44,524 nucleotides of DNA, from positions 1 to 44,524 of the forward strand of contig JACZKK010000009.1 in the NCBI GenBank assembly GCA_014860115.1, given 5' to 3'. The DNA is from Ignavibacteriaceae bacterium. Its GTDB lineage: Bacteria; Bacteroidota; Ignavibacteria; Ignavibacteriales; Ignavibacteriaceae. Each line of letters opens with the position of its first letter. Positions within the stretch are counted from its first letter, which is position 1. Of the stretch, positions 1-44,524 are shown piece by piece. A program made the translations under genes and the position numbers. The notes under the pieces are model-generated. The model did no database searches, was not told the DNA's origin, and saw nothing but the letters and a program-made list of their open reading frames with translations.

Positions 1-1739
1 AGACCAGTGAAGAGTTTCAGGATAAACTGCAGGCACTTGAAAGAGGAAGCATTATAAATGGTGTTAAAGGAATTATTGATAATCTTCAGGAAAAATACAA
101 AGAAACGAAAGTGTATGAATACCTTGAGGAGGTTGAGAAAAATATCCTGGAAAATATTCAGGCTTTCAAAGGTGCAAAACCTCTAGGAGAAACAACCAAT
201 GAAGGTTTTATTATAGACTACTTCAAAGAATACAATGTAAATATCATCCTTGATAATTCAGACATAAATGAATGCCCTATCATTATAGAAACATCACCAA
301 CCTACTCAAATCTTTTTGGAGCCATCGAAAAAATCAACGATGGCAGAGGAAGTTTTTTTAGTGATTTCACAAACATTAAAGGCGGTTCGCTTTTAAGAGC
401 AAACGGCGGTTACATTGTTTTAAATGTAATGCATTTGTTTGAAGAACCGGGCGTCTGGAAAACATTGAAACGAGTACTCACATATAACAAACTCGAATTC
501 CAGGATTCACCAACAATATTTCAGATGTCAACCTCAACCTTGAAACCGGAACCAATTGATATTGAATTAAAAGTAATATTGATTGGAAGCCAGCACATTT
601 ATGCTCTGCTCTCAGAGTATGAATACGATTTCAAAAAGATGTTTAAAATCAAAGCGGATTTTGATTATGAAATTAAGCGCTCGGATAAAGTTCTAACTGA
701 ATATGCCCGGGTAATAAAGAAATTAATTAAAGATGAAAAGCTCAAGGAGTTTGATAAATCTGCAATCGCATACCTGATGGAAATAGCAGCAATGTTCGCA
801 GGACAGAAGAATAAGCTAACGACTCGTTTCTCAAAAATTGCTGACCTCGCACGCGAAGCAAATTTCTGGGCAATTGATGATGGCTTTGATGTTGTAAATG
901 CAGAGCATATAAAGAAAGCATATAAAAATGCAGTCAACAGGCATGGAATGCTGGAATCAAAAATTTCTGATATGTATGAAGACGGCAGCTTTCTGATGGA
1001 TACAACAGGAGAACGGGTTGGACAGATCAACGGACTTGCAGTCTATGAAGCAGATTTTTATTCATTTGGCAGGCCAACACGAATAACTGCAACTGTTTCA
1101 CTCGGCAGCGGAAATATTATAAACGTTGAACGGGAAGCTGGAATGAGCGGAAGGCATTACAATAAAGGGGTGCTTATCATTTCCGGTTACTTCAAAGAAA
1201 CATTTGGACAGGATATACCACTTGCATTCAATGTAAATCTGGTATTCGAACAATCTTACGGAACTGTGGATGGAGACAGTGCTTCGTGTGCAGAGATTTA
1301 TGCACTACTCTCGACTTTATCAGGATTGCCGATTAAGCAAGGTATAGCTGTTACAGGTTCATTAAATCAGAAAGGTGATGTTCAGCCAATTGGCGGTGTG
1401 AATGAAAAAATTAAAGGTTTCTTCGAGGTTTGCAAACACGATGGATTGACCGGAAGACAAGGTGTGGTTATCCCTGTCCAAAATGTTAAGGAATTAATGT
1501 TAAGTGAAGAAGTAATTGAAGCAGTTAAGGAAAAACAGTTTCGCATCTATCCAATATCAAGGATAGAAGAGGGCATAGAAATATTAACGGGGGTGAAAGC
1601 AGGGAAGAAAACACCTAAAGGCTATGAGAAAAATTCTGTATTCTCACTGGTTGAGCAAAAGTTGAAAGAGATGTATAAGAAATCCCGCGCTATCAAAAAT
1701 GAAAATTCAAAGCCAGCAAGCAAAAGGAGAAGGAAATAA
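1..1739 (+). CDS. Lon-family ATP-dependent protease, 3' part (5' end outside window)
   Basis: The reading frame is open from base 3, so the GTG at 111 is probably internal and the gene starts upstream of the window. Numbering from that GTG, residues about 90-130 carry the end of an AAA+ ATPase module (a GGSLLRANGGYIVLN strand followed by W..LKR). A helical lid region follows, then a C-terminal S16 protease domain. The catalytic pair is visible: Ser390 in DGDSAS and Lys433 in GGVNEKIKG, 43 residues apart as in E. coli Lon. The C-terminal tail is very basic (ends KRRRK). The architecture fits the bacterial LonB/LonC-like group (AAA_32 plus Lon_C) rather than classical LonA, although the N-terminal part that would settle this is missing. 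Its expected role is ATP-dependent proteolysis of damaged or regulatory proteins in the cytoplasm. Pyruvate kinase starts 5 nt after its stop. Confidence 0.9.
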   Translation, partial: TSEEFQDKLQALERGSIINGVKGIIDNLQEKYKETKVYEYLEEVEKNILENIQAFKGAKPLGETTNEGFIIDYFKEYNVNIILDNSDINECPIIIETSPTYSNLFGAIEKINDGRGSFFSDFTNIKGGSLLRANGGYIVLNVMHLFEEPGVWKTLKRVLTYNKLEFQDSPTIFQMSTSTLKPEPIDIELKVILIGSQHIYALLSEYEYDFKKMFKIKADFDYEIKRSDKVLTEYARVIKKLIKDEKLKEFDKSAIAYLMEIAAMFAGQKNKLTTRFSKIADLAREANFWAIDDGFDVVNAEHIKKAYKNAVNRHGMLESKISDMYEDGSFLMDTTGERVGQINGLAVYEADFYSFGRPTRITATVSLGSGNIINVEREAGMSGRHYNKGVLIISGYFKETFGQDIPLAFNVNLVFEQSYGTVDGDSASCAEIYALLSTLSGLPIKQGIAVTGSLNQKGDVQPIGGVNEKIKGFFEVCKHDGLTGRQGVVIPVQNVKELMLSEEVIEAVKEKQFRIYPISRIEEGIEILTGVKAGKKTPKGYEKNSVFSLVEQKLKEMYKKSRAIKNENSKPASKRRRK

Positions 1740-1744
1740 AAATT

Positions 1745-3172
1745 TTGAATAGTAATTCAAGAAAAACTAAAATACTCGCAACACTTGGTCCGCAAACTTC
1801 CAGTGTTGAAAGCATAAAAAAATTAATCGCTGCTGGTGTGAACGCAGTCCGATTAAATATGTCGCATGGCAACTATGATTTTTTCTCATCGCTGTTTGAA
1901 AACAATCACACTGCAAGAACAGAATTAAATTCTCCACTAGCAATCTTAGCAGATCTTCAGGGACCGAAAATCAGGATCGGTGAATTAAGTGAACCGAAAA
2001 TTGAAATTTTCTCGGGAAAAGAGATTGAGATAACAACAGAGGATGTTACCGGCAATGAAAAAATTATTTCAACCTCATATCAAAATTTACAGAGAGATTC
2101 CGAAGTCGGAGATTTGATTCTAATAAATGACGGACTGATCAGATTAAAGATTATCAGGAAGAAAGGAACTTCAATCGTTTGTGAAATTGAAAACGGTGGT
2201 ATCCTTTCACCCAGGAAAGGAATGAACCTGCCGGGTATGAAACTGTCAACTCCATCACTCACAGAAAAAGATTTTGAAGATCTTAATTTTTTAATCGATA
2301 AACCTGTTGATTACATTGCACTATCTTTTGTAAGGAAGGCAGAAGATATTATCCAATTGAAAGAATGGTTGAGTAAGAATGGAAAGCCTACGCCGGTTAT
2401 TGCTAAAATTGAAAAGAAAGAAGCTATCGATGCATTCGATTCAATTCTAAATGCAGCCGACGGAATTATGGTTGCACGCGGTGATCTCGGAGTTGAACTC
2501 TCCCCTGCTAAAGTACCTGTGATTCAAAAAGAAATTATAAAACGATGCAATGAAACCGGAAAGCTTGTAATAACTGCGACACAGATGCTAGAGTCGATGA
2601 TAAATTCACCGATACCAACTCGCGCGGAAGCTGCTGACGTTGCGAATGCAGTCTGGGATGGAACTGATGTTGTAATGCTGAGCGGTGAAACTTCTGTTGG
2701 TAAACATCCTGTTGAAACAGTTAAAATGATGCAGGAAATTATTATTAATTCTGAACAGCATTATTTACAGAATGAAAATATTAAATTTCAAATTCCCGAA
2801 GCATTCGAAGAAAATTTATTTGATTCAGTTCTGAAAGGGATAACTTCTGTTTCACATCAAATCAAGGCGAATGCAATTGTTGTTTTTACATATAAAGGAA
2901 GGGCAGCCCGTGGATTAGCAAAGTTTCGTCCTTCGGCAAAAATCATTGCTCTGTCCGATAGTTTCGAAACGATGAATAATTTGTGCCTTCGATGGGGAGT
3001 TAACGCTCTATTCATTGAAAAAATTGATAAACAGCACGCTGCAATTGAAGACGCAAAAAATTTAATACTAAACGCTGGGATTGTTAATAAAGGTGAACTT
3101 GTTATATTTCTGTCACGAGCGCCGTTTTCTGAGAAAGGCAGAAGCGACTTTTTGCATTTTGAAATTTTATAA
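1745..3172 (+). CDS. pyk: Pyruvate kinase
   Basis: This enzyme converts phosphoenolpyruvate and ADP to pyruvate and ATP, the last step of glycolysis. The 475-aa length is usual for the bacterial enzyme. Visible motifs are RLNMSHG (36-42), ADLQGPKIRIG (69-79, around the B-domain entry), the AKIEKKEAI strand, MVARGDLGVEL (242-252, metal and PEP site) and ITATQMLESM (276-285), followed by the PTRAEAADVANAVWDGTDVVMLSGETS stretch in which the Thr/Ser-rich loop binds substrate. The C-terminal domain is the standard regulatory fold. The start is TTG at 1745, because the purine-rich AAGGAGAAGG (1724-1733) lies at suitable spacing and no upstream start is available before the lon stop. It is probably co-transcribed with the protease in front of it. 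Confidence 0.96.
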   Translation: MNSNSRKTKILATLGPQTSSVESIKKLIAAGVNAVRLNMSHGNYDFFSSLFENNHTARTELNSPLAILADLQGPKIRIGELSEPKIEIFSGKEIEITTEDVTGNEKIISTSYQNLQRDSEVGDLILINDGLIRLKIIRKKGTSIVCEIENGGILSPRKGMNLPGMKLSTPSLTEKDFEDLNFLIDKPVDYIALSFVRKAEDIIQLKEWLSKNGKPTPVIAKIEKKEAIDAFDSILNAADGIMVARGDLGVELSPAKVPVIQKEIIKRCNETGKLVITATQMLESMINSPIPTRAEAADVANAVWDGTDVVMLSGETSVGKHPVETVKMMQEIIINSEQHYLQNENIKFQIPEAFEENLFDSVLKGITSVSHQIKANAIVVFTYKGRAARGLAKFRPSAKIIALSDSFETMNNLCLRWGVNALFIEKIDKQHAAIEDAKNLILNAGIVNKGELVIFLSRAPFSEKGRSDFLHFEIL

Positions 3173-3194
3173 TTATTGTTGAATTTGTTTTACG

Positions 3195-4211
3195 ATGAAC
3201 AGAGTACTAGCAAAATGGTGGGAAGCAACTGAAGAAGATAGAATTCTCTGCACACTTTGTCCACGTTATTGTAAAATTGGTGTTGGTCAGCCTGGCTTTT
3301 GTTATATCCGTCAAAACATTGATGGAAAACTTTACTCAATCGGTTACGGAAGACCAACTGGATTCGCAATTGATCCAGTCGAAAAAAAACCTCTTAATCA
3401 TTTTCTTCCTGGCACATCAATATTAAGTTTTGGAACTGCAGGCTGCAACCTTGGTTGTAAGTTCTGCCAGAACTGGTCAATGAGTAAAGCAAAGCTTGAC
3501 GATGATAATTCGCTGGATGTTTCACCAGAAGGAGTTGTTGCACTTGCAAAAAGTTATGGTACCCCTTCAATCGCTTTTACCTATAACGATCCCACAATCT
3601 TTGGTGAGTACGTGATTGACATTTCCAAAATTGCGAGAGAAGAAGAAATCAAGTCAGTGATGGTGACTGCGGGATACATTGATAAAGAAGCCCGCAAAGA
3701 TGTTTACAAGTATATCGATGCGGCGAATGTTGATTTGAAAGGATTCACGGAAAGATTTTACTGGAAAAATACTTACTCACATCTGGAAGATGTGCTTGAC
3801 ACTCTCATCTGGTTAAAAAATGAAACTGATGTATGGTTTGAAATAACAACTTTACTCATTCCAGATGAGAACGATTCATCTGAAGAAGTTAAGCAGGAAT
3901 GTGATTGGATACTGAATAATCTTGGAGATAGTGTCCCATTACACTTCACTGCTTTCCATCCCGACTTTAAGATGAGAGATAAAGAGAGAACGCCGGAAAA
4001 AACTCTGACCAGAGCAAGAAAAATTGCGATGGATATGGGAATTAAGTATTGCTACGTTGGAAACGTTCACAACGCTGAAGGACAAACTACATATTGTCCA
4101 AATTGTAATGAGAAATTAATTAAGCGAGACTGGCACTCGGTCATCTTAAATAAGATAGTAAACGGCTACTGTAAATCCTGCGGTGAGAAAATAGAGGGTG
4201 TTTTTAATTAA
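3195..4211 (+). CDS. amrS: AmmeMemoRadiSam system radical SAM enzyme
   Basis: This 338-aa radical SAM protein has the cluster motif C84-NLG-C88-KF-C91, so it should bind a [4Fe-4S] cluster and cleave S-adenosylmethionine. An N-terminal Cys set (C19, C22, C26, C36) and a C-terminal CPNC...CKSC pair suggest further metal sites. The opening (CTLCPRYC...GQPGFC), the GRPTGFAIDPVEKKPLNHF stretch and the C-terminal zinc-ribbon-like tail match the AmrS branch, which resembles pyruvate-formate-lyase activases but has no PFL nearby. Family members usually occur with AMMECR1 and Memo proteins; neither is in this window. The biochemical role of the system is not well settled. The gene lies 22 nt after pyk on the same strand, and there is no strong Shine-Dalgarno. 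Confidence 0.85.
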   Translation: MNRVLAKWWEATEEDRILCTLCPRYCKIGVGQPGFCYIRQNIDGKLYSIGYGRPTGFAIDPVEKKPLNHFLPGTSILSFGTAGCNLGCKFCQNWSMSKAKLDDDNSLDVSPEGVVALAKSYGTPSIAFTYNDPTIFGEYVIDISKIAREEEIKSVMVTAGYIDKEARKDVYKYIDAANVDLKGFTERFYWKNTYSHLEDVLDTLIWLKNETDVWFEITTLLIPDENDSSEEVKQECDWILNNLGDSVPLHFTAFHPDFKMRDKERTPEKTLTRARKIAMDMGIKYCYVGNVHNAEGQTTYCPNCNEKLIKRDWHSVILNKIVNGYCKSCGEKIEGVFN

Positions 4212-4262
4212 ATATTTTTCCCTAATTAATCTCAATAAATTAATTTTCACATCAAATATTTT

Positions 4263-4270
4263 TAACTTTG
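4263..4270 (+). promoter_or_regulatory. Candidate Bacteroidota -7 box before the SDR gene
   Basis: TAACTTTG matches the TAnnTTTG consensus of Bacteroidota housekeeping promoters and lies 32 nt before the ATG. The -33 region at the right distance is only T/A-rich, without TTG, so the call is tentative. It would make the dehydrogenase independent of the lon-pyk-amrS run. Confidence 0.4.
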
Positions 4271-4302
4271 TTTAACACAACTTTCACTTTTAGAGTATTA
4301 TA

Positions 4303-5079
4303 ATGAGTTTATTGAATGGAAAAGTAACTTTTATCACCGGTGCTTCTGCAGGAATTGGCAAAGCCTGTGCAGAAGTTTTTGCAAGAGAAAAATCAAATTT
4401 GATTCTGACTGCCAGAAGAATAGAAAGGTTAAAATCACTTGGCAAAAAATTAGTGAAGGATTATGGAATCAAAGTCAAATTTATTCAACTCGATGTTCGA
4501 AATTACGTGCAGGTTGAAGAAGTAATCAACTCTCTGGATAATAACTGGAATAAAATTGATTTTCTCATTAACAATGCAGGACTTTCACGCGGACTTGATA
4601 AAATTCACGAGGGCAAAAAAGAAGACTGGGATGAAATGATTGACACGAATGTTAAAGGCCTGGCTTATGTAACAAGACACGTTCTTCCTTTAATGGTTAA
4701 TAGAAAGAAAGGCCATATCATAAACATCGGATCAACTGCTGGTCATGATGTTTATCCCGCCGGAAATGTTTATGCGGCTACAAAGTTTGCTGTTAAAGCT
4801 TTAAGTCAATCAACTCGTTACGATGTACTTGATAAAGGCATAAAAGTTACTGGCGTAGATCCAGGAATGGTCGAAACAGAGTTCAGTATTGTAAGGTTCA
4901 GAGGGGATAAGGAACGAGCAAAGAAAGTTTATACAGGAATAAAACCGCTTAGTCCAAAGGATGTTGCCGAAACAGTTTTATTCTGTGCGACACGACCACA
5001 AAATGTAAATATTAACCAGGTCATTTTAACCCCGCTGGCTCAAGCGTCATCCACACAAATTGTGAGAAAAGATAAATAG
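4303..5079 (+). CDS. SDR-family NAD(P)-dependent oxidoreductase (YdfG-like)
   Basis: This is a classical short-chain dehydrogenase of 258 aa with a Rossmann fold. The cofactor loop TGASAGIG is at residues 12-19, with R38/R39 (TARRIERL) after the second strand suggesting an NADP preference. NNAG is at 90-93, and the catalytic Ser144, Tyr157 and Lys161 (YAATK) are all present. The overall pattern (NVKGLAYVTRHVLPLM, DPGMVETEFS, ETVLFCATRPQNVNINQV) resembles YdfG-type dehydrogenases that act on 3-hydroxy acids such as serine or 3-hydroxypropionate. Substrate cannot be assigned from sequence alone. The stop codon directly abuts the stop of the convergent YrdC-family gene, with no intergenic base. 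Confidence 0.9.
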   Translation: MSLLNGKVTFITGASAGIGKACAEVFAREKSNLILTARRIERLKSLGKKLVKDYGIKVKFIQLDVRNYVQVEEVINSLDNNWNKIDFLINNAGLSRGLDKIHEGKKEDWDEMIDTNVKGLAYVTRHVLPLMVNRKKGHIINIGSTAGHDVYPAGNVYAATKFAVKALSQSTRYDVLDKGIKVTGVDPGMVETEFSIVRFRGDKERAKKVYTGIKPLSPKDVAETVLFCATRPQNVNINQVILTPLAQASSTQIVRKDK

Positions 5080-5691
5080 TTAAGTAAGTGATGTTATATC
5101 GCCAGCACCTTCACGAACTATCACAGGTTCTTCTCCGCTCAAATCAATTACGCTGGATGGTGTTCCACTAAGGTTTCCTGATGCAAGCATTAAATCCACC
5201 TGGAAATCAAAGACCGATCTTATCTCAAGAGGATCAATAAGCAACTCGCCCTTACGTGTTGTTGTACTTGTACTAACTATCGGGTTCCCTAATCCCTCAA
5301 CAATCTTTAAAGCAACAGGATGATCAGGAATTCTAATACCAACTGTTTTTCTTTTGCTCCATAATTTTTTAGGAACGTTCTTAGCCGCAGGAAGAATAAA
5401 AGTATATGGACCTGGTAATAAACGTTTCATAGTTTTATAGGCATAATCTGAGACCTTTGCGTACTTTGCAATATCCTTCAGGTCGGGACAAATGAAGCTT
5501 AACAATTTTATATCCGGATTACTTTTAATCTCTTTTACTCTGTCCAGTGCCTGCTTATTGAAAATATCACACCCGATTCCATACACTGTGTCGGTTGGGT
5601 AAATGATCACACCACCTTCTTTAAGTATATTAATAGCCTTATTTATAAACCTGAGTTCCGGATTAACGGGATGTAATTCATAATATTCCAT
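5080..5691 (-). CDS. YrdC/Sua5/YciO-family protein (threonylcarbamoyl-AMP synthase superfamily)
   Basis: This 203-aa single-domain YrdC protein has the conserved GGVIIYPTDTVYGIGCD start of the fold, LLPGPYTFILPA, a KTVGIRIPDHP nucleotide-site strand, PIVSTSTT and SGNLSGTPSSVIDL. Superfamily members TsaC/Sua5 make threonylcarbamoyl-AMP for the t6A37 modification of ANN-decoding tRNAs. The length, the FICPDLKDIAKYAKV stretch and the lack of a clear KxR(x)P-type triad in the first third (IKLLSF occupies that place) look closer to the YciO branch. Whether this is the t6A enzyme or a YciO-like paralogue is therefore open. The start ATG at 5691 has AGGTAACC just upstream. Confidence 0.85.
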   Translation of the reverse strand: MEYYELHPVNPELRFINKAINILKEGGVIIYPTDTVYGIGCDIFNKQALDRVKEIKSNPDIKLLSFICPDLKDIAKYAKVSDYAYKTMKRLLPGPYTFILPAAKNVPKKLWSKRKTVGIRIPDHPVALKIVEGLGNPIVSTSTTTRKGELLIDPLEIRSVFDFQVDLMLASGNLSGTPSSVIDLSGEEPVIVREGAGDITSLT

Positions 5692-5838
5692 TGGTTACCT
5701 CTAAATATTTCCGGGGCTAATTATTGTTGATAAGATCTAAAATACTATTGCTAAGATAGAATTATGATTGAATTTATCAACCCAAAATTAATATTTAATG
5801 ACGCCACAAATAGGGTAAAAACATTAGAAAATATCGTT

Positions 5839-5866
5839 TTGTTTAAGGAAAAATTCTTTATATTTA
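5839..5866 (+). promoter_or_regulatory. Weak candidate promoter for rpmB
   Basis: TTG (5839-5841) is followed after 17 bp by TATATTTA (5859-5866), seven of eight matches to TAnnTTTG. The spacing is shorter than the usual 19-21 bp. The 217-bp divergent region 5692-5908 holds nothing else that is convincing, apart from a possible minus-strand -7 box (TAATTTTG, 5783-5790) for the YrdC gene that lacks a well-spaced TTG. Confidence 0.3.
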
Positions 5867-5908
5867 GCGCTCAAAATTTAACAGTTATTGATATCAAAGG
5901 AGTTTATA

Positions 5909-6148
5909 ATGGCTAGAAAATGTCAGGTCTCTGGAATAGGGCCACGATACGGAAGCAGTATTTCCCATGCTCATAATAAGACTAAAAGAAGATTTTTACC
6001 CAATCTGCAGAAAAAAAGAATCTGGGTTCAGGAATTAAACCGCGAGGTTACAATTAAATTATCAGCTAAGTCTTTGAAGACCATAAGCAAAAACGGAACT
6101 GCCGATATTGCCAAAATGATCAGAGAAAAGAAAATTAAAGTTAATTGA
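5909..6148 (+). CDS. rpmB: 50S ribosomal protein L28
   Basis: This is a 79-aa basic protein beginning MARKCQVSGIGPRYG, with the L28 pattern SHAHNKTKRRFLPNLQKKRIWV and a C-terminal STLK-like region (LSAKSLKTISKNG). It is a component of the large ribosomal subunit. The ATG at 5909 is chosen over the upstream in-frame TTG at 5888 because the Shine-Dalgarno AAAGGAG (5896-5902) lies between them and family members begin at MARK/MSRK. It is transcribed alone and towards the rplI operon, with which it shares a terminator. Confidence 0.95.
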   Translation: MARKCQVSGIGPRYGSSISHAHNKTKRRFLPNLQKKRIWVQELNREVTIKLSAKSLKTISKNGTADIAKMIREKKIKVN

Positions 6149-6170
6149 ATTTGACAAAGTGTTTAAAATC

Positions 6171-6199
6171 AAAAGGGAAGCAACTGCTTCCCTTTTTTT
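6171..6199 (+). terminator. Bidirectional intrinsic terminator between rpmB and rplI
   Basis: GGGAAGC (6175-6181) pairs perfectly with GCTTCCC (6186-6192) around the loop AACT, and seven T follow on the plus strand (6193-6199). On the minus strand the stem is followed by TTTTGATTTT. It can therefore end both rpmB and the convergent rpsF-ssb-rpsR-rplI operon. Confidence 0.9.
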
Positions 6200-6217
6200 A
6201 TTCATACTTTTAATTGT

Positions 6218-6661
6218 TTACTCTCTTACAACCCAAACTTTAACCTTCGCACCTACACTAGGATGAACTTTTATGTTTACACTGTAAATGCCAAGTGTCT
6301 TAATCGATTCTTCAATTTCTATTTTTCTTTTATCAATTTCGTAACCTTTTTCTTTAAGGTTATCAGCAATCATCTGCGAAGTAACAGTACCAAAAATCTT
6401 ATCTTCCTCTCCAACCTGAACAGGGATAGTAATCGAGACTTTTTCTAATTCAGTGGCTAAAGTTTCAGCTGCCTGCAATTCGTGTTTGGCTTTTTTGATT
6501 ACAGCTTTTTTCTCATCTTCGAGAGCTCTTAAATTTCCATCAAGAGCAATGTAGGCAATCTTTCTTGGCAGAAGGAAATTATGTGCATAACCATCTTTAA
6601 CGTCAACAACCTCGCCTACCTGTCCAAGCGGTTCATAATTCTGTCTTAGTATTACTTTCAT
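6218..6661 (-). CDS. rplI: 50S ribosomal protein L9
   Basis: This 147-aa protein has the N-terminal L9 domain (MKVILRQNYEPLGQVGEVVDVKDGYAHNFLLPRKIA), a long connecting helix (residues about 45-75, ALEDEKKAVIKKAKHELQAAE) and a C-terminal rRNA-binding domain. It belongs to the large subunit near the L1 stalk. It is the last gene of rpsF-ssb-rpsR-rplI, 18 nt after rpsR, and has AGGAGT before its ATG. Length and domain order are normal. Confidence 0.96.
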   Translation of the reverse strand: MKVILRQNYEPLGQVGEVVDVKDGYAHNFLLPRKIAYIALDGNLRALEDEKKAVIKKAKHELQAAETLATELEKVSITIPVQVGEEDKIFGTVTSQMIADNLKEKGYEIDKRKIEIEESIKTLGIYSVNIKVHPSVGAKVKVWVVRE

Positions 6662-6679
6662 CTTATAACTCCTTTTTTA

Positions 6680-6919
6680 CTATCTTATGCTTTCAGAAAC
6701 GTATGGCAGCAGAGCCATATGCCGTGCTCTTTTAACGGCTATTGCCAGCTGTCTCTGATATTTAGAGCTGGTACCTGTAATTCTTTTGGGAATTATCCTT
6801 CCCTGCTCGGAAACAAATTTTTGCAGCAGCTTAACATTTTTATAATCAATGTACTTGATTTTTGCCTGGGTAAATCGGCAGATTCTTTTTGTTTTGATTT
6901 CTTTTTTTTGCGTCATCAT
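6680..6919 (-). CDS. rpsR: 30S ribosomal protein S18
   Basis: This 79-aa protein carries the S18 signature: [60 protein letters not shown]. It binds S6 on the platform of the small subunit, and rpsF is in the same operon. Two ATG codons stand in tandem (6919 and 6916). The Shine-Dalgarno AAGGA (minus strand, 6929-6933) lies inside the last codons of ssb, so translation of the two genes is probably coupled. Confidence 0.96.
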
Positions 6920-6921
6920 AA

Positions 6922-7407
6922 TTATTTATCCTTCATTAAATCTGATTCTTCATTTGATAAAAATTTGTCAAAAGAATCCTCTGTGTAATCAGCATCGTTT
7001 TCCTCTATAACTACAGAATTATCTTCTTCTTCGCTTATAGCGTCAGCATCAACAAATTTTCCTCTCTTATTAAGGAACTGGATTCTTCTTGCTTTGATTT
7101 CAACTATACTGCGGTTATGCCCATCATCTGTTTTCCATGTCCTGCTTTGCAATTCGCCATCAACTAAAACAGCGGAACCTTTTTTAAGTCTTTCTTTACA
7201 GCTTTCTGCGAGCTTATTCCATGCAACAATGCCAACGTAGCAAACATCCTCCTGCCAGGAATTAGTGCTGTCTTTAAATCTTCTGTTTGAAGCTAAAGAG
7301 AAATTTACAACAGGGGTTTTATTTGTAGTTTCTCTAAAGATTGGGTCTTTAGTTAAATTGCCAGCAACTATCACGTAATTAATTTCCGGCATTTTCAGTT
7401 CGGCCAT
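6922..7407 (-). CDS. ssb: Single-stranded DNA-binding protein with atypical C-terminal tip
   Basis: This is a 161-aa protein. Residues about 8-112 form the OB fold typical of SSB ([64 protein letters not shown]). The C-terminal third is acidic and disordered ([22 protein letters not shown]). The usual partner-binding tip DDDIPF/DDLPF is missing; the protein ends [10 protein letters not shown]. Its position between rpsF and rpsR is the classic one for ssb. The expected role is coating single-stranded DNA in replication and repair, but recruitment of partners through the tip must be altered, or another SSB copy may do it. GGAGG precedes the ATG. Confidence 0.93.
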
Positions 7408-7439
7408 GATTTAATCCTCCATCATATCATTGTTTATGT

Positions 7440-7862
7440 TTATACGTCAATTACAGGTGTCTCTTCAACATCCTCATCAGCTTCTTCCGGAGGAACGACT
7501 GGTATTTGTTCCACTTCTTCAACTAATTGAGGTAACAGAGATTTATCAATTTCAATTTGCTCGAGTGCTTCTTTTGAGAGGGTAATAGTCAGATATCTTA
7601 AAATAGTTTCATCTAACTGATAATATCTTTCAAGTTTTGGAATGAGGTCAGGCAGGGAATTAAATCTGAAGATTGCATAATAACCGATCTTGCTTTTCTT
7701 TACCTGGTAAGCAAGTCTTTTTCTTCCCCAATCTTCTATTTCTAAAATCTCACCACCGTTGGTAATAATATTTTCTTTGACTCTTCCGATGAGATTTTTT
7801 ATGGCTTCATCATCAAGTGCAGCATTTATAAGAATGGCACTTTCGTATACACGTTTACTCAT
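7440..7862 (-). CDS. rpsF: 30S ribosomal protein S6
   Basis: This 140-aa protein has an S6 fold at residues 1-98 (YESAILINAALDDEAIKNLIGRVKENI, EDWGRKRLAYQVKKSKIGYYAIFRF, LERYYQLDETILRYLTI), followed by an acidic extension of about 40 residues ending EADEDVEETPVIDV. It is a component of the small-subunit platform that pairs with S18. It is the first gene of its operon. The ATG at 7862 is preceded by GGGAGGTAG. A promoter and a structured leader of about 80 nt lie upstream. Confidence 0.96.
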   Translation of the reverse strand: MSKRVYESAILINAALDDEAIKNLIGRVKENIITNGGEILEIEDWGRKRLAYQVKKSKIGYYAIFRFNSLPDLIPKLERYYQLDETILRYLTITLSKEALEQIEIDKSLLPQLVEEVEQIPVVPPEEADEDVEETPVIDV

Positions 7863-7891
7863 TTATAGAACTACCTCCCTATGGACTTAAG

Positions 7892-7918
7892 GCCTCTTGC
7901 AATTAAATTGCAGGAAGC
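7892..7918 (-). promoter_or_regulatory. Hairpin in the rpsF leader
   Basis: On the minus strand TGCAATT and AATTGCA form an almost loopless palindrome (7898-7912). It extends outward imperfectly as CTTC...GAGG. Just downstream CCTTA and TAGGG (about 7876-7891) can form a second small stem next to the Shine-Dalgarno. Its place in a ribosomal-protein leader suggests control, but the CCG element I associate with S6:S18 leader RNAs is not evident. Confidence 0.35.
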
Positions 7919-7948
7919 AGGGTTGTTAAAAAATATTCTTTTGGGCGA

Positions 7949-7979
7949 CAAATCTATTTAATTAATGGAGCAATAACAA
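7949..7979 (-). promoter_or_regulatory. Bacteroidota-type promoter for rpsF-ssb-rpsR-rplI
   Basis: On the minus strand TTG (7977-7979) is separated by exactly 20 bp from TAGATTTG (7949-7956), a full TAnnTTTG match. The promoter lies across the stop codon of hppA, so the ribosomal operon starts inside the end of the upstream gene. Transcription would begin near 7942, giving a leader of about 80 nt. Confidence 0.6.
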
Positions 7980-10140
7980 GTGAAATTACTGCCATTAATT
8001 TGATTAAAATATTCAAAGAAGGACCGGAAGTGTCCTTAAACGGATCACCAACAGTATCACCAACCACTGCGGCTTTATGTGGATCTGAACCTTTAAAATA
8101 CTTCTGACCATCGACTTCAAGACCGCTTTCAAACATTTTTTTTGCATTATCCCAGGCACCGCCCGCATTGGCCTGGAAAATAGCCATTAATACGCCTGTC
8201 ACAGTAACTCCCGCCAACAATCCGCCGAGCATTTCAGCACCTCCCAGAAAACCAACAGCAACTGGAGATAAAACAGCCAGCAGGCCAGGAACAACCATCT
8301 TTCTGATTGCAGCTTTAGTTGAAATGGCAACACATTTTCCATACTCAGCAGCTCCATCGGCCTCGTCAAATGTCTTGATATCTTCGTGTGACCATTCAGA
8401 CTGTTCTTTTCCGTGATACTTTTTCATAATGGCCAAAGCTTTTGTAAGTGCCGGGATATTCTTGAACTGTCTTCGAACTTCTTCAATCATAGCCATAGCT
8501 GCTTTACCAACCGCACTCATAGCTAATGCTGAGAATAAAAATGGAAGCATTCCACCCACAAACAAACCAGCCATCACACCAGCTTTTGAAATATCAATTG
8601 ATTTGATGTTTGCGGCTGTCATAAATGCACCAAACAAAGCCAATGCAGTTAATGCTGCCGAACCAATAGCGAAACCTTTTCCGATTGCCGCGGTTGTATT
8701 TCCTACTGCATCAAGTTTATCTGTTCTCTCTCTTACTTCCTTTGGAAGCTTCGACATTTCTGCAATACCACCGGCGTTATCCGAAACTGGACCATATGCA
8801 TCAACAGCTAACTGAATACCTGTGTTTGAAAGCATACCAACAGCAGCAATTGCAATTCCGTACAATCCGCCAAAATGGAATGCAGCAATTATAGAAATCG
8901 CAATGATGATTACAGGAATAGCAGTGGAAAACATACCATTACTGAGACCAGCAATAATATTTGTTGCCGTTCCGGTTAAAGACTGTCTCGCAATTGATTT
9001 GACAGGAGGTTTACCAAAACCGGTAAAAAATTCAGTAATTACTCCGATCAGCACTCCTGCAACCAATCCGATTACTGTTGCGAAGAAAATTCCGAGCGAA
9101 GTTACTTGATAAGAAATTCCGTAAAGAGGATCATCATATGTCCACTGAGCAGGTAGTATCCAATCAATTATAAAATACAACGCTATGATCATCAAAAATG
9201 ATGAACCAAATTCTCCGAGGTTAAGCGCTTTTTGTGGATCGCCGCCTTCTTTAACTCTGACAAAAAATGTTCCGAATATCGACATGACAATTCCGATACC
9301 AGCAACAGCAAGGGGGAGAAGAATTGCGCCTAGTCCATTGTAGTTTTCAGCAAATTCAGGTAAACCGAAGAATGCTGCGCCAAGCACCATGGTTCCGATT
9401 ATTGAACCAACATAAGATTCAAATAGATCTGCACCCATTCCGGCAACATCACCGACGTTATCACCAACGTTATCAGCAATAGTAGCCGGATTAAGTGGAT
9501 GATCTTCTGGAATACCTGCCTCAACTTTTCCAACTAAATCAGCACCAACATCTGCGGCTTTCGTATAGATACCACCACCGACACGGGCAAATAGTGCAAT
9601 AGATGAAGCTCCAAAAGAAAACCCGGTTATTACTGTAATCACTCTGTTAAGATCGTGGATATTAGTCACTCCGAACAAATCAGAATAAATAATAAAGAGA
9701 GTTCCCAAACCAAGCACTCCCAATCCAACAACTGCCATCCCCATAACAGAACCACCAGCAAATGCTATTTCAAGAGCTTTGCCAAGACTGGTTCTTGCAG
9801 CATTAGTTGTTCGGACATTTGCTTTTGTTGCGACTTTCATTCCGATGTATCCTGCAAGGGCTGAACATAAAGCACCAACAATAAATGAAACAGCGACTAG
9901 AGGTGAGGAATCAACAGGGTCTGCTGATACTGCAAGCAGAATGGCAACACAAACAACAAAGATGGAAAGGATTTTATATTCAGATTTCAAAAAGGCCATC
10001 GCCCCTTCAGAGATATGACCGGCGATTTTTTTCATTCTATCAGTGCCGGGATCTTTTTTACTTATCCAGGAAGATTTGAAAAAAGTAAATAAAAGTGCTA
10101 TAACTCCGAAGAAAGGAATGATATAGAAAAATGATGGCAT
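7954..10140 (-). CDS. hppA: Membrane-bound cation-translocating pyrophosphatase
   Basis: This is a 728-aa integral membrane protein with about 16 predicted helices. It hydrolyses pyrophosphate and pumps H+ or Na+ across the inner membrane. The active-site loops are plain: [20 protein letters not shown] and [21 protein letters not shown] (roughly 187-245), and in the last third DNAGGIAEM and [21 protein letters not shown]. At residues 480-488 the sequence is GNTTAAIGK. Ala rather than Lys after GNTT marks the K+-dependent subclass, which contains both Na+ and H+ pumps, so the ion is not settled. It follows pth by 18 nt and may share the prs-rplY-pth transcript. Confidence 0.97.
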
Positions 10141-10158
10141 AATTTTCTCCCGTGGTTA

Positions 10159-10761
10159 TTAAATATTTTGGTTCGGATTATTTTGATTTTCAGATTTCAT
10201 TAAAATACTATTTGCCTCTAGCATCTTTTTGCTGCCGCCAAATATAAATTCTTCAATTAGTTGAGAACCCTTATAAAAAGTGTTCTGATATTCTTCTAAC
10301 TCTTCTTTTGAAAATTCGGACAGCACGTAGTCAGATAAAGCTGTTTCCGGTGGATTACTACCTATACCAATTCTTATTCGTGGAAACTGATCTGATATAA
10401 GATGATAGATAATTGAGCTTAATCCGTTATGCCCTCCATCGCCTCCTGACAGGCGCACTCGTAAAATATAATTCTTTAAATTCGTATCATCACAAACAAC
10501 AAGGAAATCTTCAGATGTAATACTGTATTTATCAAACAACTGTCGCGCTGCTATACCACTATTATTAACATAAGTGACAGGTTTAATAAGAACATAATCC
10601 TGAACATCAATTTTGCCAAACGCTTCTAAATATTCACCTGCTGCAGCTTTAAAGTTTAATGATTTTTTTCGTGCAAAATAATCTAACAATAAAAATCCGG
10701 CATTATGCCTGGTACTTTCATACCGAATGCCGGGATTTCCTATTCCAAATATAACCCGCAA
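10159..10761 (-). CDS. pth: Peptidyl-tRNA hydrolase
   Basis: This 200-aa enzyme releases tRNA from stalled peptidyl-tRNA. The family motifs are complete: FGIGNPGIRYESTRHNAGF with the catalytic His at residue 19 and Asn9, KPVTYVNNSG (60-69, with Val where Met is usual), CDDTNL with the Asp pair at 91-92, and SGGDGGHNGLSS (105-116). The start is TTG at 10761: the family begins directly at this residue (M-x-L/V-I-x-G-x-GNPG) and no other start is available downstream of the rplY stop. The C-terminal tail is Asn/Gln-rich. The rplY-pth pair is common in bacteria. Confidence 0.95.
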   Translation of the reverse strand: MRVIFGIGNPGIRYESTRHNAGFLLLDYFARKKSLNFKAAAGEYLEAFGKIDVQDYVLIKPVTYVNNSGIAARQLFDKYSITSEDFLVVCDDTNLKNYILRVRLSGGDGGHNGLSSIIYHLISDQFPRIRIGIGSNPPETALSDYVLSEFSKEELEEYQNTFYKGSQLIEEFIFGGSKKMLEANSILMKSENQNNPNQNI

Positions 10762-10777
10762 CGTAAACAGGAATTTG

Positions 10778-11425
10778 TTATTCTTCTTCCTTCTCTTCTT
10801 TCTTACCTTTTGCTATTACTTCAGGTTCTGCAGTCTCTTCAGCAACAGCTTCAGCAACTGGGGCAGCTTCTTCTTTAACCTTAGCATGTGTAATTTGAAC
10901 TATCAGCGAATCCTGAGGATCTGTAAATTCAATATCGTCATACTTTAAATCACTGATATGAACTGAATCATTCAGTTTTAATCCTGAAATATCTATTGTA
11001 ATATGCTCTGGAATATTTCGGGGTAAACATTCAACCTCTATTTTATGCATAACGTGCTGAATTACTCCTCCTTCTTTTACACCAATCGGAGAACCTACTA
11101 ACTGCACGGGTATTTCAAGCTTAATCTTTTCACCCTTTGTCAACCCGAGAAGATCAAAATGTATAACCTTGTCGGTAACGGGATGAAACTGAACATCCTT
11201 AATAATACATTCATACTCATCGTGCCCCTCTAACTCAAGTGAAATCAGATGAGTTTTTGCAGTGAATACGAGTGGATTAATTGCTTTATCAGCAACACTA
11301 ATATGAAGAGGTTTATTATTTTTTGAATAAAAAACTCCAGGTATCGTTCCTTCGTTTCTGATCCTTCTGGTCTCAGATTTAGTAAAATCTTTTCTTTCTG
11401 ACGCTTTTAATTTTGTTGTTTCCAT
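10778..11425 (-). CDS. rplY: 50S ribosomal protein L25/general stress protein Ctc
   Basis: This 215-aa protein of the long (Ctc/TL5) type has an N-terminal 5S-rRNA-binding L25 domain (KASERKDFTKSETRRIRNEGTIPGVFYSKN, about 5-90), a C-terminal TL5 beta domain (IPVQLVGSPIGVKEGGVIQHVMHKIEVECLPRNIPEHI, about 98-185) and an acidic, low-complexity tail ending KEEKEEE. It belongs to the large subunit central protuberance. AGGAGT precedes the ATG and overlaps the region of the prs stop, so the two are probably translationally linked. Confidence 0.95.
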   Translation of the reverse strand: METTKLKASERKDFTKSETRRIRNEGTIPGVFYSKNNKPLHISVADKAINPLVFTAKTHLISLELEGHDEYECIIKDVQFHPVTDKVIHFDLLGLTKGEKIKLEIPVQLVGSPIGVKEGGVIQHVMHKIEVECLPRNIPEHITIDISGLKLNDSVHISDLKYDDIEFTDPQDSLIVQITHAKVKEEAAPVAEAVAEETAEPEVIAKGKKEEKEEE

Positions 11426-11442
11426 TTTGGCTAGAACTCCTG

Positions 11443-12390
11443 TTAACCTTTATCAATATGAAATAATGAACTAATAGATTCGTTATTAAACGCTCTGCGA
11501 ATTGCTTCTGCAAATAATTCTGCGGAAGTAATTACTTGAATTTTATTTTCCTTATCAATGCCTTCGACATTTATTGTATCCGTAACATATAATTTTGTTA
11601 CTTTCGAATTACTTATTCTTTCTAATGCTTTACCCGATAGGACCGGATGTGTGATTGCGCCATATATATCCTGAGCGCCTTTTTCTTTTAATGCTTCAAT
11701 AGCTCCAACAAATGTTCCGGCAGTGTCAATAAGATCATCAACAATCAAAATATCTTTACCTTCAACATCACCAATAATATTCATGACTTCCGCAAGATTT
11801 TGTTTTGGTCTTCGTTTATCTATAACAACCAAACCGCAATCAAGCATTTTTGCATATGCTCTGGCAATCTTTATACCTCCTACATCGGGTGAGACAACAA
11901 CAAGATTCTTTTTATGCATCTCAATCCTGTCTCTGAACACTGACGACCCATAAAGGTGATCAAAAGGAATATCAAAGTAGCCCTGAATTTGTGCAGCATG
12001 TAAATCCATTGTTACAATACGACTCGCTCCTGCACCTGTAAGCAGATTAGCCATCAGTTTTGCTGTTATCGCAACTCTCGGCTGATCTTTTCTATCCTGA
12101 CGTGCATAACCAAAATACGGGATAACGGCAGTAATTGTTTTTGCTGAAGCACGCTTTGCCGCATCTATCATTATCAGCAGCTCCATCCAATTTTCCGCTG
12201 GAGGATTGGTAGATTGAATAATGAATACATCCAATCCACGTATATTCTCACCATATTTAACCCATATCTCACCGTCACTAAATCTCTTTAATTCAATCAT
12301 TCCGAGGGGTTTCCCTATCCTGGAAGAGATTTTTTTTGCGAGCGGAATATTAGAGCCACCGGCAAAAACCATATAATCGTTCGTTGCCAT
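11443..12390 (-). CDS. prs: Ribose-phosphate pyrophosphokinase
   Basis: This enzyme makes PRPP from ribose 5-phosphate and ATP for nucleotide, His and Trp synthesis. The 315-aa length from the ATG at 12390 equals that of E. coli Prs. Visible motifs are FSDGEIWVKYGENIRG (37-52), FGYARQDRK (93-101, flexible loop), DLHAAQIQGYFD (129-140, metal and ATP) and the PRPP-binding VDDLIDTAGT (217-226). A longer reading frame with a TTG at 12426 is rejected because that TTG forms the end of a strong -7 promoter box. The gene heads a run into rplY, pth and hppA. Confidence 0.97.
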   Translation of the reverse strand: MATNDYMVFAGGSNIPLAKKISSRIGKPLGMIELKRFSDGEIWVKYGENIRGLDVFIIQSTNPPAENWMELLIMIDAAKRASAKTITAVIPYFGYARQDRKDQPRVAITAKLMANLLTGAGASRIVTMDLHAAQIQGYFDIPFDHLYGSSVFRDRIEMHKKNLVVVSPDVGGIKIARAYAKMLDCGLVVIDKRRPKQNLAEVMNIIGDVEGKDILIVDDLIDTAGTFVGAIEALKEKGAQDIYGAITHPVLSGKALERISNSKVTKLYVTDTINVEGIDKENKIQVITSAELFAEAIRRAFNNESISSLFHIDKG

Positions 12391-12423
12391 AAAAACTTCG
12401 ATTTTCTTTAAAAAAATAGAGGA

Positions 12424-12454
12424 CAAATATATGTAAAGCCCCTAGTTAAGTCAA
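12424..12454 (-). promoter_or_regulatory. Bacteroidota-type promoter for prs
   Basis: On the minus strand TTG (12452-12454), 20 bp, then TATATTTG (12424-12431), a full match to TAnnTTTG at optimal spacing. The expected start is near 12417, giving a leader of about 27 nt to the ATG at 12390. Confidence 0.65.
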
Positions 12455-12498
12455 CAAATTACCATGGCTTTATTTTCAATTCTATGAGATCAATATAC

Positions 12499-13197
12499 TC
12501 AGCTTTTTCGTTTTTTCAACAAAAAGAATATTACGAGTAATAATACGGCACCGGATAAAATGTATATCCATACCGGTGTTTCCTTTAATTTATAAGGCTG
12601 GAAGGTTACTGAAATTGCTTTTCCACCACCAATTTCAGAAAGGTTGTACAGCCAGGTAAGTGATTTTCCGGAGACCTGATGAGCATTATGATTTAAAATA
12701 TCCCCAGGGATTGTATACTTGTATGTAACCGTAAAAGTGCTTGCATCGATGCCAAAACCGGTTGCAATCGGTGGGATGAATTGACTAAAAACTATTTGCC
12801 CACCTGTCTTCTCAACGAAAGAAAATTTGTATTCAGAAAACACTTTCGCTTGATTAAGAGAGTCAATATGAGTAAATGAAATATCAATAATTGCATGCGT
12901 CGAAAAGTCTGTCGTATCTCTATAAATATTTACACTTTCAACACTGCTGAAATTAGACTGAAATTCTGATCTGATTGAATCAGAATTAAAGATACCCAAG
13001 TTATCAACTACCTTTTCACTTTCCTCATTTGCAAATCTCATCCAGTAATCAATCCGCATTTTTCCAGAGCCGTCAGGGTACAGCGTTACTTCTTGATAAT
13101 AATTTAAGCAGCCATTTAAGCTAAGTACAGTCAAAAAGAACAGGGTTAAAAAATAATATTTGTTGATGCTTAGATGAGAGATTTTAGTATTATTCAT
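12499..13197 (-). CDS. Predicted lipoprotein with C-terminal transmembrane helix, function unknown
   Basis: I do not recognise a defined function for this 232-aa protein. Residues 14-29 are a hydrophobic signal ending in LSLNGC, a lipobox with Cys30 as the likely lipidated residue. The next residues (YYQEVTLYPDGSGKMRIDYWMR) begin a beta-rich extracytoplasmic domain. Near the C-terminus WIYILSGAVLLLVIFFLL is a clear transmembrane helix followed by KKRKS. The chain would thus be held in the membrane at both ends, with the charged tail inside. This layout recalls LppM-like lipoproteins, but that is only a resemblance. It lies between prs and the divergent FmdB gene and appears to be monocistronic. 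Confidence 0.8.
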   Translation of the reverse strand: MNNTKISHLSINKYYFLTLFFLTVLSLNGCLNYYQEVTLYPDGSGKMRIDYWMRFANEESEKVVDNLGIFNSDSIRSEFQSNFSSVESVNIYRDTTDFSTHAIIDISFTHIDSLNQAKVFSEYKFSFVEKTGGQIVFSQFIPPIATGFGIDASTFTVTYKYTIPGDILNHNAHQVSGKSLTWLYNLSEIGGGKAISVTFQPYKLKETPVWIYILSGAVLLLVIFFLLKKRKS

Positions 13198-13229
13198 TTT
13201 AATTTGAATCCACTTTTAAGAATGCTAAT

Positions 13230-13237
13230 CAAATTTA
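13230..13237 (-). promoter_or_regulatory. Candidate -7 box for the lipoprotein gene
   Basis: TAAATTTG on the minus strand is a full TAnnTTTG match 32 nt before the ATG at 13197. No TTG is found 19-21 bp further upstream, so support is partial. Confidence 0.35.
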
Positions 13238-13299
13238 GAGAAAATAAATTAAATTCGCTTAACTGAATAAATCACTTTTGTAATAAGTAAGGTTAAATT

Positions 13300-13566
13300 A
13301 TGCCAACGTACGACTATAAATGCTCTGATTGTAATTATACATTCGAATATTTTCAGACTATGAACGCTGAACAATTGACGGAGTGTCCGCAATGTAAAGG
13401 AAGATTAAAAAGAATTATTGGAACCGGTTCGGGGCCAATCTTCAAAGGAAGCGGTTTCTATCAAACTGATTACAAAGGTAAATCTCAGCAAAGCAAGAAA
13501 AGCAATGAGACTGATAGCAAGCCATCGACTACTGAAAAGAAGGCAGTTAAAGATGATAAGAAATAA
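13300..13566 (+). CDS. FmdB-family zinc ribbon protein
   Basis: This 88-aa protein opens with MPTYDYKCSDC and carries two CxxC pairs (C8/C11 and C29/C32) that should bind one zinc ion, the FmdB/putative regulatory protein pattern. Residues 40-60 (GTGSGPIFKGSGFYQTDYKG) are also typical of the family. The last third is a Lys/Ser-rich, probably disordered tail. Members are common single-gene proteins of unclear role, once proposed to regulate formamidase. AAGG lies 6 nt before the ATG. No partner gene is apparent; the lipoprotein gene is divergent. Confidence 0.85.
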   Translation: MPTYDYKCSDCNYTFEYFQTMNAEQLTECPQCKGRLKRIIGTGSGPIFKGSGFYQTDYKGKSQQSKKSNETDSKPSTTEKKAVKDDKK

Positions 13567-13630
13567 GAATTAGTTTGATTGAAGAGAGAGGATTATTAGA
13601 AATCGTTAAATGATATTTAAGATTCTATCA

Positions 13631-16600
13631 CTAAAAATCTGCACCAAGCGAGAAATAAAATTTAGGGCTTGAAAACCCTTCAATATTATAAGCCCAGGCA
13701 ACATCAAAGCGAAGCAGGAAGTAGAGGAAATACACTCTGGCTCCGACACCAGTACCAACAAGCAAATCATCAGTAATAAGATTTCCTTGAGAGTTTTTGG
13801 TAAACAGACTTACCTTGCTGTTGTCATACCAGGTCGCACCGGCATCAACAAAAGCCACGCCTATAATATTGCTGAACAGCAGAGGTAACCCTCCTGTTAA
13901 CAAGTAACGTATAAGTGGGAATCTTAACTCCATATTCGCCAGGAGATACCTTGTTCCAATTCGTTCTGAATAATTGTAACCACGCAATGGAAGCACAGCG
14001 GTAAGAAATGCAAAGTCTGATGCAGATTCAATTGGTATTTCAGTGGTAGCGAAAGTTCTGTTTATCCAGTTTTCTGTGCCGCCAATAAAAAATCTCTGTG
14101 GATTTTCACCACCCGAGTAACCGCCTGATATTCTTAACGCGAGTGAATGATCATAGAAAAATCTGAGATAAGTTCTCATATCACCGATAATAGAATAAAA
14201 GCTTTTATTCGGATCTGTAACCCCAAGGTTACCGAAAACATCAAAACGATATCTGGTTCCTTGAATAGGTGCTGTATATCCCCACAAAACATTATCGTGA
14301 ACAAAACTTACTTGAGGAACAGTGAAGGTTATATTTTCAGTTGGCTCCATAATATTATCCAGGTTTTCACCAGTAACATTCAGGACACTGGCTCCAAAAT
14401 CAAACCTGTAAAATCTGTTGAGTGGAAAACTTGCCGAACCAGAAATACCAAAATTTCTGTAGCGGAATAAATTAGAAGTTAAAAATCCTCGCGGATCAAC
14501 TCTAAGAAGGCGAACGAATCTTGCAGTATGAAATCCTTCAATACCCCAATTAATTCGTTTTGCCAGATAGTAGTAAGCAAGACCATAATCACTGTTCTTT
14601 AAATCAATTTGAAGTCCTGTAACTCCAATTAAACGATGATTTCCAAGTACATCACTAAAAGAAATAACTGTTGACCCAATTAATCCATACAATGTGCTGT
14701 ATGCAGCATTTGCATATATCAGATCGGGAGCGAAGTTAATCCTGTACTGATTTACTTTAAAGTTGCCTTCCTCATCAAGGTTTTCAATTGCACTTAATGA
14801 ATCAGCTTCATCATTTTTTTTCGTGCTAACCACTTGCTCAGTACCAAAAACATAATTACCAAAATCAACTGTGACCGAGTCTCCATATTTTTTTGTTGAA
14901 TCAACAAAACTGCCGCTAAAAAACATTGAAGGATTAAAATCTGTGGTATCACCCTCAGCTTCCTTATTTTGATCCAGAGGAGGAGCATCCAGATCCAATT
15001 TGCCCTGCCTGAATTTAGTTGCTGGCAGTTCCTTCACATCAAGCTCGGAATCGAAAGCATTATTTAATAGAAAAATATTAAATGAAGATTTATATAACGA
15101 GGAGAATGCCAGCTTCTTACCATCTTTTGAAGCAGAAAGCTGGTACAAGCCTGATTGAGAATTTGTTACCGGTTCAGATTTTATATCTTTTATGTCACTA
15201 ACAAAATTATCATCGGAAGAAAAAACCAGCTTTTTTCTGTAGATATTATTAATACCATTAAGATCCGAGATAAACAAAATTTGACTTCCATCATAACTGA
15301 CGATAGGATTAGCTTCATTGCTATTGGGTAAGTCAGTAATTCTTTTTACCTGACCAGTTTCAACATCAAGCGCATAAATTTCAGTTTGCGAAATGTCATG
15401 CTTATAAATCTTAAATCCGTTGGGAACTTCTTTAATATTATTATAACTATTTCTATCCGAAGAAAAATATATTGTCTTTCCATCATAAGACCAGTTAGGA
15501 TCTTTGTCAGTGAAAATGTCGTTTGTTAAATTTATAATTTCTTTGGTTTCTAAGTTGTAAGTATAAATATCTGTTTGTTTTGCAGTTTGTCCAACAAATG
15601 CTAAATACTTTCCATCCCAGGACCAGGCAACACTTTGTACACCATCCATCTTTATTGGAAGTGTGATATAATCTTCCTCCTCAACATCAAAAATGTAGAC
15701 AATATCGTAACCATGACTTAAAGCAGCAATTGCAATCTTCGAACCATCCGGCGACCATGTTAATCCAGGAGTCAAAATATTCAACTCTTCAAAATTTGGA
15801 GATCTGTTTCCTTCTGCAAGTCTTGTTATGATCTTGCCAGTGCTCGCATCCATTAAATATAGACTAAAAAAGAAATCACGGTTTGTTATGAAAGCAATTT
15901 TATCACCCTGTGGAGAAATCGCCGGACTTGTATTATAAAACCCCTCATCACCATCAGGATCCGTTAAACGTTTTGCAAACTCATCGGGGTCTTCTGTTAT
16001 TGCAACATCAGGCCAGTAAACACGCTTTATATCTTTTTTCCATCTTTCGTTAAACTCCTTAAGATTCAAACCAATGGTCTGCTTGAACGCAGCATCAACA
16101 CTTCCAAGACTTCTTAAAGAATTAATTAGCTCGCTAATTTTTTCCCTGCCATATCTTCTGGCGATATAATAAAAAACTGCCTGACCGCCCCGGTAAGCAA
16201 AATAACCTGACAGTCTCTGGACATCCGGCAAATATTCATTAATGGCTGCATCTCTGATAAACATATCTGTATCTTCATCCCATCCAAGAGCCTGATACTC
16301 AGCCATACCCTCACTAAACCATATCGGTATATCTATTTGAATGTTGTTTGCGATAATGTTCTGCAGCGAACCACCATAAAACATATCATTCATCACAGCG
16401 TGAACCAACTCGTGGTGGATAAGATGACGAAATTGTTTGTATGAACCATGATACTGAACTACAACCCTGTTCTTAAACAATTCCGTAAAGCCCTCAATAC
16501 CTTCACTTAGATAATAATCAGTAACATTAGTCTCCTGGAAATCATTCTGTGAGTTATAAACTATGATTGTTATTCTGTTATTAATTGAATACTTAAAACT

Positions 16601-16813
16601 TTCCTGAATCTTCGCTAAAGCATCTTCGGAAGCGTGTGCGGTAAACTCAGCAAGTGTTTCACCATTATTATTAAAATAAATATCAAAATTTTTTGTCTGA
16701 ATGTAATACCAGTCAAAATATTTGTACTGAACTTTATTCTTGCCGAATTGTGCAAACAGGCTTATCTGCACAATAAAAATGAGAGCAAGAATTTTAATAA
16801 TCGGTTTTATCAT
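13631..16813 (-). CDS. Outer-membrane fusion: gluzincin-type peptidase, TolB-like propeller, Omp85-like barrel
   Basis: This is a 1060-aa protein. Residues 1-21 are a signal peptide (cleavage near SLFAQ). Residues about 35-260 form a peptidase-MA-like domain with HELVH (134-138) and a downstream FSEGMAEY, where Glu168 is the likely third zinc ligand, so the active site is complete. Residues about 280-620 contain repeated PD40/TolB-type blades (SPQGDKIAFITNRD, SPDGSKIAIAAL, SWDGKYLAFVG, SYDGKTIYFSSDRN, SYDGSQILFISDLNG). From about 690 to the end is a beta barrel of surface-antigen/Omp85 type, with LRGYNYSERIG near 960 and a terminal Phe. No POTRA domain is visible. It is 2 nt downstream of rnr, in the operon with tamB. 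A role in outer-membrane biogenesis or surface proteolysis is inferred. Confidence 0.85.
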   Translation of the reverse strand: MIKPIIKILALIFIVQISLFAQFGKNKVQYKYFDWYYIQTKNFDIYFNNNGETLAEFTAHASEDALAKIQESFKYSINNRITIIVYNSQNDFQETNVTDYYLSEGIEGFTELFKNRVVVQYHGSYKQFRHLIHHELVHAVMNDMFYGGSLQNIIANNIQIDIPIWFSEGMAEYQALGWDEDTDMFIRDAAINEYLPDVQRLSGYFAYRGGQAVFYYIARRYGREKISELINSLRSLGSVDAAFKQTIGLNLKEFNERWKKDIKRVYWPDVAITEDPDEFAKRLTDPDGDEGFYNTSPAISPQGDKIAFITNRDFFFSLYLMDASTGKIITRLAEGNRSPNFEELNILTPGLTWSPDGSKIAIAALSHGYDIVYIFDVEEEDYITLPIKMDGVQSVAWSWDGKYLAFVGQTAKQTDIYTYNLETKEIINLTNDIFTDKDPNWSYDGKTIYFSSDRNSYNNIKEVPNGFKIYKHDISQTEIYALDVETGQVKRITDLPNSNEANPIVSYDGSQILFISDLNGINNIYRKKLVFSSDDNFVSDIKDIKSEPVTNSQSGLYQLSASKDGKKLAFSSLYKSSFNIFLLNNAFDSELDVKELPATKFRQGKLDLDAPPLDQNKEAEGDTTDFNPSMFFSGSFVDSTKKYGDSVTVDFGNYVFGTEQVVSTKKNDEADSLSAIENLDEEGNFKVNQYRINFAPDLIYANAAYSTLYGLIGSTVISFSDVLGNHRLIGVTGLQIDLKNSDYGLAYYYLAKRINWGIEGFHTARFVRLLRVDPRGFLTSNLFRYRNFGISGSASFPLNRFYRFDFGASVLNVTGENLDNIMEPTENITFTVPQVSFVHDNVLWGYTAPIQGTRYRFDVFGNLGVTDPNKSFYSIIGDMRTYLRFFYDHSLALRISGGYSGGENPQRFFIGGTENWINRTFATTEIPIESASDFAFLTAVLPLRGYNYSERIGTRYLLANMELRFPLIRYLLTGGLPLLFSNIIGVAFVDAGATWYDNSKVSLFTKNSQGNLITDDLLVGTGVGARVYFLYFLLRFDVAWAYNIEGFSSPKFYFSLGADF

Positions 16814-16815
16814 TT

Positions 16816-18912
16816 TTAAATTTTGCTATTGCTGGTTATAAAATCCAATTCAAGATTTTCTAAATCTACCCGAACAAGTTTTACAGTAATTTTGTCTCCC
16901 AGCCGAAATTGTTTTTTTGTTCTCTTGCCAATTAATGAATATTTCTTCTCATCCAAAACATAAAAATCTCCCTCTAAATCTCTGGCACGAATCAGACCTT
17001 CTGCTAAAATATCAGTTAATTCAACGAAAATACCATAATTTACAACGCCCGAAATAACTGCGTGAAACTCCTCGCCTAATTTATTTTGCAGAAATTGAAT
17101 TTTTTTCAGCTTAACAGAACGGCGTTCTGCTTCCATAGCTGTTCTTTCTGTTGCAGAAATATGTTCGCAAATTTTAGTTAATTGATCAAGAGAATAATTT
17201 CTCCCGGATTTTGAAATCAAAGTTTTATCCAAAACTCTATGAACCAATAAATCCGCATATCGTCTGATTGGCGAAGTAAAGTGAGTATAGTTTTTAAAAC
17301 CCAATCCATAGTGTCCGATGTTTTTTGTTGAATATATTGCCTTTGCCATAGATCGAACAGCAAGCTCACTAATTACACTTTCTTCTTCCGTTCCTTTAAC
17401 CTGCTGCATAAGTTGATTAAACTGGGTTGCAGCTTTACCACCCTTCGGATTGAATGAATAGCCAAGTGATTTTACAAATCTTGTGAACTCAGTAATCTTT
17501 TCCTCATCCGGGAAGTCATGTACTCTGTAAACAAAGGGAATATTTCCTCGGGAAAAAATTCTTTCGGCAATAGTTTTGTTAGCAAGCAACATAAACTCTT
17601 CCACCAACATATTGCTTTCTTTCATTTCCTTTTTAAGAATATTTGATGGATGACCACTTTCATCAAGCTGAAATTCTACTTCAGGTGAAAAAAATTCAAA
17701 GCTGCCTGTTTTCATTCGCTTGCTTCTTAAATGCTTAGCTAGTTCATTCAGTAGATTGACTTCATCAGAAAAATCCCCTTCACCTGACTCAATAACTTTT
17801 TGTGCTTCCTCATAAGTAAATCTTCGCTTGCTATTTATAATTGTCCTGGCAATTTGATGATTAACCGTTTCACCTTTTCCTGTCATCTCAAAAATAACGG
17901 AAAAGGTTAGTCTGTCTTCGCTTGGAACAAGAGAACAAATATTGCTTGAAAGTTTTTCCGGCAGCATCGGAATTGCTTTGCCGACCAGGTAGACACTGTT
18001 CCCTCTTCCTGATGCTTCTTTATCAATTGAACTCCCTGCCTTCACATAATGGCTGACATCAGCTATATGAACACCGACTTTGTAATTGCCATTTTCCAGT
18101 TTTTCAATTGATAGTGCATCATCAAAATCTTTTGCATCGACAGGATCGATTGTGAAAACATTTTTACTTCTAAAGTCTATTCGTTTTCCAATTTCCTTTT
18201 CATCTATTTCCAGATTTATTGTCTCGGCTTCGGCGTTAGTTTTTTCATTAAATAAAAAAGCAATACCAAACTCACGGGCAATAGATGTTACTTCCGTGTG
18301 CAGAGTTCCCTCCTTGCCAATCACTTCAACTACTTCTCCTACAGGATTCTGCATCCTGTCTTCCCAGGATATGTTTCCAACTGCAACTTTATCTCCTGTT
18401 TTGGATTCTTTCAGACTTTTCTCATCCACATAAATATCCCTGTGAATTTTGGGATCATCAGGTGTGACAAAATAAAATGATCTGGATTTTTTCAACTGTC
18501 CGACAATTTCTTTTCTTTTTCTTTCAATCACTTTCGTTATTTGACCCTCAAGATTTTTGCCTTTCTGTTTTGCAAACAGAACAACCTCAACTTTATCACC
18601 GTGAAAAGCACTGTTAATATTACGTGCAGCTATAAAAATATCTCCGGTCTTAGAATTTTTTGGTGTGACAAAACCATAACCACCATCATTTAAATTGAAA
18701 AATCCTATCAATATGTTGGATTCAGGCATTGAGTAAAGCTTATACCTTTTGCCATTCCTTGAAAGGAACTGTTCTGATTCAAGCTGGTGTAAATCACTTT
18801 TTAGCTGATGGTAGCTTTGCTCATCCTTTATCTTCAACCGTTTAGCAATTTCTTTTGATTTAAAGGAGCTGCCGGGATTTTCTTTGAAGAAAGTTTTAAT
18901 TTGATTTTTCAT
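16816..18912 (-). CDS. rnr: Ribonuclease R
   Basis: This 698-aa 3'-5' exoribonuclease degrades structured RNA. It has an N-terminal winged-helix region (about 5-60, SSFKSKEIAKRLKIKDEQSYHQLKSDLHQLE), cold-shock/OB domains (GGYGFVTPKN, then IYVDEKSL), the RNB catalytic domain with DPVDAKDFDDALSIE (near 252-266, holding the metal-binding Asp cluster) and HIADVSHYVKAG, HFTSPIRRYADLLVHR, and a C-terminal S1 domain (about 610-690, FHAVISGVVNYGIFVELTD). Length and order match VacB/RNase R rather than RNase II. Its start ATG overlaps the tamB stop by 1 nt (TAATG), so it is likely translated by coupling. Confidence 0.96.
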   Translation of the reverse strand: MKNQIKTFFKENPGSSFKSKEIAKRLKIKDEQSYHQLKSDLHQLESEQFLSRNGKRYKLYSMPESNILIGFFNLNDGGYGFVTPKNSKTGDIFIAARNINSAFHGDKVEVVLFAKQKGKNLEGQITKVIERKRKEIVGQLKKSRSFYFVTPDDPKIHRDIYVDEKSLKESKTGDKVAVGNISWEDRMQNPVGEVVEVIGKEGTLHTEVTSIAREFGIAFLFNEKTNAEAETINLEIDEKEIGKRIDFRSKNVFTIDPVDAKDFDDALSIEKLENGNYKVGVHIADVSHYVKAGSSIDKEASGRGNSVYLVGKAIPMLPEKLSSNICSLVPSEDRLTFSVIFEMTGKGETVNHQIARTIINSKRRFTYEEAQKVIESGEGDFSDEVNLLNELAKHLRSKRMKTGSFEFFSPEVEFQLDESGHPSNILKKEMKESNMLVEEFMLLANKTIAERIFSRGNIPFVYRVHDFPDEEKITEFTRFVKSLGYSFNPKGGKAATQFNQLMQQVKGTEEESVISELAVRSMAKAIYSTKNIGHYGLGFKNYTHFTSPIRRYADLLVHRVLDKTLISKSGRNYSLDQLTKICEHISATERTAMEAERRSVKLKKIQFLQNKLGEEFHAVISGVVNYGIFVELTDILAEGLIRARDLEGDFYVLDEKKYSLIGKRTKKQFRLGDKITVKLVRVDLENLELDFITSNSKI

Positions 18913-21900
18913 TAGAATACAAAACTATATTTTAATCCGAGTTCGTTAATCATTTCACTGTAGGTTGAAGATTGATAAGGAGGTTCTTTTCTATCAAATC
19001 TAATAATTAGATTCGGAAAATATAACGGATGCTCAATCTTTACGTTCGCACGGCTGAAATCCGTGAATACCTGCGAAGTTCCGCCAATTTCATATCTGAA
19101 ATCCGCAACTTTTCCTATTAAGCTAAATTTTGTCTCGGTACCGACTTGCTGAACGTTAACACTTCGAACAACATCTCCCAGTTTTTCATTCAAAACATTG
19201 CCGACAATCGATCCCGCAAGTGAAGCTGCAGTTGAGGCAGCAAAGTTTGATTCCTGGAGTGATGCATCTTCCGGAAACTTATTTACGATAATAAAGAACA
19301 TAGCATCGGATGCAGTTTTAGTGGCATCAAGCTCAAACTGATTGGCGTTTCTTCTGCTCTTATAAACCGAAACGTTACTCTCATCCTGAAGAAAATTAGT
19401 TGTAATATTTTTAGCAGGACCCTCCACTTTGATCTTTATCTGAACGTCCCACTCATTAGCACCGGTTCTCACTGTATCGGGACTATAAAAACTTTCATAG
19501 GTTGCAGTTACGTCAACATAAGGATTATCTATCTCATTAAGAAATTTAACATTACCTTCTGCCTGAAATGTTTTAATGAAATCCAATTTTGAACCGTCAA
19601 GTAATACTAATTCCCCACGCGTAAAAGGCACATCATTAAGAATTGTATATTCAAAATTTCCTCCAAGATATGCGGTAAGATTTTGTTTAAATTCTCGTGA
19701 AAGTACAAATACAACTTTTACTTCATCTTCAACTTGAATTTTCAAATCAAGATCGAAAGGAATTATTGTTTCCTTCTGTATCTCTTCCTTCTTAAGTTCT
19801 GCAACCTGGATTAAGCTATCAATCTCCTTTTTCGATAAATCCTCATCTTCACCTAACTTAAAAATATATGTGAACTTATCATTTTCATTCGCGAAAGCAG
19901 ATTGAGTAGGTGAATATGTAATATTTGCATTCCTATCAAGTATTAAATCAGCTTTCAGATAGCTTCGGTCTTCGGATGAAGTAAACACTATATCATCGCG
20001 TGTCCTCACAGTAATATCACCAAACAATGATGGGTCAGCCGATCTGAACCGCTCATCGAGCAATTTTAAAGCGCCGGAGGCATTTAGATTAATACTTTCA
20101 ATTTGAAAATTCCGCAGGACAAATTCACCTTTAGCTGTCATCGTTCCGCCATTTTTTATATTAGGTTCGTTTTTCAGATTTAAGCTAGAGAGTACTATTT
20201 TATTATTTTCAAAGTTAATTTTGGAATCGAGAATGTATTTTAGATTATTTGCCACAAGAACAAACGAAGAATTGCTTATCGTAAGTTCACCATTATTTTT
20301 AAGATTATTGTATGGTCCGCTAAAATTAATATTTCCATTCATAAACCCATTGATGTTTCTTGTTCCTGCTATAAGGCCTGTAACAAAGCGAAGATCAAAG
20401 TTATCCGCAAAGAGAGTCATATCAACGATTTTATTCGGGATTAATCTTTCCTCCGAATAAAATGCGAAATCAATTGGAAGTGTACCCTTTAAGCCCAACC
20501 TGCTTCTTGATTGATTATTTTTTGCTTCCAGAAAGTTCAGATCAACATTAAGTAATTTGTCCGAATACTGAATTTCACTTTCAACTGAACCAAGGTAGAT
20601 GTTTTGCGCCTTAATAGAATCTATTGAATAACTAAGATTCATAACTGGATTTGCTGCAGTTCCAGTCATAACAAAATCAAGATTCAACTCGCCATCAAAT
20701 GAACTCTCGGCGGAAAGACCAAAAAGGTTTGTGTTCAAATCTTTCAACTTGAAGTTACTGAGCTTTAAAGCTAAATCTTCATTTCCTGTAAAAGACAACT
20801 GCCCACCAAGATCAAGCAATCCTCCATTATGGGCTAAAACAAATGAATCAAAATTTATTTTATCTTCCGAGTAACTGAATTTAATGTTATCTGAATTTCG
20901 CAGGTCGAATTCATAATATTTGAAAAATAATTTATCAAACAGAACATCCACGTATCCTTCATTAATAAAGAGTGAGCCTTCAAGATCCAATCTTGTATCA
21001 GACTCATATACAGTACTTAAATTTATTTTTGCATCACTTCCATCAAAATTCAAATTAAAAATAAGATCACTGATTTCGCTACCAATAAAAATTCTTTTTG
21101 CATCAACATTTAAATCTGCTATAAACCCATCAAATGATTCAGCAGATGATCTGTTCTTCATACTCAATGAAAAATCAAAATCGGATAAGTAAAAAAGTTC
21201 GAGACCATCCCAGTATTTCATCTGGTCAATTTTAGTATCGAGGGTCAATTTTGTTGTATCACCTGCCGCTAATAATTTACCCGTGATTTCTCCATCAACT
21301 TCTATTTCAGCATTCCCTAAAAAGAGTGATAGCAATTCAAATGATTTGAGTTCCAGCAGATACTGTATGTCTAAGTTCCTGTTTTTTGGTAATTCTGCAG
21401 TGACTTTTGTCAGATCAAAAGTTTTGGATTGTAAACCGGCCTTAGTAAAATCGGGAGGTTGTATCTGATCAATCTTATTCTGTATGGATGAAGAAAGCAA
21501 ATTTGATTCCTCAGAAATTACATCAATTACTTCCAGCAAAGTAAATTCACCTGTTATCGTAAGATCCGCAAGATCAGAGATAATGTTTATAACACGATTT
21601 TCATCACTGCTTCTTATATCTGCAATTAAAGTAGTGCTGTCAATTTGAATGTCATTTAGCTGCGAACTATCAATTTCAAGAACTGCGAACAAGTTTAATT
21701 TATCCATGTCGAAGTTCTCCCCGTCTCCCTTGAGAGAAATATTCAACTCAGAATTGATTCCGCTTTCTTTTACGAAATCATTGATATTAAAACCATTAAG
21801 AGCAATATCGAAACTATATTTCGTAGTTGTTGTATCAGAAAAATTAAAATCTGTGTTAAGCCTGCCTTGTGTTTCAAGTGATGTGAATACGACTTTGGTG

Positions 21901-23402
21901 TTTATAATTCCTTCCGAGCCTTCAGCAACAATACTAAAATCACTAAAAAATATTCCTTCAATAGTTGATGCGTCAGCAATCAGTTTGATTGACGATTCAA
22001 GTGACTCAGGAGAAAATTCTTTGCCTTTCAGACTGCCATTTAAATTCAGACTTGAGTTTATCCCTGCGATTGGCATCAGGTTTAATTTGTTAGTTCTGAT
22101 CTGGTAATCGTACAAAATCTCTTCACCTCTGAGATCCATTTTTACTGATCCGCTTATACTGCCTTGATCTGTCTGAAGCAATAAATATGATGCGAAATTC
22201 AAAGGCTGACCATCGTAAGCAAGAGAATCAAATTGAAGAACACCGTACTCTTTGTATGTTGGTATTTCAAGAGTTGGCAGCAGTGCAGTAACATCATCCT
22301 GATTGATGAATGAGTTTCTGAAATTCATATTTATTTTCATTTCACCGCCGTCGAGTATGTTTTGCAGATAGCCGGTTGCATTTAAATTAGTATTCGCAAG
22401 CTTTACTTCAAGGTTTTTAAGCTCAAGTTCATTTAATGTACCCTCTGCACTTACATGTGTTTCAACATTGCCTTTGAGAATATCTGTTCCTTCAATAAAG
22501 TTAGTCAAATCATCAAAGTTCAAATTCATTGTGTTCATCTCGATTTTGAAAGGAGATTTTTCGAGATCGATACCTTCCTTACTGAAAAGATAGAATTCTG
22601 ACACTCCAGCATTGAGTGAAATAAAAGATCTTTCGGTAATAATCTTCAGATCAGTTATTCCTGCCAGATCCTCAAGCAGAACAAAGTTGCCAGAAAGATT
22701 CAGAAGCTTAAATCCATTTAAATTTGGTTTAACACTGAACTCCGATATGTTGAGCTGATATTCATGTGCTGCAATATTCACATCGGCAGTAAGAGAAAGA
22801 TTAAGATTTTCTAACCTGAAGTCATCTATTACAGGCTGAGGGTAGTACGCCTTGCTATTTTTATTTGCGAGCGACTGATGTTTAAAATTAATATTCTTCA
22901 GATTCAACTCTGATACATTAATCTTCCAGTTGAATGGTTCAGTTTCGGTTACTACCTCTTTCATTACTTCCTCCTCAGGTGGGTCAGTGATTTTAGATAG
23001 ATTTAGTACTCCGTTTTCATCTTTTAAAAGAGAGATGTTTGCATTTTCTATTTCCAGCTTACGTACATAAATTGTTTTTAATAATATCCTTAAAGGACTT
23101 ATTTTTATCTCAATTTTCTCTGCTGTTAAAAGGGTATCCTCTTTAAAAATATAAGAGGTGTTAGATAAAACCAGAGTAGTGAAGATGGTTCCGTCAAGCT
23201 GTTTAATAGACAATTTTCCATTCGAGGAAGAGTTAACCTCCTCAACTACAAAATCTTTTAACCAGTTTCGGAAGGATGAAGTTTGTGTGTAACCAAAAGC
23301 TATAAGCAGAATGACAATCAAACCGATACCCGCTCCAAGAAAATAATTAATTATTCTCCGGAAGAGTGGTTTTTTAATTTTTGTTTTTTTTCGGAAAAGC
23401 AT
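18912..23402 (-). CDS. tamB: Translocation and assembly module subunit TamB-like protein
   Basis: This is a 1496-aa AsmA/TamB-family protein, longer than E. coli TamB. Residues about 14-40 (RRIINYFLGAGIGLIVILLIAFGYT) are an inner-membrane signal anchor. An N-terminal AsmA-like segment follows (LSIKQLDGTIFTTLVLSNTSYIF), then about 1000 residues of repetitive beta strands expected to form a periplasm-spanning groove for lipids. The C-terminal DUF490/TamB domain (last 250 residues) includes VPFTRGELVLLDGSKLDFIKTF and a terminal strand ending YSFVF. TamB proteins help move phospholipid or assemble outer-membrane proteins. No TamA lies beside it, but an Omp85-like barrel gene follows after rnr in the same run. 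Confidence 0.9.
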   Translation of the reverse strand: MLFRKKTKIKKPLFRRIINYFLGAGIGLIVILLIAFGYTQTSSFRNWLKDFVVEEVNSSSNGKLSIKQLDGTIFTTLVLSNTSYIFKEDTLLTAEKIEIKISPLRILLKTIYVRKLEIENANISLLKDENGVLNLSKITDPPEEEVMKEVVTETEPFNWKINVSELNLKNINFKHQSLANKNSKAYYPQPVIDDFRLENLNLSLTADVNIAAHEYQLNISEFSVKPNLNGFKLLNLSGNFVLLEDLAGITDLKIITERSFISLNAGVSEFYLFSKEGIDLEKSPFKIEMNTMNLNFDDLTNFIEGTDILKGNVETHVSAEGTLNELELKNLEVKLANTNLNATGYLQNILDGGEMKINMNFRNSFINQDDVTALLPTLEIPTYKEYGVLQFDSLAYDGQPLNFASYLLLQTDQGSISGSVKMDLRGEEILYDYQIRTNKLNLMPIAGINSSLNLNGSLKGKEFSPESLESSIKLIADASTIEGIFFSDFSIVAEGSEGIINTKVVFTSLETQGRLNTDFNFSDTTTTKYSFDIALNGFNINDFVKESGINSELNISLKGDGENFDMDKLNLFAVLEIDSSQLNDIQIDSTTLIADIRSSDENRVINIISDLADLTITGEFTLLEVIDVISEESNLLSSSIQNKIDQIQPPDFTKAGLQSKTFDLTKVTAELPKNRNLDIQYLLELKSFELLSLFLGNAEIEVDGEITGKLLAAGDTTKLTLDTKIDQMKYWDGLELFYLSDFDFSLSMKNRSSAESFDGFIADLNVDAKRIFIGSEISDLIFNLNFDGSDAKINLSTVYESDTRLDLEGSLFINEGYVDVLFDKLFFKYYEFDLRNSDNIKFSYSEDKINFDSFVLAHNGGLLDLGGQLSFTGNEDLALKLSNFKLKDLNTNLFGLSAESSFDGELNLDFVMTGTAANPVMNLSYSIDSIKAQNIYLGSVESEIQYSDKLLNVDLNFLEAKNNQSRSRLGLKGTLPIDFAFYSEERLIPNKIVDMTLFADNFDLRFVTGLIAGTRNINGFMNGNINFSGPYNNLKNNGELTISNSSFVLVANNLKYILDSKINFENNKIVLSSLNLKNEPNIKNGGTMTAKGEFVLRNFQIESINLNASGALKLLDERFRSADPSLFGDITVRTRDDIVFTSSEDRSYLKADLILDRNANITYSPTQSAFANENDKFTYIFKLGEDEDLSKKEIDSLIQVAELKKEEIQKETIIPFDLDLKIQVEDEVKVVFVLSREFKQNLTAYLGGNFEYTILNDVPFTRGELVLLDGSKLDFIKTFQAEGNVKFLNEIDNPYVDVTATYESFYSPDTVRTGANEWDVQIKIKVEGPAKNITTNFLQDESNVSVYKSRRNANQFELDATKTASDAMFFIIVNKFPEDASLQESNFAASTAASLAGSIVGNVLNEKLGDVVRSVNVQQVGTETKFSLIGKVADFRYEIGGTSQVFTDFSRANVKIEHPLYFPNLIIRFDRKEPPYQSSTYSEMINELGLKYSFVF

Positions 23403-23413
23403 TTCGCTTCAAA

Positions 23414-23893
23414 TTACTTCGAGTACCGATTAACGATCAGATCAATTATCTTGGAAGTTGATTGATCATTCACAAATTCTATGTTCATGACTTTGCCGCC
23501 GTTCTTCTCAACTATTTCTTTACCGACAATTTTTTCTACAGCCCAATCGGCACCTTTTACAAGAATATCCGGGATGATTTCAGATATTAATTTTTCCGGT
23601 GTGTCTTCATCAAATAAGACAACATAGTCAACCGGCTTTAGATTGGAAAGGATGAATGCTCTTTCTTCCTGTTTAAGAATTGGACGCTTGTATCCTTTTA
23701 TTCTTTTCACTGAGTCATCGGAATTTAATCCAACAACAAGAACATCACCAAGTTTTTTTGCTTTGGAAAGATAATCCACGTGTCCCGCATGAATCAGATC
23801 GAAAACACCGTTCGTAAAGACTACTTTTTTTCCTTCAGCTTTAAGCTTTGAACGAACTGCTTTAAGTTCTGAAAGTGAAGTTGATGAGCTCAT
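23414..23893 (-). CDS. rfaE2: D-glycero-beta-D-manno-heptose 1-phosphate adenylyltransferase
   Basis: This 159-aa nucleotidyltransferase has the cytidylyltransferase-fold signature: VVFTNGVFDLIHAGHVDYLSKAK with HAGH at 35-38, then GLNSDDSVKRIKGYKRPI and a C-terminal QSTSKIIDLI (ISTT-like loop). It transfers AMP to heptose 1-phosphate, giving ADP-heptose for the LPS inner core. It is the stand-alone equivalent of the C-terminal half of E. coli HldE. Its ATG overlaps the stop of rfaE1 by 4 nt (ATGA), and tamB follows after 11 nt. Confidence 0.94.
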   Translation of the reverse strand: MSSSTSLSELKAVRSKLKAEGKKVVFTNGVFDLIHAGHVDYLSKAKKLGDVLVVGLNSDDSVKRIKGYKRPILKQEERAFILSNLKPVDYVVLFDEDTPEKLISEIIPDILVKGADWAVEKIVGKEIVEKNGGKVMNIEFVNDQSTSKIIDLIVNRYSK

Positions 23894-24885
23894 AAAATTT
23901 CTTTTAAAACTGTTTTGAACAGTTGTTCTTTTTCAATAGGAACGATACCGACTTCTCCACATACAATTCCTGCAGCGTAATTTGCAAGGAAGCAGGCTTC
24001 ATAAATATCAGCACCGGCAGCGAGTCCTATTGTAAGTGTTGAAATTACAGTATCACCCGCACCGGAAACATCTGCAACTTTAATTGCTTTTGTCGGCATT
24101 CGTCTTTCCCTATCACCATCTTCGAACACTGCAATTCCACCTTCTCCGAGAGTTAATAGAACATATTTAGAATTTAATTTGTTGAGAAGATCTCTTCCTG
24201 CAGACGAAATGTCTTTATCGCTTTTAATCCTTATTCCAAGAACTGTTTCAGTTTCTTTTCTGTTCGGCTTGAAGACGGTTACATTTTTATATTCAAAAAA
24301 ATTATCAAACTTCGGATCAACGGTGACTAGTATATCTTTTTTATTTGCAATTGATATGATATTTGAAATGAGTGAAGGTGTCAAAATTCCTTTGTTATAA
24401 TCCTGAAGTATTATTCCATCAAGTTTTTTAAGCAAATTTTCAATGTGAGCTAAAATTTTTGACTCGATTTTATGATTGATGTACGCCTTGCTCTCTTTAT
24501 CAATTCTTACAACGTGCTGATTGTTTGCAATCACGCGAGTCTTTGTAGTAGTTGGTCTTTCGTTGTCGATAATAATTCCATCGTCTTCAATATTTTTTTC
24601 TTTTAATAATGAAGAAAAAATATTTCCGTAATTATCGTTCCCAATTACTCCAACCGGAACAGGAATTCCACCAAGAGTTAAAACATTTAAAGCAACATTT
24701 GCAGCACCACCGAAACGGAAAAATTCATCTTCAACTTCCAGCACAGGAACAGGAGCTTCGGGTGAGATTCTTTTAACATCGCCCCAGAAATAACCATCGA
24801 GCATCATATCACCAATGACTGCTATTCTTTTACCGTCAAAGCCTTTCTTAAGATCATTCAGTCGTTTATTTGAAATATCAACCAT
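23890..24885 (-). CDS. rfaE1: D-glycero-beta-D-manno-heptose-7-phosphate kinase
   Basis: This 331-aa PfkB/ribokinase-family sugar kinase has IAVIGDMMLDGYFWGDVKRISPEAPVPVLEV at 21-51, the FGGAANVALN motif at 58-67, GVIGNDNYG, and the ATP/catalytic loop DVSGAGDTVIST near 268-280 with the catalytic Asp. It phosphorylates heptose 7-phosphate to the 1,7-bisphosphate in ADP-heptose synthesis and corresponds to the N-terminal half of HldE. A phosphatase (GmhB) and isomerase (GmhA) are needed too and are not in this window. The gene begins a new run after the hairpin at 24946-24964. Confidence 0.95.
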   Translation of the reverse strand: MVDISNKRLNDLKKGFDGKRIAVIGDMMLDGYFWGDVKRISPEAPVPVLEVEDEFFRFGGAANVALNVLTLGGIPVPVGVIGNDNYGNIFSSLLKEKNIEDDGIIIDNERPTTTKTRVIANNQHVVRIDKESKAYINHKIESKILAHIENLLKKLDGIILQDYNKGILTPSLISNIISIANKKDILVTVDPKFDNFFEYKNVTVFKPNRKETETVLGIRIKSDKDISSAGRDLLNKLNSKYVLLTLGEGGIAVFEDGDRERRMPTKAIKVADVSGAGDTVISTLTIGLAAGADIYEACFLANYAAGIVCGEVGIVPIEKEQLFKTVLKEIL

Positions 24886-24945
24886 TTTTTACCTGATTTA
24901 TGCAAAATTTGAAGATTAAAATAACTATAAAATGAGAGGTTAGAA

Positions 24946-24964
24946 AGCCCCGAATAACGGGGCT
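24946..24964 (-). terminator. Probable intrinsic terminator after the T9SS cargo array
   Basis: AGCCCCG and CGGGGCT (7 bp, loop of five) form a GC-rich stem. On the minus strand it is followed by TTCT, a poor U-tract. It lies 31 nt after the stop of the last cargo gene and before rfaE1, which suits partial or full termination. Confidence 0.65.
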
Positions 24965-24994
24965 CCAAATGGGTTGAAAGATAAAATGGCGTTG

Positions 24995-27118
24995 TTATTT
25001 CAGTAAGACCATCTTCTTTGATTGAACGAATTCCCCGGCATTGATTGTATAAAAATAAATTCCTGAAGATGGAAAATGTTTGAAGGAAGATGCATTAAAT
25101 TCAACTTCATATTCACCGGGTGAAAGTTCTTCATTTACCAATGTTGCTACTTCATTTCCAAGAATATCGTAAACTTTTAAAGAAACTATTTGGGTTTGCT
25201 TCGCTCCGCTCGCAATGACAGACGGTATCGTGAATTTAATTTTAGTGCTCGGGTTAAATGGGTTTGGATAGTTTTGCATAAGAGTATATCGATCTGGTAG
25301 CGAAGCATTTTCAACAGTAACTTCTTTGCTATAAACAAAACTACCATCGAAGTCAATTTGTTTTAACCGGTAAACAAATGATCGGGTGATCAGTTCACTC
25401 ACATCATCAGAGTACTCATAGAATTGAGGTTCGGTGGTTGTACCTTTACCAACAATAAAACCAATACTTAACCATTCACCCACATTCTCCTTATCTATAG
25501 TCTTCCTTTGTATTTCAAAACCTTGATTATTGGTTTCCGTCGCAGTTTGCCAGTTGAGAATTATCCCATCTTCAGTGAACTCCGCTGTAAATGATGTTAA
25601 TTCAACAGGAATTAATATGGGTGCTGTTGAGACATGATAATATTGTGCAGTCACACTAACCGGCATTGGAGGTGAAGCATTAATGTTACTACCCGGCACC
25701 GAATCTACCTGAACCACCATATGCACTGTACAATACTCATTCGACACCGGATTTATTTGTGCCATACTTATATATCTCCAATCTCTAAGTGGAGTAACTG
25801 GAGTAAATCTTTCTGGCGAAGTCCAGTTCTCTCCTCCATCTCCACTTGACATAAAGTAACCCGCAAAATATGACGTAGAATCTGTATATGAACTTCCAGG
25901 CCAATACTCTCCACTGGTTGCATTAAAAGCAACAAAAAGATGATTGAAATTTTGAGAACGTCCAATTACTGGTCTGCAGATTGGGAGAAACACATCATTT
26001 GTTCCTTTACTGGGGTAGAATGGTATAACGCTGGAATCTGCTAATACTATTGATACTCCACCGTTTATAGCAGGTCGCCAAAAACGGATTTCCGATTCTC
26101 TTTGTGGATAATATGTACCTGAAGTATTCATCCAACCAAGCTCAAATACGACACAAGGTTGTTCACCATAAAAACTAACACAAATACCTCTCAGGCAGCC
26201 AAAAAAATCTCCTGTTCCAGGATCCACAATTGCGTCCCAAATTTTTATCGGTGCGGTCCAATTCAATCCGCCATCAGTAGATTCGATATAGAATACATCT
26301 CCGTCATCAGCTGCTTGTCCAAGATGTGCTAATCCAATTTTTCCTCCTTCAGAAACTGCAAGTGAATAAGTCTCCGCCTGATCGCCGTCATGCATCTGCC
26401 AACCGCTGAATGAACCATTTACAAAGGTATTAGTGTAAAATCCCGTTCCAGCATTAACTGAAGCGGCTATTACGCTGCTATTATTTGACAAAACAACTAA
26501 TCTCGGCCATATGGATACTCCGCCGGTTGGAGAATCAGGGTCATACTCCGTAAATTGAAATTCGAAAATGGAGTTATCATAATATAATTTAGTACGAGTG
26601 GGTGTGTTAAAAGAATTATTGTGATTCGAAATTACGGCCGCACCATTTGGTCTTCCATAAATACATGGGAAACCTGATCGCCCACTGGTAACAATATTAA
26701 TTGGCACTCCTCCGAGCTCAAACCAATTAGCTCCGGCATTTACACTTCCAAAGTAAAGACTAGTTCTATCCGACCAGGATCCATCAGCAACGGATGAGTA
26801 CGTAAATATAGCGTGCAGATAGTCTGGATAATTTACATTTAACCAAACTTGTTGAGGAGATGCATTTGATTGATGATCGTAACCATTTTTTCTAAAATCA
26901 GATATGATATGAATATTGTATGTAAAAAAATCACCTTGTACAAGTAGGAAGTGATCAATATTATCTGACTCTATCACATTCATACTTGAAAAATCAAATA
27001 TTTCAGAGCCATCTATGGCCTTTATTTCTTGAGCATCGTATTTACTGGTTTGAGCATAGTTTGAGAAATGCACTGATAAGAAACAAGTGACAGCCAGAAT
27101 TAAAAATGTTTTTTTCAT
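24995..27118 (-). CDS. T9SS type-A sorting-domain protein with BNR/sialidase-like repeats (family 1)
   Basis: This 707-aa secreted protein starts with a signal peptide (1-22, MKKTFLILAVTCFLSVHFSNYAQ). Residues about 60-500 hold Asp-box (BNR-like) motifs of the S-x-D-x-G-x-x-W kind (NAGANWFE, STDGGLNWTAP, SGDGGENWTSP), suggesting a beta propeller. No sialidase catalytic set was identified, so this is structural rather than enzymatic evidence. A fibronectin-like module follows (PVELTSFTAEF...NWQTATETNNQGFEIQR). The C-terminal sorting domain begins with NYPNPFNPSTK near 618 and ends KKMVLLK, directing export by the T9SS and surface attachment. A palindromic repeat is inserted in frame at residues about 633-642. 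It is paralogous to the gene upstream (27164-28909). AAGGAGG precedes the ATG. Confidence 0.85.
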   Translation of the reverse strand: MKKTFLILAVTCFLSVHFSNYAQTSKYDAQEIKAIDGSEIFDFSSMNVIESDNIDHFLLVQGDFFTYNIHIISDFRKNGYDHQSNASPQQVWLNVNYPDYLHAIFTYSSVADGSWSDRTSLYFGSVNAGANWFELGGVPINIVTSGRSGFPCIYGRPNGAAVISNHNNSFNTPTRTKLYYDNSIFEFQFTEYDPDSPTGGVSIWPRLVVLSNNSSVIAASVNAGTGFYTNTFVNGSFSGWQMHDGDQAETYSLAVSEGGKIGLAHLGQAADDGDVFYIESTDGGLNWTAPIKIWDAIVDPGTGDFFGCLRGICVSFYGEQPCVVFELGWMNTSGTYYPQRESEIRFWRPAINGGVSIVLADSSVIPFYPSKGTNDVFLPICRPVIGRSQNFNHLFVAFNATSGEYWPGSSYTDSTSYFAGYFMSSGDGGENWTSPERFTPVTPLRDWRYISMAQINPVSNEYCTVHMVVQVDSVPGSNINASPPMPVSVTAQYYHVSTAPILIPVELTSFTAEFTEDGIILNWQTATETNNQGFEIQRKTIDKENVGEWLSIGFIVGKGTTTEPQFYEYSDDVSELITRSFVYRLKQIDFDGSFVYSKEVTVENASLPDRYTLMQNYPNPFNPSTKIKFTIPSVIASGAKQTQIVSLKVYDILGNEVATLVNEELSPGEYEVEFNASSFKHFPSSGIYFYTINAGEFVQSKKMVLLK
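25194..25220 (-). repeat. In-frame palindromic element, GTCATTGCGAGCG type
   Basis: The coding strand reads GTCATTGCGAGCGGAGCGAA followed by GCAAAC. It matches a short dispersed palindrome I recall from many bacterial genomes. It encodes VIASGAKQT within loop A of the sorting domain, between the IPS and VSLKVYD strands. Confidence 0.65.
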
Positions 27119-27163
27119 TTCATCCTCCTTAAATTGTCTAAAAATATTTAATTGATATAATTA

Positions 27164-28909
27164 TTACTTTAAGTAAACCAATTTCTTTGTCTGAACAAAT
27201 GCTCCAGCACGAAGTGTGTAGAAGTAAATTCCACTGGAGAGATTCCGGACAAGCCGGAATGACGAAACAGATGATGCATTAAACTCAACTTCATATTCAC
27301 CGGGTGAAAGTTCTTCGTTAACGAGTGTTGCAATTTCTTTGCCGAGAATGTCATAAACTTTTAGTGTAACCAATATGTCACTCTGAGCCTGTCGAAGAGT
27401 GACGGACGGAATGTTGTATTTTATTTTAGTGCTTGGGTTAAACGGGTTTGGATAGTTTTGCTCTAAATTGAATGATGAAAATGGTTTCGGATCATCTTGA
27501 ACGTTAATTATTGGAAATTCAGTGGAAAAATGATAATATTGAGCAGTAACACTTTGAATGCCCCACCATGAATTTACATTTGAACCAGGCATTGGATCAC
27601 CCTGCATCACGAGGTGGACTTTAATGAAATTATCGTTAAGGGGAGATATTGGCACAATGCTCACGTATCTCCAGTCAATAAGTGGAGAAGTAATTGGAGT
27701 AAATCTTTCAGGATCTGACCATGTATTACCTGCGTCTGAGCTGTACATAAACATACCGCACATATACGCAGTTGAGTCAGCTGAACTTGATCCTGGCCAA
27801 TACTCACCAGTTGTAGCATTAAATGCAACTAACAAATAATCGTTTGATTGAGACCTTCCAATTACCGGTCTGCTTAACGGAAATTGTTGATCCGTAATAC
27901 CAAGGTTAGGATAGAAAGGAACGTTACTACTGTCAGCAAGAACTTTTGATTCTCCTCCATTAATATTCGGAGACCAGAATCTGATCTCTGATGGTAAACC
28001 CGGATAATAACCTGTATCTGTATTCCAACCAACCTCAAATACAACGCACGGTTCTTCACCAATAAAGATAAGATTAACACCCCTGAACCCGCCACGAATA
28101 TTACCAGTAACAGAATCTGTATAGGCTTGCCAGACAATAGTTGGTGGTGCCCAGGTTATTCCACCATCAGTTGTCTCATTGTAGAAGACCCAATTAGCCT
28201 GACCTAATAAAGATTCACCCAAACAAGCCAAGCCTATCTTAGTGCCATTTTCAGAAACAGCAAGAGAATAAGTTTCAGGTTCACCACCACCAACTAAACC
28301 CCATCCACTAAAAATACTTCCGCTCAATTTATTTAAATAAAGATCAGAACTAAAAGCAGCTATTAAGACATCATTATCAGGAAGAATGGCAAGTTTTGGA
28401 TAAAGAGCTGGTCCAGTTATTGTTTCACCGGGATCGTACTCAGTAAAGTTATTTTCAAATAAAGAATTGTCAATAAAAATAGTGGATCTTGTCGTATGTG
28501 GTGCATTATTATTATGATTGGCAATGACAGCACTACCATCTGAAGTTCCGACAATACAGGGAAAACCTGAACGACCTGTTGTACCATTATTTATAGGAAC
28601 TGCACCAACTTCAAACCAGCTTCCACCTGCATCTGTACTGCCAAAATAAATACTGGTTCTGTCTGCCCAGGCGTTATCGGCAACCGCTGAATAAATAAAA
28701 ACAGCATGAAGATTATCAGGATTAGTTAAGTCCAACCAAACCTGTTGAGCCGATCCGTGTGACTGATAATCATAACCGGTCTTTAAATCCGATATATCAT
28801 CAATTGCCCAAATAAAATTTGGCGAGTGGTATTTATCGACCGGTATATTTTGGGAATATAATGAGATCGAAAGAATAAAAATCACAAAAGATATTTTTAG
28901 TGTTAACAT
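27164..28909 (-). CDS. T9SS type-A sorting-domain protein with BNR/sialidase-like repeats (family 1)
   Basis: This 581-aa protein has a signal peptide (MLTLKISFVIFILSISLYSQN) and an Asp-box propeller region closely paralogous to the 707-aa neighbour. Shared stretches include YDYQS.., QQVWL, S.VAD..W.DRTS.YFGS, TGRSGFPCI, and GRSQ..N.L.VAFNATTGEYWPGSS. Asp boxes are STDAGGSWFE, TTDGGITWAPP and SSDAGNTWSDP. It lacks the fibronectin-like module of its paralogue: the propeller runs almost directly into NYPNPFNPSTK near residue 485. The sorting domain is about 25 residues longer than in the 972/977-aa cargo proteins because it holds two in-frame palindromes (about 503-511 and 549-556). GAGGTGAAATT precedes the ATG. 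The likely destination is the cell surface; its ligand is unknown. Confidence 0.85.
   Translation of the reverse strand: MLTLKISFVIFILSISLYSQNIPVDKYHSPNFIWAIDDISDLKTGYDYQSHGSAQQVWLDLTNPDNLHAVFIYSAVADNAWADRTSIYFGSTDAGGSWFEVGAVPINNGTTGRSGFPCIVGTSDGSAVIANHNNNAPHTTRSTIFIDNSLFENNFTEYDPGETITGPALYPKLAILPDNDVLIAAFSSDLYLNKLSGSIFSGWGLVGGGEPETYSLAVSENGTKIGLACLGESLLGQANWVFYNETTDGGITWAPPTIVWQAYTDSVTGNIRGGFRGVNLIFIGEEPCVVFEVGWNTDTGYYPGLPSEIRFWSPNINGGESKVLADSSNVPFYPNLGITDQQFPLSRPVIGRSQSNDYLLVAFNATTGEYWPGSSSADSTAYMCGMFMYSSDAGNTWSDPERFTPITSPLIDWRYVSIVPISPLNDNFIKVHLVMQGDPMPGSNVNSWWGIQSVTAQYYHFSTEFPIINVQDDPKPFSSFNLEQNYPNPFNPSTKIKYNIPSVTLRQAQSDILVTLKVYDILGKEIATLVNEELSPGEYEVEFNASSVSSFRLVRNLSSGIYFYTLRAGAFVQTKKLVYLK
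27241..27263 (-). repeat. In-frame palindrome, GTCATTCCGG type
   Basis: ATTCCGG (coding strand) is mirrored by CCGGAAT around CTTGT. It encodes SFRLVRNL in loop B, between the EVEFNASS and SGIYFYT strands of the sorting domain. Confidence 0.65.
27377..27403 (-). repeat. In-frame palindrome, GTCACTCTTCGACAGG type
   Basis: The arms GTCACTCT and AGAGTGAC are perfect 8-bp inverted repeats around TCGACAGGCTC. It encodes VTLRQAQSD in loop A, the same site as the different palindrome in the 707-aa paralogue. Confidence 0.7.
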
Positions 28910-28960
28910 AATTTCACCTCAATAATTTAATTTTTTAATGATAATTAAATTGCTTTTTAA

Positions 28961-30676
28961 TCACTTTATCAAAATCATTTTCTTTGTTTGAACAAATTCT
29001 CCTGCACGAAGAGTGTAGAAGTACACTCCACTCTTCAGTCCGCTTTTGGCGGAGAATTCAACTTCATAACTTCCTGCTGGTCTATATTCATCCACGAGGG
29101 TTGCAACTTCCCTTCCAAGCATATCATATACTTTCAAAGTTTGCCAACTGCTTACTGGTGACTGCCAACTGATTTTCGTGCTTGGATTAAATGGATTGGG
29201 ATAATTCTGTTCGAGTTTGAAATCACCTAATTCTGCTACATGCTCATCAGTTGATAAAATTATCGGGTAACCAAAATTATCCTCATAAAAATCCTGAATA
29301 GCATCCGAGAGTGATTTTGCGGATGTTACTGAACTTATAGCATCGCTTCCGGTACCTACAATATAAGCCATCATAATTTCTTTTGTTTGATTTGTTTCGA
29401 GATTGAAGGACTTAATGCTCATTATAGCATGATTCTCAGTGGAATTTGAGTTTATCCATCCAATATCTGAAACGGGATCTCCGGAATACCAATAATGCGG
29501 ATCAACTGAGCTGCAATCAATACCACCTCTTACTTCGCCGTACTGATATGTACAGGGATCAGCTATATTACCATTTCTCTGCAGACCATTTAAGTAATTT
29601 CTGGCTTCTAATGGATTGCGTGGTTCTCCTTGATAAATAATCCCGTCAGCATAAGTGACCCCTGCTTTCATATTCAAATTAGTCGCACCTACATAAACGC
29701 GAACACCAAGCTGCCCTGCAAAAACATATGCTGTATCAAGTGGAGTGTCTATACCATTTTCATAAACACCATTTCCGTTGAGATCAATAAAGCTAACTCC
29801 AGGGATGTAACTTACCGGCCCTGATAGAAAATCTACCAGGAAAGTAAGAGGAGTCATTCCGGGGTAAAAGCAAGTGCTGTCACCATAGCAGTAATGAGCA
29901 TTCCTGACGGTATCTGTTCCACCTAAATTGTCTAGGATATTACCGATATCAGTATCATAAGGATGACCAAATATTACATCTTCAAGATTTGCAGCAACTA
30001 AACCTGTATTCTTAATTTTGTAACGAATAAAAATTGTATTCGAAAGAGGTAATTGATCAGTTTCAAAAGCGAAAATCGTTTGTCTGATTTCTATTCCAAG
30101 TGGATTCATTGGCCATCTTCTGTCATCAGAGGGAACACCATCGTTATAGACACACCAGTAAGTTTCATCGCCTAAAATATCTGGTTTATCCTCATCCGGA
30201 TCCCACTGGTTGTTGCCATTCAAATCAACTGGATTGTAAATTCCATCTCCATCACCGTCATAAAAATCTGCACCAAGTGCAACGGCATCTATCCAATCCA
30301 GCCAGCTTTGACCGAAAGGCGGATCATCACTTCTCAATTTATAAATAGCAGAACGTGGATCCTCTGGGCCTATATTTATTGTACCCGACTGGTAATCTTG
30401 GACAAAAACATTTGGCATTACACCGTTAGTCCATACAGAATCACGAATACCACTCAGAAAAAATCCTCCAGAAAAAAGTACGCCCTCCCCATTAAATTGG
30501 CCACCTGATCCTGATGGAGGAATATTTACACCTGCAATTACTCCTTCTCTATTAAAAGGAAGGTAAATATCATTTACTTCGATGTAAGCTTCGTCGCCGA
30601 CGTTCTGGCTGAAAATTGTTATTGCCGGAAGACACAGTATTACTGATGTCAGAAGTATAAAAAATGTATTTTTCAT
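28961..30676 (-). CDS. T9SS type-A sorting-domain protein with dockerin-like Ca2+ loop (family 2, short form)
   Basis: This 571-aa secreted protein has a signal peptide (MKNTFFILLTSVILCLPAITIFSQ). The mature part starts directly with LPFNREGVIAGVN and FSGGFFLSG. These align with the C-terminal two thirds of the 972- and 977-aa neighbours, so it lacks their N-terminal propeller. Residues about 138-165 (FYDGDGDGIYNPVDLNGNNQWDPDED) look like EF-hand/dockerin-type calcium loops. The domain continues WCVYNDGVPSDDRRW and IRQTIFAFE, whose function I cannot name. The sorting domain starts at NYPNPFNPSTK near 491 and ends KKMILIK. It contains a heptamer array (502-511) and a small palindrome (542-546). 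GGAGG precedes the ATG. Confidence 0.85.
   Translation of the reverse strand: MKNTFFILLTSVILCLPAITIFSQNVGDEAYIEVNDIYLPFNREGVIAGVNIPPSGSGGQFNGEGVLFSGGFFLSGIRDSVWTNGVMPNVFVQDYQSGTINIGPEDPRSAIYKLRSDDPPFGQSWLDWIDAVALGADFYDGDGDGIYNPVDLNGNNQWDPDEDKPDILGDETYWCVYNDGVPSDDRRWPMNPLGIEIRQTIFAFETDQLPLSNTIFIRYKIKNTGLVAANLEDVIFGHPYDTDIGNILDNLGGTDTVRNAHYCYGDSTCFYPGMTPLTFLVDFLSGPVSYIPGVSFIDLNGNGVYENGIDTPLDTAYVFAGQLGVRVYVGATNLNMKAGVTYADGIIYQGEPRNPLEARNYLNGLQRNGNIADPCTYQYGEVRGGIDCSSVDPHYWYSGDPVSDIGWINSNSTENHAIMSIKSFNLETNQTKEIMMAYIVGTGSDAISSVTSAKSLSDAIQDFYEDNFGYPIILSTDEHVAELGDFKLEQNYPNPFNPSTKISWQSPVSSWQTLKVYDMLGREVATLVDEYRPAGSYEVEFSAKSGLKSGVYFYTLRAGEFVQTKKMILIK
29039..29053 (-). repeat. In-frame palindrome TCCGC-CAAAA-GCGGA
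   Basis: Perfect 5-bp arms around five bases. It lies in loop B of the sorting domain (SAKSGLK), the same place as the GTCATTCCGG-type palindrome in the next gene downstream. Confidence 0.5.
29144..29171 (-). repeat. Four tandem heptamers (CAGTnnn) inside a sorting domain
   Basis: The coding strand reads CAGTTGG, CAGTCAC, CAGTAAG, CAGTTGG in succession. Exactly four units replace loop A and encode WQSPVSSWQ. Because seven is not a multiple of three, gain or loss of one unit would shift the frame. Confidence 0.7.
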
Positions 30677-30689
30677 TTTGTACCTCCGT

Positions 30690-33608
30690 TTATTTTATAA
30701 AAACCATTTTCTTACTTGTGATGAAATCATTAATTCGAAGCTGATATATGTAAACTCCGCTTGCCAATCCTGTCGAACTGAATGTTACTTCGTATCTGTC
30801 GGCTTTCTTAAATTCATTCAGGATGGTTTTTACTTTTTGTCCGAGTATATCAAATATTTCTATGGTTACTTGTCCATCCTGCGGGAGTTCATATCTGATA
30901 GTTGTGGTTGGGTTGAATGGATTGGGATAGTTCTGATAGAGTACATAGCTGTTAACAGGATTTGTTGGTGCCGGTGGTGTGTACGTCATCGATGCAAAGT
31001 TGCTTTGGTATTCCTGAATTGCTCTCTGCACATTTTCTCTTGCAACTGTAACAGAATTTAATGGATCGTTTCCTCTGCCGATTACATATGCAATAATTAT
31101 TTCCTGTGATTTATCTTTTTCTAAATTGAAAGGACCTGTGCTTACTAAATTTCTCGAATCACGATTTTGATCACAGATCCAGCCAATGTTTTCCACAGGA
31201 TCACCTGAAAACCAAAGTCTGGGATTAACCTGGTGGCAATCTACACCGCCGCGAACTTGACCAAACGCAAAATTGCAGGGATTAGGTAATTGGCCTAGTT
31301 TATCACCACCTTTTAAGTAATTTCTGGCTTCTGTTGCACTATTAGGATCTTGTAAAGTCGCAACACCACCGGTAAAGAATACGTGTGAAACAATTCCAAG
31401 ATTTTTCGAACCGGAATATATATCCACTCCCAATTGCTGACCAAAATTGTTCTTTGCAGTATCTGTGGGAATATTTGTAGCAATTAGCGGTCCTTGCAAT
31501 AAGGAGGTGAAGAAAGCAGGTGGATTATCACCATACCGAGCATCAGGTTCATTCTCATAATAAAATGCAGAGTTGAGTAATGTATCACAACCAACAACGT
31601 CATTTGTAGCATCACCCATATCTCCATCTTCCCAAATGCCGAAATAAACTGAATCCATAACCTCTGCTACCGTTCCTGTGCTCAGAATTGAATATCGAAT
31701 GAAAATTACATTCTCAAGTTCGGGATTATCAGTTGCAAAGATCGTTTGTCTTACTTCTATTCCCTGTGGATCGACAGTATTCCATCTTCTTTGGTTTTTG
31801 GGAAGTCCATCATTATAAACACACCAGGCAATTTCATCTCCAATTAATAAAGGCATATCCTCATTAATATCCCAGGTACCGTTCCAGTTCTTATCAACCG
31901 GATTATAAATACCGTCTCCATCACCGTCATAAAATTCTGCACCGAGTGAAACTGCATCTTTCCAAATTTGCCAGGTGTAACCGAATGCAGGGTCTCTTTT
32001 ATTTACAACGTATATTGAGTTTAATGGGTCGTTTATATCACTACCAATTTTCCCTGGTAAATAATCTTCAACAAGTGAAGCGGAAGCCACAGCATTACTC
32101 CACATTTGACCATTTGAATAACCTGAAAGAAAGAAACCACCAGAAAACAAAAACCAACCTTCCTCAAACTTACCTATTGAACCACCGCCACCCTGTATTG
32201 GAATATCCACAATCACTTCTTTAAGGCTAATGTTATTGAATATGTCTGTCATTTGAAGTACGATAGGGAGTGCTTTTCCTTCTATATTTACATCAGCGAT
32301 CACTCCTTTATTATTAAATGGTAAAGTAATACCATTTAAATCCATTGCATATTCAGATGCCGCTTTGCCTTCTATAATAAGAGGAATTACATTTCCATAT
32401 ATATTATCGTTTGCAAGACTATCATTGTGCATACCGTCATCAAATAATTCTATACTTGAATTTATTTGGCTCAATTTTGCAATAACTTTTGATACTCCTT
32501 GATCATCAATAACTTTTGCACGATAGCTTACTTCCTCCTTTTCGTAATCAACACCAACAGTTTCAGAATTCAGCAAAACCGGCGGGGTGAACGTATCTTC
32601 AGATTGCCCCAATATTCCAAAATATCCCTGATTAAATACCTGATCTCGTGAAGAGTTAAAACACACTAAAATATTTTCACCATCTGATGTAACTCCTGTT
32701 AAGTAGTCATCACCAAGAAATGAAGTAAATGGATCTCTTTCCTGCCAGGTATTCCCGTTATCAGTGCTTATTAAAACTGACACGTCTCTTTGATTATAGT
32801 CATCAATCCCTAAATTATAGCTACGATCATATATCAGCCAGATATTTTCATCTTTGTCACGAACAGTTTTAACAACAAGAAGATTATAGAAAAAATCAAA
32901 ACCGAGACGGGTATCCTTGATTCTCGTTGTGTCACTCCAGGTATTACCTCTGTCTGTACTTAATTGTGAATAAATTATAGAATTTGAAGAAGAATGAATG
33001 GCCATTAACGAATCACCGCTTGCTGAAAGTTTAATGAAATGAGGATTACTATAGCGCCAGCCAAGTCTAGATGGTGGTTTATAATAGCTATCTTCAATCC
33101 AGGTTTCTCCGTTATCTGTACTGAGACGAGTTAGCCAACGAATTATTGCAGAATAAGATAAAATTATTTTACCCGGCTCAACCTCAATAACAGATATATC
33201 TATTGTGAAGGAACCTGCTATCTGCGTTTCGCCTATCCAGCTGATGCCATTGTCATCTGAATAGTAACAATTTATTCCATTGTATGATAACACATTGAAG
33301 AACAACAATCTTCCTGTAGTGGTTCTGAACAAACACATATCGTAATAAAAAGCATTAATTTCCCCACCTGCTTTTTCAAATTTTTGATTAGTCCAGCTTT
33401 GCCCGGAATTAGTGGTTCTTCTGGAAAATATTGTGTCTCTTGTAGAGTTTTTATAAAAGACAAGAATCTCATTGTTTGAAATCCAGACTGGAGTCAAATC
33501 CAAGATTTCCTGTGATTCATAAGCTCTGGGGAATTCTTTGATGTTTTCCAACTGTGCAAACACAGGAAATGATAGAATAAAAGTAATGAATATTTTTAAG
33601 GTTTTCAT
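30690..33608 (-). CDS. T9SS type-A sorting-domain protein, propeller plus dockerin-like module (family 2, long form)
   Basis: This 972-aa secreted protein has signal peptide MKTLKIFITFILSFPVFAQ. Residues about 30-340 carry five Asp boxes (TNSGQSWTNQ, SDDNGISWIG, STDNGETWIE, STDRGNTWSD, STDNGNTWQE), indicating a sialidase-like propeller without an obvious catalytic set. Near 360-410 is an Ig-like segment with FDDGMHNDSLANDNIYGN. A family-2 module follows with calcium-loop sequence DGDGDGIYNPVDKNWNGTWD (about 556-583). The sorting domain begins with NYPNPFNPTTT near 893 and ends KKMVFIK; unlike its neighbours it has no repeat insertions. It is paralogous over its full length to the 977-aa gene upstream. 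The gap to the next cargo gene is 13 nt. Confidence 0.85.
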   Translation of the reverse strand: MKTLKIFITFILSFPVFAQLENIKEFPRAYESQEILDLTPVWISNNEILVFYKNSTRDTIFSRRTTNSGQSWTNQKFEKAGGEINAFYYDMCLFRTTTGRLLFFNVLSYNGINCYYSDDNGISWIGETQIAGSFTIDISVIEVEPGKIILSYSAIIRWLTRLSTDNGETWIEDSYYKPPSRLGWRYSNPHFIKLSASGDSLMAIHSSSNSIIYSQLSTDRGNTWSDTTRIKDTRLGFDFFYNLLVVKTVRDKDENIWLIYDRSYNLGIDDYNQRDVSVLISTDNGNTWQERDPFTSFLGDDYLTGVTSDGENILVCFNSSRDQVFNQGYFGILGQSEDTFTPPVLLNSETVGVDYEKEEVSYRAKVIDDQGVSKVIAKLSQINSSIELFDDGMHNDSLANDNIYGNVIPLIIEGKAASEYAMDLNGITLPFNNKGVIADVNIEGKALPIVLQMTDIFNNISLKEVIVDIPIQGGGGSIGKFEEGWFLFSGGFFLSGYSNGQMWSNAVASASLVEDYLPGKIGSDINDPLNSIYVVNKRDPAFGYTWQIWKDAVSLGAEFYDGDGDGIYNPVDKNWNGTWDINEDMPLLIGDEIAWCVYNDGLPKNQRRWNTVDPQGIEVRQTIFATDNPELENVIFIRYSILSTGTVAEVMDSVYFGIWEDGDMGDATNDVVGCDTLLNSAFYYENEPDARYGDNPPAFFTSLLQGPLIATNIPTDTAKNNFGQQLGVDIYSGSKNLGIVSHVFFTGGVATLQDPNSATEARNYLKGGDKLGQLPNPCNFAFGQVRGGVDCHQVNPRLWFSGDPVENIGWICDQNRDSRNLVSTGPFNLEKDKSQEIIIAYVIGRGNDPLNSVTVARENVQRAIQEYQSNFASMTYTPPAPTNPVNSYVLYQNYPNPFNPTTTIRYELPQDGQVTIEIFDILGQKVKTILNEFKKADRYEVTFSSTGLASGVYIYQLRINDFITSKKMVFIK

Positions 33609-33635
33609 TCTGGCCTCAGATTTTTTATTAAATTT

Positions 33636-36569
33636 TTATTTTAACAACACCATTTTTTTACTGGTGATGAATTCATTCACTCTTAACTGATAAATGTATA
33701 CTCCGCTTGCTAAACCTGTTGAGCTGAAAGTTAATTCATATCTGCCAGCATTTTTTAATTCATTTAGTACTGTCTTTACTTTTTGTCCGAGTATGTCAAA
33801 AACTTCTATCGTTACCAATCCATCCCGCGGGAGTTCATATCTTATCGTTGTGGTTGGATTGAATGGATTGGGATAGTTTTGGTGGAGTATGTAATTATTA
33901 ATTGGTTCTGGTGGAGGAGCTGTGTATGTCATCGAAGCAAAGTTGCTCTGGTATTCCTGAATCACTCTTTGAACATTTTCTCTTGCAACTGTGATTGAGT
34001 TGAGATTGTCAGTTCCTCGTCCAACAACAAGTGCGAGTAATATTTCTACGGATTTATTTTTTTCTAATTGTAATGGACCAATGCTCGAAAATTTTCTGTC
34101 ATCCCTTGCTGAATTATCAAGCCAACCATTGTGTGTAACTGGATCACCTGAAAACCAGAACATTGGATTGACTTCGTTACAATCAACATTTCCGTAAACT
34201 TTCCCATAAAGCGTATCACAGGGATTAAGCATATTACCCTGTCTATCTTTTGCGTGAACATAATTCCAAACGTGCTGAACATTTTGCGGATCGCCTTGAG
34301 TAGAAGTGGATTTTGCATATCCGGTAAATGAATACAAGCCAAGGTTCTTGTATCCTGGAAATATTTCTTCTCCGATAGTCTGACCATTTTTTATATATGC
34401 AGTATCAGCAGGATTCTGAGATTCTACCACAGGGCCTTGAAGCAGAGTTGTATATACAGCTGGAGGATTAATTCCATAAACATAATCATCAAAAGCATTA
34501 TAAGTATATAATGCTTGTAGAAGTGTATCGCATCCACCAAGATCATCTGTTGCATCGCCGATGTCTGTATCATCAGCAGGACTAAAGTAAACTGAATCCA
34601 GAATATCACTTACTTTTCCAGTGTTTGTGAATTCATATTTTATGAAGATTACATTTTCAAGTTCAGGATTGCTGCTTGCAAAAAGTGTTTGCTCAACCTC
34701 GATTCCGATAGGATCAACAAATTGGCTAGTCAAAACACCATCATTATAAACACACCAAACAATCTCATCACCAAGCAGTGGAGGCATATCTTCAAAGGTA
34801 TCCCACGTTCCATTCAAATTTTTATCAACAGGATTATAGATTCCATTCTTATCTCCGTCATAAAAATCAGCACCGAGAGAAACTGCATCCATCCACTTTC
34901 TCCAGCTGATACCAAACGGCGGATCGCTTTTATTTACAACATATAAAACATTTAAAGGATCATCAGCTAAACTGTTTACTTTACCGGGTTGAAAATTCTC
35001 CCAAAGTGAACTAGTGGCAACACCTCTAGCAAATAAATTTCCATCCGCATATCCTGAAAGGAAGAATCCAGCTGAAAAAAGAAAACTTCCGCCTTCATAT
35101 ACTCCTGAACTACCTGAACCAATCTGAACTTCTTTATAATAAACTGATTGATTCTGATGTACATCATCAGCCAATACAACTGCTTTTTGTCCGAAGTAAA
35201 CATTAACATCTGCTAGTACACCCCTGTTATCAAAAGGCAGGTTCAGTTTATTAACATTCATGCGATAACCATTGAGATAGCGCGGGTAAATTATCGGAAA
35301 TGTATTTCCATAAACCGAATCGTTTGCTTCACCATCAGAATGCAGACCGTCATCAAACATTTCACCTATGTAAATCGAATCTTCCATAGCAGCGACTACT
35401 TTAGAAACAGCTTCGTCGTCAAAAACTTTAGCGCGGAAGACAAAAGTGTTATTGTTTTCATCAATTAGTTCAGTAGGTGCAGATGTGCTGTAAATTTTTG
35501 GCGGTGTGAATAAATCTAAAGATTCTTCTATAATCCCATAGACTATTTGATACGTAGTTATACCAGAAATGTTAGTAGAGTAACGTTCTGTTGCAAAAGA
35601 AATGAACGTTTTATTTTGTAATGAAGACAAATTTATATTAAAGTCGTGGCCTGCATACCTGGTAAATTGATTTTCTTCCGACCATGAACTACCATTGTCT
35701 TGACTGTATTTATAATAAACATCATTTTGACCATCTTCATATTCAAAACGAATATTATCTCTATGATATACTACAATAATTTTCCCATCAGCTAATTTCG
35801 TAACCTCCGGGATTTGTTCATGATGTATTTCATCCGCAATTACTTTAGGCTCCCCCCAGCTGATTCCATAATCAGTACTGATCCGGGAATAGATTCCAGT
35901 TCTTAAAAAATTTTCATGATTTTCAAAGACCGCAAAAAGCTTATTCGCATCAATAGATATGATGGACAGCCCCCAGATTTCAAAACCTGTGTCTCCGGGA
36001 AATTGATAAACTTCCTCACTCCAGCTCATTCCCATATCACTACTGAATTTGAAATAACTGATGTCTTCACCCTGGCTAAGAAAACTCAAACATAATTTAC
36101 CATCATCCAATTCGGTTAAATTTAACAGCGAGGATTTTTTTTGAAGAGCAGGAATTCCGCCACCTCCAAGAATACTAATCGGGTCAGACCAGTTTTCTCC
36201 ATCATCATCCGAATAAATTAATTTCATCGAATCATCAAATATTGACCATGCAAGAAAAACCCTGCCTGTTGAACTTTTGAGTCCGGAGAGAAAACTTAAA
36301 TTTTGATAGAGTGTGATATTGACTACGGAAATTACTTTTCGCTGACCCCAGCTAACTCCACCATTTGTACTCTTCGTTGAGAAGATAGTGTCTCTTGTGT
36401 CACTCAGATAAAAGATGATTATCTCATTACCCGAAAGCCAGATGGGGGTAGATTCTATAATAGATTGTGAAATGTCCTGAACGGGAAGTCTTGTGATTTC
36501 CGTTATTTGAGAGAAGGCAGATGTATAAACCCCAAGTGCCAGAAGAAAAATTTTGTAAATACTCTTCAT
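33636..36569 (-). CDS. T9SS type-A sorting-domain protein, propeller plus dockerin-like module (family 2, long form)
   Basis: This 977-aa full-length paralogue of the next gene is the first of the five-gene array. It has signal peptide MKSIYKIFLLALGVYTSAFSQ and five Asp boxes (TNGGVSWGQ, SDDDGENWSD, SSDMGMSWSE, STDYGISWGE, SQDNGSSWSE). These are followed by FDDGLHSDGEANDSVYGN, the LPFDNRGVLADVNVYF module and calcium-loop sequence YDGDKNGIYNPVDKNLNGTWD (about 568-593). The sorting domain from NYPNPFNPTTT near 897 to KKMVLLK is nearly identical in DNA to that of the paralogue (LTFSSTGLASGVYIYQLR), which suggests recent duplication or gene conversion. The gene has its own likely promoter at 36601-36608. 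Confidence 0.85.
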   Translation of the reverse strand: MKSIYKIFLLALGVYTSAFSQITEITRLPVQDISQSIIESTPIWLSGNEIIIFYLSDTRDTIFSTKSTNGGVSWGQRKVISVVNITLYQNLSFLSGLKSSTGRVFLAWSIFDDSMKLIYSDDDGENWSDPISILGGGGIPALQKKSSLLNLTELDDGKLCLSFLSQGEDISYFKFSSDMGMSWSEEVYQFPGDTGFEIWGLSIISIDANKLFAVFENHENFLRTGIYSRISTDYGISWGEPKVIADEIHHEQIPEVTKLADGKIIVVYHRDNIRFEYEDGQNDVYYKYSQDNGSSWSEENQFTRYAGHDFNINLSSLQNKTFISFATERYSTNISGITTYQIVYGIIEESLDLFTPPKIYSTSAPTELIDENNNTFVFRAKVFDDEAVSKVVAAMEDSIYIGEMFDDGLHSDGEANDSVYGNTFPIIYPRYLNGYRMNVNKLNLPFDNRGVLADVNVYFGQKAVVLADDVHQNQSVYYKEVQIGSGSSGVYEGGSFLFSAGFFLSGYADGNLFARGVATSSLWENFQPGKVNSLADDPLNVLYVVNKSDPPFGISWRKWMDAVSLGADFYDGDKNGIYNPVDKNLNGTWDTFEDMPPLLGDEIVWCVYNDGVLTSQFVDPIGIEVEQTLFASSNPELENVIFIKYEFTNTGKVSDILDSVYFSPADDTDIGDATDDLGGCDTLLQALYTYNAFDDYVYGINPPAVYTTLLQGPVVESQNPADTAYIKNGQTIGEEIFPGYKNLGLYSFTGYAKSTSTQGDPQNVQHVWNYVHAKDRQGNMLNPCDTLYGKVYGNVDCNEVNPMFWFSGDPVTHNGWLDNSARDDRKFSSIGPLQLEKNKSVEILLALVVGRGTDNLNSITVARENVQRVIQEYQSNFASMTYTAPPPEPINNYILHQNYPNPFNPTTTIRYELPRDGLVTIEVFDILGQKVKTVLNELKNAGRYELTFSSTGLASGVYIYQLRVNEFITSKKMVLLK

Positions 36570-36589
36570 ATCGCACCTTTAATTGTTAC

Positions 36590-36621
36590 CCTGATAGCTT
36601 CAAAACTAAGAAATTATCAGG
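36590..36621 (-). promoter_or_regulatory. Candidate promoter with inverted repeat before the T9SS array
   Basis: TAGTTTTG (minus strand, 36601-36608) is a full TAnnTTTG match 32 nt before the ATG at 36569; the -33 position has TTT instead of TTG. The -7 box lies between perfect 7-bp arms CCTGATA (36590-36596) and TATCAGG (36615-36621), a possible operator. Nothing else was recognised in 36570-36698. Confidence 0.45.
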
Positions 36622-36698
36622 ATAGAGTAAATAAAAATCTAATTGATGAAGCGGGATTAATTTATGCCGGAAATTTTCAGTTCAGAGGAAAGCTTGAT

Positions 36699-37862
36699 TT
36701 ATTTCTTTTTTGGCCACTCAGCAAGCCTGTTATCAATTTTTAGTTTTATGAGACCCTCGCCGGTTCCGATCCATAATTTCGTGCCGTCGAAGTGAAATGA
36801 TAAAATTGATGAGGAAGTAATGTCCAGTTCATTGAGATCAACGGGAGTAACCTGCCGTGTAACTCTGTTAATGATATATAAGCCTTTACCGTATTCAATT
36901 TTTTGCTGCTTGTCGAATTCATAGACGCCAACCCAGATGTAGTTGCCGATTCTGCAAAGCGAATAAATTCCGTTGCCAGCGAGACCATCTCTTTTGTAAA
37001 TTCTGTCCCAGTCGAATCTTCTATCGTGAATGTAGACTCCTCCGAGATTGAAGTCAGGTTCTTCAGCAGTTATAAACTCATCCGTACCAAACCAGATGTT
37101 TCTTCCTTCAAAAAGAATTTTGGAAACAGAAACTGTTTTACCTTCTTCTTTAAATGCTTTGCTTTTATTAGAGAAATATCTCCAGGCAGTTTGGTCTGAA
37201 TACTTTTTCTTTTTGTTAAAAATATGAACGCCTGATTCTGTTCCAAACCAAACGAGACTGTCACCATCAAGTTCAATTGATTTTATCGTGTTGGATTTTT
37301 GATCTGTTCCCTGGGTTCTGTCGATGTCTTCATACTTTCTGGTTTTAAGATCGAAGCGAGTTATGTTTCTGAATCTGCCAATCCATAAAACATTTTGATT
37401 CTCATCATATTTAAGAGACCGAATCCAGTTTCCAAATTCACCGCCTTGAGCAAATTTTCTTTTGTCCCATCTGCCGCCCTTCTTAGTTAATGTAAACAAA
37501 CCTTCCACAGAAGCAGCCCATACAAAATTTTTACTTACTTCGACAGCATAAAAAAGATCATCGCTGAGGTTTCCACTTTTCGTCGAATAGTTTGTCCATT
37601 TTCCGTCAGCAATTGAGTAGCGATAGATTCCCTGCCCATAAGTTGATACCCACAGAAATCCTTCTTCCTCAGCTATATCAGTTACAGCAGCGCCTTTTAA
37701 GAAAATTTCGTGGTCTTGTGCGACGGAATTTGATGTTAAAAGAAATGCTAGAGCTATGATGGTACAAAGGTATAGAGGTATAAAGTTATATTGTGTAAAT
37801 GTATAAAGCTTTTTAAAAATCTTATTACTTATACTCTTATACCATATTAACCTTATACCCAT
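36699..37862 (-). CDS. Secreted two-component-regulator-propeller-type protein
   Basis: This protein has about 387 aa from the ATG at 37862. A hydrophobic signal segment (FIPLYLCTIIALAFLLTSNSVAQ) ends near residue 48. The rest is made of repeated blades such as LWVSTYGQGIYRYS, VWAASVEGLFTLTKKGG, LWIGRFRNITRFDL, VWFGTESGVHIFNKKKK, IWFGTDEFI, IWVGVYEFDK and LWIGTGEGLIKLK. This matches the Reg_prop propeller found in sensor kinases and periplasmic proteins. There is no kinase domain and no T9SS sorting domain. The frame is open to an ATG at 37910 inside panB, with another ATG at 37880. I prefer 37862, just after the panB stop, because the longer forms would give an improbably long signal n-region. 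That n-region is encoded by octamer repeats. Confidence 0.75.
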   Translation of the reverse strand: MGIRLIWYKSISNKIFKKLYTFTQYNFIPLYLCTIIALAFLLTSNSVAQDHEIFLKGAAVTDIAEEEGFLWVSTYGQGIYRYSIADGKWTNYSTKSGNLSDDLFYAVEVSKNFVWAASVEGLFTLTKKGGRWDKRKFAQGGEFGNWIRSLKYDENQNVLWIGRFRNITRFDLKTRKYEDIDRTQGTDQKSNTIKSIELDGDSLVWFGTESGVHIFNKKKKYSDQTAWRYFSNKSKAFKEEGKTVSVSKILFEGRNIWFGTDEFITAEEPDFNLGGVYIHDRRFDWDRIYKRDGLAGNGIYSLCRIGNYIWVGVYEFDKQQKIEYGKGLYIINRVTRQVTPVDLNELDITSSSILSFHFDGTKLWIGTGEGLIKLKIDNRLAEWPKKK

Positions 37863-37868
37863 ACAACT
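37761..37868. repeat. Two facing arrays of degenerate octamers
   Basis: On the plus strand 37761-37808 reads as successive 8-mers close to GGTATAAA (GGTACAAA, GGTATAGA, GGTATAAA, GTTATATT, GTGTAAAT, GTATAAAG). From 37821 to 37868 the 8-mers are close to TTATACCN, the reverse complement. The two arrays form an imperfect inverted repeat around an AT-rich centre. They overlap the panB stop and the start of the propeller gene. Confidence 0.6.
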
Positions 37869-38682
37869 AGTAACTTTCATCAACAGAAGGGAAACTTCCT
37901 TTTTTAACATCTACTATATACGACTTAACGGCTTTGTTGATTTCAGAAGCAAGCTTGGAATAATGTCGTACGAATCGTGGATGAAAATCCACATTGAGTG
38001 CAAGCATATCGGGAGTAACGAGTATTTGTCCATCGCAATATTTTCCAGCACCAATACCAATTGTAGGAATATTTAATGAAGAAGTAATTTTCTTAGCAAG
38101 TGATGCCGGTATTTTTTCAAGTACTAAGGCGAAAGCTCCGGCTTCTTCGAGAATTTTTGCATCTTCAAAAATCTCATCAGCTTCTTTTTTAGTTGTACCA
38201 CGTTCCTTGTAGCTGCCGAACTGGTGAATGCTTTGAGGAGTTAAACCAATATGACCCATAACCGGTATTCCGTTCTCGGTAATCTTCTTAACAGTTTCAG
38301 CAACACGTTTTCCCCCCTCGAGTTTAACTGCCGCTGCATGGGTCTCTTTCAATATTCTCCCTGCATTTCTAAAACCGTCATCGGCACCTAGCTGATAAGA
38401 CATGAAAGGCATATCAACAACAACCATTGCCCGATTGACTCCTTTGGTTACTGCTTTTGTATGATAGATCATTTCATCCATTGTAACAGGAAGAGTGGTT
38501 TCGTTTCCCTGGAAAACATTACTCAATGAATCACCAACAAGTATAATATCAATTCCCGCTTCATCTAATAATTTTGCGGTGATAAAATCGTATGCGGTGA
38601 GTGAAGTGATTTTAACTTTTTTCTTCTTTAAAATATCGAGTGCTTTAGTAGTTACTCTTCTAATTTCTTTTTCAGCTGACAT
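37867..38682 (-). CDS. panB: 3-methyl-2-oxobutanoate hydroxymethyltransferase
   Basis: This 271-aa enzyme adds a hydroxymethyl group from methylene-tetrahydrofolate to 2-oxoisovalerate, the first committed step to pantothenate and hence CoA and ACP. Motifs are [32 protein letters not shown] (25-56, with metal ligand Asp51), [39 protein letters not shown] and LEKIPA with the catalytic Glu. Length is typical. The ATG overlaps the stop of the LipM/LplA-like gene by 1 nt. Other pan genes are not in this window. It is the last gene of the lpxC-lpxA-lipM-panB chain. Confidence 0.96.
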
Positions 38683-39440
38683 TAATTAACCTGTGAAATA
38701 GTTTCTACAAATATTTCCTCTTCAAGCTTAACATTAAAGTGATTTTCAAATCCCTTTTTTATCGCAATAGATAATTTTTGATAATTTATTTTTTCATCAA
38801 GAATAGCTTCAAGCTCGGTTGTTGTCTGTTCAATTTCATTTTTAATTTCTTCGAGCTTGTTATCGGGAAGATTCAAATAATCGATGATTCGTTTATGAAA
38901 ACTACCGCAAAGAATTGAACCGTGCTGCAGTATGATATTACCGATTTTCCGCTGAGCACTCCCAACAACTTTTTTCCCCTGATAGTTGAGTTCATTCATT
39001 GCTGAAACTGCGAAGCAAAGTGTGCTCTTAGTATCTTTATAAAATGTTGGGAAATGAGGCTGAGAATGTTCGAGTTCAATATTTTCAAATACGTGATTAT
39101 AATTTTTCAATCCGCACTTCAATGCCAGATTTATTTCCCGGTAAATTTGTTTTGGAGTTTTTTCCTCCGAGACAGGATAGACTACAGAATAAGTTAGCTC
39201 CTCAGCGTGAAGAATTGCTCTGCCGCCTGTTGGTCTTTTTACGATATCGTATCCATCAGCAGCGGCTTTATTTTGATTAACTGAATTGTAATCCTGGTTT
39301 GCGCCAAGAGAAATGCAATAGGGTATCCACTGGTAAATTCTCAGGACAGGAGATCCTGAAAAATTTCTGACAAGTTCGAGATCATAATCCATGTTAAAGC
39401 TGCCGTTATTCAATCCTGTATTTATAAAACGCCAGATCAT
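38682..39440 (-). CDS. Octanoyltransferase LipM/lipoate-protein ligase A family protein
   Basis: This 252-aa protein of the BPL/LplA/LipB fold has [19 protein letters not shown] (68-86, substrate-binding loop), [11 protein letters not shown] (141-151) with Cys142 at the position used as acyl-thioester nucleophile in LipM, and [23 protein letters not shown] (155-177) with the conserved Lys pair 156-157. The Cys favours an octanoyltransferase that moves octanoate from ACP to lipoyl domains; a lipoate ligase cannot be excluded. Overlaps are 4 nt with lpxA and 1 nt with panB. Lipoyl synthase is not in this window. Confidence 0.85.
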
Positions 39441-40213
39441 TTACCAACAATTCCTCTTGTAGTGCCTTCTAAAAATTTTAACATTTTCTGAACGTAAATA
39501 TTATCAGCAAACTTTGATTCAATTATTTTCAGGGCCTGAGTAACATTTAAAGACTTATCGTATAAATATTTATAAGCTTCTTTAAGAGTCTGAATGTCTT
39601 CAGCTTTAAATCCTCTTCTTCTTAAACCAACAACATTAAGTCCACCAAACTCAGCCGGGTCGTTTACTGCTAAAATATATGGCGGAACATCCTGTGTAAT
39701 TTTGGCAGCGCCGGCAATCATCGAATGTTCGCCGACACGGGAGAACTGATGCAAACCTGCCAAGCCTCCGATAATCACCCAATCTTCTATATGAGAATGT
39801 CCTCCAATCTGAACAGAGTTTGCGATAATGCAGTTATCACCAATTACACAATCATGAGGTATGTGGCTGTAAGCCATCAGGAGACAATTTTTACCAACCT
39901 GTGATTTGCCAGTATCTTTAGTGCCTCTATGTAAAGTTGCAAACTCCCGAATAACTGTATCGTCACCAATAATAAACAAGGTTGGTTCACCAGAAAATTT
40001 TAAATCCTGCGGAAGATTAGCTACTGAAGCTCCCTGAGAAATTTTTACGCGGTTACCGATTCTTGCACCACTATACAAAACAGCATGCGGACCAATAACA
40101 CAATCGTTTCCAATCTCAACATCTGCTTCTATAATTGCATAAGGACCAACTGATAAGTTTTCACCGAGTTTAGCTTCGGGATTTACAATTGCGGTGGAAT
40201 GTATGTTTTTCAT
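39437..40213 (-). CDS. lpxA: Acyl-ACP--UDP-N-acetylglucosamine O-acyltransferase
   Basis: This 258-aa enzyme catalyses the first step of lipid A synthesis, transferring a 3-hydroxyacyl chain from ACP to UDP-GlcNAc. The N-terminal two thirds are hexapeptide repeats of a left-handed beta helix (IHSTAIVNPEAKLGENLSVG, AVLYSGARIGNRVKIS). The catalytic base is His120 in SHIPHDCVIGD. GGLAGLHQFSRVGEHSMIAG and LNVVGLRRRGF are typical, and the C-terminal helices match LpxA rather than LpxD. It overlaps lpxC-fabZ by 4 nt upstream and the LipM-like gene by 4 nt downstream. Confidence 0.96.
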   Translation of the reverse strand: MKNIHSTAIVNPEAKLGENLSVGPYAIIEADVEIGNDCVIGPHAVLYSGARIGNRVKISQGASVANLPQDLKFSGEPTLFIIGDDTVIREFATLHRGTKDTGKSQVGKNCLLMAYSHIPHDCVIGDNCIIANSVQIGGHSHIEDWVIIGGLAGLHQFSRVGEHSMIAGAAKITQDVPPYILAVNDPAEFGGLNVVGLRRRGFKAEDIQTLKEAYKYLYDKSLNVTQALKIIESKFADNIYVQKMLKFLEGTTRGIVGK

Positions 40214-41634
40214 TTTTCTTCGGATGAATTATTTGGCTTTGGTTTATCAACTACGCCTGCCATAAAATCAGCTTCAGCGACAAGCACCTCATTAACGAAA
40301 GCTTTACCCTTCATCAATATTATTTTACTCTTTTTCTGAACTAATTCTACTTCCATAAATAATTGATCTCCGGGAACAACAGGTTTTCTAAATTTAGCAT
40401 TGTTGATCTGCATAAAATAAACAAGATGGTTTTCCGGATCAGGAATTGAACCAAGCAGGAATACTCCACCTGTTTGAGCCATTGCTTCAATTATCAGCAC
40501 ACCTGGCATAATTGGATTGCCGGGGAAGTGTCCCGGGAAAAATGGTTCATTCGCTGTAACTGATTTTACACCAACAACTCTTTTATCAACCTCAAGCTCA
40601 ATTATTTTATCAACAAGCAAGAAGGGATATCTGTGGGGCAGTATTCGCTCTATTGCATTTGCATCGAAGATTACTCCTTCTTTTTTTATCAACTGGAATT
40701 TCTTTACAAGTTTTTTCTGCTGGTATAGTTTTCTTACCTGCTTTGCAAATTCAACATTTGCTTTGTGACCGGGACGTGCTGCTAAAATCTGTGCTTTAAG
40801 TGGTGCGCCAATTAGTGCAAGATCACCAATCAAATCTAAAAGTTTATGCCTTACCGGTTCATTTCGAAATCTAAGCTGTTTGTTATTCAGAATTCCGTTT
40901 TCGCCTAAACTTATTTTTCCCTCAACTCCTATTTTTTTTGCAAGGTCATTAAGTTGCGTATCGCTTAATTTATGATCAACGATTACTACAGCATTATCGA
41001 TATCACCACCTTTTATCAATCCCTGGTCAGCCAATTCTTCAACTTCACTTAAAAAGCAAAAGGTTCTGGCAGGTGCAAATTCCGTTGCAAATTCTTTTTC
41101 AAAATCGAAAAGTCCTGTATGCTGACTACCGAGTGCTGGGTTCTGATAATCAACCATCACAGTAACACGGTAATCATCCAGCGGCAGTGCAACAATATCT
41201 ACCTGCCTGTCATCTTCGTGGTGCATAATCGTCTGATCGATAACAAGATAATCCTTCGGAGCTTCCTGCTGTTCGAATCCGGCTTGCTGCAAAACTTCAA
41301 CATAAGGTAACGAACTTCCATCGCCAACTGGTGGTTCAATTCCTTCTACTTCGATAATTATATTATCAATTTGTAAACCCATAATAGCCGCTAAAACGTG
41401 CTCAACTGTATGCACTTTTGCATCTCCAATTCCTATTGTTGTTCCGCGGGAAACATCTACAACGTTGTCCGCTATTGCTGGAATTTCAGGATTTCCGCCA
41501 AGATCTGTTCTGACAAATTTAATTCCATGATTTTCTGGCGCTGGTTTAAAGGTGAGTTTACATTCTGTCCCGGTATGAAGTCCAATTCCTGTCATAGATA
41601 TTGGTTTGGCAATTGTTCTCTGCTGTTCTAACAT
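40210..41634 (-). CDS. lpxC/fabZ: Bifunctional UDP-3-O-acyl-GlcNAc deacetylase/3-hydroxyacyl-ACP dehydratase
   Basis: This is a 474-aa fusion. Residues 1 to about 310 are LpxC, the committed zinc deacetylase of lipid A synthesis: HTVEH (75-79, zinc ligand His79), HKLLD (His263 and Asp267 as the other ligands) and catalytic His290 in RPGHKAN. Residues about 325-474 are FabZ: LPHRYPFLLVD with catalytic His334, FFPGHFPGNPIMPG, and Glu383 in IIEAMAQTGG. Both active sites are complete. The fusion is characteristic of Bacteroidota and relatives. It joins two enzymes that compete for 3-hydroxyacyl-ACP supply. A promoter lies just upstream. Confidence 0.97.
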   Translation of the reverse strand: MLEQQRTIAKPISMTGIGLHTGTECKLTFKPAPENHGIKFVRTDLGGNPEIPAIADNVVDVSRGTTIGIGDAKVHTVEHVLAAIMGLQIDNIIIEVEGIEPPVGDGSSLPYVEVLQQAGFEQQEAPKDYLVIDQTIMHHEDDRQVDIVALPLDDYRVTVMVDYQNPALGSQHTGLFDFEKEFATEFAPARTFCFLSEVEELADQGLIKGGDIDNAVVIVDHKLSDTQLNDLAKKIGVEGKISLGENGILNNKQLRFRNEPVRHKLLDLIGDLALIGAPLKAQILAARPGHKANVEFAKQVRKLYQQKKLVKKFQLIKKEGVIFDANAIERILPHRYPFLLVDKIIELEVDKRVVGVKSVTANEPFFPGHFPGNPIMPGVLIIEAMAQTGGVFLLGSIPDPENHLVYFMQINNAKFRKPVVPGDQLFMEVELVQKKSKIILMKGKAFVNEVLVAEADFMAGVVDKPKPNNSSEEK

Positions 41635-41679
41635 TTAGAAATCCGATTTGTTTTACGATTTGAAAGTATTAATTGGTTG

Positions 41680-41710
41680 GAAAATTAGTAAGATGAGCTT
41701 TGAAATCCAA
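41680..41710 (-). promoter_or_regulatory. Candidate promoter for lpxC-fabZ/lpxA/lipM/panB
   Basis: On the minus strand TTG (41708-41710), 20 bp, then TAATTTTC (41680-41687), seven of eight to TAnnTTTG at ideal spacing. It would start transcription near 41673, about 38 nt before the ATG, within the 106-nt gap after lpxD. Confidence 0.5.
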
Positions 41711-41740
41711 TAAACAGGAATTTTTGGAATGACTTAAGAT

Positions 41741-42802
41741 TCAGGATTTTTTTTGAGAAATTTCTTCTTTAAGCTTTTTAATTTCCTCCTCAAGTTTTTT
41801 AATTCGATCTACATATTCAGGAAAATTTCTGAAATGAGCTTCAAGAATCTTGGCCATCTTTGCTTCCTTAGCAGGATAGCCAAAATACAAACCAGGTTTT
41901 GAGATAGTTTTGGGAACCCCTGACTGAGCCATTAAAATAACATTATCAGCAATCTCAAGGTGACCTGCAATTCCAACCTGGCCTGCGACAATCACATTGC
42001 TTCCAATCGTCACGCTTCCTGATACACCACTTTGCGCAGACATCACTGTGTTATTTCCGACTGATACATTATGTGCAATCTGAACAAGGTTATCAATTTT
42101 AGCTCCCTTTTTTATAATAGTGCTTCCAAGAGCAGCTCTGTCAATGGTTGTGTTCGCGCCTATTTCAACATCATCTTCAATAATAACATTGCCGATTTGC
42201 GGAACTTTATTGTACACCCCTTTGTCATCTTTTTGATATCCAAAACCATCAGCGCCAATTACTGCACCTGCATGAATAATTACGTTTCTTCCTATTTTAC
42301 ATTCTTCACGAATACTTACATTCTGGAAAATAATTGAACCGTCTCCAACTTCTACATTTTCAAGCAGTACGGCATTGTGAAAGATTTTAACATTATCACC
42401 TATTTTACAGTCAGCACCAATTACAACATTCTTGCCTAATGCAACATTCTTGCCCAATGTCGATGACTTAGGTACGAAGGAAGTTTCATCAATTCCCTTG
42501 AGTTCAAATTTTGGTGAAAAGAAATTTATTATAACAGATGTAAAAGCTTTTTCCGGTGCATCAACTTCAATATAAGAAATATCGCTGCGTGTTTTATTAA
42601 AGTCTGGTTTAACTAAAATTGCAGCTGCACCGGTAGATGGAAAATATTTTTCAAACTCGTGAAGGTATAGAAACGTGAGATCCCCTTTCACTGCTTCATC
42701 AATTCTTGCAACGGAATTTATGATCACATCTGCATCACCAATAAGTTTGCCTCCAACCAGCGAAGCAATTTCAGATAGCTTAATACTTACATTTTTATTC
42801 AA
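41741..42802 (-). CDS. lpxD: UDP-3-O-(3-hydroxyacyl)glucosamine N-acyltransferase
   Basis: This 353-aa enzyme catalyses the third step of lipid A synthesis, N-acylation from 3-hydroxyacyl-ACP. It has an N-terminal uridine-binding domain (about 1-100, [20 protein letters not shown]...AILV), a long left-handed beta helix (about 105-300, [23 protein letters not shown]) with catalytic His244 in [13 protein letters not shown], and a C-terminal coiled coil ([16 protein letters not shown]). The start is TTG at 42802, which overlaps the preceding Skp gene by 8 nt; no better start fits the family N-terminus. Confidence 0.96.
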
Positions 42803-43313
42803 GTTTCAATCTTTCGATCACTTTGGCAGTCAAATCATAATCAGGTTTTGCATAAAGAAAAAGTATATCTCCGCTTCTATCAAATACAAAATCCAGATCT
42901 TCTTCCGTTGCAACTTGCTGTATTATGGTAAAAACTTTATTCTGAATAGGCTTCATCAGTTCATTTTGCTTTTGAAATAATTCACCATTAGCTCCAAACT
43001 TTTTATCACGATAGTCTGCAATATCCTTTTGGAGTTTGGTTATTTCTGCCATTGCTTCAGCACTGGTTTGCTCGGTCATAATTAGTTTTCTTTTATCATA
43101 ATCATCCTGCTTGGCTTTAAGTTCTGATTCAAGCTTTCTTATTTCGGTTTGCCATTCCTGAATCAAAGCATCTAGCTTTTGCCTTGCATCCTGAACATCA
43201 GGATAATTATCCATGATTGTATCAGAATCAACGTAGCCGATTTTTAACTGTGCATTGCTAACGAATGACAGTAGTGGTAAGTAAACGAAAAGAGAGATGA
43301 AAATTAATTTCAT
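42795..43313 (-). CDS. ompH: OmpH/Skp-family periplasmic chaperone, copy 2
   Basis: This 172-aa protein has a signal peptide ([22 protein letters not shown]), then [20 protein letters not shown], a long charged helical coiled coil (about 45-115, [21 protein letters not shown]) and a C-terminal [27 protein letters not shown]. These are the features of Skp, a trimeric holdase that escorts unfolded outer-membrane proteins to BamA. It lies between the other Skp gene and lpxD. GGAG precedes the ATG. The family call is firm, but which copy is the true functional counterpart of E. coli Skp is unknown. Confidence 0.93.
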
Positions 43314-43322
43314 AATGACTCC

Positions 43323-43373
43323 GGGGAGTTTAAATTTTTAATTACAGGTTCCTCCCCAAAAAGAAAGAACCTG
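43323..43373 (-). promoter_or_regulatory. Two competing hairpins between the Skp genes
   Basis: On the minus strand CAGGTTC (43367-43373) can pair with GAACCTG (43345-43351). The loop contains GGGGAG (43352-43357), which can instead pair with CTCCCC (43323-43328) immediately before the downstream gene's GGAG ribosome site. No U-tract follows, so this does not look like a normal terminator. Confidence 0.4.
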
Positions 43374-43392
43374 ATTATTAAAAAAAATGAAC

Positions 43393-43914
43393 TTATTTAC
43401 CCCTTTTCAGGTTATCCAGGACTTTAAAAGTTATATCGAATGCGGCATCTGCATAAAGCAAAACTATATCTCCACTCTTATCAAATATAAACTGCATGCC
43501 TTCACTTTTAGCAACCTGCTCAATTCCAGAATAAATTTTCCTTTTAACAGGTTCAAAAATCTCTTCCTGCTTTAAATAGATTTCTCCATTCGGCTGTCCA
43601 AATTTCTGATTTCTGAAGCCAAGTATTTTCTGTTCCATTGCGATAAGTTCCTGCTGCTTTGATAATTTCTGCTCATCAGTCATTGTTGCAGCCTGCTTTT
43701 GGTAGTCAGTGAGTAATTGCTGATATCCAAGTGTCATAGAGTCAAGCTGATCAGACCAAATTTTGGTTAGTGCATCAAGGTCACTTTGAGCTTTTATGGC
43801 TTCGGGTAATTGAGTAAGAATAATTTGAGAATCTACATAGCCGATTTTTTGTGCGGTCTGTGCAAATAGTGAAGTACTTAGAAGTACAAATAAAATTACA
43901 AGATAATTTCTCAC
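43393..43914 (-). CDS. ompH: OmpH/Skp-family periplasmic chaperone, copy 1
   Basis: This 173-aa paralogue of the next gene has signal peptide MRNYLVILFVLLSTSLFAQ, KIGYVDSQIILTQLPEAIKAQ, a coiled-coil tentacle region (about 45-110, with Gln-rich YQQLLTDYQKQAATMTDEQKLSKQQ) and the C-terminal MQFIFDKSGDIVLLYADAAFDITFKVLDNL. The start is GTG at 43914, with AGGAA about 8 nt before it and a good signal peptide directly following. It lies 37 nt after bamA, the usual place for skp. Confidence 0.93.
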   Translation of the reverse strand: MRNYLVILFVLLSTSLFAQTAQKIGYVDSQIILTQLPEAIKAQSDLDALTKIWSDQLDSMTLGYQQLLTDYQKQAATMTDEQKLSKQQELIAMEQKILGFRNQKFGQPNGEIYLKQEEIFEPVKRKIYSGIEQVAKSEGMQFIFDKSGDIVLLYADAAFDITFKVLDNLKRGK

Positions 43915-43951
43915 AGTTTTTTTTCCTTATGTTATTGTGAATTGTGTTAAA

Positions 43952-44524
43952 CTAAAAACCTCTGCCGAATTGAAAATGGAAAAGCCACTCCGGGTTTCTT
44001 CCATCAACAATTTTACGGTCAAAACCGTAACCAAAGTCGAAGCCTATTAAACCAATGGGATTGATTAATATCCTCGCCCCTACTCCAGCCGATCTTCTCA
44101 TATCAAAAATATCTGTTTTGTCAAAACTTTCAAAAACATTACCTGCTTCTGCAAATGTTAACAGGTAAAGTGGAATTGGTTCGAGAGTTACCGCAAAACG
44201 GATCTCTGCTCCGATTTTAGAGAAAACCCTTCCCCCAATTACCTGACCAAACTGATTTCGCGGTCCGACACTTCTATCCGGATAACCTCTCAATGGAACA
44301 GTTGCGATGACTAAACCGTTGCCTCCCATATAGAAAAATTCAAACGGTTGAATTGGTGTGCCCTTAACAATTTCATCAATATAGCCAAAGTCCGCAACGG
44401 TATAAAACACAAGCCTGTTAGTATTAAATAACCTTTTATACCATTCTGCTTTAAATGTATTTTTCAGATAGTCAACATCGCCGGGTAAAAATGGACCACC
44501 AGAAATTTCCATATCAAGTGTAAA
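43952..44524 (-). CDS. bamA: Outer membrane protein assembly factor BamA, C-terminal part (5' end outside window)
   Basis: About 190 residues of an Omp85 beta barrel. The frame stays open to the window's right edge (FTLD precedes Met at 44512), so this Met is not the start. VPLRGYPDRSVGPRNQFGQVIGG holds the conserved RGY/RGF motif of the barrel lid loop. MRRSAGVGARILINPIGLIGFDFGYGF and the terminal HFQFGRGF strand with final Phe are typical of BamA. BamA folds and inserts outer-membrane proteins. The following order of two Skp genes, lpxD and lpxC-fabZ, lpxA supports BamA rather than another Omp85 protein. The POTRA domains would lie outside the window. Confidence 0.92.
   Translation of the reverse strand, partial: FTLDMEISGGPFLPGDVDYLKNTFKAEWYKRLFNTNRLVFYTVADFGYIDEIVKGTPIQPFEFFYMGGNGLVIATVPLRGYPDRSVGPRNQFGQVIGGRVFSKIGAEIRFAVTLEPIPLYLLTFAEAGNVFESFDKTDIFDMRRSAGVGARILINPIGLIGFDFGYGFDRKIVDGRNPEWLFHFQFGRGF

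Follow-up and report, generated by a model that had tools for sequence, protein, structure and literature searches.

A predicted WD40-Omp85 protein with a conserved peptidase domain, encoded beside rnr and a TamB-family gene in an Ignavibacteriaceae bacterium

The window, that is the whole stretch of 44,524 nucleotides analysed here (contig JACZKK010000009.1 of assembly GCA_014860115.1), carries the open reading frame 13631-16813, whose make-up of three domains was confirmed at the level of sequence (Table 1). The expected start of the mature protein, QFG(K/Q)NK, was conserved in relatives, and neither a lipobox nor a lipidation Cys was read at the end of the signal peptide. The gene closes a tightly packed group, and the 1-base overlap and the 2-base gap within it suggest that the TamB-family gene, rnr and the present gene are carried on one transcript.

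Table 1. Features of the gene at 13631-16813 and of the genes directly upstream of it (positions in the window).
Feature	Residues	Positions	Strand	Remarks
Whole gene		13631..16813	-	1060 aa, ATG start; peptidase-like domain, propeller and Omp85 barrel
Signal peptide	1-21	16751..16813	-	Hydrophobic; cleavage expected before QFGKNK; read from sequence
Peptidase MA (gluzincin-type) domain	22-290	15944..16750	-	PF13485 match at residues 62-263
HELVH	134-138	16400..16414	-	H134 and H138 predicted zinc ligands; E135 predicted catalytic base
EGMAE	168-172	16298..16312	-	E168 predicted third zinc ligand; E172 second shell
PD40/TolB-like beta-propeller	291-600	15014..15943	-	PF07676, TIGR02800, PDB TolB
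Linker	601-685	14759..15013	-	Poorly conserved; no POTRA
Omp85 barrel	686-1060	13634..14758	-	Family profile matches
PLRG, Omp85 loop-6 motif	942-945	13979..13990	-	P and R invariant, G nearly invariant in A3
rnr (RNase R)		16816..18912	-	PF00773, E 1.1e-112; directly upstream, 2-base gap to 13631-16813
TamB-family gene		18912..23402	-	Stop overlaps rnr start by 1 base (TAATG); NF047952 TamB, E 3.7e-20
HldE-type kinase and cytidylyltransferase genes, cluster head		23414..24885	-	PF00294, PF01467

The wider window is an envelope-biogenesis region. Positions 36699-44512 (minus strand) hold the end of a BamA gene at the window edge, two OmpH/Skp-like genes and an LpxC-FabZ fusion, with a regulator-propeller protein encoded at 36699-37910 (minus strand) within this envelope cluster. 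At 24995-36569 (minus strand), flanked by the lipid A genes and those of HldE type, lie five large genes in a row whose products carry T9SS C-terminal sorting domains (Por_Secre_tail), some of them also BNR repeats, and a lipoprotein-like ORF at 12499-13197 (minus strand), downstream of the gene, gave a weak match to LppM below the cut-off.

The N-terminal domain was matched by PF13485 (Peptidase_MA_2) along profile positions 2-200 of 201 with an E-value of 1.4e-13 and 51.5 bits, against a cut-off of 32.4 bits; the M48 peptidase profile gave no match. In an alignment of 56 proteins the residues H134, E135, H138, E168 and E172 were invariant among 37/37 diverse orthologs and 8/8 paralogs. An HExxH motif followed by a downstream Glu within a matching domain marks the protein as a predicted gluzincin, the ligand roles within EGMAE being deduced from the thermolysin-type layout. 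Mean pairwise identities calculated from the same alignment were 0.54, 0.43 and 0.42 for peptidase, barrel and propeller, respectively, making the peptidase the best-conserved domain of the chain, while the linker fell to 17.7% as compared with 42-54% in the domains. A search of the PDB with the profile of the peptidase domain identified no relatives by sequence, and the AlphaFold model of this domain, calculated from only six close sequences, had a mean pLDDT of 39.6. Given an invariant site and a domain of unusual conservation, it is plausible that the protein is a protease acting on substrates or misfolded proteins.

The propeller was matched in four stretches by PF07676 (PD40, E 2.3e-19) and by the TolB propeller model TIGR02800 (E 1.5e-35), the latter with 122.9 bits and so below the equivalog cut-off of 343.15, and it resembles solved TolB structures by sequence (E 4.5e-9, PDB 1crz included). 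For the barrel, PF01103 did not match the single sequence, and detection was obtained at the level of the family, in which 12 of 22 barrel regions were matched by PF01103 (best E 2.4e-17); the family profile also matched the POTRA protein 9ccg (1.9e-10) and E. coli BamA (1.3e-5) in the PDB, and its hhalign comparison with POTRA-Omp85 proteins gave 96.9%. The best NCBIfam barrel match was TamL (E 6e-9), with 34.9 bits against a cut-off of 400. Together with the loop-6 motif LRGY at 943-946 and the terminal F1060, both conserved in A3, these matches place the C-terminal domain among the predicted barrels of the Omp85 superfamily. A crude scan found 19 amphipathic segments in the barrel, three of them possibly loops or hairpins, which is compatible with 16 strands and no proof of them, and in the AlphaFold model of the full chain, again from only six close sequences, mean pLDDT was 36.9 and the barrel region lay at about 20-35. 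POTRA models, PF07244 included, gave zero matches to the whole chain even at E-values up to 1. The profile searches thus bore out the first-pass annotation, which had proposed from the letters alone an intact HExxH plus downstream Glu motif, a TolB-like propeller and an Omp85-like barrel without POTRA domains in one chain.

The chain is no peculiarity of its organism: the protein belongs to a conserved, phylum-wide family and its layout occurs in at least three copies in the source genome, with two further proteins of this kind on contigs C98 and C33. Matches were found in 59 of 59 relatives searched, the orthologs being 49-93% identical, and the five relatives named comprise four Ignavibacteriaceae MAGs and a fifth labelled Bacteroidetes. 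A phylum-wide sample gave matches at E 0.001 in 369 of 392 genomes, a figure that is an upper bound because some matches are to the propeller only; roughly 150 of the best listed matches were full or near full length and spread over the phylum. No relatives were found in a scan of viral contigs. A one-off fusion was rejected in view of the orthologs in relatives and across the phylum. The protein is also not the sole unusual Omp85 of its genome, where several Omp85 types occur, including a patatin-Omp85 and a short barrel. The patatin-Omp85 (L105:4735-7182, contig C86) has a POTRA domain and is a relative of PlpD, and on contig C7 (L104, 3995-10929) two more large Omp85-barrel proteins with an N-terminal domain unrecognised by Pfam are encoded, separated by two genes.

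Seven proteins (L141-L147), drawn from six families, have kept all three domains, and both His residues of HExxH are gone in 7/7. Five of the seven could be aligned by blastp over almost the entire chain at about 24-25% identity, and the peptidase regions of the site-less and active proteins are clear homologs (hhalign E 4.6e-58). The site-less proteins formed one monophyletic clade with full SH-aLRT support. The ratio of peptidase to barrel identity was 1.28 in the active orthologs and 0.95 in this clade, which is what a lost catalytic constraint would look like at the level of sequence. The simplest reading would be that catalysis is selected for in most lineages and was lost once; the tree was a quick, midpoint-rooted one in which L103 and L148 were flagged as long branches, so that the polarity of the change is deduced from the presence of the site in all other groups. 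Since a whole clade lost the site yet kept the domain, the job of the peptidase domain cannot be proteolysis alone. In six of these cases (L142-L147) the gene lies, as judged by eye, near or next to a gene for a metallo-beta-lactamase-fold-like protein of ~213-226 aa, not rnr.

The gene neighbourhood recurs in part of the phylum. Counted by eye, 29 of 70 genomes, from 13 of 45 families, have rnr immediately upstream on the same strand, the link being missing in 32 of the 45 sampled families, and in 12 of the 13 rnr-linked families a TamB-family ORF of 1350-1630 aa precedes rnr; HldE-type genes adjoin the cluster in other families too. The TamB-family protein of the window is the sole, weak PF04357 match in its genome and was matched to TamB by profile at E 1.3e-77, and ORFs before rnr that PF04357 does not match still group with TamB by profile comparison (E 1.3e-77, 3.1e-89). 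The TamB-rnr pair was also seen without a propeller-Omp85 gene (L111, L157). As the pair also occurs without the present gene and an envelope role of rnr is not obvious, part of the linkage may be old gene order. A genome with two TamB-Omp85 neighbourhoods (G116) was also observed, in one of which a PF04357 TamB gene comes after a POTRA-Omp85 gene (L110:2536-8936), the other being the TamB-like/rnr/propeller-Omp85 cluster elsewhere.

The propeller and the POTRA-less barrel are not a new combination, since Heinz and Lithgow (2014, PMC4104836) described a WD40-Omp85 subfamily with an N-terminal propeller most like TolB and an Omp85 barrel, which they likened to a BamA-BamB fusion. To judge by its domain matches, a propeller and an Omp85 barrel with no POTRA, the present chain falls under that definition, and the first-pass view of a propeller in place of POTRAs as an unusual design had therefore been anticipated in print. 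The use of the propeller as the docking part fits the architecture of the chain and resembles the BamA-BamB-like arrangement suggested by those authors. What is added here is the peptidase domain: the word "peptidase" occurs nowhere in the text of PMC4104836, whose "Metallo" group carries PF00149, a domain absent from the present ORF. Furthermore, Omp85 families other than BamA, TamA and Lipo were called patchily distributed in that paper, whereas the present family extends across the phylum, with a tree that mostly agrees with the families of the genomes. In the open-licence literature we found no later study of peptidase-bearing WD40-Omp85 proteins, although work elsewhere is possible, no use of the term WD40-Omp85 outside PMC4104836, and nothing relevant that combines PD40, peptidase MA and BamA; WD40 proteins go unmentioned in a 2015 TAM study, and no experiment on any family member was found in the literature.

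Several better-known systems share parts of the design. BamA with BamB likewise combines an Omp85 barrel with a propeller at the periplasmic face, but BamA has POTRAs, BamB is a separate lipoprotein and no protease is part of the chain. TolB is similar in propeller sequence and is a free periplasmic protein. TamA/TamL share with the present protein the linkage of an Omp85 barrel gene to a gene of the TamB family, and differ in carrying POTRAs, in the lipid anchor of TamL and in that rnr intervenes here and separate TamL-like proteins exist. PlpD also bears an enzyme domain on an Omp85 barrel, yet this is a lipase domain, the POTRA is kept and there is no propeller. As a functional model we took BepA, the E. 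coli protease at BAM (PMC8423444), which offers the working analogy of a zinc HExxH-type protease at an Omp85 machine but differs in being a soluble M48 enzyme with TPR repeats.

Given the neighbourhood, the product could be a counterpart of TamA, the outer-membrane partner that takes up the TamB C-terminus, the POTRAs being replaced by propeller and peptidase. Conservation of the cluster together with a TamB-family gene in 12 families, the location in that cluster of the only PF04357 match of the genome and the rank of TamL as top NCBIfam barrel match argue for this role. It is nevertheless unlikely, as a separate POTRA-bearing TamL-like protein was found in 8/8 Ignavibacteriales genomes examined, the copy in the source genome (L109, without a lipobox) matching TamL at E 8.4e-46; a full TamL is likewise present in three genomes with the site-less form, and in Flavobacterium johnsoniae TamB binds TamL even though their genes are not adjacent (PMC12045153). 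Simple replacement of TamA was demoted, and the protein was not filed as TamA/TamL, because TamL-like POTRA proteins are present in the same genomes. An accessory role on the TamB route is more likely than identity with TamA/TamL.

The retention of all three domains by an entire clade that lost the metal site would suit a structural scaffold in which the site is intact but proteolysis unimportant; this is quite unlikely given the invariance of the site in 37/37 orthologs and 8/8 paralogs and the fall in domain conservation only where the site is lost. Export of the peptidase domain to the cell surface by its own barrel, in the manner of PlpD, has a precedent in the enzyme-bearing barrel of patatin-Omp85 (PMC4104836, PMC11116518), a type present in the same genome, but we consider it highly improbable: more than 500 residues, including the propeller that adjoins the barrel, would need to pass, the peptidase is the most conserved part, which is unusual for a surface domain, and the ortholog is near universal in the order, as for a housekeeping gene. 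That universality, with one gene context in many families, suggests a general role, which also tells against a maturation protease specific for a single secreted or outer-membrane substrate and unconnected to TamB. Such a protease would account for the several paralogs per genome that share this architecture (C98, C33), suggestive of a division by substrate, and for the several T9SS-type cargo genes in the window; of these readings we give it the least credence.

We tentatively favour a WD40-Omp85-type factor dedicated to outer-membrane assembly or quality control, placed near TamB and following BepA-like logic, while holding this as a possibility only. The domains, the invariant site, the deep conservation, the TamB-rnr gene order and the envelope-biogenesis window all support an assembly or quality-control role. 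The barrel would sit in the outer membrane after insertion by BAM through its C-terminal Phe signal, with the propeller and the peptidase assumed to face the periplasm. At the position of the POTRAs of BamA, the propeller may, like TolB and BamB, provide the docking site for a client or partner, and the zinc peptidase would trim or remove clients stalled at the barrel, as BepA does at E. coli BAM; in the site-less clade the peptidase domain would retain a binding or structural role only. The TamB route of envelope biogenesis would probably supply the clients or the partner, a part of the proposal that is weakened because the adjacency to TamB may be inherited housekeeping order, in view of the intervening rnr and of the 32 of 45 sampled families without the link, and because the separate TamL/TamA-like POTRA-Omp85 proteins of the genome (L109, L106) could be the partner of TamB. 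A wider form of the proposal, which we regard as somewhat unlikely, is that Bacteroidota possess, besides BamA and TamL, another Omp85 machine of general function, in which barrel, propeller and zinc protease would work with a TamB-family lipid or protein bridge, the protease being a dead scaffold in one lineage.

The architecture represents a variation on a type that is in print yet unstudied, for which a BepA-like clearing or trimming guided by the propeller would be the mechanism. New here are the invariance of the metal site, the peptidase as the best-conserved domain, the site-less clade and the TamB-rnr neighbourhood that recurs. Most deserving of pursuit are the peptidase domain, the way in which one clade has cleanly lost its site, and this gene order. 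Well-studied Bacteroidota may be without the protein, which, as a guess, could explain its neglect. The loss of the site in one clade provides a natural test of what the protease does. If the proposal is true, tasks that in E. coli are divided among BamA, BamB or TolB, and BepA are united in a single chain, and barrel assembly and proteolytic clearing would be open to study in one protein.
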